A stretch of 64,000 nucleotides of DNA from Malania oleifera. Its lineage: Eukaryota; Streptophyta; Magnoliopsida; Santalales; Ximeniaceae. Under the pieces are notes generated by a model that was given only the letters and a program-made list of their open reading frames with translations, had not been told where the DNA came from and did not search any database. The position numbers and the translations under genes are program-made. Location of the stretch: positions 3,700,001-3,764,000 of the forward strand of contig NC_080422.1 of assembly GCF_029873635.1 (NCBI RefSeq), read 5' to 3'. Shown piece by piece: positions 1-64,000 of this stretch (positions within the stretch are counted from its first letter, which is position 1; the number at the start of each line of letters is the position of its first letter).

Positions 1-1618
1 CATCCCACACTCAACCCATACCTTACCCATACCTTGCCCATTCTTTAATTTTTAAAATTTTAATTTCAACCCATCTCCCCACACTTTTATAAATTTCATT
101 TCTTCCCCAAAATTTTCCTATAAATAGGGAGCTCTCAACCTTCATTTTTCACAATAATTTTCCAAGGAAGAGAATGATTAGTGAGTGAAAGAAATTGTGG
201 TGGAGAGAGAATTTTTAAATAAGTTCTCAATCACCCACTCTTTCCGATCTCATTTTTTAAAGATAGTTATTGTGTTCGTAGCACGCGGTAAAAGAAGAAG
301 GTAAGTAAATTTTGATTATGTTAGTTTCTTTTTATTTTAAATTCATACCCGAACTTATTTTGTACGTAAAATTTAATTATGTTACTTAGTTCCACAAAAT
401 TTCCATGAGTTTATTTTTACGCATATTTAATTATACCAGTTCTATCTTTAATATACTTGCATCTATTTTTGGGTTAAGAAATGTTCCAATCCCTTCGGGT
501 AAATTTTCAGCATTTCTTTCTATTCAAAAATAAAATTATATATATTTTTAACACAAAAATTGTGTGGCATGAGTTTATTTCTACGTTACATTTTTTATGT
601 AAATATGAGTAAAGATGAGATTTTCACGATATTATTTTAAATTGCATAAATTATAATAAGATGATTTTCAAACCCCTTATGGCAACGAAAGTTCAAAGTT
701 ACAGATGCTCGGTACCGCAACTTAAAGTTTATACGGATCAGAGTGCACCCACACTGTTTACAGAGTGGTTATTTATGTTAGTGGATTTCTCCTGAGTGCA
801 CACCTGGTTCCGGACCAGGACTTAATAAGGAAAATCTCACTTAAAGTTTACGTACGTTGATTTAGTTTGGTCGGCCAGCCAGTTAAGTCCAGTCTTCGGA
901 CCGCACAACCCAGTCATGGGGGTAAACATGACTTACGGCAAACAGGCCTAAGGGTGGTTTTTATAATATATGTTTATACATATTTAATTACGTATACAAG
1001 TTACTGATGATTTGAAGGAAAAGTATAAGTTTACGTGAAAAAAATCATTCTGGTGCTTAAATGACGATCTAAGGAAAACGTATAAGGAAAAGTATATGTA
1101 TGTTTATCATTAAATGTTTTTACAGTTTTAAAGTTAAAAGTTTAATTTAGCAGTTATAATATATGATTATAAAAATTTACTGTTGAAATTGATGACAAAA
1201 GTTTTATGCAGAAATTTTTAAATTTATATTTATTCTAAAAGCAGTCTTGAAGTTATATTATTAAATATTGTTTTACGAAATTCTTTAAAAGCTCATTTTA
1301 GCCACACACTAATAATAATCTTATTTACTTACTGAGCGTCGTCTCACCCCAATCATATTTTATTTCAGATAACTCTGAAGGACATGTCGGAAATCAGGCT
1401 TAGCAAGCATGCGGGTGGGGATTAGAAAAATAAAGATTTATTAGAAATATAGTATGATTTCAGATATTTACGTTTGTGTAATTTTCTTCTTTTGAAATAA
1501 GTGATTGTAACATGAATAATTAGCGCTCTGGTTTGAATAAAATTGAGTTTATTTGCTTCCGCTGTAAATTAGTAGTAAAAAGTTAATATCCCAGACCCCT
1601 CGGGGTCGGGGTGTTACA
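1..1618 (+). mobile_element. LTR (3' part) of an LTR retrotransposon, fossil
   Basis: The stretch ends in GGGGTGTTACA, a CA-type LTR end, and is followed by GGGAG, where the duplicated block resumes. It carries a TATA box (TATAAATAG, 119-127), a CT/GA-rich leader, the conserved block ACTGAGCGTCGTCTCACC near 1332 and a TTTCAG near 1365. The reverse complement of its first 300 bases matches the LTR at 42405-46376, so both belong to one family. The start lies outside the window. No coding part is seen. The second copy of the duplication lacks this insertion, so it probably came after the duplication, or was present in only one haplotype. Confidence 0.7.
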
Positions 1619-2742
1619 GGGAGACTGTCCACACGTAGGCACGAGCGACTTATCTACCACGTATTATCTAAATAGGTGGTTGCGCTCTATGTTATATATA
1701 GCAACGATACCGTGTTCTGTAAACTGTATTTGTAATAGTCCATCAAGGTCTGATACTATATAATACATCTATATATACAATTATCTGTTTTACCATGATT
1801 CTGTAATAACTGTATTAACCATGATATTGTAGTAACTTGTAACTATATTAACTGTATTTCTAAGATTAACTGTAAATCTGTATGTCATGGTACTGTAAAA
1901 CTGTATAATCATGGTATTCTAAAAATGTTGTAAAACATATTCGCTGTTTATATATTTTGTATAACATAATTTTGAAAAATACTATAAAACATGTTTCTGT
2001 TCTATATTTATATTCTCAAGCCACACAGTAATTTAAAACATATTAAACATACTTGATAAACTGTATAAATTTCTGCTGTAAATAATAATCCGGTAAAAAC
2101 GTATAATTTATACTGAAAACATACTAGAACTACCTAGCGTAGCATGTTTCTCTTACCTTATCTTTGAAAAGTCCCTACTATACTTTGGCCCTATATCCGC
2201 AGGGTTCTCTACTTAACACCTTGAAAACGACATTCCCTAGAACAAAATATCAGTATTTCTTTGCATACAACATTTATTATAACTGTAAGGAAAGCAAATA
2301 CTAAATAAATGTCTTACCCTGAAATTGGGATGAATTTCAAACCAACTTCTCCAACGATCAACTCCAGTAGACTTGAAGAGAACTTCACCAGGATCGTCGT
2401 GATGACCCCAGATCTTCAATCCGGCGAGAAATGGAGCTAGGATCGAAGAGAGAAGGAGTGGGAGACATTTTAGAGAGAGAGAGAGAGAGGGTAATTTGCG
2501 CTAGAATTCTGTTAAAAATTCAAGTTTTCACTATTTATAGAGTCAGATTCGTCGACGAGTCCTGTAGAAAGTTCGTCGACAAACTCGCACCCTCATCGAT
2601 GAATTTCAGACTTCCAAAAATTCTCTCTCAGTATCTTCTCATCGACGAGCCGGGTCTTCGTCGACAAGATCCTAAAGAACCCTCGTCGACGAAACCCCTG
2701 TGTTCGTCGATGAGACCTAGAAGAATTTCTTGGGTTATTACA
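1619..2742 (-). mobile_element. Solo-LTR remnant, copy 1 of the LTR at 25386-27277
   Basis: This is the promoter-side part of a minus-strand LTR that ends at ...GGGTTATTACA, followed by the TACAA target duplication (2743-2747). Read on the minus strand it begins with a TCGTCGACGA palindrome array (about 2549-2718), then TATA (CTATAAATAG, about 2533-2542) and a CT-rich leader. Its other half is interrupted by the LTR at 1-1618 and lies outside the window. Only LTR sequence remains. Confidence 0.85.
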
Positions 2743-2747
2743 TACAA

Positions 2748-2813
2748 CATACACCATTTTTTTCTAAAACCCACCATAAAACTTTCCTAGATATCCTATC
2801 ATATGCTTTCTCA
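2748..2813 (-). mobile_element. LINE fragment, 5'-truncated end (copy 1)
   Basis: These 66 bases match 38833-38885 inside the LINE at 33870-39130, where they code for reverse transcriptase on the minus strand. They are the truncated 5' end of the LINE whose duplicate is split between 13460 and 27348. The following AAGATAGAGAG... is the right-hand target-site duplication of that LINE. Confidence 0.7.
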
Positions 2814-2819
2814 AAGATA

Positions 2820-3645
2820 GAGAGAAAATATAACAATAAATTAATTTATCTCTCTCCGTCTCTCTAGTTTGAAGAGTGTTGTGTGTGTCGATTCGGGTAG
2901 TAGTTTTGGTCGTGCCCTTCTCGCTCCCGAGTCAACTAGAGCTCCCCCTAATGTATTGTCATTGCCCCTATCGAAAAAGCATATAATTTCAAACCCTAAA
3001 ATGCCCATCTTGTTTCTTTAGTTATGCTTGATTAAATTTTCATTTTCCTCTCATATTTGAGATAAAGAGAAATATATAATGAGAAATTAATTTATCTCTT
3101 TATTTTCTATTACAAAATCCTCGAACCAAATAGGTCTTGAATAATTCAGAGAGAGAGAGAGAGAGAACCGAACTAATAAAAGATATCAAGAAAAAAGATA
3201 TGCTGATAAGATACATTTGGATAAATCCATTACAAGACATATTAGATTTAATCAAGTAGCAGTCAAATTTCAACATTATAACCTAAGATCCACTCTTCCA
3301 ACATCAAGATGGTAGCATAAAATTGAATTTTCCCTTCTTTCTTTGAAATTTTCAAACTTGAAAGCAACATCATAATTCACAAGAATCAATTCCTAGGCTC
3401 AAGTCTCGTCGCTCGCATTTATTATATGGTATTTAAAAATTTATTATGTGTTTATCTCTCCACATGCTGCCGGACTACACATGTAAGGAAGTGTTAAAGC
3501 TTGATATACATTGTTTACCCACAATTTAACAACTTAAACTTTTAGGTAAAGTGGTAATCTAACATATAAGAATCAATCCCACCACTTCTATTCTGATTCC
3601 CAGATGAATCCTGCTTTGCCATCCTAGTTCATCAAAGTTGTATCA
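2820..3645. other. Downstream region of trehalase copy 1, no gene seen
   Basis: The region holds a short (GA)n tract near 3149-3166 and AT-rich sequence. The part next to 3645 is the likely 3' untranslated region of trehalase. I see no other gene in it. Confidence 0.5.
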
Positions 3646-6600
3646 TTAGTTCTCCCAGCTCCCGGCCGGGCAATCTATTGCTCTATTCTGAGGCCATCCG
3701 AATTCCTCCAACAATGCCAATGCAACCCCGTTCGTCCATCCGAAACCAGTCTGCATTGCAGGATTAATATCAAGAAGTTAATCCTTAATCAGTCTGCGAT
3801 AAATAAAACCATTTCTCACACTAAGTCCACAACAGCCCTTGTACCAAAAATCCACTTAAGATATGGGCCAAAAAGGAATATAGCCTTGGTGGCTAAAAGG
3901 ATACTTCCTTGCAGTTTTTATGCCATTTAAGTTTACCCCATCATACCTCGTCCGACGAAAAAGAGAAGAAGTGCGAGGAAGTACTAAAAGGTCGAGAGGA
4001 TTCTCACCTGGGTGATGTATTCACCGCCACCTCCAGATTTTCCGCAGGCTTCTACGTCATATTTTTCGTGCATTGCACCCGTCTTCTTGTAGCCAGCATA
4101 GTTGGATCTTAGCCACCTCACGGCGATGTCTTCTGCGAAGGATCTTGCCTCTTTTAATCCAGACCGCACCAAACCTTCAATAATCATGTGTTGAATGGGT
4201 GCCCAACCATTTAAAAAATCCCTGCTTGTGAAAATTCTCCGTTAATTAGGACACACAAAAACACACACACAAAGTAGTGAAAGATCAAGTCAAGCAGGAA
4301 CTGAAGCAGATAAATTTACCATTGTTGTCCTGAATTTGTCAACGAGGTTGCGATGCCAGCATCATGGAGCAGGCCTGAACTTTGGAAGCTCTTCATAACA
4401 TTGCCCACCAAAGAAACATCTTCCCATGATAACATTGTAAAAGTTTACTTAGTAGATTTATAGAGAAAAGAGTCTGCCACCATGCACATCTAAATTCTAA
4501 TGTCATGGAAAATATATGACAAACCTGAGTGAAATGACTCAATCCACAAAGGAATGAAGTTCGAAGCAAATATATTCTGATTCTGGTTGCAAGCCTTCCA
4601 TGATTCAGCTCCCTAAAATGCATTGAGATGACTAAATTAGGGAAAATAAAAACTGTGGGGTTCTATATTTTAAGATACTACTGCTCACAAACTTCCTGTG
4701 AAGATACCTACCTTTTTGCATTTGAAGCTATCACTGAGCCAGTAATCAAGCCATTGTTGCATCTTTTCATTCCAAAATACAGAGTTCATTGCCTTTTTTC
4801 TCATTTGGGAAGCTTCAGAAAAACGTGCAGCTAAGCTATTGTTTCCAATTACATTTGCCAGGAAGGTTATATCAATTTCCATCTGGATCAGAGAACACAA
4901 TAGCCCATAAGTGCATGGATTGCTGAATTCAACTAAAACCTTCAGAGGCATTGTAAAAATCATACTCCCAATATGAAAGCATTCAGATCCACAGGTATAA
5001 TTGATGTTGTAGCCAAGGTTGTGAGGTCGGAGCTGTTTCTGCAACAAGACATCCAAACACTTTCATTGTCCAATATGCAAAGATCCTTAAGTTGAAACTT
5101 CATCAATCCCAAAACACTACAAAATATTAGGTGGTGGAAACAAACAACTCTAAAGTAGTGTTGGGGAGAATAGATTTCAAGACTTGGATTTGGATTTGTG
5201 TGGATTTGAATGAAATTCAATAAAATTTTGTACTGTGTTTTACACAAATCCAAATCCAAATCCAAGGTTTGAAATACAAGCTCCCAAACAGAAAGCAAGA
5301 CTTCTGCCAAGGAAAACCTTATGTAGAATGTACAAAATATATAGGCTCCAAGTAAGGAATCTGTGAAATCTCAAAATGTGAAGTCCAGCTAAAAGTACTA
5401 AAAACTATTACCTCATCCATCTTGAACTGAAATCCCATCCAGACTCTGCAGCGGAAGCCAATTCACGGTATAATTTTTGCTTTTCAGTATCATTCAAGAG
5501 CTTGGAAGCAGTTTGATAGTCCTGCCAGATGATACAAGTCAGTAATTACATACAGTTAAACAATTCACATTCATTCACATGATGCGAATCCTAAACCAAG
5601 GTAAGCATGCAGGAGTGAAGGACACACAATAGTATAAGACTCTGGTCTGGGTTTGTTCCACATTGCATAGTATCGACTTAAATGGTGAATGCAACCTTGA
5701 GCATCTTGGATTGTCACCTCATGTATATCTACAAAAGGGGAAAAAAAAATTGGAAATCATCAGCATAAGACAACCGAGAAAAATAATGACTTGTGCAAAG
5801 CATTTGAAAGACTTAGACTGGGAACTCCCTCTTGCAATACCTGAACGCCAAAATTCATATTCTTTGAGAAGTGCAGGGAGAGACTTCCTAACAAACTCTA
5901 TATCAGCAGTCCGATTGTATATCGCACGAATCATTGCACTTAGGAGAGGAGGCTGGCTGCAAAAAGGTCAACTTATATAGTTAAATTTCTCCTGAAAAAA
6001 CAGATGTCAAGAGGGCTAAACAAAACTACTAGAGCCTTCAGAGTTAAGAATAAGAAGACGAATAAGTTAAATTTCACCTATACAAAAAGGAGAAGACAGT
6101 GGAACTGGGTGCTTTTAAAAATATGATTCAAGATTCATAATGTCAAGAGGGCAAAACAAAACTTAGAAGGCCAATCAGCATACTGCAACTATTTTTGAAA
6201 GATGGAAAACTAGAGCCTTAAGAAAAAGAAGAAGAAGAAGAAGAAGAAGAAGAATATTTAAAAATATTATATTGGGTTTTCACAAATCAACCTTCTTTCC
6301 ATAGCAATCCCTTACAATAAGCCCCCTTAAACTTCAAATTCTGGATCTGCTTTATTTTATTAATTTATTATTTAATTTATTTTTTTAATTACATGAAACA
6401 ATAGCCAAGCACTGAAAAGAGTAGCATTACCTTCTATTGGTGCAATAGGTCCTAGCACCATTGAGGACATAAGTATATTGATCTATGAGGAAAAGAAGAT
6501 TAGTCACAATTGCTTTTGCAGTATCATACATTTGACTTGCTAGCAAACCCCTGCATTAAAAGTTAAGAAATTATTTTTTATATTTAAGATGTTGCATTTT

Positions 6601-8330
6601 ATAAAACAAAAAATATAACCTTATGGCATAAGCAAACTTTCGAACCTAACCCCCACCCCATTTCCCCCCCCATTCAACATCCTTACTTTTTCTTTTTCTT
6701 TTTTTCTTTTTCAAAATATATAACTCAGGAAATTGATCTCCAAGATTTCTAAAGTCTGTCAAATTTGAACTTTAATTTTTTTCAACATTTTTAATTTCTA
6801 ATAGTGTTGCATCACCCATGTTGTGATGCACAAAAAGACTGTGAAAGAGAAACATAATTGTCTAACCCTACAACACCTAGAGAAGAAAAACTCTTAAGAT
6901 TGTTTGGAAGAATGGAATTTGATTTGGATTTGCATGGATATGTTCAAAAGTTAATAGCATTAGTAGATTTTGATACCTTCGATGTATCATGCAAGCAAAG
7001 GAAGAGATTGAAGAGGATGTGATTACAGAGTTAAAGTAGGTTAAGTAAAATGAAGGAGTGCTTTAGACGTGTTGTGTGATTATAGAATACTCTTAAAATT
7101 AGAAGGAAAGTTTTATAAGATAACCATAAGATCAAGCATGCTATGTTGATCAGAATGTTAAACAACTAAAAAGCAACATATCAAAAAGTAAAAATTGCAG
7201 ATATGTGAACGATAAAGTGGATGAGTGGTATAACTTTAAAGGATAAATTAAAAAACAAACACATTATCAATATGATAGACATAACACTAGTAGAACATAA
7301 GACAAGAAAGGGGCAACTTAGATGACTTGAGTATTAGAATCATAGGTCAAGTAGTGCACCCCTAGAAGGAGTGAGTAAATTATTATTAATGGTAGTAGGA
7401 GTAGACCTAGACTTAAAATAACCTAGAATGAGCTATGAAAAAGGATCCAATAGCTCTTAAGTAAGTTGAGAAAATTCTCCTTGATTGCATGAATTTTCCG
7501 AAAGGATTCATACAGTCAACCCCAATTAATGAGAGTTAAAGGCTTGTTGTTGTTCTTTTGTTCAAATCCATAAAAATTCTATATTGTATTCTCCAAAAGC
7601 TAGGCAAACAATTAAAACTAAATTGAATTTAGGAATGAGTAGATTTATGTAATGGTGGAATTTTAGTAATGCAAATTAGCTTGAGCATTGGAAAGGTCAT
7701 GGAGGCCTCTCAATCTCTTTTTTCTCATGATTGAATGTCGATGAATTAGGGGATGTCCTCGTTCATTAAATTTTTCAAAAAAGGGTTCGACACTAACCTG
7801 ATTACCCAGTAAGAATCCCAATAATAAACCTCCAAAAACCGGGACCCTGGAATCACGACCGGCGCCGGCAGAGGAAGCAGAGTATGAAAGTCCGGCTGCT
7901 TCCGGACGTCATCCGAGACTCTCCGGCTCAAGTTTTTCCAAAGTGAATGCACCTCCAACGCCCACGCCCTCACATTCGGATGCTTCACGGCCGGCAAGAA
8001 CCCCTCCGGCGTCGGTACAAAATTCGCCGGCAAAAAGTACACCAGATCATCCCCTGCTTCGTGGAAGTATTTCCCCAAGTAATCCTGCAAAGCTTCAACG
8101 GGAACTGACCCGTTTTTGGATCTGGGCAAGCTGTTGAAGGCTTTCTCGGTCGTCGATAGGTCGAATTTCAGGGACAAGTCGACGTACCGTTTTGGATCGA
8201 AACCGGAGGAGCCGAAGGTGTTGAGTGCGGTTTTCTGGACGCGTTGGAGGAAGGTGACGAGTGGGGTTGAGGGTTTTACGGGGCCGGAATCGGGAGGATT
8301 GGATTGCGATGGGGTTTCAGAAGCGGACAT
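3646..8330 (-). CDS. TRE1: Trehalase (alpha,alpha-trehalose glucohydrolase, GH37), copy 1, 11 exons
   Basis: The enzyme hydrolyses trehalose to two glucose units; plant members usually act at the cell surface or apoplast. I set the exons by GT-AG junctions, frame and similarity to Arabidopsis TRE1: 7798-8330, 6431-6550, 5841-5956, 5628-5728, 5412-5521, 4966-5038, 4712-4882, 4525-4612, 4320-4419, 4008-4221, 3646-3750. They sum to 1731 nt, 576 residues plus TAA, with every phase consistent. Signature 1 is seen as PGSRFLEVYYWDSYW (residues 161-175), the likely catalytic acid in SGWDFSSRW (D320), and the likely base in MHEKYD (E523), with GGGGEY and TGFGWTNG near the end. Signature 2 reads QQWDFLNGWAP where relatives have QWDSPNGWAP. 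Residue 214 is Cys where copy 2 and Arabidopsis have Tyr. The ATG at 8330 is the first in frame; no membrane anchor precedes the catalytic part. Confidence 0.93.
6221..6252. repeat. (AAG)n microsatellite in trehalase intron 2
   Basis: About ten AAG/GAA units lie in the intron between exons 2 and 3. The same tract is at 30763-30790 in copy 2. Confidence 0.9.
6990..7560 (+). mobile_element. Decayed LINE 3' fragment in trehalase intron 1 (copy 1)
   Basis: On the plus strand, antisense to trehalase, this part of the 1247-bp first intron resembles the C-terminal coding end of the LINEs at 9.5 and 13.5 kb (words like KVKIADMRMLRWMSDITLKDKL, much decayed). It ends in GGCTTGTTGTTGTTC, the (TTG)n tail of RTE-type plant LINEs. 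The left edge is approximate. The same insertion is in copy 2, so it predates the duplication. Confidence 0.65.
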
Positions 8331-8382
8331 GGGATTTAAGAGTAAAGGAAAGAAGATGAAGGCGAGATAGAGAGAGGAAAAT

Positions 8383-8478
8383 TTAGGGTTGGGGGAGCAA
8401 AAAGCCGCAATTAATGGAGGCGATTGGACGTTTTGGATGAGGCTGAAGACAAGGCGAGGATAATCGAAGCTGATTCAT
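8383..8478 (-). other. 31-codon upstream ORF in the trehalase leader (copy 1)
   Basis: An ATG at 8478 opens a 31-codon frame ending at 8383, 52 nt before the trehalase ATG and out of frame with it. The same 31-codon frame survives in copy 2 (32920-33015). In copy 1 the frame is also open further upstream to an ATG at 8574, giving a 63-codon ORF with a hydrophobic start; small length changes remove that extension in copy 2. Whether either is translated is unknown. Confidence 0.45.
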
Positions 8479-8648
8479 GGTTTTATAAGCAGAATGAATC
8501 TGAAAAAGCAAACAATGAAAAAGAATGAGATAGAAGACGACGAAGAAAGCTGAAGAAGAAGAATAAAAAGTCAAGAGAGGAAGAATTCTGATTCTGTCAT
8601 GAAAAGATTGAACAGAGACACTGCCAAAAGCACCGGCTAAAGGAAGAA

Positions 8649-8655
8649 TTTTATA
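8649..8655 (-). promoter_or_regulatory. TATA-like box upstream of trehalase copy 1
   Basis: TATAAAA on the minus strand lies about 320 nt upstream of the trehalase ATG. At the equivalent place copy 2 has a plain T/A run without TATA. This is a pattern match only. Confidence 0.35.
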
Positions 8656-8749
8656 AAAAAAAAAACGCTAATACTGGTGTCCAATACGGATACATTATAT
8701 TCATACGATATAGCTAAAAAATAATAATTAAATAAACTGTAACAAATAA

Positions 8750-9294
8750 GGGGGAAGGCCGCGTCAATGGCTTGGCTCCTCGTGATAATTCAAAAATAAT
8801 AATAATAATAATAATAATAATCCAATTAACTATAATGGATCAAGAAGGTGAAAGAAAAAGAGAGAAAATAAGGAAGAAACTCATTCTCTATTATACTTTT
8901 TTTTTATATTAAATTTAAAAAATAAAAAATTATTTAATATAATTAAAAATTAAAAAAAATTAAATACTATTGATGTATAAAGTTAAATTTTTGTTTCTAA
9001 TTTTTTTTTTATTTTCTTTCTTATTTTCCTTAATAATAACCAAACATGAAAATGCAAATTTTTTTTAAATTTGTTCCAAACAAAGCCTAAAAAAATTAAA
9101 ATTTTGACATATAACCAATTCAATATATTTAAAAAAAATAAATTATATATCAAGACTGTAAATAATCCAATGAGAGATAATCACTACAAATAAAGATTAA
9201 AAAAGTAATTTTGTAGCTACTACTCTTGTCATTCCCTAATCCCCACCTTTCTTACATTTGTGCATTATCCAACTCTAGTGTGTTTTCTTCACTC
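8750..9294. other. AT-rich upstream intergenic DNA (copy 1)
   Basis: The stretch holds an (AAT)n tract at about 8797-8821 and long A/T runs. It ends at the LINE target-site duplication (9295-9310). I see no gene. Its equivalent in copy 2 (33290-33853) differs by several small insertions and deletions. Confidence 0.5.
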
Positions 9295-9310
9295 TAGAGT
9301 GGCCTTGAGA

Positions 9311-10152
9311 ACAACAACAACAACAACAAAACCAAGTCTTAGTTCCACTAGGTAAGGTCGGCAAAATGAATCATTTTCCGTCAATTTATGCGATCATGGA
9401 CCATTTCTTTTGATAGATTCAAGGATATTAAATTTTTACTTATTATCTCCTTTCAAGTTATTTTAGTCTACCCCTACCCCTTCTATTGCTCCCCACAATA
9501 ACTAAGTCACTCTTCCTCATAGGTGCACTATATGACATATGTTGCAAGTGTTTATACCATCTGAGTCGTATCTTCCTTATCTTATCTTTTATAGGAGCTA
9601 CACCTAACTTAACATAAATATGTTCATTCCTTAATTTATCTTTCAATGTTATATCACTCATCCATCTAAGCATTCTCATCTCGACACCTTTTACTTTTTG
9701 GATGTTATGTTTTTTCGTCACCCAACATTCTAATCCATATAACATTGCTGGTCTTATATCCTATAAAATTTCCCTTTCAATTTTAAGAATATTCTACGAT
9801 CACAGAGCACACTTGAAGCACTTCTCCATTTTACCCAACATGCTTTAACTCTATGCATTACATCATCTTCAATTTCTCCTTCAGCATGCATAATAGATCC
9901 AAGGTATCGAAATCTACAAGTGCTATTTATTTCTTCAACATCAAGTTTAACTTTGTCCCCAATATTTCTCCTATCATTACTAAAATTACATTTCATATAT
10001 TCTGTCTTATTTCTACTTATCTTAAAGTCTCTAAATTCTAAAGCTTCTCTCCAAAATTTTAACTCGGTATCTACTTCGTCCCTAGTTTCATCAATTAATA
10101 CAATATCATCTGCAAACAACATACACCATGGAACCTCTTTTTAAATACTCTT
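9311..10152 (-). mobile_element. LINE (RTE-like), C-terminal half, copy 1
   Basis: On the minus strand the sequence codes for reverse-transcriptase C-terminal words such as FADDIVLIDE, CNFSNDRRNIGDKVKLD, ECWVTKKHNIQKVK and MLRWMSDITLKDKLRNE, in broken frames. The 3' end is a (TTG)n tail (seen as ACAACAACAA at 9311). The TAGAGTGGCCTTGAGA at 9295-9310 is the left target duplication. The element is cut at 10152 by an LTR insertion. The RTE assignment comes from the tail and protein words. Confidence 0.8.
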
Positions 10153-10910
10153 CGTAATAACTCGAGGAATTTTTCAGCATCTCGTCGACAAACACAGGGG
10201 ATTTGTCGACGAGGATATAAGAGGAGTTTGTCGACAAGGATAGGTTTCGTCAACGAGGGCAGGTTTCGTCAACGAGAAAATAACGAGAGATTTTTGGGGC
10301 AATCTGAAATTCGTCGATGAGGGGGGAAGTTCGTCGACAAAATTCCTTAAGGACTCGTCAACGAGATGACGTGTCTCGTCGACGAATCCGGGGTTATAAA
10401 TAGTGAAAACCCATATTTTTCAGCAGAAAACTGGCGCAAACTTTTTCTTTCTCTCTCTCTAAAACGTCTCCCACTCCTTCTCTCTTCGATTCCGTCTCCA
10501 TTTCTCACCGGATTAAAGATCTGAGGCCACCACGACGCTCCTGACGAAGTTCTCTGCAAGTCTGCCGGAGCTGATCGTGGGAGAAGTTGGATTGAAATTC
10601 ATCCCAAATTTAGGGTAAGGTGTTTTATTCATAATCTGCTTTTCCTGCAGTTATAAGAAATGTTGTTTGCAGGAAAATACTGATATTTTATTCTGGAAAA
10701 TGTCATTTTCAGGGTGTTGAGTGGAGAATCCTGCAGGTTTAGGGCTAGAGTTCAGTGAAAGTTTTTCAGAAACTAGGTAAGGAAAATATGTTATACTAGG
10801 CAATTCTAGTAAGTTTTCAGCATAAATTATACGCTTTTACCAAATTATTATTTACAATAGAAATCTTATATATATATATATATATATATTCATGTATACC
10901 AATTATTATA
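10153..10910 (+). mobile_element. LTR, promoter-side part (copy 1), cut at the duplication junction
   Basis: This matches 34712-35483. It starts right after the LINE, has about nine TCGTCGACGA-like palindromes (10181-10389), then TATA (TTATAAATAGTG, about 10394), a CT-rich leader and GGGTAAGG. It stops at 10910, where the two copies of the block part. It is LTR only, without coding sequence. Confidence 0.85.
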
Positions 10911-11240
10911 TTTGTGTGAACTCTTATACTTAGTAGGATCACAAATAAAGGAAGAAAAACATGTGAGAAAAGTCTTTTTATGTTGGCAACAGAAGACTCG
11001 TCGACGAGTCTTTGTGAGGGTATTGTGAGACATGAAAGAAATCTTTGTGAAGTGTATTGTGCATTCTCAAATTTCTTGGTGAAATTTTTATGCCGATTGC
11101 TTCCATTGATGTAAGTTTTGCCGAACCACGTATATCTTGTTGTTGTGCTTGTTATTTCATATTTTCTAGTTGAGTTTGATTTGCTTGTTGCGTATTTATT
11201 CCGCTATGCATCCTACTTATCTAATTCATATTACAACAAG
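10911..11240 (+). mobile_element. Copia-like LTR scrap
   Basis: The sequence has one TCGTCGACGAG palindrome near 10998 and the phrase TTTTGCCGAACCACGTATAT near 11116, which resembles the U5 end of many Ty1/copia LTRs. No coding part or target duplication was found. Identification is from general likeness only. Confidence 0.4.
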
Positions 11241-11901
11241 TATTGATATTCGAAATTTGTCACAATAAAATATACTCTTTACACTTAATACTCGTAATCA
11301 TTAAAAAATAGAAGTTCCCAACAAAGAATAATTGATCGCATAAATACTTTTTTCATATTCATATACTATCTCTAAAAACATTTTAAACATTTTGACCATG
11401 ATTCTAAGTAAGAAACATTAAGAACTTCCCTAACTTTGTTTAGTTGTGAGAATATGATACAATTACAATTTTCTGTCTCTTGTTCTTATTCGTAAAATTA
11501 TAGAATCGAACTATTAATATTTAAATTAGTTACAAGACCATGTTTGACAACATAGGAGTATACCTCAAGTACACAGAAATTATTATGCAAAATTAAAAAC
11601 ATAATTTTTAAAAAAATTAGTTTTTTTTCTTATTTGTGTGAAATATAATGATCAATTTTTATCATGGACGAATTTTATTTTTCATTTGGGAACAATACGT
11701 GGCATAATAATTATATTTTGAGTTAGGGAAGTTCTTCTTAGCTGTTATTTACAATTTTAATGGAAACATAAACATTTTTCTTTAGTTGGACAATTAATAC
11801 TTTAATCTAAATTGTATTATTTTTTATAAAAAAAAAAAATTCAATGAGAGAATTGCCTCCTTGGAAGAGATTTCATTTTGAATTCAATCATTTTGTCTCG
11901 A
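11241..11901. other. AT-rich intergenic DNA, no gene seen
   Basis: I see only A/T runs and no protein-like frame or repeat structure. Confidence 0.5.
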
Positions 11902-12910
11902 GGGTCTGTTTGGTATCATTGTTATTTTCTATTTTTTGTTTGTATTTTTGTATAGTAAAAAAACAAATTATAAAAATGTGTTTGTTTATATTGTCAATTT
12001 TTTGTTTCTGTTTTTAGTTTTTAGTTATTTATGAAAAAATTGAAAACCAATTTTTTATAGTTTTCAATTGTTTTGGTAACCTATTGTCGGAAATTCTAAT
12101 ATCCAAAATAGCTTCTTTAAGTTAAATCATTCATTTTATACACTTTCAAATTAAAATTAAAATAGAATGATCATATGAATTTAAATATAATTAAGATAAA
12201 AACATACATAATTTTTTTTTAAAAAAATATAATAAGGTCAATTAGAAAATATTTTTACTATTTTTCAATTGTCATGTCCAATAAAAATTTTACTGCAAAG
12301 TGAATTTTTAAATTATAAAAATTAAGTAAAATAATTATAATAATTTTAACTCATTATAGTATCTTTAAAATATGAATTATTTATAATTTTATTATTTTAA
12401 TCATGTTTTTATAATATTATTTAATTTAAAGATGAAAATGAATATTTTTTAATTTTATTTTTTAATTTACGTTGGTTATATAAATTTCAACCAAACAGGC
12501 TACCTAGTTTCTAATTTTTACTATTTTTCAATTGTCATATCCAATAAAAATTTTATTTTAAAGTAAAATTTTAAACTATATAAATTAAGTAAAATAATTA
12601 CAATAATTTTTTTATTATAGTATTTTTTTTAAATATATATTATTTATAATTTTATCATTTTAATTATTTTTTATAATATTATTTAATTTAAAGATGAAAA
12701 TAAGTATTTTTTTTAATTAAAATTTTAATTTGTGTTAGTTTTATAAATTTCAATCAAACAAGTTGTTAGTTTCTAATTTTTAATTTTATATATTTCAATC
12801 AAACAGATTGCCGGTTTTAAATTTTTAGTTTCTGTTCATAGTTTTTCATTTTTGTTTTTGATTTTTGATTTTTCTAATTTTTTACATTGATGCATAACAA
12901 CCCCTAAACA
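11902..12910. mobile_element. MITE-like non-autonomous DNA element with internal tandem repeat
   Basis: The ends look like diverged inverted repeats: GGGTCTGTTTGGTATCATTG at the left and ...ACAACCCCTAAACA at the right. The middle holds two tandem copies of about 260 bp (about 12255-12516 and 12519-12775), each beginning TATTTTTCAATTGTCAT and each ending TTTCAACCAAACA or TTTCAATCAAACA, plus a partial third end near 12790. There is no transposase. Confidence 0.5.
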
Positions 12911-13436
12911 TAAAGAAGAAACTGTTAAGCACACAAATGTAAGATAAGTTGTAAATGTGGTTCTTATAAATTAAATTCCTAGCATGACCCAAGAAGATGA
13001 TATATATATATATATATTATAATATTATAATAACAAGGATATTCTCTAGTTTTACCTCAGCATCAACTTGCAAAAGAAGTTTCTAATATTAATGATAATA
13101 ATGATAATAAAAATTATTATTTATTATAAAAAATTAAATGATAAAATAAAATAAAAATATTGGCCTTCAACCCCAATCATATTGGGCTCAATTGATCAGC
13201 CCAATCCAACACAAACACCCATTCCCATGTGTAAAGAAATTTATTTTTATTTTATTTGTTCTTTTTTTTTTTTACATGTACAGTCAGAGGCCCTTACATT
13301 TTTACCTTTTTATAGTGAAAAAAGTAAGAAAAAAAATTAAAAAGAATAATAACCCAGTTAACATATCATTAACTTTTTACTTTTCTTTTTTTTTTTTTTA
13401 GTTATACTTGATTAAATTCACATTTATTTTAATCTC
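12911..13436. other. AT-rich intergenic DNA, no gene seen
   Basis: The stretch holds a (TA)n tract at 12999-13018, ATA-rich repeats and a T-rich run. It is the left flank of the LINE insertion that follows. Confidence 0.5.
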
Positions 13437-14004
13437 AAGATAGAGAGAAAATATAACAACAACAATAACAATAAATCCAAACCTTAGTCCCACTAAGTGG
13501 GGTCGATTATATGAATCTTTTTTCACCAATTTATGTGATAATGGACCATTTTTTTTGATAGATTCAAGAATATTAAATTCTTTCTCATTATCTCCTCCCA
13601 AATTATTTTAGGTCTACCACTATCCCTTCTACGGCCTCCCACAGTAACTAAGTCACTTTTTTTCACAGGTGCACTATATGGCCTATGTTGCAAGTGTTCA
13701 TACGACTTGATTCGTCCATCCTTTATCTTATCTTCTATAAGAGTCACACCTAACTTACCACGAATATGTTCATTCCTTAATTTATCTTTCAATGTTATAC
13801 CACTCATTCATCTAAGCATTCTCATCTCAATAACTTTTACTTTTTGGATATTATGTTTCTTTGTCGTCCAACATTCTGATCCATATAGCATAGCTGGTCT
13901 TATAATTGTCTTATAAAACTTCCCTTTCAATTTTAAGAGTATTCAACGATCATATAGCACACTTGAAGCACTTCTCCATTTTACCCAACCTGTTTTAACT
14001 TTAT

Positions 14005-15822
14005 TGTCATGCCCCGAACCCCGAAATGGGACCCAAGGGTGAAAATGAAATCTAACATGTCCTTGTATCACACAAAACATCAATAGATACAGTACAACGG
14101 ATGAGGGTCCGACCCCGGGGGGTTTTCAAACACCCTAAACACATTCAAATACAAACATATGCGCAGCGAAAAAATGTCATTCTATATATAGATGCAGTAC
14201 CATACTAGAGTCTATACAAGAGCAGAAACATGCTTTATCAAACAACGTATAATTGGGTGCCCAACACATCCCAAAATGGCAACCCACCAAAACATAGTCC
14301 TAGCACTTACCCAAGCGATAACCGCAGTACACCGGCCACTACGTTCCCTACACCAGGACACTAGTTTCGGTTACTCGAAGGACCTGTAAAAATTTACGTA
14401 TAATAAGGGTGAGACACCTCTCAGTAAGGAAAAACACAGGTTATATCGGTGTGTGGCATTTGAGTGTTATCATAATGCAACATACACGTAGTTGAATGTA
14501 GTTCCAGTACTAATTTCACAACAGTGCATACACGCACGCACACACATGATCAGCAATCTCGGTGTCGTCACACCCATCGGCCTGAAGCTGGCCCGCAACA
14601 TATGACGTTGGCTCGTAGCCAACCCACGAACACGGCGCCACCGGCACATGGCTAGTCCCCGACTCCCATGACATCGTATCGGCGCTAAACAAGTGGATCC
14701 ACACCCTTCGGCCTGATCTGCCGGAATAGGCTCACACCTTCGGATATAGAGTCGGACACTCTCCCAATCTATGGTTAGCGATTTCATACACCCTCGGTTA
14801 TAGAGCTGGACACTCTCAGTACTTGGAATAATTCAGAACCGTGTTCCTACTAGCATTTCAACCAATCACATACACATGCATGCTCATATAACCAAACAAA
14901 CAACACCCATTTGGTAATCTAAAATCATGATTTTTCAAACACATACAGTTTAAAACAAGTCAAGGCACGGTCATCCCTATAACATAGTATAAATCAGCAT
15001 ATATGTTTGGTTTTCAACAAAACCAGGGATGCAACCCGTCGCCTCCTTTTCCCAAAACTGTAATCATGAAAAACCCATAATTTTCCCCCAAATTAGTAGC
15101 CAAAACACACATACGACCATGAACCACAGTTCTACGACTCCGATTTTAAAAATGACTGATATAAACACAATTTCCCTTACCTTTTCCCCAAATAGAAAAT
15201 CTTGAACTCTAAGACTCCTAACCAACGAACTGAGTTTCAAAACCTACAAATCATAGTACAGAATATACTCACAATACTATTCCCTACGAAATTACTGGAT
15301 CAGAATTAAACCCCGAGCCTTACCTCAATTTGACGCCAAAACCCGAAATTCTCCGAAATGGGATTCCGATCTGTAGAAGTTGTAGAGAATCCTTCCACAA
15401 TTCTCGTGGTAACTTCAGATTCACGATTCTCGTGACAAACAGCGAAAAATTCTAGAGAGAGGAAGTGTAGGGAGAGTTCTAGAGAGAGAGAAAAGATATT
15501 TGAGTTTCTTAATAGTTAAGCAATGAAATTGATATTTATAACCCCTTTGACCCGGCTACCCTCATCGATGAAATGGTGTCCTTGTCGACGAGGCTCTATA
15601 GTCTTCTTGTCAAAGAGACGGTAACCTCATCGACGAGCCCGAGAACACCGGTTTCCCGAGACTCCTTGGCTTCTTCTCATCGACAAGCCTCTGAACTTCG
15701 TCGACGAGAGATACAAGGCCTTCGTTGACGAACTCTGGCTTCGTCGACGAAGCCCGTTCAAATTTCAATTTTATCCCTATCTTATTTATTTAAACCCATT
15801 TATTACGATTCGGGTTCTTACA
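14005..15822 (-). repeat. LTR (3' LTR of the chromovirus)
   Basis: The LTR runs from TGTCATGCCCC to GGTTCTTACA. On the minus strand it starts with a TCGTCGACGA-type palindrome array (about 15550-15752), then a CT-rich leader; the conserved block seen as GGGTGAGACACCTCTCAGTA lies near 14409. Confidence 0.9.
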
Positions 15823-15836
15823 TCCTCCCCTCCTTA
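15823..15836 (-). promoter_or_regulatory. Polypurine tract of the chromovirus
   Basis: On the minus strand AAGGAGGGGAGGA sits directly before the 3' LTR, the usual site for plus-strand priming. Confidence 0.75.
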
Positions 15837-18800
15837 CAAAAATTTCATCCTCGACATTTGCCATCTCTCATTCACAACTCACACATGCAACTGAATACAC
15901 ATACGTCATTTTAGGAAGAAAATTGGCGACTATTACAACGTAGCCCCTTCATACACATACACACATACCCTCACTTATGGCGGAGGAATACTGTGGTTAC
16001 ATATACAACTGTCCTAGGAGTTCACAATACACATACTCCCGACGACTAACCACCTATCCCAACCCCAAGTAGGATAGTATACAAGTGCTCAAAACAACTG
16101 TGGATACTTCTGGTGTATTTTCGTTTCCAGTTCCCAAGAAGCTTCCTTAATCTCGTGGTTTTGCCACAATACCTTCACTAACGGTATCTCTTTATTACAA
16201 AGCATCTAAACTTTACGGTCCAAAACCTGAACAGGTACCTCCTCATATGCTAAAGTATCCCCAATTTCCAATTCATCATAGCTGATAACATGTGAAGGGT
16301 CTAACACATACCTCCTCAACATGGATACATGAAACGCATCGTGAACTCTCAAGAGTGCTGGAGGTAATGCAATCCTATAGGCTACCGGGTCTACTCACTC
16401 AAGAACCTCGAATGGTCCGATATACCTCAGGCTCAACTTGCCCTTCCTCCCAAATCTTATCACCCCTTTCATCAGAGCGATACGTTGAAATACCTTATCC
16501 CCCACCTCGAACTCTAAATCACAGCAGTGAACATCCGCGTAACTCTTTTGCCGACTCTGAGCTAATCTAATCCTCTCTCGAATCAAACCCACCTTCTCAA
16601 ACACCTGCTGCACAAGTTCAGGTCTTAACACCTGACGTTCACCAACCTCATCCCAACACAAAGGAGATCGACACCTCTGACCATACAAAACCTCAAATGG
16701 TGCCATCCCGATACTAGCTTGGAAGCTGTTATTATAAGCGAACTCCACTAGTGGCATAAACTGTATCCAGCTACCACCAAAGTCTAACACACAAGCTCGC
16801 AACATATCTTCCAAGATCTGTATCATCCTTTCCGATTGTCCATTAGTCTGAGAGTGGAACACTATACTAAAAGTAAGTTTTGTCCCCAATGCCTCCTATA
16901 AGCTCATCCAGAATTGAGAAGTAAACCTCGGATCCCGATCTGGAACAATGACACCGGTACTGCGTGCATTCTCACAATTTCATGCATGTTCATATCTGCT
17001 AACCTAATCAAAGGATAGCCAACCTTCATCGATATAATATGAACAGATTTTGTCAATCTGTCCACGATCACCTAGCTAGCATTCTACCCGTAAAGTGCTG
17101 GTGGCAATCCGGTCACAAAGTCTATGGAAATATGCTCCCATTTCCACACTGAAATTTGCAAAGGCTGCAATGGCCCAGTCGGCCTCTGATGTTCAGTTTT
17201 CACTTGCTGACACGTTAGACACTACTTCATGAACTAAGCAATTTGCCTCTTCATACCAGACCACCAGAAGGTCTCACATAAGTCTCGATACATCTTCGTA
17301 CTACTAGGATGTACCGTATATAAAGAACGATGCGCTTCCTCCAGAATCATCATTCTGATCTCGTCGTCATTTAGAACACACAGCCTGATCCCAAACCTCA
17401 ACACACCCCTGTCAGAGATGTTAAACTTTGTAGCTAGTCCCTACTGTACCTTTTCCATAATCTCAACTAACTCTGCATCACTAGCTTGCACGGCTTTTAT
17501 ACGCTCAAACAAGGTCGGCTGGACCACCAAACTAGCAAAGAAAGCCTAATGATCCTCGGATGTCAATTCTATACCTGAGCTCTCCATATCCCATCTGATG
17601 TGACGCTGAGTTACAACCGCAAATACAGTCGCAGGCCCTGACTTCTGACTCAACGCATCAGCCACCACATTAACTTTCCCCGGGTGATAACTAATCGTGC
17701 ATTCGTAGTCCTTAATCAACTCTAGCCACCGCCTCTGCCTTATGTTCAAATCCTTCTGTGTGAAGAAATACCTGAGACTCTTATGATTAGTGAAGATCTC
17801 ACACTGCACACCATACAAATAGTGTCGTCAAATCCTCAGTGCATATACAACAGCAGCCAATTCCATATCATGCATAGAATTATTCTTCTCATACTCTTTC
17901 AGTTTCCGAGAAGCATACGCTATAACCTTGCCCTACTACATAAGCACACATCCCAAATCCTTTAGAGACGCATCGCTATAGATCACAAACCCACCATCCC
18001 TCGAAGGAATGGTCAACACGGGAGTAGTAACCAACCGGTGCTTCAATTCCTAAAAGCACTGCTCGCAATCACTGGTCCACTCAAACTGCACTCCTTTCCT
18101 AGTCAATCAAGTCAGAGGCCCAGACAGTTTAGAGAACCCCTCCACGAACCGACGATAGTAACCCGCCAGTCCAAGAAAACTCTGAACCTCCTGCACACTC
18201 TTCGACCTCACCTAGTCGACCACAACTTCAATCTTGCTAGGATCAACTGATATACCATCACCAGTAACCACATGGCCTAAGAATGCAATCTGACTCAACC
18301 AGAATTCACACTTCTTCAGTTTAGCATACAACTTCTTCTCCCGTAGAATCTGTAATACTAACCTTAAATGGTCCTCATGCTCTTCCGAACTCCTCGAATA
18401 TATCAGAATGTCGTTAATAAATACCACTACGAACTAGTCCAGGTACTCATGGAAAACCCTGTTCATCATATCCATGAACATCGTCGGAGCATTCGTCAAC
18501 CTAAAAGGCATGACTAAGAACTCATAGTGGCCATATCTGGTTCGGAAAGTCGTCTTCGCCACATCCTCCAATCTGAACCTCACCTGATGATATCCTGACC
18601 GAAAGTCGATCTTTGAAAAGACCCTCATCCTCTGCAATTGGTCAAAAAGATCATCGATACGAGGTAAAGGATAACGATTCTTTATAGTTACCTTGTTAAT
18701 CTCACGGTAATCAATGCACATCCGCATCGACCTGTCTTCCTTCTTCACAAACAATACTGGAGCTTCCTAGGGCGAAACACTAGGTCGAATGAAACCCCTG

Positions 18801-20848
18801 TCCAGTAATTCCTGCAACTGCTCCTTCAACTCTCGAAGTTCTGCTCGAGCCATCCGGTATGGAGCTTTAGAGAACGACGTCTTACTAGGCAATAACTCTA
18901 TAGCAAACTCCACCTCTCAATCCGAAGGTAAACCAGATAAATCATCTGGAAACACATCCGGGAACTCGCCGACTACCCGAATATCCTTGAGTCTCAACTC
19001 ATCCCGTAGCGGTTCCTGCACACAAGCTAAGTACCCCTGACATCCGTCTAGGAGCAACATTCTCACCTGTAGGGCCAATAGAATCTGTGGTGCTGGACAC
19101 ACACATGATCCCACGAATTCATATTCCTACTTCCCAGAAGGTTTGAACGCTACTACCTTCTTATGATAGTCAATCACAGCATAACTGGAGAATAACCAAT
19201 CCATCCCCAAAATGACATCAAACCCGACATGTCGTATATCGCGAGTTTCGCCGGTAGTAGCTTCCCCTAAATTACCACTGGGTAGTCTTCCAACATCTTC
19301 TTACAAAATGATACACTCCCAGATGGCGTAGTAACAGATAACACCTCGTTCATGTCTCGGGTCTCAACCCTATACCATCCCCCAAAATTCGCAGATATAA
19401 ACGAATGGGTTGCACCCGAAACAAACAAAACAGAAGTTTTATTTGAAAACAATAATAAAGTACCTATCACCACGTTTCCTGCAAGTTCAGCGTCCGCTGG
19501 AGTAAGAGAATATACTATGGCCAGAGCTCTATTCGTCTGAACGGTTCCCCGAGGTATCTGGTTGCTTCCCCAGTTCACACTAGATGCAAGTACGTCTCGC
19601 TTTGGTGCACGACAATCACGAAATATGTGACCTGGCTGGCCACAGTTGTAATAGTTACCCCCAAATGACCGACACTCACCCTCGTGCCATCTACGGCATC
19701 TGATACAACGTCCAATAGTCTAGCTCGCCTAAGACTCCTGGCACTCGGTATTCTGACGGTAGCCCGAGCCTCTGTTCCTCTTCTTCCATGATCCCTGACA
19801 AGATCCTAACTGAGAACCAGATAGTACTGTCCTCTTCCTCGTTTCCTGATCCACCTCATCCTCTCAGATACCGGTCTCAATCATCGTGACTTTATCCACC
19901 AACACCGAGAACTAGCAGATCTGAAGCATACCCACTAGTTTGCGGATATCCTTCCTCAAGCCCTTCTCGAACCTTCGAGTCTTCTCATACTCGCTCGATA
20001 TCAAACACAGCGCAAATCGGGATAGCTCTATGTACCGAGCCACATACCCTTGCACCGTCATACTCTCCTAAGTCATAGCAGAAAACTCATCTGCCTTTGC
20101 ATCATGCACAGAAGCCGGGAAGTATCTGTCAAAGAATACCTCCTTGAAACGGCTCCATAACATCTCCTCAAGGCCGCCCCTCTGCTTCTCTAGCAAATTC
20201 ACTGTAGTCCACCATCGACCCGCCTCCCCAAATAGCTAGAAGGTAGTATAGAGGACTCGCTGTCTATTCGTGTAGTGCAGGACTTCCAAAATCCTCTCAG
20301 TCTTCTCCATCTTGTCCTCAGCTATCGTCGGGTCAGGTCCTCCAGAGAACGTCAGACGATGCATGCGTGTGAACCTCTCAATGGTGCATCCCGCAGCAGT
20401 AGGAGAGCGCTCGCGTCTCCTCACACTCCGCCCAATCTCCCATAAAACCTGCCTTGTCAAATCTCGAGGCACAAAAGGAGACTCATCATTCGCAGTCTCC
20501 TCGGAGCCACTTCCCAGGTCATTATCCTTGGGCTTCATTCTGCAGCTTAATAGGAAACTATTAGTATCCCTACAACACATATAGTTAACACAATGATTTA
20601 CACTAATTATGTTAACAACTCCCTGCCAGGTTCAGGTCCGTCCTATCACACCAGCACGAAAGTCATCAATGATCTGTCATGCTTTTACTGGAATCGTCAT
20701 TCCAGGAAAAATACGGAATATCGTCAACAAATCCCGGTCTAGCAACCGAACAACCCTCAACCAACTCTACCCACATCCACATCCTATACTCTGGTATGTA
20801 CTCACAGCTAAGCCTAACCAAGTCAACAAAACCTAACAATCTAGTTAA

Positions 20849-20862
20849 CTCTGATACCAAGT
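20849..20862 (-). promoter_or_regulatory. Primer-binding site (initiator tRNA-Met type)
   Basis: On the minus strand the internal region begins with TTGGTATCAGAG next to the 5' LTR. This matches the 3' end of plant initiator methionine tRNA. Confidence 0.85.
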
Positions 20863-22695
20863 TGTCACGCCTTGAACCCCGAAATGGGACCCAAGGATGA
20901 AAATGTAATCTAACATGTTCCTATATCACACAAAACATTCACAGATACAGTACAACGGATGAGGATCCGACCCCGGGGCGTTTCTAAACACCCTAAACAC
21001 ATCCAAACACAAACATATAAGTAGTAGAAAAAGGTCATTCTATATATATATGCAGTACCATACCAGAGTCTATACAAGAGCAGAAACAGACTCTATCAAA
21101 CAACGTACAACTGGGTGCCAACACATCCCAAAATGTCAACCCACCAAAATACAGTCCTAGCACTTACCCAAGCGCTAACCGCAGTACATCGGCCACTACG
21201 CTCTCTACACCAAAACGCTAATTACGGTTACTCGAAGGACCTATAAAAATGTACGTACAGTAGGGGTGAGACACCTCTTAGTAAGGAATAACATAGGTTA
21301 TATCGGTGTGTGGCATTTGAGTGTTATCATGATACAACATACACGCAATTAAATGCAGTTCCAGTACTAATTTCACAACAATGCTTACACGCACGCACAC
21401 ACATGATCAGCAATCCCGGTGTTGTCATGCCCATTGGCCCGAAGTCGGCCCTGACATACGGCGTTGGCCAATAGCCAACCCGCGAACACGACACCACCGA
21501 CACATGGCTAGTCCCTGACTCCCATGGCATCATACCGATGCTAAACTGGTGGATCCACAGCCTTCGGCCTGATCTGCAGGAATAGGCTCACGCCCTCGGA
21601 ATATAAAGCTAGATACTCTTTCAATCTATGGCCATCGATTTCATATGCCCTCGGATATAGAGCCGGACACTCTCAGTACTTGGAACAATTTGAAACCGTG
21701 TTCCTACTAGCATTTCAACCAATCACGCACACATGCATGCTCATATAACCAAACAAACCACACCCATTTAGTAATCTAAAATCACGGTTTTTCAAACATA
21801 TGCAGTTTAAAACAAGTCAAGGCACGGTCATCCCTATAACACAGTATAAATCAGCTTATACGTTCGGTTTTCAACAAAACTAGGGATGCAACCCGTCGCC
21901 TCCTTTTTCCAAAAACTATAATCATGAAAAACCCATAGTTTTCCCCGTTAGATCACCCCAAATGAGTAGCCAAAACAGACACAGGACCGTGAACCACAGT
22001 TTTACTAAGTCCGATTTCAAAAATAACCGATATAAACACAATTCCCCTTACCTTTTCCCCAAATAGAAAATCCTGAACTCTAAGGCTCCTAACCAGCAAA
22101 CCGAGTTCCAAAACCTACAAATCACAGTACAGAATATACTCACAATACTGTTCCCTACGAAACTACCGGATTAGAATTGAAAACTGAGTCTTACCTCAAT
22201 TTGACGCCAAAACCTGAAATTCTTCAAAATGGGATTCTGATCCGTAGAACTTGTAGAGAATCCTTCCACGATCCTCGTGGTAACTTCAGATTCACGATTC
22301 TCGCGACGAACGGCAAAGAATTCTAGAAAGAGGAAGTGTAGGGAGAGAGAGAGAGAGAGAGAGAGAAGATAATTGAGTTTCTCAGTGGTTAAGCAATGAA
22401 ACTGATATTTATAGCCCCTTTGACCCGGCCGCCCTCGTCGACGAAATGGTGTCCTCGTCGATGAGGCTCTATAGTCTTCTCGTTGACGAGACGGTAACCT
22501 CGTCGATGAGCCTGAGAACACCAGTTTCCCGAGACTCCTCGGCTTCTCCTCGTTGACGAGCCTCTGAACTTTGTCGACGAGAGATACAAGGCCTTCGTCG
22601 ATGAACTTTGGCTTCATCGACGAAGCCCGTTCAAATTTCAATTTTATCCTTCTCTTATTTATTTGAACTCATTTTCCACGATTCAGGTTCTTACA
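20863..22695 (-). repeat. LTR (5' LTR of the chromovirus)
   Basis: This is the partner of 14005-15822, from TGTCACGCCTTG to GGTTCTTACA. It carries the palindrome array at about 22435-22625, a (GA)n tract at about 22346-22367 and the conserved block at about 21266. Confidence 0.9.
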
Positions 22696-22903
22696 TTTAT
22701 GCATTACATCATTTTCAATTTCTCATTCAGCTTGCATAATAGATCCAATGTATCGAAATCTACAAGTGCTATTTATTTCATCATCATCAAGTTTAACTTT
22801 GTCTCTAATATTCCTCCTATCATTACTAAAATTACATTTCATATATTCTATTTAATTTCTACTTATCCTAAAGCCTCTAGATTCTAAAACTTCTGTCCAT
22901 AAT

Positions 22904-24975
22904 TGTAACGACCTGCTCCTTTTCCGCATATATATATTTTTTTTATATAAATTATCATCACATCTTACATTCCAGCTCAACAGGTCACAATCCACCTAGG
23001 CCCGTGGGCACCAGGGATATATCAAAGCATCAAGCAGAAGCCCTAGTAGTAGAAAATATACAAACATGTACATCTCAATACCATATACCACAATATACCA
23101 GAGTTACTACAATCACTGTATTTTCATATATACATCCCAAAAATAAAACCTAGGGACATTTCCCACAAAATCTAAATGTCCCTACAAAACTTACCCTTCA
23201 AAAAGGGTAGATAGACAGTACTATATCAGCGGGGCTTTTCCCGCTCTCCTATCCGGGGCTCCTGAAAAGTTAATAAGATTTAGGGGTGAGACACCTCTCA
23301 GTTTGGGAAATAAACTAATACTAGTGTGTAGCAACATGAGTATTTTGTGTTCTACATATACCATACATAACATATTTAATACTGTTTATCAAATCTGGAA
23401 AAACATATGCATATCAAAACATGGCAGAACATACTGCATTTTCATAAACATTTCTCATCTCATATCATAATAATAATAACATAAAAACAACCCTGGTAGG
23501 TTAGCTGGCTGTTGTCATGTATTACCCCCACATGACTGAGTTGTGTGGCCCGAAGGCGGGACCTAACAATGGTTGGCCGACCATTGTCAAGTCAAACAGT
23601 AGTCTGTAGGTCCGATGGGTCTACCCAGACTGGTCCGTACACCAGGGGCAATAACAGCACACTTCTTGAAAATAACCACATCGACCATCCAATCTCACAC
23701 CACTCCGTACAGCGGCGTTAACACAGATATCATGATCACGAGGACCATGGACACATAGCAACGGTACCGTGCAAGTGCTAGCCTAGACCAAGCCAACCAG
23801 GTTCTGATATCATATACATATACTAAAACCATGATACATAAATATCTCATATCATTTATTTTCACATCAATCATATCATTTCACATATATACGTGTATCA
23901 TAAAAATCATCGGCCCGTACGCCGGTATTACACATTTTAACATAGCACGGCCCGTACGCCGGTAAACACATAACACAGCCCGTACGCTGGCAAATCACAT
24001 AGTACGGCCCGTACACCGACAAATCTCATCCACATAGCACGGCCCATACGCCGGCAAATCACATATACATATAAAAATATCTCGGCCCGTACGCCGGTTT
24101 TCCATCATAGAAATCCATATCGTCCCCATTCCAAAAAAAACAGTATTTCACGACATTTTTATACTCATGCCACACTAAACAAATTTTCTACGTATTCAAC
24201 ATATCATCATTTAAACAGTATTTTCCAAATATAAATCATATATATAAATATATTTATTTTTCCTGAAACTAGATGCTATATATATATACATACATTTTCT
24301 CAAAACAAACCTAACTTAGTTTATCCCTTTACCTGATTCCTGAAAAGCCCCTAAGAAAATCTTCCCCGTACCCACAAGGTTCTCAACTCAATACCCTGAA
24401 AATGAAAACTCGCAGAATTAAAGTTTAGTATTTTCGTACGTACAACATTTTCTATAACTACCACTAAGTCAAATTCGACTTAAAAAGTCTTACCTCAACT
24501 TAGGGATGATTCTCAACGTTCCCAATCAATACCCTGGAACTGAAAATTTTCAGTATTAAAGTTCAGTATTTTTACGCGTATATTACTTTCTTCAACTGTC
24601 AAAAATCCAAATATTGAATATAAAGTCTTACCTTGGATTTGGGATGAAATCCAATTTCGTTTCCCTGACGATCCGCTCCGGCAGACTTGTAGAGAACTTC
24701 ACCAGGAGCGTCGTGGTAGCTTCGGTTTGTCGATCCGGCGTAAAACTAGCCTGGAATCGAAGAGAGAGAGTCGTAGGAGAGAGAGAGAGAAGAGAGAGAG
24801 AGAGAAAGAAAGAGAGCACTTCCAAAAAATATCCAAGTAAGCTTCTTGAAGAAGCTTTCCACTTTCTATATATATATATACCTTTAACCTTTATATTAAA
24901 TACATATCATAATAACTTACTTATATATATATACACACACACACACACATATATATATACATATACATGCTTTAA

Positions 24976-25011
<36 letters not shown>

Positions 25012-25124
25012 CCTTATCATACTATTCATTTTACTTATTAATTTAATTAATTAATTTTATTTTATTATTTTATTATTATTATTATTATTTTAAAATTTTT
25101 ATTTTTTTTTTCCCGGTTACTACA
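22904..25124 (-). mobile_element. Solo LTR in the LINE, with a GGCCCGTACGCCGG array
   Basis: The 2221-bp sequence runs from TGTAACGACC to GGTTACTACA and is flanked by ATAAT (22899-22903 and 25125-25129). It has the conserved GGTGAGACACCTCTCAGT block near 23286, AGCAACGGTACCGTGC near 23757, a six-member near-palindrome array (23908-24098) and (GA)n and (TA)n tracts near its promoter side. It has no coding sequence and no second LTR. Confidence 0.88.
23908..24098. repeat. Array of CGGCCCGTACGCCGG near-palindromes
   Basis: Six copies of the 15-mer CGGCCCGTACGCCGG, some with one to three changes, are spaced about 20-45 bp apart inside the solo LTR. It is GC-rich in an AT-rich setting. Confidence 0.85.
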
Positions 25125-25385
25125 ATAATTCTAACTCAACCTCTACTCCGTCCCTAGTTTCGTCAATTAATATAATATCATCTGCAAACAACATACGCTA
25201 TGGAACCTCCTTTTGAATACTCTCAGTCAATTGGTCCATCACTAAAGCAAAAAGATAATGACTCAAAACAGATCCTTAATGTACACCTATGATAATTGAA
25301 AATTCTCTAGTTTTTTTGATTTATAGTCCTTACACTAATTATTACTCTATCGTACATATCCTTAATGACATCGGTATACCTACAA

Positions 25386-27277
25386 TGTAATGACCTGCTA
25401 AATTAACGGGGGGTTTTTTTTTTTTTTTTAGGTAATAATTATTAGGAAATTCCATTTCTCTAATACCTTCTTATATAAAATTAGTCATCCACCTAAGCAG
25501 CAAGAAGCTAAAATCACACAACCACCACCATATATAAATATGTACAATACCAAAGAGCTACAATGTTTCCAAACTATACATATATGATTGTTTCCCAAAA
25601 TACCCTCAACTAGGTTAGGGTTATATAGAAATACTCCCAAAAATACTCACTTTACAGACATGGCGGCACTGAAGTCGCACTACCTGCGAGCCTGATTTGC
25701 TCGCTTAACTGTATCACCTGAAAAATATTAATTTAATGGGATGAGACGACGCTCAGTAAGACGAAATATGTTATTACTAGTGTGTGGCAAATGAGTTACA
25801 ATACTATGAAAATTTATTTCTATATAATTATGTGTAACTGAATCTGTAAATGCAGTACAAGTAATATAAGCCACCACCTTCTTCCATGTTGGTTAACATA
25901 TCTGTACTTTAGGTTTCTATGCATAATACTTTTAATATATATATATATATATATATAAGTATATTCCTTATTTCTGTGAAACTGTACATACATAATAATA
26001 ACTGAAAACTTCTCTAGATGGATAACTATATGTCATGATTTAACCCCTCATAACAGGTTTGTGCGGCCCGTAGACGAGATCTAACTCTGACTAACCTACT
26101 CGGATAAACCACTATACTCCGTCAATTCGATCGGCCCTCCTCAACCCATATCTGATGGGGAGGTCGTCCACACGTAGGCACGAGCGACTTATTTACCACG
26201 TATTATCTAAATAGGTGGTTGCACTCTATGTTGTATATAGCAACGATATCGTGTTCTGTAAACTGTATCTGTAATGGTCCATCAGGGTCTGATACTATAT
26301 AATACATCTACATATACAATTATCTGTTTTACCATGATTCTGTAATAACTATATTAACAATGACATTGTAGTAACTTGTAACTATATTAACTGTATTTCT
26401 AAGATTAACTGTAAATCTGTATGTCATGGTACTGTAAAACTGTATAATCATGGTATTCTAAAAATGTTGTAAAACATATTCGCTGTCTATATATTTTGTA
26501 TAACATAATTCTGAAAAATACTGTAAAACATGTTTCTGTTCTATATTTATATTCTCAAGCCACACAGTAATTTAAAACATATTAAACATACTTGATAAAC
26601 TGTATAAATTTCTGCTGTGAATAATAATCTGGTAAAAACGTATAATTTATACTGAAAACATACTAGAGTTACCTAGCGTAGCATGTTTCTCTTACCTTAT
26701 CTTTGAAAAGTCCCTACTATACTTTGGACCTATATCCGCAGGGTTCTCTACTTAACACCTTGAAAACGACATTCCCTAGAACAAAACATCAGTATTTCTT
26801 TGGATACAGCATTTATTATAACTGTAAGGAAAGCAAATACTAAATAAATGTCTTACCCTGAAATTGGGATGAATTTCAAACCAACTTCTCCAACGATCAA
26901 CTCCAGCAAACTTGAAGAGAACTTCACCAAGATCGTCGTGATGACCCCAGATCTTCAATCCGACAAAAAATGGAGCCAGGATCGAAGAGAGAAGGAGTGG
27001 GAGACGTTTTAGAGAGAGAGAGAGGGTAATTTGCGCTAGAATTCTGTTAAAAATTCAAGTTTTCACTATTTATAGAGTCAGATTCGTCGACGAGTCCTGT
27101 AGAAAGTTCGTCGACAAACTCGCACCCTCATCGATGAATTTCAGACTTCCAAAAATTCTCTCTCAGTATCTTCTCATCGACGAGCCGGGTCTTCGTCGAC
27201 AAGATCCTAAAGAACCCTCGTCGACGAAACCCCTGTGTTCGTCGATGAGACCTAGAAGAATTTCTTGGGTTATTACA
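25386..27277 (-). mobile_element. Solo LTR in the LINE (partner of 1619-2742)
   Basis: The 1892-bp sequence runs from TGTAATGACC to GGGTTATTACA with TACAA target duplications (25381-25385 and 27278-27282). On the minus strand it has a TCGTCGACGA array (about 27088-27255), a TATA box, a GA/CT-rich leader and the conserved block near 25740. The part from 26157 belongs to the duplicated block. It has no coding sequence. Confidence 0.9.
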
Positions 27278-27371
27278 TACAACATACACCATTTTTTTCT
27301 AAAACCCACCATAAAACTTTCCTAGATATCCTATCATATGCTTTCTCAAAGATAGAGAGAAAATATAACAA

Positions 27372-28182
27372 TAAATTAATTTATCTCTCTCCGTCTCTCT
27401 AGTTTGAAGAGTGTTGTGTGTGTGTCGATTCGGGTAGTAGTTTTGGTCGTGCCCTTCTCGCTCCCGAGTCAACTAGAGCTCCCCCTAATGTATTGTCATT
27501 GCCCCTATCGAAAAAGCATATAATTTCAAACCCTAAAATGCCCATCTTGTTTCTTTAGTTATGCTTGATTAAATTTTCATTTTCCTCTCATATTTGAGAT
27601 AAAGAGAAATATATAATGAGAAATTAATTTATCTCTTTATTTTCTATTACAAAATCCTCGAACCAAATAGGTCTTGAATAATTCAGAGAGAGAGAGAGAG
27701 AGAACCGAACTAATAAAAGATATCAAGAAAAAAGATATGCTGATAAGATACATTTGGATAAATCCATTACAAGACATATTAGATTTAATCAAGTAGCAGT
27801 CAAATTTCAACATTATAACCTAAGATCCACTCTTCCAACATCAAGATGGTAGCATAAAATTGAATTTTCCCTTCTTTCTTTGAAATTTTCAAACTTGAAA
27901 GCAACATCATAATTCACAAGAATCAATTCCTAGGCTCAAGTCTCGTCGCTCGCATTTATTATATGGTATTTAAAAATTTATTATGTGTTTATCTCTCCAC
28001 ATGCTGCCGGACTACACATGTAAGGAAGTGTTAAAGCTTGATATACATTGTTTACCCACAATTTAACAACTTAAACTTTTAGGTAAAGTGGTAATCTAAC
28101 ATATAAGAATCAATCCCACCACTTCTATTCTGATTCCCAGATGAATCCTGCTTTGCCATCCTAGTTCATCAAAGTTGTATCA
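27372..28182. other. Downstream region of trehalase copy 2, no gene seen
   Basis: This is nearly identical to 2835-3645, differing by one GT unit near 27415. It includes the likely 3' untranslated region of trehalase. Confidence 0.5.
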
Positions 28183-31100
28183 TTAGTTCTCCCAGCTCCC
28201 GGCCGGGCAATCTATTGCTCTATTCTGAGGCCATCCGAATTCCTCCAACAATGCCAATGCAACCCCGTTCGTCCATCCGAAACCAGTCTGCATTGCAGGA
28301 TTAATATCAAGAAGTTAATCCTTAATCAGTCTGCGATAAATAAAACCATTTCTCACACTAAGTCCACAACAGCCCTTGTACCAAAAATCCACTTAAGATA
28401 TGGGCCAAAAAGGAATATAGCCTTGGTGGCTAAAAGGATACTTCCTTGCAGTTTTTATGCCATTTAAGTTTACCCCATCATACCTCGTCCGACGAAAAAG
28501 AGAAGAAGTGCGAGGAAGTACTAAAAGGTCGAGAGGATTCTCACCTGGGTGATGTATTCACCGCCACCTCCAGATTTTCCGCAGGCTTCTACGTCATATT
28601 TTTCGTGCATTGCACCCGTCTTCTTGTAGCCAGCATAGTTGGATCTTAGCCACCTCACGGCGATGTCTTCTGCGAAGGATCTTGCCTCTTTTAATCCAGA
28701 CCGCACCAAACCTTCAATAATCATGTGTTGAATGGGTGCCCAACCATTTAAAAAATCCCTGCTTGTGAAAATTCTCCGTTAATTAGGACACACAAAAACA
28801 CACACACAAAGTAGTGAAAGATCAAGTCAAGCAGGAACTGAAGCAGATAAATTTACCATTGTTGTCCTGAATTTGTCAACGAGGTTGCGATGCCAGCATC
28901 ATGGAGCAGGCCTGAACTTTGGAAGCTCTTCATAACATTGCCCACCAAAGAAACATCTTCCCATGATAACATTGTAAAAGTTTACTTAGTAGATTTATAG
29001 AGAAAAGAGTCTGCCACCATGCACATCTAAATTCTAATGTCATGGAAAATATATGACAAACCTGAGTGAAATGACTCAATCCACAAAGGAATGAAGTTCG
29101 AAGCAAATATATTCTGATTCTGGTTGCAAGCCTTCCATGATTCAGCTCCCTAAAATGCATTGAGATGACTAAATTAGGGAAAATAAAAACTGTGGGGTTC
29201 TATATTTTAAGATACTACTGCTCACAAACTTCCTGTGAAGATACCTACCTTTTTGCATTTGAAGCTATCACTGAGCCAGTAATCAAGCCATTGTTGCATC
29301 TTTTCATTCCAAAATACAGAGTTCATTGCCTTTTTTCTCATTTGGGAAGCTTCAGAAAAACGTGCAGCTAAGCTATTGTTTCCAATTACATTTGCCAGGA
29401 AGGTTATATCAATTTCCATCTGGATCAGAGAACACAATAGCCCATAAGTGCATGGATTGCTGAATTCAACTAAAACCTTCAGAGGCATTGTAAAAATCAT
29501 ACTCCCAATATGAAAGCATTCAGATCCACAGGTATAATTGATGTTGTAGCCAAGGTTGTGAGGTCGGAGCTGTTTCTGCAACAAGACATCCAAACACTTT
29601 CATTGTCCAATATGCAAAGATCCTTAAGTTGAAACTTCATCAATCCCAAAACACTACAAAATATTAGGTGGTGGAAACAAACAACTCTAAAGTAGTGTTG
29701 GGGAGAATAGATTTCAAGACTTGGATTTGGATTTGTGTGGATTTGAATGAAATTCAATAAAATTTTGTACTGTGTTTTACACAAATCCAAATCCAAATCC
29801 AAGGTTTGAAATACAAGCTCCCAAACAGAAAGCAAGACTTCTGCCAAGGAAAACCTTATGTAGAATGTACAAAATATATAGGCTCCAAGTAAGGAATCTG
29901 TGAAATCTCAAAATGTGAAGTCCAGCTAAAAGTACTAAAAACTATTACCTCATCCATCTTGAACTGAAATCCCATCCAGACTCTGCAGCGGAAGCCAATT
30001 CACGGTATAATTTTTGCTTTTCAGTATCATTCAAGAGCTTGGAAGCAGTTTGATAGTCCTGCCAGATGATACAAGTCAGTAATTACATACAGTTAAACAA
30101 TTCACATTCATTCACATGATGCGAATCCTAAACCAAGGTAAGCATGCAGGAGTGAAGGACACACAATAGTATAAGACTCTGGTCTGGGTTTGTTCCACAT
30201 TGCATAGTATCGACTTAAATGGTGAATGCAACCTTGAGCATCTTGGATTGTCACCTCATGTATATCTACAAAAGGGGAAAAAAAAATTGGAAATCATCAG
30301 CATAAGACAACCGAGAAAAATAATGACTTGTGCAAAGCATTTGAAAGACTTAGACTGGGAACTCCCTCTTGCAATACCTGAACGCCAAAATTCATATTCT
30401 TTGAGAAGTGCAGGGAGAGACTTCCTAACAAACTCTATATCAGCAGTCCGATTGTATATCGCACGAATCATTGCACTTAGGAGAGGAGGCTGGCTGCAAA
30501 AAGGTCAACTTATATAGTTAAATTTCTCCTGAAAAAACAGATGTCAAGAGGGCTAAACAAAACTACTAGAGCCTTCAGAGTTAAGAATAAGAAGACGAAT
30601 AAGTTAAATTTCACCTATACAAAAAGGAGAAGACAGTGGAACTGGGTGCTTTTAAAAATATGATTCAAGATTCATAATGTCAAGAGGGCAAAACAAAACT
30701 TAGAAGGCCAATCAGCATACTGCAACTATTTTTGAAAGATGGAAAACTAGAGCCTTAAGAAAAAGAAGAAGAAGAAGAAGAAGAAGAAGAATATTTAAAA
30801 ATATTATATTGGGTTTTCACAAATCAACCTTCTTTCCATAGCAATCCCTTACAATAAGCCCCCTTAAACTTCAAATTCTGGATCTGCTTTATTTTATTAA
30901 TTTATTATTTAATTTATCTTTTTAATTACATCAAACAAGAGCCAAGCACTGAAAAGAGTAGCATTACCTTCTATTGGTGTAATAGGTCCTGGCACCATTG
31001 AGGACATAAGTATATTGATCTATGAGGAAAAGAAGATTAGTCACAATTGCTTTTGCAGTATCATACATTTGACTTGCTAGCAAACCCCTGCATTAAAAGT

Positions 31101-32867
31101 TAAGAAGTTATTTTTTATATATAAGATGTTGCATTTTATAAAACAAAAAATATAACCTTATGGCATAAGCAAACTTTCGAACCCAACCCCCACCCCATTT
31201 CCCCCCCTAATCAACATCCTTACTTTTTTCTTTTTCTTTTTTTCTTTTTCAAAATATATAACTCAGGAAATTGATCTCCAAGATTTCTAAAGTCTGTCAA
31301 ATTTGAACTTTAATTTTTTTCAACATTTTTAATTTCTAATAGTGTTGCATCACCCATGTTGTGATACACAAAAAGACCGTGAAAGAGAAACATAATTGTC
31401 TAACCCTACAACACCTAGAGAAGGAAAACTCTTAAGATTGTTTGGAAGAATGGAATTTGATTTGGATTTGCATGGATATGTTCGAAAGTTAATAGCATTA
31501 GTAGATTTTGATACCTTCGATGTATCATGCAAGCAAAGGAAGAGATTGAAGAGGATGTGATTACAGAGTTAAAGTAGGTTAAGTAAAATGAAGGAGTGCT
31601 TTAGACGTATTGTGTGATTATAGAATACTCTTAAAATTAGAAGGAAAGTTTTATAAGATAACCATAAGATCAAGCATGCTATGTTGATCAGAATGTTAAA
31701 CAACTAAAAAGCAACACATCAAAAAGTAAAAATTGTAGATATGTGAATGTTAAAGTGGATGAGTGATATAACTTTAAAGGATAAATTAAAAAACAAACAC
31801 ATTATCAATATGATAGACATAACACTAGTAGAACATAAGACAAGAAAGGGGCAACTTAGATGACTTGAGTATTAGAATCATAGGTCAAGTAGTGCACCCC
31901 TAGAAGGAGTGAGTAAATTATTATTAACGGTAGTAGGAGTAGACCTAGACTTAAAATAACCTAGAATGAGCTATGAAAAAGGATCCAATAGCTCTTAAGT
32001 AAGTTGAGAAAATTGTCCATGATTGCATGAATTTTCCGAAAGGATTCATACAGTCAACCCCAATTAATGAGAGTTAAGGCTTGTTGTTGTTCTTTTGTTC
32101 AAATCCATAAAAATTCTATATTGTATTCTCCAAAAACTAGGTAAACAATTAAAACTAAATTGAATTTAGGAATGAGTAGATTTATGTAATGGTGGAATTT
32201 TAGTAATGCAAATTAGCTTGAGCATTGGAAAGGTCATGGAGGCCTCTCAATCTCTTCTTTCTCATGATTGAATGTCGATGAATTAGGGGATGTCCTCGTT
32301 CATTAAATTTTTCAAAAAAGGGTTCGATACTAACCTGATTACCCAGTAAGAATCCCAATAATAAACCTCCAAAAACCGGGACCCTGGAATCACGACCGGC
32401 GCCGGCAGAGGAAGCAGAGTATGAAAGTCCGGCTGCTTCCGGACGTCATCCGAGACTCTCCGGCTCAAGTTTTTCCAAAGTGAATGCACCTCCAACGCCC
32501 ACGCCCTCACATTCGGATGCTTCACGGCCGGCAAGAACCCCTCCGGCGTCGGTACAAAATTCGCCGGCAAAAAGTACACCAGATCATCCCCTGCTTCGTG
32601 GAAGTATTTCCCCAAGTAATCCTGCAAAGCTTCAACGGGAACTGACCCGTTTTTGGATCTGGGCAAGCTGTTGAAGGCTTTCTCGGTCGTCGATAGGTCG
32701 AATTTCAGGGACAAGTCGACGTACCGTTTTGGATCGAAACCGGAGGAGCCGAAGGTGTTGAGTGCGGTTTTCTGGACGCGTTGGAGGAAGGTGACGAGTG
32801 GGGTAGAGGGTTTTACGGGGCCGGAATCGGGAGGATTGCATTGCGATGGGGTTTCAGAAGCGGACAT
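28183..32867 (-). CDS. TRE1: Trehalase (GH37), copy 2, 11 exons
   Basis: The gene has the same structure as copy 1, each exon shifted by 24,537: 32335-32867, 30968-31087, 30378-30493, 30165-30265, 29949-30058, 29503-29575, 29249-29419, 29062-29149, 28857-28956, 28545-28758, 28183-28287. It also gives an uninterrupted 576-residue protein. I found two residue differences: position 10 is Cys here and Ser in copy 1, and position 214 is Tyr here, as in Arabidopsis, against Cys in copy 1. The likely catalytic residues D320 and E523 and the unusual QQWDFLNGWAP are shared, so that variant predates the duplication. Exons 3-11 and their introns are almost identical to copy 1. The upstream region differs: the TATA-like box of copy 1 is absent and several insertions and deletions lie in the leader and promoter. 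Confidence 0.93.
31527..32095 (+). mobile_element. Decayed LINE 3' fragment in trehalase intron 1 (copy 2)
   Basis: This is the counterpart of 6990-7560, with the same (TTG)n tail at its right end. The two copies differ at more than a dozen sites, unlike the rest of the gene. Confidence 0.65.
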
Positions 32868-32919
32868 GGGATTTAAGAGTAAAGGAAAGAAGATGAAGGC
32901 GAGATAGAGAGAGGAGAAT

Positions 32920-33015
32920 TTAGGGTTGGGGGAGCAAAAAGCCGCAATTAATGGAGGCGATTGGACGTTTTGGATGAGGCTGAAGACAAGGCGAGGATGA
33001 TCGAAGCTGATTCAT
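32920..33015 (-). other. 31-codon upstream ORF in the trehalase leader (copy 2)
   Basis: The same ATG and stop are kept as in copy 1 (8383-8478). It is out of frame with trehalase and ends 52 nt before its start. Confidence 0.4.
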
Positions 33016-35419
33016 GGTTTTATAAGCAGAATGAATCTGAAAAAGCAAACAATGAAAAAGAAGAGATAGAAGACGAAGAAGAAAGCTGAAGAAGAAGAAT
33101 AAAAAGTCGAGAGAGGAAGAATTCTGATTCTGTCATGAAAAGATTGAACAGAGACACTGCCAAAAGAGCCGGCAAAAGTAAGAATTTTTTTAAAAAAAAA
33201 AACGCTAATACTGGTGTCCAATACGGATAAAGATACGGATACATTATATTCATACGATACAGCTAAAAAATAATAATTAAATAAACTGTAACAAATAAGG
33301 GGGAAAGGCCGCGACCCATGAGTTTGGCGGGGTCCGAAGAGCGGCGTCAATGGCTGGAGTTTTCATGATAATTCAAAAATAATAATAATAATTCAATTAA
33401 TTATAATGGGTGAAAGAAAAGAGAGAAACTAATGAAGAAACTCATTTTTTCTTATACTTTCTTTTTATATTAAATTTTAAAAATAAAAAATTATTTAATA
33501 TAATTAAAAATTAAGAAAAACTAAATACTATTGATGTATAAAGTTAAATTTTTGTTTTTTTATTTTTTTTATTTTCTTTCTTATTTTCCTTAATAATAAT
33601 CAAACATGAAAATGCAAATTTTTTTTAAATTTGTTCCAAACAAAGCCTAAAAAAATTAAAATTTTGACATATAACCAATTCAATATATTTAAAAAAATAA
33701 ATTATTTATCAAGACTGTAAATAATCCAATGAGAGCTAATCACTACAAATAAAGATTAAAAAAGTAATTTTGTAGCTACTACTCTTGACATTCCCTAATC
33801 GCCACCTTTCTTACATTTGTGCATTATCCAACTCTAGTGTGTTTTCTTCACTCTAGAGTAGCCTTGAGAACAACAACAACAACAACAAAACCAAGTCTTA
33901 ATTCCACTAGGTGAGGTCGGCAATATGAATCATTTTCCGTCAATTTATGCGATCATGGACCATTTCTTTTAATAGATTCAAGGATATTAAATCTTTACTT
34001 ACTATCTCCTCTCAAGTTATTTTAGTCTACCCCTACCCCTTCTATTGCTCCCCACAGTAACTAAGTCACTCTTCCTCACAGGTGCACTATATGGCATATG
34101 TTGCAATTGTTTATACCATCTGATTCGTCCCTTCCTTATCTTATCTTCTATAGGAGCTAAACCTAACTTAACATGAATATCTTCATTCCTTAATTTATCT
34201 TTCAATGTTATATCACTCATCGATCTAAGTATTCTCATCTCAACAACTTTTACTTTTTGGATATTATGTTTTTTCGTCGCCCAACATTCTAATCTATATA
34301 ACATTGCTGGTCTTATATCCTATAAAATTTTCCTTTCAATTTTAAGAATATTCTACGATCACAAAGCACACTTGAAGCACTTCTCCATTTTACCCAACAT
34401 GCTTTAACTCTATGCATTACATCATCTTCAATTTCTCCTTCAGCATGCATAATAGATCCAAGGTATCGAAATCTACAAGTACTATTTATTTCTTCAACAT
34501 CAAGTTTAACTTTGTCCCCAATATTCCTCCTATCATTACTAAAATTACATTTCATATATTCTGTCTTATTTCTACTTATCTTAAAGTCTCAAAATTCTAA
34601 AGCTTCTCTCCAAAATTTTAACTCGGTATCTACTTCGTCCCTAGTTTCATCAATTAATACAATATCATCTGCAAACAACATACACCATGGAACCTCTTTT
34701 TAAATACTCTTCGTAATAACTCGAGGAATTTTTCAGCATCTCGTCGACAAACACAGGGGATTTGTCGACGAGGATATAAGAGGAGTTCGTCGACGAGGAT
34801 AGGTTTCGTCATCGAGGACAGGTTTCGTCAACGAGAAAATAACGAGAGATTTTTGGGGCAATCTGAAATTCATCGATGAGGGGGGAAGTTCGTCGACAAA
34901 ATTCCTTAAGGACTCGTCAACGAGATGACGTGTCTCGTCGACGAATCCGGGGCTATAAATAGTGAAAACCCAGATTTTTCAGCAGAAAACTGGCGCAAAC
35001 TTTTTCTCTCTCTCTCTAAAACGTCTCCCACTCCTTCTCTCTTCGATTCCGGCTCCATTTCTCACCGGATTAAAGATCTGAGACCACCACGATGCTCCTG
35101 ACGAAGTTCTCTGCAAGTCTGCTGGATCTGATCGTGGGAGAAGTTGGATTAAAATTCATCCCAAATTTAGGGTAAGGTGTTTTATTCAGAATCTGCTTTT
35201 CCTGCAGTTCTAAGAAATGTTGTTTGCAGGAAAATACTAATGTTTTATTCTGAGAGATGTCATTTTCAGGGTGTTGAGTGGAGAACCCTACAGGTATAAG
35301 GCTAGAGTTCAGTGAAAATTTTTCAGAAACTAGGTAAGGAAAATATGTTATACTAGGCAATTCTAGTAAGTTTTCAGCATAAATTATACGCTTTTACCAA
35401 ATTATTATTTACAATAGAA

Positions 35420-35465
<46 letters not shown>

Positions 35466-36589
35466 TGTATACCAATTATTATACAGAATATGAGTTTTTA
35501 AAGTATGTGTGGCCTAAGTAGATATTATTTGTATACCAGTTAGATATTTACAGATTTTATACAGACAGAATACATATACATATACAGTTTTATTCAAATG
35601 ATTACACAGACAGATATATATATAGCAGTATACAGATGTTTATTCAGATCAGTATATAGAAAGTTATGTTTTCCTAAATGCCATAACACTCAGAGTATAC
35701 AGATAGATTGTACAGACAAAGTATACAGACAGATGATACAACTTTAGCATCAAGATGCTACAAATATTACAGTATTTACAGTACAGAATTATAGTGTTAC
35801 GGTTATTTTGGAAACATAATGAAAACAGTAAAAGAGTATATATGTATATATATAGTATCAGATCCCTGTGAAAAGATTACAGATAGATACAAATACAAAA
35901 TATAGAGCACGATACCGTTGCTAATACAGATAGAGTGCAACTACATATCTCAGATAGTGTGTTGGTACCGTCAACTATGCTCGGAGAGTATGCAGCTCCC
36001 CAGTTCGCTAGGTTGAGGGAGCTAGTTTGACGAGGTAGCGGCCAGTCTTGAACCTAGAAGTGGATGCAATTTGGACGAACAGAGGTAGAGTAGAGTATAG
36101 TGACTTACCTAGAGGGTCGATCAAGTTAAGTCCCGCCAACAGGCCGCACAACCCTATCATGAGGGGTCAAATCATGACATACAGAGTTCCAGGGATAAAA
36201 GCACAGTTATGTATATGTAAACAGTTTTACAGTATTTGATAAATATAGTATGATATTAGCAGTATGAAAAGTAGAAAACTTAGTTGATACAGTTATGTTT
36301 TTAAACTGCGAAAAATGTAAGATATGTTTTACAGATTTACTCTTTATTACAACTCAGATGTTATTTAAAGTATATGTAGCTTAGTTACCACACTCTAGTA
36401 ATAGCATATTTCCACTTATTGAGCGTCGTCTCACCTTATTATTCTAACATTTTTCAGGTGAACCAGTTAGGCGAGCAAATCAGGCTCGCAGATAGAGATT
36501 TCTAGATTACCCTGGTTGTAGGGTGAGTTTGTGACAGAGTTTTATATTTGTGGAATAGATGATACTGGAGGGAAATGTTTTATGGCTAT

Positions 36590-38523
36590 TGTAGTAACCC
36601 GTAAAATAATGGAATTTAAAGAAAGAGGGAGAGAAAATAGAAACTGAAACAGAAGGAGGTCGTAGAGTTCGTCGACGAACACAGCGTCTCGTCGACGAAG
36701 GTCTTCAGAATTTCGTCGACGAACACAGGGCTTCGTCGACGAGAAAATAACGAGAGATGGTTCAGGCTGCTCTGAATTTCGTCGACGAATATAGGGCCTC
36801 GTCGACGAATTTTACGAAGGGCTCGTCGACGAGGTGACGTGTCTCGTCGACGAACTTGGCCCTATAAATAGTGGAAACCCAGGATATTTATCATTTTCAC
36901 CGCGCCTCTCTCTCCTCTCTCTCTCTCTACGTCTCCCTCTCCCTTCTCTCTTCGATTCCGACCCCACCAGTCGCTGGATCGACGATCCGAAGCTACCACG
37001 ACACTCCTGGCAGAGTTCTTTGCACATCTACCGGAGCAGATCGTCAGGAAAACAGAGTTGGATTTCATCCCAAATTCAGGGTAAGGCCTTTTAGCTAGTT
37101 TTTGGCTTTCTGACAGTTATAGGAAATGATATAGACGGAAGATTACTGATATTTTGTTCTAGCATATGTTGGTTTCAGGGTGTTTTGTAGGAGGCCCTGC
37201 GGGTGTTAGGCTTGTATTCCCTAGGGGCTTTCCAGTAGTCAGGTAAGGAAAATATGCTATGCTAGGCATTTCTTAAAATATGATACAATTTATTTAATTA
37301 TGAAAATTATGCATTTAGTATGGTGTGGCTTGTGAATATGTATATGGTACGGGGATATGTTTTACGAATTTAGTTTCATGATTTTATGAATTTCAGTATT
37401 ATGATTATGCGAATTTTAGTATCATGATTTTATGGATTTTAGTATCATGATTATACGGATCTCAGTACCATGATTACATGAATTTCAGTATTATGATCAT
37501 GCAGCTTCAATATTATGATTATTCAGTTCTCAGTATTACATATGAATTACAGTTACAATTTATGCAGCATCATGGTTATTTCAGTACTTCAGAATCATGA
37601 TAAATCATATAGATATATATATATATTATATGATATTAGACCCTATTAGACTTGCAGCTACAGAGCACGGTACCGTTGCTACAGATACTATGTTACTTAT
37701 TTAGTGCAACCACCTATTTAGATAATACGTGGTAAGGTCGACCACCTAAGCCCTTGAAGAGGTTAGGCTCCCTATCCAGATATGGGTTGAGGTGGGCAGG
37801 TCGACTGACGGAGTTCAATGATTTATTCCTAATTGGCCAGTTAGGGTAAATCCAGCCTATGGGCCATACAACCCTGTCATGAGGGGGGCAAGTCATGACA
37901 CACAGATAGCCACAGGGAACAGTTTCAGTTACTATTACATACGTACGGATTTACAATAACAGGGACTATACTTATGTACACTAGAAGTATTTGAATTATA
38001 ACCATAATACTATCACGTTAAGCAATAGGGAAAAGGGGTGGTGTATTCTATTATTTGTACAGTACTTTTGTACTCAGTTATTCATGTGTATATGAAAACA
38101 GATTTCATGATATATAGTAGCTCATTTTCCACACACTAGAAATAGCATATTTCTCCTTACTGAGCGTTGGCTCATCCCAGTGTTGATATATTTTTCAGGT
38201 GATCCAGGTAGGCGAGCAGACCAGGCTGGCAAATAAAGGGGTTTCAGTAGTGCCCTGCCAGAGAGTGGGTATGTTTTTGGGAGTATCTTTGTACATCCCA
38301 GTATAGTTGAGGGAATTTTTGGGAAAATAGATATATGTGTATATTTTGGGAAAAACATGGTAGCACTCTGGTATTGATATTGTATGATATGGACACTTTA
38401 TTCAGTTTATGCTTTTCGCTACTTAGGTTTATGATTGAGTTTTTCCCCAGTATGGTATTAGAGCATGTAAAATATTATAGTATGGGAAAAAAAAAAACTC
38501 ATTTAATTAAGCAGGTCGTTACA
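36590..38523 (+). mobile_element. Solo LTR nested in the previous LTR
   Basis: The 1934-bp sequence runs from TGTAGTAACCC to GGTCGTTACA with GCTAT on both sides (36585-36589 and 38524-38528). It has eight exact TCGTCGACGA palindromes, TATA (CCTATAAATAGTGG near 36862), a CT-rich leader, GAGCACGGTACCGTTGCTA near 37664 and the conserved block near 38160. It has no coding sequence. As the innermost layer it is the youngest here. Confidence 0.92.
36668..36854. repeat. TCGTCGACGA palindrome array (best-preserved example)
   Basis: Eight exact copies of the 10-bp palindrome TCGTCGACGA lie in under 190 bp, ending just upstream of a TATA box. Spacing alternates between short and longer gaps, and many copies are followed by ACACAGGG or ATATAGGG. 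Confidence 0.95.
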
Positions 38524-39146
38524 GCTATAGTCTGTATGTACTAAATTCTGGTATTGTATAGTGTATATGGATGTATGACTTATGTTTTCGCTACTTAGGT
38601 ACGATTATATATTTATATAAAAAAATGATATAATTTTAAGGTCGTTACACTCTCAGTCAATTGGTCCATTACTAAAGCAAAAAGATAAGGACTCAAAGCA
38701 GATCCTTAATGCACACTTATGAGAATTGAAAATTCTCTAGTTTTTCCATTTATAATCCTTACACTAGTCATTATTCCATCGTACATATCCTTAATGACAT
38801 CGGCATACCTACTATGTACACCCTTTTTTTTCTAAAACCCACCATAAAACTTCTCTAAGTATCCTATAGTATGCTTTCTCAAGGTCAATAAAAATCGTAT
38901 GTACTTCTCTTTTTTTCCCTAAACTTTTCCATTAATCTTCTTAAAAGATAAATAACTTCTATGGTAGATCTTCCAGGCATAAAACCAAATCGATTTTTTG
39001 ACTCCTTCGTTTCTAACCTTAATCTTTGTTCAACTACCATTTCCCATAGTTTCATCGTATGACTCATAAGTTTAATTCCACGACAATTATTACAATTTTG
39101 AATATCTCCTTTATTTTTGTATATAGATATTAGAGTAGCCTTGAGA

Positions 39147-40217
39147 GTGATCCAAAATTTCCACCAACATTTTCTAACATGCATTTGAAAATTTGAAACA
39201 ATTAAATATAGAGAGATGTTGCTATCTAAATTCCTTAGCACATCTTTTGGATCAATAATTCATTGGAGAAAAATAAAAAGAAGGAAAATAAGAAGAAATT
39301 TTTTTAAAAATTTAATTATTAGAATATTATTAAAAAAAAATTATTCTACTATGATTCAAAATTAAGAAAAAACATACTCTATAAAATTAATTTTCATTTA
39401 ATAACTTATTAGATATTTTATTTTGTTTCTTACTTCTCATAATAACCAAACATAAAATGGTTAGTTCTTTTTATACTTTTCATTATTTTCTCTATTATTT
39501 TTCAAGTTCAAGACTGGCCTAAATGTTTATTCAAAATTTTTAAATCAACCAATTGTGAGTGCGAGAATTTCCAATTCACATTCTTAAGAATCTTCAAAAC
39601 TTCCTTTATATTTTAAACAAATTGTTAGTTTATTTTAATATTTTATTATTACCAAAATTTATTAATCAAGGACATGTACCCTGGAATTAGACATTTATTT
39701 ATCTTAAAGTTAGATATTTATTTATTGGGTCTTTAGTTGATATGTTTCATAAATTTAAAATATTAAGTGTACCTTAATTTTAGGTGGTCAAAAGTAACTA
39801 TAAACAGACTTTAAAGCATTGGATCTATACATAGTCTTTACACACGATTCTCTTTACCTCATTCTTATCATCCGAGTACAAAAAGTTTAACAACTTTAAA
39901 AAAAGTGTTTTTTGTGTAGTTTTGGACTTTTTCCATTCGTGCAGAGTTGGAGAAAGTCGAAGTTGTATGAATCAAATCGGACTATTGTGTCTTAAGAGAC
40001 ACGAGTCAAGTGAAATTCTACTGCACTAATTTGCAGGTTAAGTCGAAAAACTATAGAGAGTTTGAATCTTTTTAAAAACAAAAAGCGAGGCTAGGATAAA
40101 ATACCTTTATACCCTTTGAACTATTCATTATACTGTAAATGCCCTTTAAATTTTCACACTAACACTAAAATTCCTTATAAAAATAAAAATAAACCCTCTT
40201 CTCTTTCTTGTTAAACT
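39147..40217. other. AT-rich intergenic DNA, no gene seen
   Basis: This is the right flank of the LINE insertion. I see A/T runs only, with no frame or repeat structure that I recognise. Confidence 0.5.
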
Positions 40218-40222
40218 GACCT

Positions 40223-41694
40223 ATCACGCCCCGAACCCGCGGATGGGCACCAGGTGTGAATTTAGTAACCTAACATGTCTATGTATAAATTAAAACGTAC
40301 ATGATACTATACTGAATGAGGGTCCGACCCCGTGGGGTACACATATACCTTATATACTTTCACATACACATACATACACATCACATACGCAGCAGAAATG
40401 TTCTTCTATACATACATCATGTCATACTAGAGTCTATATATAACTAGAGTCTACGCTCCAAAATACAGTACATACCCCGGGTGTTTACAAAACCCAATAA
40501 TGACAACCCGGTTACAAAATTTGTACTTACACAAGTACTATACGTAGTTAACCGACAACCACGCTCTTGTTATGCTAGGACGCTAGTGACAGCTACTCAA
40601 AGGACCTGAAAAACATTTGTATATTCGGGGTGAGACGCCTCTCAGTAAGGAAGAAAATAGGTTATATCAGTGTGTAGCATACATTTGTTATTTCGAAATA
40701 AAACATAATACAATACAGTTCTAGTATTTTCACACTCCAGTTCCAGTACATACGATACAAAATATACAGCCAGTGTCGTCACACTCTTCGGCCAAAACCA
40801 ACCGCATTACACAGAGCACCCGATAACCTATCATTAGCCGAAACCCCACAAAGATATCATTGCTAATACGGTGTCAACTCACATCTATCGGTGACCAACT
40901 GGAACAAACAAACGATATTTCACACCCTCGGATATAGAGTCGGACACTCGCCCATGATATTTAGCCTAGACATGGCGTTTTGCCCACGGTAATTAGCCGA
41001 GACGTGGCAATTTCACAAAAATTGGAACAATTTTGGAACTCATATTTCTATACCTCTCACCTTATGGTATTTAGCCATCACAACTGTTTTCACAGTCCTG
41101 AAACATTTTACATACAACAGTTCATTCCACACTTATTTGGTATATAACAAATCATATCATTTTTAATTCGAGAATACAGTTTAATATAAAAATAGGTATG
41201 GTCATCTCAATATCACAGTTTTATACAACATACGATTTACCAACAAAAATAGAGATGATACCCGAAACCCCCAAATTTTCCCAAAACAGTAACCCGAAAA
41301 TCTCGTATTTTCACCTGATAGATTTTCCCAAATAAGTAGTCAAATCATACATACAATTGTAAACTACATGTTTACTGATTCCGATTTCAAAAAGAACTGT
41401 TATAAATAGAATCCCCTTACCTTTCCTCGAATACCAAAAACCCAAACTCTACGGCTCCAAAACTACGAACCGAGTTCCCAAAACCTAGACAACGAAGAAC
41501 AATACTTCCTTACAATACTATTCTCTACAGATCTATCGAAACAAAAACGGATTCAGAGCCTTACCTCGGCTTTGAGTTAAAACCCGAAAATTCTCGAAAT
41601 GAAATTTTGATCCGCTATAAACGTAAAGATTCTCCTCTTGATCCACGTGGCAACGTCAGGTCGTTGATTCCGGCAACAAGTGGCCCGAAATCCT

Positions 41695-41762
<68 letters not shown>

Positions 41763-42101
41763 TTGATTTTTTAACCATTAAGCAAGTGAAATAGATATTT
41801 CTAACTTGGTTGATCTGGCCAAACTTGTCGACGAGACGACGTCCTCGTCGACGAGCTACAGAAGGAAACTAGTCATCGTCAAGGTGAACTCATCGACGAG
41901 CCTAAAATTTTAGGATTTCCCAAAATCTCTCGGTATCTCCTCGTCGACGGACTATCGAATCTCATCGCCGAGCTACACAAGAGACTTCATCGACAAGAAA
42001 AGAAACCTCGTCGACGAGCCCTGCTGATTTTTCCCTTTTTAATTTTCCCTCTTTTTTTTTCTTATTTATTTAATACTCCTATCTCGGGTCGGATTCTTAC
42101 A
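40223..42101 (-). mobile_element. Solo LTR of the chromovirus family
   Basis: The left end ATCACGCCCCGAACCC and right end GGATTCTTACA match the LTRs of the chromovirus at 14005-22695. GACCT flanks both sides (40218-40222 and 42102-42106). It has the conserved block near 40628, a 60-bp (GA)n tract (41699-41758) and a TCGTCGACGA-type array (about 41826-42019). It has no coding sequence. Confidence 0.88.
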
Positions 42102-43834
42102 GACCTTTGTGCTAACAAAAATTATTAAATTTAATAGAATACAATCATATTTAAGTTTTTTGAATAATTAATAATGTTTTAGACAAAATTAACTTTATGA
42201 GTCTTAAAATAAGATATTTTTGTATTTAAGAATCCTTGTATGTGCAAAGAATGGTACCAAAATTTGTTTCTTTCTTCCACTACATTTACAAAGTAGATTC
42301 TATCACTTTAGTGTCCACTTTTAATTTATAAAAATATTTTTGCATAAATATTAGGTGAATGATAAATATTATTCATATTGTATTTTGATCTTGGGTACTT
42401 TATGTGTAAGGACCCGAAGCCGAGTGGGTTCCTACATATAAATTTTTCAACGGACACAATAAATTTTAATTATCTTTATTACCAGAGCACTAATTAGTTT
42501 TATTACAAATACAGAAATATAAAAATTAAAATTTCTAAAATTCTAAAATACACAAACATATTCTAAATTGTATTATGCTAAATTTTATTCTACTCTACTC
42601 TTTTTACTCCTGCTCATGCACTTGCTTCGCCAGATTTTTGGTATACTCTTCAAAATCATCTGAAACATAAAATAATGATTAAGGTAAGACGACGCTTAGT
42701 AAGTAAATAAGATTATTATTAGTGTGTTATCAAAATGAGCTTTCATAATATTATAATTTCATAAAATAATATTTAATACTATAACTTCAAAACTGCTTTT
42801 AATTAAATGTAAATTTAAAAATTTTTGTATAAAACTCTTACTATCATTTATAGTAGTAAAATTTTATAATCATATACCATAACTGTTAAATTGAACTTTT
42901 TAACTTTAAAACTATAATTATAATACTCAATCATGTGTACATATATATTTCTTTATTAAATCATCATTTAGGCACAAAAATGCTCATGTTCACATAAACA
43001 TATACTTTTCCTTCAATTCATCAAAAGTTATGTATACGTAATTAAATATGTACATACATGTACTGTAAAAACTACTCTTAGGCCTGTTAATCGTAAGTCA
43101 TGTTTACCCCCATGATTGGATTGTAAGGTCCGAAAACTGGACTTAGTTTATTGGCCGGCCAAACTAAATCAACGTACATCATCATAGAGTGAGATTTTCC
43201 CTATTAAACCCTGATCCGACCCAGGTATACACTCAAGAGAAATCCATTACTGTATAAAACCACTATATAAACAGTGTGAGTTCACTCTGATTTGTTTAAA
43301 CTATAAGTTGCAGTACCGAGCATTCGTAATTTTCTATATCCTCTGAGTCATAAGGAGGCTTGAAAACATCTTATTATATAATTTATAAAATTAAAATAAT
43401 ATCATAAAAATCTCATTTTTACTCATATTTTCATGAAATACGCAACGTAAAAATAAATTCATGTCATATTTACTCATATTTTCGTGAAATAATGTAACAT
43501 AGAAATAAATTCATGTAACACAATTTTCGTGTTAAAAATATTTTCTTGAATAGAAATTAATGTTGTAAAATGCCCGAGGAGTTTAGAACATTTCTTAACC
43601 CAAAAATAAGTGCAAGTATATTAAAGATAAAACTAGTATAATTAAATATGCATAAAAATAAACTCGAAAAAATTTTATGAAAAATAACTAACATAATCAA
43701 AATTTACTTACAACTAAATTCGGGTATAAATTTTAATAAAAAATCTAACATAATCAAATTTACTTACATTTGCTTAACCTTTTGAGATGGTCACAATGAA
43801 TATCTTTGAAAAATGAGATCGGAAAGAGTGGGTG

Positions 43835-45052
43835 TATAGTGCCTTGTTTATTATTATTATTATTATTGTCAAATACCTCTTATACCATAATAATGATAAT
43901 ACAGTCCACCCAGACCCAAGGTGAGGTACCAGGGATACACCTGTCCATGTCCATAATATATTTATACCGCAGAAAACATAACCCTATTAAACTTTAAGTA
44001 CAATACCAGAGTTCTATTGTCTCCCAAAAATATGCATACTGACGCCCAAAAATTATCAAATTCTCAAAGTCTATAAAAACATATATTCAGTCCCAAAATA
44101 AAAACATACCCTCACTAATAGAAATCTACTCCTTCTCTATCTCGGAGCTTAGTCCGCCTGACGTCCTGGATTTCTTAAAATGTTAAGATCTACGGGGTGA
44201 GACACCTCTTAGTAAGCGAGAATAAATTATTATCAGTGTGTGACAATGAGTTTTAGTGTATCACATCATTTTAATAAAAATATTAATTTAATTGAGGAAT
44301 CATGGAAAACAGTTCTCATATCCATATACATGTATATACATTTGCAACCATACATTTTTCTAGAAAAAATAATCATGTTCAATAAATATTTTTGTGTACA
44401 AAATAGCACATTTGTCAAAATATCTTCATACGAGTGTATCACATCTGTAATGAGGAAACCCATTTATATCATGGTTGGCATACCAAGTTAAGTCAAAATA
44501 CCTCGTATGTAGTACAATTGGCCCACCGCAGCCTGGTCTGGACGCAGGGGCAGTCAACATCTCTCCAAAGGCCCAATCGACTTCCATTACCAACACGCTC
44601 CCCGAGCTGTGTGATTACACTAACTGAATCACTAGCAACAGTACCGTGCTCTCATATCATTAACCAACCGAGTTTTCATTTCCATCACTCGTTATACATA
44701 TAAGTTTATTTCTAAAATTTCTCATTTCTCATAAATATGCTCAAGCTCATGAGTATCCATGTGTATGTATCACATCTCGTCTATAACTCATGATTGTTCA
44801 ACATAACTAATAAAAACATGTCTGTATAAAATCTCATTTTATCATATCTGTTTAAAACATATCTATACATATCTTATATCAACTTAACTGTTTTCATCAT
44901 ATCTATTTATATCTCAACATAAACCCCATTTCATCTTATAAAATAATCACAGATTCATTTTTTTTTCAGTATTTACAATCATTTCTCATGTCACACAAAT
45001 TTTTAATAATATTTAACCAGTAAAACATTGGATATTTCAAAAACTACAATAT

Positions 45053-45112
<60 letters not shown>

Positions 45113-45515
45113 CCTGATAAGTTAGAAAATTCACATATAATATTTTCATATCATACTCAAATTAATCAATTAATTTTCCCCAAAAGTCTTGACATAAGTT
45201 ATTCTCCTTACCTATTTCCTAAGGAAACACTCGCAAGGATCCAAAATCAACGCCTACGGCGTTTGCATAAAACCATGTATTCCATAAATCCTAATTTAGT
45301 CAGCTCAACCCCAGCATGCATACCATCCTAGTATTCCTAAGTCCACACAAATCAAAGTAACTAATTAAACTTAAAACAATTCCCTTACCCTAAATTTGGA
45401 GTGGTGCTTGAGATCCTCAAAACACGAATTTGTCTTGGTTAACTTAACAAGGATCACCGCTAGGCCTTAAAAACAGTGTCTGATCATCAATCTGAGGCTC
45501 TTGCAATGAGAAAAT

Positions 45516-45576
<61 letters not shown>

Positions 45577-45771
45577 CAGTTCTAGGTTTACAAAAAAAAA
45601 TGACATGCAACCTTATGTAGTTTTCTATCCCAGAGCAAAACTGTTGACGGTTTTTCATTTTTACCTTTACCCGGCTGCGGTAACATGAAACTGTCGACGG
45701 TTTGGTCTACACCAAATCATTTTCCCTCTTTTTTTATTTATTTTATTCTTATTATTTTTCGGGTTACTACA
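43835..45771 (-). mobile_element. Solo LTR nested in the LTR at 42405-46376
   Basis: The 1937-bp sequence is flanked by GGGTG (43830-43834 and 45772-45776) and ends GGGTTACTACA. It has the conserved block near 44197, AGCAACAGTACCGTGCTC near 44635, a (TA)n tract (45055-45106), a (GA)n tract (45518-45573) and two palindromes of type AAACCGTCGACAGTTT near its promoter side. It has no coding sequence. Confidence 0.87.
45650..45706. repeat. Pair of AAACTGTCGACGGTTT palindromes
   Basis: Two near-identical sites (AAACTGTTGACGGTTT and AAACTGTCGACGGTTT) are about 47 bp apart, close to the promoter-side end of the LTR. The GTCGAC core is the same as in the other arrays, but the flanks are different. 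Confidence 0.8.
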
Positions 45772-46381
45772 GGGTGAGTGAGAATTTTAATTATGACAAA
45801 TTTTCCCTCCACCACTAATTCTTTCACTCACTAATCTTTCTCTTCCTTTGAAATTTTTTTGTGAAAAATAAAGATTGAGAGCTTCCTATTTATAGGAAAA
45901 TTTTGGGAAAGAAAATGAAATTTGTAAAAGTATGGAGAGAGGGGTGAAATTATAATTTTTTTAAATTAAAGGAATGGACGTGGAATGGGCATGAGATGGG
46001 CTTGAGATGGGAGGTATGGGATGGCGATAAGGGTACATGTGGGGAAAATGAAAGTGTTTGCCGACACTCCCATTTAATTAATTTTTAATTAATTTACTTA
46101 ATTAATTAATTAATTATTTTTGAATTCATTATTATTATTTTTTATTATTATCATTGTTATTATTTTTAAAAACTATGTTTTAGTATTTTTTTTTTATAAA
46201 AGAAGAATTAAGTTCGAATTTCAAAAACTCATGTAAACCCCACACGATTTTGTAGAACCTACACCACATCAAGACCCAAGTGGGTCTTACATAACTCCAA
46301 TAGTCCTCACATGGTCTTATGGGCCCTATACAACTACGGGACTCAAGTGGGGAAAATGCAAGTTGGAGTCATTACATTATC

Positions 46382-47680
46382 ATTTTTTTTTTTTCCTTTT
46401 CTTTTTTGCTGTGAATTTGCAAGCTCTCCATATTATACTCATAGTAAGCTTTTATTTCGGAAAATCATATGCCTAAAAGCCTATGCTTGAAAATAGGATG
46501 TCATTTTCCTGGAAATTCGGATTACAAAAGACAATGTAGAAATATTTTGTTGATATAACAATGAGTTTTAAAAAGTTCTTAATTCTAATCAGGCTAGAAT
46601 CTTTAAAGGAACCAGACATGAGTATTGGAATTTTTAACTTATATTTCCAAGAATTCTAAAAAATTCATTGAACCGAATAAGCAATTCAACCATAGAAAGA
46701 ATACTCTTGAATATATTATTACCTATAAATACTTTAACATTTTTTGTCACTAATTCAGTGGATGCTTTGAGAGTCATTGTATTTGGTAAGAAGGTGTCTA
46801 AAAGAGCTATAGTTATTTTTTTTCAAGATCTATGTGCTCGTTACTATCAATAAAGGTTTCTAAAAGAGCTATTGTTATTTTTTCTCAAGATTCGTGTGCT
46901 TGTCCCCGTCAATAACATATATAAAAGAGATTTTATCATTATGAGATCCACATGCATTTTGTTTTCTCAAAATTTTATACATGATCATAAAGAAATTCAC
47001 TTTCTCATGAAAATTTTAAATTTCTATCTTACTTTTGTCTGAAAATCCTCAAAATTTTCTTGAACCAGACAACTAATGCAGGTAAAGATACAATTGCTTA
47101 CAAATATTTATTACCTATGTAAACTTTCGAAGCTTAAAATTTAGGAGTTTTATATTGTAAATCTCATATTTGAACACAAAAAAAGATGTGGTGAAGGTTT
47201 TTGGGATGCGAAATATACTACCTCCTGTTGTGCATACCAACTTAATACGAACCTCAACTCATTTACCACAATCTTTGTCATTTAAATGCTTTTAGTTACT
47301 AATTTAACGGATGCTTTAAGAGTCATTGTATATGAAAAGAAGCATACCAAAGAGTACTTATTGTTTTTTCTCAAAATTTGTCGGTCATGTTTCTTTCAAT
47401 TGTCCGAACCTTTAAAAAAATTTCAAAACTTCTCAAAATTAATCATATTTTAATTTTTACAATTTTATATAAGAAGTATATGTCTCAACAAGCATTAGAT
47501 ATACCTGTAAAAAGGCAATACCATTTTAATTTTATTCATTCAAACATGTTATTTTCGGGATTTTATTGCATATAGAATAAACAGACTTTTACACATATTT
47601 TTCCAACATCAATCTCTCACACATGTATAAAGGATATTCTATCACTTTGTTACCAACTTTTTCGTCTTCCAAAATATGTT
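46382..47680. repeat. Unassigned DNA with local diverged repeats
   Basis: A unit of roughly 65-110 bp recurs: TCTAAAAGAGCTATAGTTATT (46797) and TCTAAAAGAGCTATTGTTATT (46859), with a more distant copy near 47290-47400 sharing GGATGCTTTAAGAGTCATTGTAT. No gene or mobile-element end is recognised. Confidence 0.5.
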
Positions 47681-48116
47681 GTCATCCCCCGAATGCAACC
47701 CATGAGAAGGGTGAACTAGATACAATTGAAAATTTAAGTGCAATAATAAAGTAACGTTGCTAGCAATTTAATACAAATCACAATGCCTAAAAGATACTAA
47801 GGGATGGAGAAATGCAAACTCTCTGTAGTGATTAAATTTTCTCAAGCATACATCCATTCTCACTAGGCTTCAACTATTGACGTTATACTAATTCAAACCT
47901 TCTTACAATTTTTCTTTCTTTTTCACTGAAAAAAAAAAAAAAAAAAAACACATCAAACACTACAAGAAATTTTAAGAGATTACAAAAAGAATTCGCACGA
48001 GGATGGTTTTGCAAATGAAGCATTAATAATTTATCAAAAATTCTCAAAAAAAAAAATATCAATTTGAGTAGCACAAGGGGTTTTTGACGATTCTCTCTCT
48101 TAAGGAAAGATGAGAG

Positions 48117-48316
48117 TAGAAAACAATAAAGCTTAAAATTATGTGTGCCAAATGTCTTAATTACTATTCGTTGAACTCGAAAGGGCATATATAAATTTCA
48201 CAATCAAAAAGATGATTTTTGCCCATTGTAATGCAATAGTCGCAACAATTGGTTGACCTATCAAAGGGTTCGATAGACTGTTCCTAACAGTTTTGACGAG
48301 AATAATCTTCTTCCAT
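48117..48316 (+). repeat. 200-bp direct repeat, copy A
   Basis: The stretch from GAAAACAATAAAGC to AATCTTCTTCCA matches 54853-55052 with only a few differences. What it belongs to is unknown; the flanks of the two copies are unrelated. Confidence 0.9.
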
Positions 48317-48545
48317 TTTCTCTTCTTCTTTTTTTTTTTTTTTTTGTGTCTCAACAAGATATTTACTATATAGTGTAAGCACAATTACAATTCAAGAACA
48401 ATTCTAAAATTCTCCTTCCACCACTAATTCTTTCACTCACTAATATTTCTCTTCCTTTAGAAATTTTTTGTAATGAAGGTTGAGAGCTTCCTATTTATAA
48501 GAAAATTTTGGAGAAAAATGGAATTTGTAAAAATGTGGGGAGATG

Positions 48546-49086
48546 TGTAACGACCCGGAAAATATTAATATTTAAATATTAAAGAGAGAGGAAAAATGGA
48601 AACAGAAACGGAAGGAGGAAGTAGGTTTCGTCGACGACTTTGCATTTTGGAGATAATAATAATTTTAAGGAATTGCCAGGACTCGTCGACGAATACAGGG
48701 GTTCGTCGACGAGTGCATAAGTAAATTCGTCGACGAATACAGAGTTTCGTCGACGAGAAATTATCGAGTGAAAAATGGGCTGCTCTGAATTTCGTCGACG
48801 AGAAATTACCGAGCGAAAAATGGGCTGCTCTGAATTTCGTCAACGAATACAGGGTTTTGTAATTCGTCGACGAGAAATTATCGAGTGAAAAATGGGCTGC
48901 TCTGAATTTCGTCGACGAGAAATTACCGAGCGAAAAATGGGCTGCTCTAAATTTCGTCAACGAATACAGGGTTTTGTAAATGAATTTAATGAATGACTCG
49001 TCAACTAGGTGACGTGTCTTGTTGACGAATCTAGCCCTATAAGTAGTGAAATTTTGGATTTTTATCCATTTTTAACGCTACTCACT

Positions 49087-49151
<65 letters not shown>

Positions 49152-50797
49152 GTCCCTCTCTCATTTCTCTATTCGTTTCCGAGCCTGTTTCTCGCCGAAT
49201 CGAAGATCTGAGGCTACCACGATGCTCCTGGCGAAGTTCTTTCCAAGTCTGCCGGAGCTGATCGTTGGAAAAGTTTTGTTGGATTTCATCCCAATCTCAA
49301 GGCAAGACATTTTATTCAGTATTTGTTTTTACCTCAGTTATAAAAAATATTGTAAGTAAGAAAATACTGATATTTTTTTTTTTTTTGGATTATATTTTCA
49401 GGATATTGAGTTAGGAACCATGCGGATATAGAACCAGAATTTTATAGGGACTTTTTAGAGTTAAGGTAAGAGAAATATGCTATGTTAGGATTTTAAGAAT
49501 ATTAACAGAGTTTTTATAAATACATATATATACCAGTTATTATGCATATTTTACAAAACGAATGTTTTAATGTTGTGTGGCCTGAGTAGATATTTACTTG
49601 ATGTAAAATTTATACAGGACTTCAGCATGATATGTTATATAGCATGTATATATAGTTATTCATAGATGATTAGCAGACAAATTTATATAGGTTTTGTTTA
49701 GTTCAGTATATCATAGTTTATATATAATGCTATGTTTTCTTAAATACCATAACACACAGTTTATAAAGACAGATTATACAGTTATAGCATCAAGATGCTA
49801 CAGTTATTCAGATTTTTCAGTATTTACAGTACATAATTATAGCGTTATGGTTATTTTAGAAACATAATGAAAACAGCAGAGGTATATATATATATATATA
49901 TAGATGTACTTATATAGTATCAGATCCCTGTGGGAATATTACAGACAGATACAGTTTATAGAGCACGGTACCGTTGCTATATACAGATAGAGTGCAACCA
50001 CATATCTCAGATAGTGTGTGGGTACCGTCTAACCGTGCTCGGAGAGGATGCAGCTCCCCAGTACACTAGGTAGAGGGGGTCGGTTAGACGAGGTAGCAGC
50101 CAGTCCCGCACTTAGGAGTGGATGCAGTTTGGCCGGGCTGAGGTAGTGTAGAGTATGATGACTTACCTAGAGGGCTGACCAGGTTAAGTCCCGCCTACGG
50201 GCCACACAACCCTATCATGACATACAGAGTTCCAGGAAAAAGAACACAGAGATATATATATATATATACATACGTATACAGATTTATAGTTTTCATTGTA
50301 TATAGTATATTATAGCAATATGAATGATAAAAAGCTCAGATGATACAGATGTTTTAAACTTTTATATATGTTTTTTATATAGATTTTCCAAATCATGCTA
50401 TTTTAAATATTATTATTATAAGTTTATGACTCAGTCGCCACACACTAGTAATAGTGTATTTCCACTTACTGAACATTGACTCACCCTATTACATTACCAT
50501 TTTTCAGGTGAGACAACTTAGCGAGCAGATCAGGCTTGCGGATAGAGAGTATATCGATTACCCTGGTTTAGAGGGTAAGTTTTGCGTAGGGTTTGTATTT
50601 TTGTGTAGTGGGCACTGGGGAGAGAGATGTATTATAAAGTTATGGTTGTAAATACTGAATTCTGGTATTGTATATACATGTATGTGTGGTTATGAAATTT
50701 ATGTTTTTCCACTGCATAAGGATGCCCATTCATGCAGGTGTTGGAGTAATTTATTACAAAAAAAAAAAAAAATGGTAATAATTCTGAGGATGTTACA
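48546..50797 (+). mobile_element. Solo LTR with a long palindrome array
   Basis: The 2252-bp sequence runs from TGTAACGACCC to GGATGTTACA with AGATG on both sides (48541-48545 and 50798-50802). It has about twelve TCGTCGACGA-type sites, TATA-like CCTATAAGTAGTG near 49034, a (CT)n tract (49085-49150), GAGCACGGTACCGTTGCTA near 49966 and a conserved block near 50467. It has no coding sequence. Confidence 0.9.
48627..49031. repeat. TCGTCGACGA array with a further tandem duplication
   Basis: About twelve palindromic sites are present. Part of the array is doubled: a unit of about 115 bp (GAGAAATTATCGAGTGAAAAA ... TACAGGGTTTTGTAA) occurs near 48750 and again near 48870, so arrays grow by local tandem duplication. 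Confidence 0.85.
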
Positions 50798-51227
50798 AGA
50801 TGGGTGAAATTATAATTTTTTTAAAATAAATGAATGGGCATGGAATGAGCATAGGATGGGCTTGGGATGAGAGGTATGTGATGGGAATGGAGGTACATGT
50901 GGGGAAAATGAAAGTGCTTGCTGACACTATTATTTAATTAATTTTTAATTAATTAATTAATTTTTTTAATTTATTATTATTGTCTTTTTATTATTATCAT
51001 TGTTATTATTTGAACACTATGTTTTATTATTTTTTATGAAAGAAGAATTAAGTTTGAACTTCAAGAACGCATGTGGACCCCACACGGTCTTGTGAGACCT
51101 ACACCACTTCGAAACCTAAGTGGATTTTACGTAATTCCAATAGTCCTCACACGATCTTAGGGCCCTACACAGTTTCGGGACTCATATGAGCCTCACATGG
51201 TCATGTGAGCCCCCTATAGGATATCTA

Positions 51228-51228
<1 letters not shown>

Positions 51229-51284
<56 letters not shown>
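51229..51284. repeat. (ATT)n microsatellite
   Basis: About eighteen ATT units are present. Confidence 0.95.
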
Positions 51285-51285
<1 letters not shown>

Positions 51286-51369
51286 CCAATTATGTTAGTC
51301 AAAATATTATTTTATGTATATGTACTTATTTACGTGTACAAATAGTGTTTATCTTATTTATCCTATGAA

Positions 51370-52790
51370 ATTTCATTTTGATTAAGCCGACCTCCAAGGA
51401 GTGACTGAATTGCAATGGTCTCCGAGCACTCGCTAAGATTAGATCTTTCTTAAGCATCAAACATGGAATTAAGGATCCTAATAGAGAAAGACATTCGTAT
51501 TGATATTAACTTAATGAGTATTGATGACAACAACCCATTAGCAGTTCTTTAAGGCTACTAACCTTTTTCTCTAAGTCATGTTCAACTGCACAGAACGGTA
51601 CCAGAACCAACAAGTTTCAAATCAGTCGAAGCAACTCGTGACATGACCAAAAGCACAGCCACTCAAAGCATTTCATGGACTCTACACAATATACATGTGG
51701 TCTAAAGGATGAGTGTGAAATTGAGAGAGACTATTTTGTAAATCCCTTGTATATGGAGTGATTCAAAATTAAAAGCAAGAAATGGGCATATCACACACAC
51801 ACAACATAAACAAGTAAAGCTATTAAAAGTGTCTAAAGAAACCCTCAAACGAAGACCTTCTTAGAACTTAAAAGAAAATTTTCTAAGAAGTAAGAAGGGA
51901 CTCGTCGACAAACACAGGGCTTGGTCGATAAGTGTAACACAGACCTTCGTCGACGAACACAGGGTTCTCGTCGACGAAAAGAAACCGAGAGGCACCTGAA
52001 TTCAGAACCAGCATCTCGTTGATGAACACAGGGCTTCGTCGACGAATATATTTAAGAGCTCGTCGACGAAAATAAACCGAGACCTATCTGAATTCAGAAC
52101 CAGCAACTCGTCAATGAACATAGGGCTTCGTCGACGAATTGATTGAAGAACTCGTCAACGAAGTATGGACCTTGTTGACAAATGTCGGGCTGCAGGGTTC
52201 ATTAAATGCCGTAGAACGGCTAGTTTGACCCTTGTCTTGCATCAATAAATGTCCAACGGTTCTCCAGCGACCAGCTCGCCCATTTGATATTTAAATAAGG
52301 GTTATTGCATTTACTTCACACTAAGAAAGTTCATTTTGCATCTAGATCATTTATTTGTGCTTTCATTTTAGGGTTTGCTCATACACTCACTTGCCCTCTT
52401 CTTGCTGCTCTTACTTTTGTTTCTACTCCATTGAAAAGAGGACATAGTGTGAGAATATTATTGTGATACTCAGTTCAAAGGGAGCATTTAAATTCACATC
52501 CACTTCTCATCAACTTCTTATAAAGAAAGGCCCTTTGTGAGCCATTGTAGGGTATCTCTAAGTTGGTATGCACAATAGGAGCCATTGTGTACAGGTTTAT
52601 ATCAGTAAATTAATTGATAACACATGAAATAAAGCCTAAAGACCCAGAAGATCTGTCTTGGGTTGAAATTCATATTATGTTTATCATTGGGTTTGTAATA
52701 GTAATTAAGTCTTATGGCTTGTAATAATTGCATGCATCACCTGCACGATCTAATAGGTAAGCTCTAACCAACTCAAAATAAAAATTACCT
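51370..52790 (+). mobile_element. Copia-like LTR stretch with a TCGTCGACGA array
   Basis: The sequence has GTATTGATGACAACAA near 51520, a palindrome array (51901-52172), then a TATA-like TATTTAAATAAG near 52287 and a leader with CTCTTCTTGC. The layout is that of an LTR promoter. Ends and target duplication were not found, and the copia likeness is general. It has no coding sequence. Confidence 0.4.
51901..52172. repeat. TCGTCGACGA palindrome array
   Basis: About ten sites such as TTCGTCGACGAACACAGGG are arranged as in the Ty3-like LTRs, including the ACACAGGG spacer, although the surrounding sequence is different. Confidence 0.85.
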
Positions 52791-52799
52791 TAGACAGAC

Positions 52800-54852
52800 C
52801 TTAGGGAATACCCCTTTGGTCGACCGACACTGGACTTTTTCAGTGTCTTCAAAATTGGACCCTAAGTGACCTTAGGACACTCACTTTTGCATTTGCATGC
52901 ATTAGGCACTTGAATAGGGTTTGTATATTTTGAAATGGGACTGAAATGCACACTTGGTGTACTTTCGGTTGATCGGCCAAGATTGTTCATTTTTGGCCTG
53001 GCCAACCAAACCAAACTTGGGTTAACTGTTGACCAAGGCCCTAATCGACCGAACTAGAGTAGTTCAAAAGTTTTGGTCGACCGAAACCCTCTATGGTCAA
53101 CATTTTGACCACCTGGTCAACCGAACCAGGTAGTTCAAAAAGCCCTGGTCGACCGAAACTTCCCTGAGTCAAAAGTTTGACCATCTGGTCGACCGACCCT
53201 TTTTGTACTCCAACTACCTGGTCGACCGGAGGGTCCTCAGGAAAATTCCCAGCGGTCTGGTCGACCGATCCAACCAGTTCAAAATGGCCTGGTCGACCGA
53301 ACCTCGAAAAATTGAGAAATCGCCCTCTCCTGGTCGACCGAACCTTCAGTTCAAAAGTCCCCTGGTTGACCGAACCATATAAGACTTGGTCGACCGAACT
53401 TGTTCTGGTCGACCGGACCTCTTGGGTTGCCCTGATTTTTACCACATTTAAACTTATTTTTATCAGGATTAAAATATTCAAAACATCATTAATCTTTTCT
53501 AATATTCCCAATTATATCCCTAACGGTTATATTTTAGGGATGCTCTATTTATACCCCTTCATTTGGGAAGATTAGTAACTTGATTAGCCTACTTGATTAA
53601 AAATTCTCTCTCAAGTTTAAATATCCATAATACTCATATCTAAGCCCCATTCACTCATACTTACTTGCTACTATTGTCTAAACCCTCTGTAAGTCGATTG
53701 AGTGTTTGTTTTGAAAAGGTTTGCTCTTCTTGTTCTATTTGGTTGACACGATTTTCTTAAGAGCCAAACCTAAGGATTCTTAGGGGACTTTCTTGATAAG
53801 TCTATCCTAAGAAGACCTTGATAGATCTTCTAAACTTGCACCTTCATTACGATATCTTGAGAAGACTGTATTTGTTCTTAGTTGTAAAATATTTTCAAAA
53901 TACTTTCAAATATCTATCGTGTTTTATCTTGATAAATATTTAAAGAGATATTTGTTTGTGTGAGAAAAATCTTTATTGCTATATTCATTGATTTATATCT
54001 TTAGTTGAATACAAAAGATTAATCTCATTTTGCAAACTAAATCCATATACTACTTGAGCTTCATATACATACATGTATTGAGAAAACTTGTTGATTGAAA
54101 TATATAAAGTGTAGTTAATATCTTTGCTTAAGCATTTAGATTGAATATCTAGTGATACAAAGATCATATAGGTTTGCACTCTCACGCACCAATTACATCG
54201 ATAGTAAATCTATTTGAGAATAGACATCTTAAGACCACATTGAGCTTACATATTATATCATTTGTGGTGTATGTTATTGCACGCATCTGGGTACATATCT
54301 GCTTTACACGAAAGCACAATCATTGTACCATCTGATTATATACACACTTGTTGTATATCCAAGCACGGGCCTGAAAAGGGAGACTAGCCCTCGAATAGTC
54401 CCGGATTGGTTTAGATCCGGATAGGAAAGTTAGGTGCGTCGTCCTGTTAAGGTGTGTAGGTTGAGGTCAGCCCCGCTAATTGACCTAGTTAAGGTTGAGG
54501 TCAGTCCTGTGTTAATTTGACCTGGTTGTAAACGGTGTCGCTCCACCCTTAAGTGAGCTATTAGTGGAATCCTCCGGCTTGTGAGCTAGAGGCGGGGACG
54601 TAGGCATAGTTGGCTGAACCCCGATAACATATCGTGTGTTTGTTTATATTTCTGCAGTTTATACTTACCGCACATGTATGTTATGGGTGAATGATGTGTA
54701 TGACTTAATTTCCACATTATACTTATCTACGCATTTGGAAATTGTATAGACTGACCCTAGGTTGTATATTTATTGTTGTTAGATAAATTAACCTAAGTGA
54801 AAAAGTTTTAAATTCCAATTCACTCCCCCTCTTGGGAATACGCCAATTCTAA
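52800..54852 (+). mobile_element. Copia-like LTR with a TGGTCGACCGA array
   Basis: A palindrome array (53041-53421) is followed by TATA-like CTCTATTTATACC near 53543, a long leader, then GAGGCGGGGACGTAGGC near 54589 and CAATTCACTCCCCCTCTTGG near 54819, phrases common near the ends of long copia LTRs. Both ends are uncertain. It has no coding sequence. Confidence 0.5.
53041..53421. repeat. TGGTCGACCGA palindrome array
   Basis: About fourteen copies of CTGGTCGACCGAAC or close variants lie in 380 bp; the core GGTCGACC is self-complementary. Isolated further copies lie near 52818 and, diverged, near 52970. Sites are often paired with AGTTCAAAA. Confidence 0.92.
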
Positions 54853-55052
54853 TAGAAAACAATAAAGCTTAAAATTATGTGTGCCAAATGTCTTAATTAC
54901 TATTAGTTGAACTCAAAAGGGTATATATAAATTTCACAATCAAAAAGATGATTTTTGCCCATTGTAATGCGGTAGTCGCAACAATTGGTTGACCTATCAA
55001 AGGGTTCGATAGACTGTTCCTGACAGTTTTGTCGAGAATAATCTTCTTCCAT
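54853..55052 (+). repeat. 200-bp direct repeat, copy B
   Basis: This is the partner of 48117-48316. It starts exactly where the copia-like LTR stretch ends. Confidence 0.9.
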
Positions 55053-55435
55053 ATATAGTTTTCTTAATTTTTAATTATATTAAAATAATTTTTTATTTTT
55101 TATAATATTTAATAAAGAAAAGAAATATAAGAGAAATTGAGTTTTTATTTTTAATTATTTTCCTTTTCGCAAGTAAAATCTTTGATCCAAACAAACCATT
55201 CATATATTCATCTATTGATCTTCAAGCTTAAGTGAATACTCCATTAATAAAATATAAACAATATTAGATATGTCATAACTAATAGTGACAACTTTTTTAT
55301 CGTAAAGGGCAACCCGATGCACAAAGTTCCTTCATATATGAAGTTTGGAAAAAGGATAGACCACGATGGGTTTATAGCATGTATCCTTACCTTAATTTTT
55401 TGTAAAAGATTGCATCTATGTTTCAAACTCGTGAC
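55053..55435. other. AT-rich intergenic DNA, no gene seen
   Basis: I see nothing that I can name. Confidence 0.5.
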
Positions 55436-55906
55436 TAGGGATGAACATTATTCGATTAAAACCGAATTAATCGAGTAAATTCGATCGGTTCAGTTCAGTT
55501 TTCATTTTCATTGAATTTCAATTTTCGATTTTCAGTTTGATTTTTAGGTTCAGTTAATTCGATTAATTGAATTAACCGAATAGTATAAATTAATAATAAA
55601 TAATTATATAAATTAAAATTTTAAAATATTTTATGTTATATATATATAAATATATACTAAAATTTTATTTATTTTTTATGTATTTATATATACTAAAATT
55701 TTATATATACTATTTATATTATTTATATTTTAGATATATTAAAATATTAAATTGGTTAAAATTGATTAACTGAATTTAATCGAAATTCGGTTCGATAAAT
55801 TTTGAGTTTGGTTAAATATGAAATTTCAATCAATTTAATGAATGAGCTTTTTTAATCGAAATTTTTCAGTTAATTGAATTCACCGAACCAACTGAATGCA
55901 CCCTTA
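55436..55906. mobile_element. MITE with long AT-rich inverted ends
   Basis: The left end TAGGGATGAACATTATTCG and right end CAACTGAATGCACCCTTA are diverged inverted repeats. The interior is full of AACCGAATTAA and TTCGGTT words on both strands, a common type of plant MITE. It has no coding sequence. Confidence 0.6.
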
Positions 55907-56320
55907 CCCAGACCTTTAAGTCACACAGCAACATGAATTTTACAAATATTACCTAACCATAAATATAATGTATAAGGATAGGGAATAAGATATTTTAATT
56001 AAATTATAAATAAAAATTAAAAATTAAAAAATTGATAATTTACTTTAAAATAGAGTAAGAAATTTTATATCTAATGAGTGAATAATTTATAATTTACCTC
56101 CAACTAATAGTAACTTATTTTTATTTGTGTTTATTTGTTAAGATTGTATCTATACAAATCTAAAATTTTATTAAAAATGCCATTAATTTACCTTATTTAC
56201 ACAGTAAATTCTATGACAAATGACAATTCGTAGGAAATCTATTTAGAAAATAGTAGGCATAAAAATAATCAATTAAATCAAAATATAAATAAAGATAAGA
56301 AGTAAAGAGATAATTAATTT
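55907..56320. other. AT-rich intergenic DNA, no gene seen
   Basis: I see no frame or repeat structure. Confidence 0.5.
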
Positions 56321-56339
56321 TATTAAAAAATCAAAACAG

Positions 56340-56879
56340 AACAATTTTAATTTTTTTAAAAGAAAAAAAAATTAGCTCCTCAAATGTCTCTTCAGATCCG
56401 CATGAGCTCCATCCGATGGAGCTTCGGAATTTGGAACGACGACAAGATAGCTGAAGAAAGCCATCGGAGAAATTCATCATCGGAGCTGTTCTTAGTTTCA
56501 TAAAAAGCCAAACCAAGAGATTTTCCGGTCCCCAATACTGTTCTAATCAAAACAAAAAAAAATATTGAAACCCTAACCCTAGCTTTGGAACATCGAGCAT
56601 CGAAGATTTCTTAGATCCGCAAATCTTAGGGAGCAAACGCCCAACAAGAGGTACAAACCCAAAAAAAAAATAGAGTAAAACATAGAGACCCCCCCGCCCC
56701 CCCCCAAAAACCCCACGAAGGAGCAGACACAGAACAACTGGTTTCTAAAGAACAGCTTTGAAGGACAAATGGCGTTGAAACGTCAAACCTATCTCTCTCT
56801 CTCTCTCTCTAGGACAGAGGAGTGATCTGATACGGTACCTTCTCCGTGAGCTCTCTCCTTAACTCAGAGATAGAGAGAG

Positions 56880-56943
<64 letters not shown>

Positions 56944-57065
56944 CAGCGGGAGGAGGCGGCGCTGGAGATGGAGTCTTGGAGAGTCGGAGACAGCTTGGTC
57001 CGATGGAGAGTGAGAGTCTCTGCAATTTTGAAGATCTCAACGAGGAAGGGAAAGCCCTAGCATTC
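56340..57065 (-). other. Possible transcribed region of unknown kind
   Basis: The base composition rises here. The stretch holds a telo-box-like AAACCCTAACCC (56568), a (GA)n tract (56880-56939), and on the minus strand short open frames, for instance a 30-codon one starting MAFFSYLVVVPNSEAPS near 56465. Upstream lie clustered TGGGCC/T sites. This could be the 5' part of a host gene, a noncoding RNA or a pseudogene. I recognise no protein family. Confidence 0.25.
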
Positions 57066-57079
57066 AAGAGAAGTGAGGT

Positions 57080-57180
57080 TGTGGGCCTTGTGGGCTGTAG
57101 GAAATTGGGAATCGCGGTCAGGCCCAGCCCATTGCCTTATATTTAGTTTATTAGATTTGCGGCCCAGCCCATTGCATGTT
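57080..57180. promoter_or_regulatory. Cluster of site II (TGGGCC/T) motifs
   Basis: GTGGGCCTTGTGGGCTG and two copies of GGCCCAGCCCATTGC lie within 100 bp. TGGGCC/T motifs together with a telo-box are typical of plant housekeeping promoters bound by TCP factors. That this is a live promoter is inferred. Confidence 0.45.
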
Positions 57181-57570
57181 AGATTTTTTACCCTTTTCAA
57201 TTTGAACCAATAATTTGATGGGGAACAAACACTCGTGTAATTTCAAATTAATTTATATTATAAATACTTTGCATTGACAACCTATAAATAAAGAAAATAT
57301 TTAAAACAATTGAACGTACATAATACTTAACATACCGTTAGAAAAGCATATTGAATCAAAGGATTTATAGATCAATTAGATAACTAAATGAGTGTATTAC
57401 AATCTATATCTAAGTCAATTAAATAGCATATTAATGGCGATTCAGATCAAATAATACATAACAGATGACAGATAATCTGTCATTCCTAAGAATGATCTTT
57501 TAACTATTCAATTGATAATTTATTTAGTAAATAAATAAAAAGAGATTAGTAAAAGTTTTAACGTCTAATT

Positions 57571-58113
57571 CAACTGCCCCTCTACTTGATCCGCCATTTT
57601 TATTTTTTCACATTTTTCTCATTAAGTGCATTCAAATTATATCGTGTTAGGTTGCACACCAAACCTGTAATTGAATCCAAACTTAAAAAGAAATGAAAAT
57701 AACAACAAGTCCAAACATTGTTGAAAGCTCTTTTTTTTTTTTTTTCAGAAGAGTTTTGATTCAGATTAACCAGGTTAAATAGATTGAATAGTTCTTCAAG
57801 CATGGCCATTAAAAATAGACATTTCATTAATCAAATATAATAAGAAGAGAGTTCGAGGGTCTCAATCCCTAATTCAACCCCTCCCATCAATTCTACAAAT
57901 TATTTTTTTTCACATTTTTGCCATTGAGTGTAGGTCTTTGCTCACACTAAACATGCAATCAATCCATATAAACTTGCAAAGAAATTCATCCATCAACTAA
58001 CCCAATTGGAAGGTAGTTTTATGGACATTTGGTCTAGATTAATCAGGTCAATTAGACTACACATTCTTTGAACCAGCCAACTAAAAATACACATTTAATA
58101 ACCAAATATATAA
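57571..58113. repeat. Two diverged tandem units of about 250 bp
   Basis: The first (57571-57829) and second (57878-58113) units share, in order, AACCCCTC-type, TTTTTTTCACATTTTT, AACCTGTAAT/AACATGCAAT, GATTAACCAGGT/TTAATCAGGT and AATAGACATTTCATTAA/AATACACATTTAATAA. Nothing coding is seen. Confidence 0.55.
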
Positions 58114-58229
58114 CCTTAAGATTTTACAATAATATTTATACAGTAATATGATTAATCAAGAAATTACTAGGCTCATTAGGTGTCTACACCGACAATAATA
58201 TAATTTTATCGTCTATACAAAAAATGAAA

Positions 58230-58547
58230 GGCAAAAGATGCTAATGTCTCTTGACGTTTGGCAAAAAGATAAGAACATTCTCTGAAGTTTCAAAAATTTC
58301 AAAGTTATCTCCTGAAATTTCAAAAATGTCACAAATTTCTCCTAAGATTTATCAAGAAAGTACAAACTTTTCTTTGTATTTTACAAAAAGACATATCTTT
58401 TAAGGGTAGGTATGTGTCTTTTTAAAAAACCTGGTGATAGATCTCTATCATTTTTAAAACATCAAGAAAGATAAATAGAATTTATGAAATCGACGGTGAG
58501 GTGCCTATTTTTTTACCAAAACTCAGAGAAAGTAAGTGTTTTCTATC
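58230..58547. mobile_element. MITE-like element, family member 1
   Basis: The left end GCAAAAGATGCTAATGTCTC and right end AGAAAGTAAGTGTTTTCTAT are diverged inverted repeats. The interior has CTGAAATTTCAAAAAT words. It resembles 59887-60195. Confidence 0.45.
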
Positions 58548-58906
58548 CAAAAAATAATTTTAATTCTCTACTACAATTAGACAATTTAAATACGGACATA
58601 TAATAAAATAGACATCCAATTAAACAAAAAAATATCAAAGGGCGTGAACTCATAATAATATGGACCCATACGACAAGTGTTCAATAGGTGCAACAAATTG
58701 AGGCCCACATTACTATACCCATTGAACACATGCCACGTTAACCAATGACACCAAAGCACTAACGTATTTTTGAAAAAAAAGAACCAAAACATTAAGATTT
58801 TACCATAATGTCTCATATTATTGCATCCACTCAACACCTGTCACATGAGCCAATGACAAGACTAAGATTTTATCATATTGTTTGAACATAATTTTCTTTT
58901 AAATTG

Positions 58907-58941
<35 letters not shown>

Positions 58942-59886
58942 GTCATTTGGTGGGTCCCACAGACTAGGCAACGGTTAAGAGTCACCGTTGTATTGTGTTG
59001 AGGTACATGCACCGACAAACATACCTAAGAAATTTTCCTGAATCAGAGCCGTCCAAAGACAGCTAGGATAGATCTGGTGGTGGACCCCAGTTTGTGCTGT
59101 TGCGTTGTACCTGATTATTTGGTCCGTCCGCCCATGTCGATTGCGGGCTCCACATCAAAATCCACCTTGGCGTTTGCCCATTGGCCCTACTCCTAATCCT
59201 AGGTTAGCTTTTATTTTAACATTTCTCACCATTAATCTTTCCAAATATGACAACTAATGAATACTATTTCCAGTGAATTAGTAAATAATTTGACTATTCA
59301 GCTTTAAAAATAATTTACTTTTTTTAATTTTATAAAAAATTATAAATAAATAAAAACTCACCGTAAAATATTTTTACTATTTTTTTTTTATGTAAATATA
59401 AAAGTAACATTTTGTGTTTTTTTTTTGGAAATACTAAAATTTATTTTCCGTAATTGAATAGATCCGTAATAACCTTCTTCTACTTGTAAAAAATAATTTA
59501 TTTTATTCAAAATTTATAAAATGAAATTTCAAATATGTCATCTGAAAATGTTTTTTCTTTATTTTTTATATTTTCCATGTAAATAAAAAATAATATTTTT
59601 TGTTATTTTTTAAGAAAATAAAATTCATTTTTCATTACTAAATAGTATATCATTAATTACCTTCTTTTACTTGTATCATCTTCTTTATAACTTCAATTCA
59701 AATTTATCAAAAAAAAATCTCTTTAATTCAACAAAAAAGCTACCATCTATTTTTCATCACGCACTACTCAACTCATTAACTTAGATTTAAGACAAGGTGA
59801 TTAGTATGTTATCATTTTAGTGAACATCTGGATCTCTTCGATACGAATGAGTGTAGCATTAAACACAATTGCTTGTGATTAATTTG
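58548..59886. other. Intergenic DNA with a (GT)n microsatellite
   Basis: (GT)n lies at 58908-58940. Short similar phrases recur (CCATTGAACACATGCCACGT near 58717, CCACTCAACACCTGTCACAT near 58827). I see no gene. Confidence 0.5.
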
Positions 59887-60195
59887 GGTAAATGATACTG
59901 ATCTCTAGTGAGGTTCGTTAAAAAAACAAGGACCTCCTATGAGGAGTTAAAATTTTAGAAACCTTTCCTGAGATTTTGAAACTTTCATATACCTTCCTTG
60001 ACATTTGATTTCTGAGATACTTATACCCCTCAAAAAATTATCTTTTTACCAAATGTAAAGAGAGGTATGCGTTTTTTTGACAAAACCTTTGTGAAAATTT
60101 TGAAATCTTAGAGAAGTTCCTAAGATTTTTAAAACCTAAATGAAGGTCGTGGTTTTTTTTCCCAAAACTTAAGGGAGATCAGTGTCTTTTTACCT
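59887..60195. mobile_element. MITE-like element, family member 2
   Basis: The left end GGTAAATGATACTGATCTCT and the right end GGAGATCAGTGTCTTTTTAC are inverted repeats of about 20 bp with few mismatches. The interior alternates AAATTTTGAAATCTTA-like words, as in 58230-58547. Confidence 0.55.
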
Positions 60196-62980
60196 TTGTA
60201 ATTTTGGGGAAATTATACAGAGGACCTCCCCCTCCACGTGTTGTTGTGTTTGTATTTTGAATGTTGACATGTGACAAATTAGTCCTGCATTCATTAATAT
60301 CAAAGAGGGACTCATTTTCAATAAGTGTATAATTTAAAAAATAAACACATGGACACATGAAGAGGAAGGTACCCAGTATAATTTCTTGTACTTTTGTCAG
60401 GTTATGATTGTTTATCATATTTTGTTTTTCATTTGTAACCAAAAAAGTAAAATGCATGGAAACCCACTAAAGAATTATTCAATGTTATCAAGTTAATCCT
60501 CAATCATAATACTTACAATTAATTGCTATTAAATTAATTTTTTTAATCATAATTACAACTGCATAATATGTTTAAGAATAATGCTTTTATATTGTTTGAT
60601 TTTATCGCAAAAGAGAATAATCATTGAAAGAGAAAAAAACTAATCTACTAAAAGTTAAAACTTCATCTTATGAAAAAATGAAGCTAGTAAAAATGTTATT
60701 TTACCTCTATAAAACTTTTTGCTAATAATTGAATACACCACTTGAATATCTAAAGTATATCCTTCGTATTAAGATTCCTTTGAAATTCAAAACATAAAAA
60801 TAAAATTAAAAAAAATATTAAAAAATTCACATCTACATGTTTGTTTATCAAGAAAAGTAAAAAAGAAAATAAAAAATATATCAAATTTATGAACAAAATT
60901 TTTTATTTTACACATCATTAATATTTAATTTTTCTTAATTTTTAATCATTCTAAACTAAACTTTCATTTTTATGATATTAAATAAATAAATAAAATTATA
61001 TAAAAAAAATACTCTTATTTTCCTTTCTCTTTTTCGCGTCATCCAAACGGATCCTAATATTCTATGCTACCACAAAGTACGTGATGATTTTAGAACAAAC
61101 ATACCTCAACCTCTCCATTAACTTCCCCTGTTGCTGTAAGCAGGGGAAACAGAGTAGGTTCATTGATTGCACTGAGCTTTCCTTGCTTTAAATGTGTTAT
61201 CCCACCATTCCAAGAATTTCTCACATTTTACTTTCTAGTCAAATGCACTCTTGAAGACTGCTCAGCTGCTCCTTTCCATATTAATGTCTGAAATTAAATT
61301 TTGAATGTATAAAAATATTAAATACAACTAATGGGATAAGGTCGTATTCCCCTCAGTGTACTAGTCTCTGTTCTACAATTAATTTCTCATTTAACAAGAA
61401 AATACAAAACAATAATGAGTTCCATATGCACAAATTTTGATGTTGCGAGAATCTATAAGGTCACCATCTTAGGTCAGGGGAATCAATTAATTTCTCATTT
61501 GAATATGGTCTTTTTTAATGCTTAAACTAGCAAATGAGCAATTGAGGAACTAAGCAAAAGAAATTAAATCACACATTTTTCATTTGATTCTGTTTTATTG
61601 TACCTAAGTTTAATTTACTTTAAATCTTGTTGTTTAATTCATGCGAGATCTTTTTTATTTGGTTTATTTATCTACTTTGCAATTGGGTACTTTGAAGTTC
61701 GGTCATAATAGTTATGCCAGAATGTGTCGGGTCAATATTCGCTTATAACTCGATTTCATATTTACTCTGCTTAATTATTGACCTCATCATTTATTGAGTC
61801 CAAATTCATTGCATATTTTGCTCAATTGTTTAAGGTCAATATTGTGCACTTAGTGTATCAAACTAAATTTACCCACCTTAAATTCAAAACTCAAAATTTT
61901 GATTTTTAACAAAGAAGAGTAAAAGACCGAAGAAAAACAAGGTCCATTAAGGTGGATTCCACAAAGGGGTTAAAGTGAAAGATGCTCTGTTCAGTTCACT
62001 GAGTTCAATGAGAAGATCAGTTTCACTTCTTGAGATCAATAATAAAGACAAAGTTTCTATTTCTCACTATTCCTCAATTGTCACATGTCCTAATATGTGT
62101 ACAGCAAACCTACTGCTGTAAAGTTTAAAGTTTAAAAGAGTCTTCTACAATCAACTCTCTCTCCTCTTAAAATATAATTTTTTTATTAAAACATGTAGTA
62201 GAAAACATTGAACCTCCCGATTGGGATAGAGTAACCCATTTGGCCTTTTTTCATGAAAATAATATTAAGCATGTCAAATTTTAACAAGTAAACAATCAAT
62301 TTAGTGAAAAAATGGGTGTGTGAAGGGGGGGAGGGGAAAATATGACATGAAAGAAGAAGGGTTTTGAGTTCTTTGGCATTTTACATGGGAGCATGGTAGA
62401 GAAGAGGGGGACTAGCAAGCAACCATTAATTTTGTAATGTTTTTAAATTTTTATGTGTCGCATATAATAGGAAAAAAGAAGTATTGAATCCTTTTAATTC
62501 GAACCTCTTTCTCTATATATATTTATATAAATAAATTTACATTTTATGAATAAACAATTTTTGCTTAAAAAATTAACATGAAAAAGATGGGTTTTTTCTT
62601 CACTCATGAATCATGAAACTAAAAATGAATAGCTAAACCCTAGTAATTCAAATCTTACTTCGAAAAAAATAAAAGGGGGAAAAACCCATCTCAAATTTCT
62701 GCATCCAAACTGCAACAGAAGGCTATAACTCCAAATCACTCAAAAAAATAAATAAAAAATAAAAAAGGAACCCATATCAAATGTCATGAAGAAACATTTT
62801 TAGTTTTAAGAAATCTAAATTGAAAAGCTGAATAAGGCCAATTACTCCTATAATTCCAGTCTCTCCAAATTTTTTTTCAAAAAGGGGAAAACCCAGTTCA
62901 AATTAATGCAGCAGAAACCTAGCTAGAGCCCTCTGCCCTCATCATCTCTGTCTACAAAGGCTAGATGGTCCCTCCCTTGT
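60196..62980. other. Long AT-rich intergenic stretch, no gene seen
   Basis: I see only short frames and A/T runs on both strands. Part of it may be promoter of the gene at 63293. Confidence 0.5.
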
Positions 62981-63028
62981 TGTCTTATAGGCAATAAAAA
63001 TCCAAGAAACAGAGCCACTTAATCTGGT

Positions 63029-63250
63029 TTGGTTCAGGGGACAATTAACCTGGAAGCAGGGGACCGGCCCCCTGCTGAACTGCATACGTATGGTTTTGTC
63101 CAGTCTTTGGACCTTTACTACCTTTTTTTTTTTTTCACCAGCAATTCACAGACTTCAAAGAAAACTGAAGCCAATCTCTGCCCACCCAGCAGTAACCCCC
63201 CACTCCCCAAGCCTTATAATGTGATAGAGACAATGGCATGCACCAACTGA
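63029..63250 (+). other. Upstream open frame before the DVL/RTFL gene
   Basis: A 73-codon frame starting at 63029 ends with TGA at 63248-63250, in the same frame as the DVL/RTFL ORF but separated from its ATG by 42 nt without another ATG. It looks like leader sequence; no family is recognised. Confidence 0.3.
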
Positions 63251-63292
63251 GTTTGCTACAGAAAAAGGAAGAGAAACAGAGCAAGTTTATTC

Positions 63293-63439
63293 ATGGGGTT
63301 CTCTGTTTTCTCCCTGCGGAAGAAGCAGGACAAGGATAGTGAAGCAAAGGCCAAGGCTTTGAAGGAGAAGAAGGCTAAGCTGTACATAATCCAGCGGTGC
63401 GTCCTCATGCTTCTCTGCTGGAAGGAGCGTAGAGATTAG
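63293..63439 (+). CDS. DVL/RTFL (ROTUNDIFOLIA-like) small polypeptide, 48 residues
   Basis: The single-exon frame starts at the first ATG after an in-frame stop (63248) and ends at TAG. The N-terminal half is basic and lysine-rich (MGFSVFSLRKKQDKDSE, then AKALKEKKAK). Residues 29-43, KLYIIQRCVLMLLCW, match the conserved RTF domain of the plant DVL/RTFL family (typical form LYIIRRCVSMLLCW), including the Cys and the MLLCW end. Family members are plasma-membrane-associated plant peptides whose overexpression restrains polar cell proliferation and alters leaf and fruit shape. Length is within the usual range of about 40-150 residues. Gln in QRC replaces the commoner Arg. I do not assign a member number. 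Confidence 0.88.
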   Translation: MGFSVFSLRKKQDKDSEAKAKALKEKKAKLYIIQRCVLMLLCWKERRD

Positions 63440-64000
63440 CTAGCTCTGCTGGTAAAGCCAGTTGACATGAGTTTTCTTGTCCCTGGTCCTGTGCCTGTTC
63501 CTGCTCTGTTCTGTTCTGTTCTTGTTTTTACAGAAATCTTAGCTTTGCTTTGCGTTTGCATTACATGGGGTGTGAATTTTGGGGTACATACAGAAAAAAA
63601 AAATGGATAGATATCGGCTATCCATCAATTTTCCTTTCTGGGTTTTCTTTTTTCCCTTTTAAATCATTGCAGTTTAGTAGTGCTGTTACTCTGAAATTTT
63701 GAACAAGAGAACAATGCCCAAGAGGGACATTTTCCTGCGGTATATGCTCAATTGTCATTTACAGATATCAGTAGCTTTCTGCTAATTCAGTCTTCTCTGT
63801 TCTTATTCTTAAAATTCTTTTCCAGAGAGCAGAAGGGTTCTTGAGAATTTACTAGAATTTTAAGTTGTCAGTCGCCATTCGCTATGCATGTTTATCTTCT
63901 TTATATCTCACTTCTCTCTGTTTTTTTAATTTTTTGCAGTAGCAATATATATATATATCCATACAAAAATGTGCCTCTGTGTGCGTGTGTTCCAAAAGGT
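63440..64000. other. Region downstream of the DVL/RTFL gene
   Basis: This is likely 3' untranslated and intergenic DNA, with repeated GTTCT words near 63500-63525 and a short (TA)n near 63947. I see no further gene before the window ends. Confidence 0.4.

Follow-up and report, generated by a model that had tools for sequence, protein, structure and literature searches.

In the genome of Malania oleifera a CG-rich 10-bp palindrome, TCGTCGACGA, forms arrays of regularly spaced boxes shortly before the TATA box of long terminal repeats (LTRs). Palindrome arrays in this position were described as a hallmark of Sireviruses; here they occur with the same spacing in LTRs of Ty3/gypsy type, in those of a Sirevirus-like Ty1/copia family and in those of another Ty1/copia family, and the array is the only DNA that we found to be common to the Sirevirus-like and the gypsy LTRs. 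These observations suggest that distantly related retrotransposon families depend on a common regulatory switch, which they may have exchanged. The reading we favour, with moderate confidence, is that the arrays are clustered sites of a putative dimeric protein, probably of the host, which drives LTR transcription, and that the array passed between lineages.

Arrays in the window

The window, i.e. the whole stretch of 64,000 nt of contig NC_080422.1 that was analysed, contains 34 exact copies of TCGTCGACGA; none occurred in any of 20 first-order Markov shuffles. Sites with up to two mismatches number 101 (some overlapping), vs a shuffle mean of 8.25. A preliminary description, made from the letters of the window, had reported eight exact palindromes in <190 bp before a TATA box and a recurrence of this layout at nine further places. 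Both statements were borne out: the eight boxes of array A are followed 9 bp on by TATAAATA, and arrays were found at all ten places (Table 1), with 7–12 boxes each at up to two mismatches, on both strands. Most boxes have one or two changes, except in arrays A, E and F. TATAWA is situated within 60 bp of seven of the ten arrays. As to the others, array E has TATAAGTA instead (by eye), array G has a decayed TATA on its minus side (by eye, aided by homology) and array F, located in another kind of LTR, is without TATAWA within 60 bp.

Table 1. Arrays and associated features in the window (assignment of the arrays starting at 2549, 15562, 22435, 27084 and 41825 to the minus strand is our reading)
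Feature	Position	Strand	Remarks
Array B1	2549..2713	-	7 boxes, 2 exact; TATA on minus side
Array C1	10182..10385	+	9 boxes, 1 exact
Element D (Ty3/gypsy)	14005..22695	-	LTRs 22695-20863 and 15822-14005, 87.6% identical
Array in 3' LTR of element D	15562..15750	-	7 boxes, 2 exact
Coding region of element D	16092..19719	-	Broken Ty3/gypsy pol: RVP_2, RVT_1, RT_RNaseH, SH3_Tf2-1
Array in 5' LTR of element D	22435..22623	-	8 boxes, 1 exact
Array B2	27084..27248	-	Duplicate of B1
Array C2	34741..34944	+	Duplicate of C1
Array A	36669..36853	+	Eight exact TCGTCGACGA boxes in Ty3/gypsy-type LTR; box starts 36669, 36689, 36713, 36733, 36779, 36799, 36823, 36844; spacing 20,24,20,46,20,24,21
AACGAGAG	36749..36756	+	Second conserved element, in central gap of array A
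GGTGACGTGTC	36833..36843	+	Final spacer of array A, contains ACGTG
TATAAATA	36863..36870	+	9 bp past final box of array A
Array G	41825..42017	-	D-type LTR, decayed TATA
Array E	48628..49028	+	12 boxes, 8 exact; then TATAAGTA
Array F	51902..52161	+	9 boxes, 5 exact; LTR of Sirevirus-like Ty1/copia family

Some features of the window stand apart from the arrays as such. Array E was enlarged by a 117-bp tandem repeat (48746–48979, 99% identity), which added boxes recently. Positions 1619–10910 and 26158–35483 are two copies of a 9.3-kb duplication (97.5% identical); each of them has array-bearing LTR sequence at both ends, in opposite orientations, and includes a trehalase-like ORF on the minus strand (7746–8474 and 32283–33011; Pfam match on the first copy).

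Abundance and position of boxes in the genome

The genome searched (1,494,336,490 bases or 1.49 Gb, in 510 contigs) has 132,361 exact copies of TCGTCGACGA, vs 1,383 copies of the reversed string and 433 copies of TCGACGTCGA, a palindrome of the same composition. In 17,084 cases (9,085 and 7,999 by strand, two boxes sharing one TATA being counted twice) TATAAATA is present within 30 bp downstream of an exact box, vs 3 cases for the reversed pattern, and pairs of boxes separated by 9–11 bp number 13,519 vs 0.

For a closer inspection 20 stretches of 10 kb were chosen by place before inspection, of which 18 existed (180 kb). Exact TCGTCGACGA was present in 11 of these 18 stretches, at 30 copies per 180 kb, and all but one of the 30 were members of clusters of at least three boxes; with the window added, this is true for 62 of 64 exact copies. 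There were thus 26 clusters, 10 from the window and 16 from the 18 stretches. TATAWA was found within 60 bp in 20 of them (random placement, 18%). Homology downstream of the boxes, including some short hits, placed 24 clusters in LTRs. The LTR type was found beside a Ty3/gypsy pol for 23 clusters (22 by hit, some hits being short, and element D itself counted), and one cluster belongs to family F. The remaining two (L013 4853 and L015 7456) were assigned to a third LTR family, designated H; identity of the L013 cluster to H is 75% over 193 bp. The proposed tie of the clusters to LTR promoters was not refuted in this sample, with 24 clusters in LTRs, two in the third LTR family and 20 near TATAWA.

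Ten box-pair loci in viral contigs were read as chance occurrences; they have two to four exact boxes each in the part examined, without arrays, and nine of the ten have GC content of at least 0.58.

Spacing of boxes

Successive boxes are generally ~20, 24, 20, 46–51, 20, 24 and 20 bp apart, and with such fixed intervals the array consists of two quartets parted by a gap. Arrays differ in box number. In the 26 clusters 149 of 160 intervals measure 19–21, 24–25 or 44–51 bp, and the same holds for 249 of 274 intervals in a set of 44 U3 regions. This set includes four references from the window and 40 U3s hand-picked from 100 listed places at which an exact box and TATAAATA are no more than 30 bp apart.

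The sets for families A and D were made from 20 each of the places listed. Among the 21 U3s of family A (the best matches to the window copy, this copy counted) 16 have the exact spacing 20,24,20,46,20,24,21. Among the 22 U3s of family D, likewise best matches to the window copy, all eight boxes at ~19,24,21,50,20,25,20 are present in 10, another 10 are one box short with the register kept, and two are irregular. The spacing could be partly inherited instead of selected.

Besides the boxes, two short elements recur in the spacers. The 18 of the 44 U3s that were off the eight-box layout were left out of the counts of gap elements and of spacer complementarity; in the 26 kept, which are partly related, CGAGAG is located just past the fourth box in 15 central gaps (the best 6-mer of shuffles, 6), and ACGTG is present in 10 last spacers (the best 5-mer of shuffles, 5). 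The ACGTG in the last spacer of array A is similar to a bZIP/ABRE site.

Conservation, half-sites and decay

The complete motif is 12 bp long, Y-TCGTCGACGA-R, or YTCGTCGACGAR. In the window and the 18 stretches Y precedes the box in 192 of 198 boxes and R follows it in 193. The two flanks vary independently of each other (p 0.77), as one would expect of two subunits that each recognize one half-site.

Comparison of U3s between families (504 pairs) gave a mean spacer identity of 0.40, while box positions outside CpG were 0.954 identical and CpG positions 0.734 identical; in this comparison the last box was omitted, and the boxes anchor the alignment, which flatters box conservation. The 504 pairs are those with spacer identity <0.5 out of 828 having enough columns (118 of 946 failed the column filter). 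Within families, conservation over all letters was 0.932 in boxes vs 0.936 in spacers for family A and 0.880 vs 0.894 for family D; with non-CpG letters alone the values became 0.994 vs 0.939 and 0.920 vs 0.898, respectively. In family D the non-CpG modal value just of the sequence upstream of the array is 0.941, higher than that of the boxes (0.920). Boxes are no better conserved than spacers within a family because the CpGs of the boxes decay. The expectation that boxes would be better conserved than neighbouring bases is thus correct between families (0.954 at non-CpG letters vs 0.40 in spacers) and, within families, for the non-CpG letters (0.994 vs 0.939 in family A), but not over all letters.

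In the 198 boxes 201 of 1,188 CpG positions are changed, 193 of them by C>T or G>A, and 14 of 792 non-CpG positions. Judged by this pattern, the decay of box CpGs, chiefly C>T/G>A, appears to be that of methylated DNA. The preliminary description had also offered a role of the palindromes as CG-methylation hubs. A hub alone does not fit and was ruled out, since the best kept letters of the box are those outside CpG.

The LTR pair of element D has 17 changes in boxes, all private to one LTR, with 0 of 80 sites altered in both, and the spacers differ at 5 of 109 positions. Given that all changes are private, the boxes were intact when D was inserted and decayed later in the manner of methylated CpGs. 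The array pair of L010 was excluded from this insertion test. Its treatment as an LTR pair was rejected, as 54 of 126 spacer columns differ between the two arrays and both have a change at 1 of 60 box sites. The two arrays (L010 1092–1277 and 8278–8419) flank one Ty3/gypsy coding region and have similar boxes and divergent spacers, as if the element were a recombinant or the second array came from another insertion.

Ty3/gypsy elements with arrays

Element D has LTRs of 1,833 and 1,818 bp (ends read by eye), a 5-bp target duplication ATAAA at 14000–14004 and 22696–22700, and the primer site TGGTATCAGAG. Its putative lineage is Tekay/Del. The Chromo model located after the integrase tail scored 16.3 bits in D and 12.6 bits in L022, both below the cut-off of 25.1. 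The order of RVT_1-type reverse transcriptase, RNase H and integrase (Pfam; order by tblastn) was observed in D, L010, L012, L014, L018 and L022, with the reverse transcriptase part of L022 absent from the stretch examined. Pieces of pol related to that of D were detected in 7 of the 18 stretches at 42–84% amino acid identity (self matches aside); they are accompanied by arrays in L010, L012, L014, L018 and L022 and are without arrays in L019 and L024. LTRs of the array type adjoin Ty3 pol in L010, L012, L014, L018 and the window.

The boxless L024 represents a sister family of gypsy type, which belongs to this pol lineage too and has 920 candidate copies. Since this family is also common, success does not depend on the array. 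Its upstream region (L024 4985–5160; C7:2004985–2005160) has AGATATTT/AAATATCT repeats in place of boxes, and these repeats resemble the evening element.

Ty1/copia families F and H

Array F used as a query matched 1,418 candidate places, and among the 40 scored there were three direct pairs 8.3–10.5 kb apart. In one copy the LTRs are 94.5% identical and have 11 boxes each (up to two mismatches); each LTR lost one box, a different one in each, from the common layout 20,25,21,48,20,24,21,48,20,24,20. Between these LTRs gag_pre-integrs, rve and SH3_retrovirus are situated upstream of RVT_2, which is the Ty1/copia order of pol, and none of the Ty3 pol pieces matched the internal DNA of F. Two further pairs of F arrays enclose the same pol (79–93% amino acid identity by piece). 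In one element the polypurine octamer AGGGGGAG is present twice in exact form ahead of the 3' LTR, at distances of ~60 and ~410 bp, and the tract at the junction itself is a variant, AAAAAGGGGAG, instead of exact AGGGGGAG. Repetition of this octamer near the 3' LTR, with one copy at the junction, is given as a Sirevirus trait in the available part of the Sirevirus description (PMC2829016). The ORF located downstream in F is env-like by position only, with no Pfam match. A TATA-like stretch was seen by eye ~108 bp past the array. Sireviruses with an env-like gene have copies of their motif in the linker as well. F differs in this respect: outside the LTR arrays of L118/L119 only isolated sites with two mismatches were found, and in L117 no exact box.

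Gypsy-type LTRs (A, B, C and E) are homologous to the F LTR in F 427–729 alone, with the array occupying 428–729; no homology of F to the gypsy LTRs was found outside the array, and none at all between the F and D LTRs. Identical 10- and 11-mers, ACACAGGGCT and ACACAGGGTTC, are present in spacers of F and of gypsy-type arrays. The mean score of F vs gypsy spacers was higher than in all 100 shuffles in three of three length classes and the best-match score in two of three, as the long-gap class passes on the mean score and fails on the best match.

Family H, for which 2,278 candidates and, among 40 scored, six direct pairs 4.4–4.7 kb apart were found, is a Ty1/copia element of ~5 kb with Retrotran_gag_2 and RVT_2, whose pol is 28–33% identical to that of F at the amino acid level. 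The AGGGGGAG octamer was not found in its copies L122 and L123. Each LTR of H has four boxes with spacing 21,25,21. Comparison of H spacers with gypsy spacers indicated a modest relation, with scores above shuffles in forward orientation in both classes and, barely, in reverse in one. The 3' LTR of H carries GGAAATACCGAGAG, the element of the gypsy central gap, which was also seen by eye in the gypsy-type U3 L075. Given the spacer relation and GGAAATACCGAGAG, common descent of the array may extend to H. Two more boxes of H are located 64 and 43 bp ahead of the 3' LTR as aligned (L122 4603–4633; C9:2958802–2958832). They recall the motif copies that Sireviruses have in the linker, but the LTR could begin ahead of its aligned start.

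A putative dimeric factor and a shared array

From the box, its spacing and position, and its patterns of conservation and decay we infer the following mechanism, in which the protein, its dimeric state, its activating role and its sensitivity to methylation are predicted. One sequence-specific dimeric DNA-binding protein would recognize the half-site YTCGTC, two such half-sites meeting head to head (YTCGTC–GACGAR). The boxes would serve it as quartets ~20, 24 and 20 bp apart in U3, and the bound dimers would form a proximal enhancer of the LTR promoter. The distance from array to TATA is mostly 9–21 bp in gypsy-type LTRs and ~90–110 bp (to a TATA-like stretch, by eye) in the two copia families. 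Methylation of the three CpGs of a box would probably abolish binding, the copy would become silent, and C>T/G>A decay would follow. Of the earlier proposal of binding sites for a dimeric factor, the sites are well matched by two independent half-sites, and the protein itself stays putative. A factor of the AP2/DREB kind, with its GTCGAC-like core, may be a candidate binder. The available part of PMC5893645, consulted for AP2/DREB and such a core, has it only as a SalI cloning site in primers.

The presence of the array in several families and the homology confined to it were observed; a direction of exchange would be conjecture. The protein would most likely be supplied by the plant, and for this reason the same array would be used by distant lineages, namely chromovirus-type Ty3/gypsy elements, Sirevirus-like elements and another Ty1/copia family. 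At least the gypsy and Sirevirus-like elements would share the array alone by descent, as if a cassette had been exchanged. That the cassette did move between superfamilies, with one host factor as a shared on-switch, so that lineages are switched on together and compete for the factor, is a conceivable scenario that we lean slightly against. If our reading is true, transfer of regulatory modules from one superfamily to another is possible, and a large part of the retrotransposon load of a genome may be under the control of one host protein; the 12-bp site would be a clean bait for isolation of this protein from nuclear extract.

With regard to origin only, the lineages could have converged independently on the site of one host factor, without exchange of DNA. 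The confinement of the detected F LTR homology to the array would agree with such a course, as would the merely modest relation of H spacers and the fact that a second palindrome with a GTCGAC core was also amplified. Still, the identical ACACAGGGCT and ACACAGGGTTC in F and gypsy spacers, spacer scores above shuffles, and GGAAATACCGAGAG in one H LTR and the gypsy-type U3 L075 (by eye) speak against an independent origin, and we consider it rather unlikely. Pairing of boxes into a hairpin of RNA or DNA is a different matter: boxes would pair in the 3' end of the transcript, and the long stem would serve the element or feed small-RNA silencing, an idea put forward earlier for LTRs of maize Sireviruses. 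Array A does fold as RNA at −102.4 kcal/mol vs −65.2 for shuffles (z −9.5), but good folding is expected of any array of palindromes. The spacing is mirror-symmetric; yet the complementarity of mirrored spacers is about that of shuffles (S1/S7 0.331 vs 0.316; S3/S5 0.321 vs 0.310), S2/S6 exceeds shuffles to the same degree in either sense (0.444 and 0.446 vs 0.361), and direct similarity of spacers is clear. Palindromic LTR regions of maize Sireviruses with predicted structure attract small RNAs (second hand, from the available part of PMC10760457). Association of decay between positions is a weak point in favour of pairing, with one of five tests nominally significant (CpG1–CpG3, p 0.015, uncorrected) and positions 3 and 8 close to it (p 0.055), whereas no pairwise match was observed between the two letters that flank a box (p 0.77). 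A hairpin thus seems an unlikely basis of the array.

Two further explanations retain a factor without activation, or no function at all. In the former the factor would mainly remove DNA methylation or keep it off, like VANC on VANDAL, instead of activating transcription directly. The dense non-coding arrays of motifs are similar to VANC targets as given in the available part of PMC5735166, and the CpG observed/expected ratio is 2.18 in array A vs 0.53 in the remainder of its LTR. However, no extra ORF of at least 110 amino acids was listed past the integrase in one gypsy copy (L010), and the modal value of CpG columns in family A is 0.891 in boxes vs 0.899 in spacers (8 spacer columns); the box CpGs decayed about as much as spacer CpGs, so silent copies were not protected. 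We hold this role to be improbable. In the latter, the boxes would be a neutral relic of tandem duplication, spread with successful families. Tandem duplication did build the array, as the direct-repeat similarity of spacers indicates, box number varies between arrays, and whole boxes are no better conserved than spacers within families. A relic without function of its own is nevertheless hard to credit when non-CpG box letters are 95% identical where spacers are at 40%, when the same box is present in gypsy and copia LTRs and when the boxes of D were intact at insertion.

Relation to known arrays

The preliminary description had considered arrays of this kind to be without a described name, which is not right: LTRs of Sireviruses, which are Ty1/copia elements, are known to have, not far ahead of TATA, palindromes in repeated copies, termed the repeated motif or RM (Bousios et al. 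2010, PMC2829016). RM is present in 8–32 copies per element, is mostly CG-rich and CpG-island-forming, and its motif is element-specific; 92% of the copies in LTRs are situated in the upper half of the LTR. It was described as specific to Sireviruses, with a CGG-CCG signature in 12 of 13 elements (PMC2829016). The Vitis RM, CGGTCGACCG, and the TCGTCGACGA box have a GTCGAC centre in common. Array A (eight boxes, TATA 9 bp on) and array D (eight boxes, TATA 20–21 bp on) are similar to RM, as is family F, with 11 boxes per LTR; family H, with four, has fewer than eight copies upstream of TATA. Array F, found in a Sirevirus-like element, is of the same kind with a new palindrome. Unlike RM, YTCGTCGACGAR is without the CGG-CCG signature, the LTRs that carry most of the arrays examined here are of Ty3/gypsy type, and the boxes keep a fixed spacing of ~20/24/20/46–51.

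A palindrome cluster of maize Sireviruses (2016, as related in the available part of PMC10760457) is likewise located in the LTR regulatory region and has a predicted secondary structure, but its motif is another one and its lineage mostly so; also, complementarity outside the boxes is here about that of shuffles in two of three comparisons. Arrays targeted by VANC in VANDAL elements (Hosaka et al. 2017, available part of PMC5735166) are also dense, non-coding arrays of a short motif that evolve by tandem repeats. In contrast to the boxes, the VANC21 motif YAGTATTAY is not palindromic, and the DNA transposon itself encodes the protein that binds it; in one gypsy copy here (L010) a gene of this kind was not seen.

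A text search of the published literature found no retrotransposon report with the exact TCGTCGACGA 10-mer, and in titles and starts of abstracts, Sirevirus papers aside, we found neither the same array in Ty3/gypsy LTRs nor an exchange of U3 between copia and gypsy. Judged by the literature searched, the array in Ty3/gypsy LTRs appears to be new.

The window has a second palindrome-like array at 52817–53415, with ten TGGTCGACCG sites, nine of them in 53074–53415. The 541 bp around it have 8,609 candidate copies, with no obvious LTR pairs among the 40 scored. TGGTCGACCG is one letter off the published Vitis Sirevirus motif CGGTCGACCG and is found 61,296 times in the genome (30,453 + 30,843), vs 704 for the reversed string.
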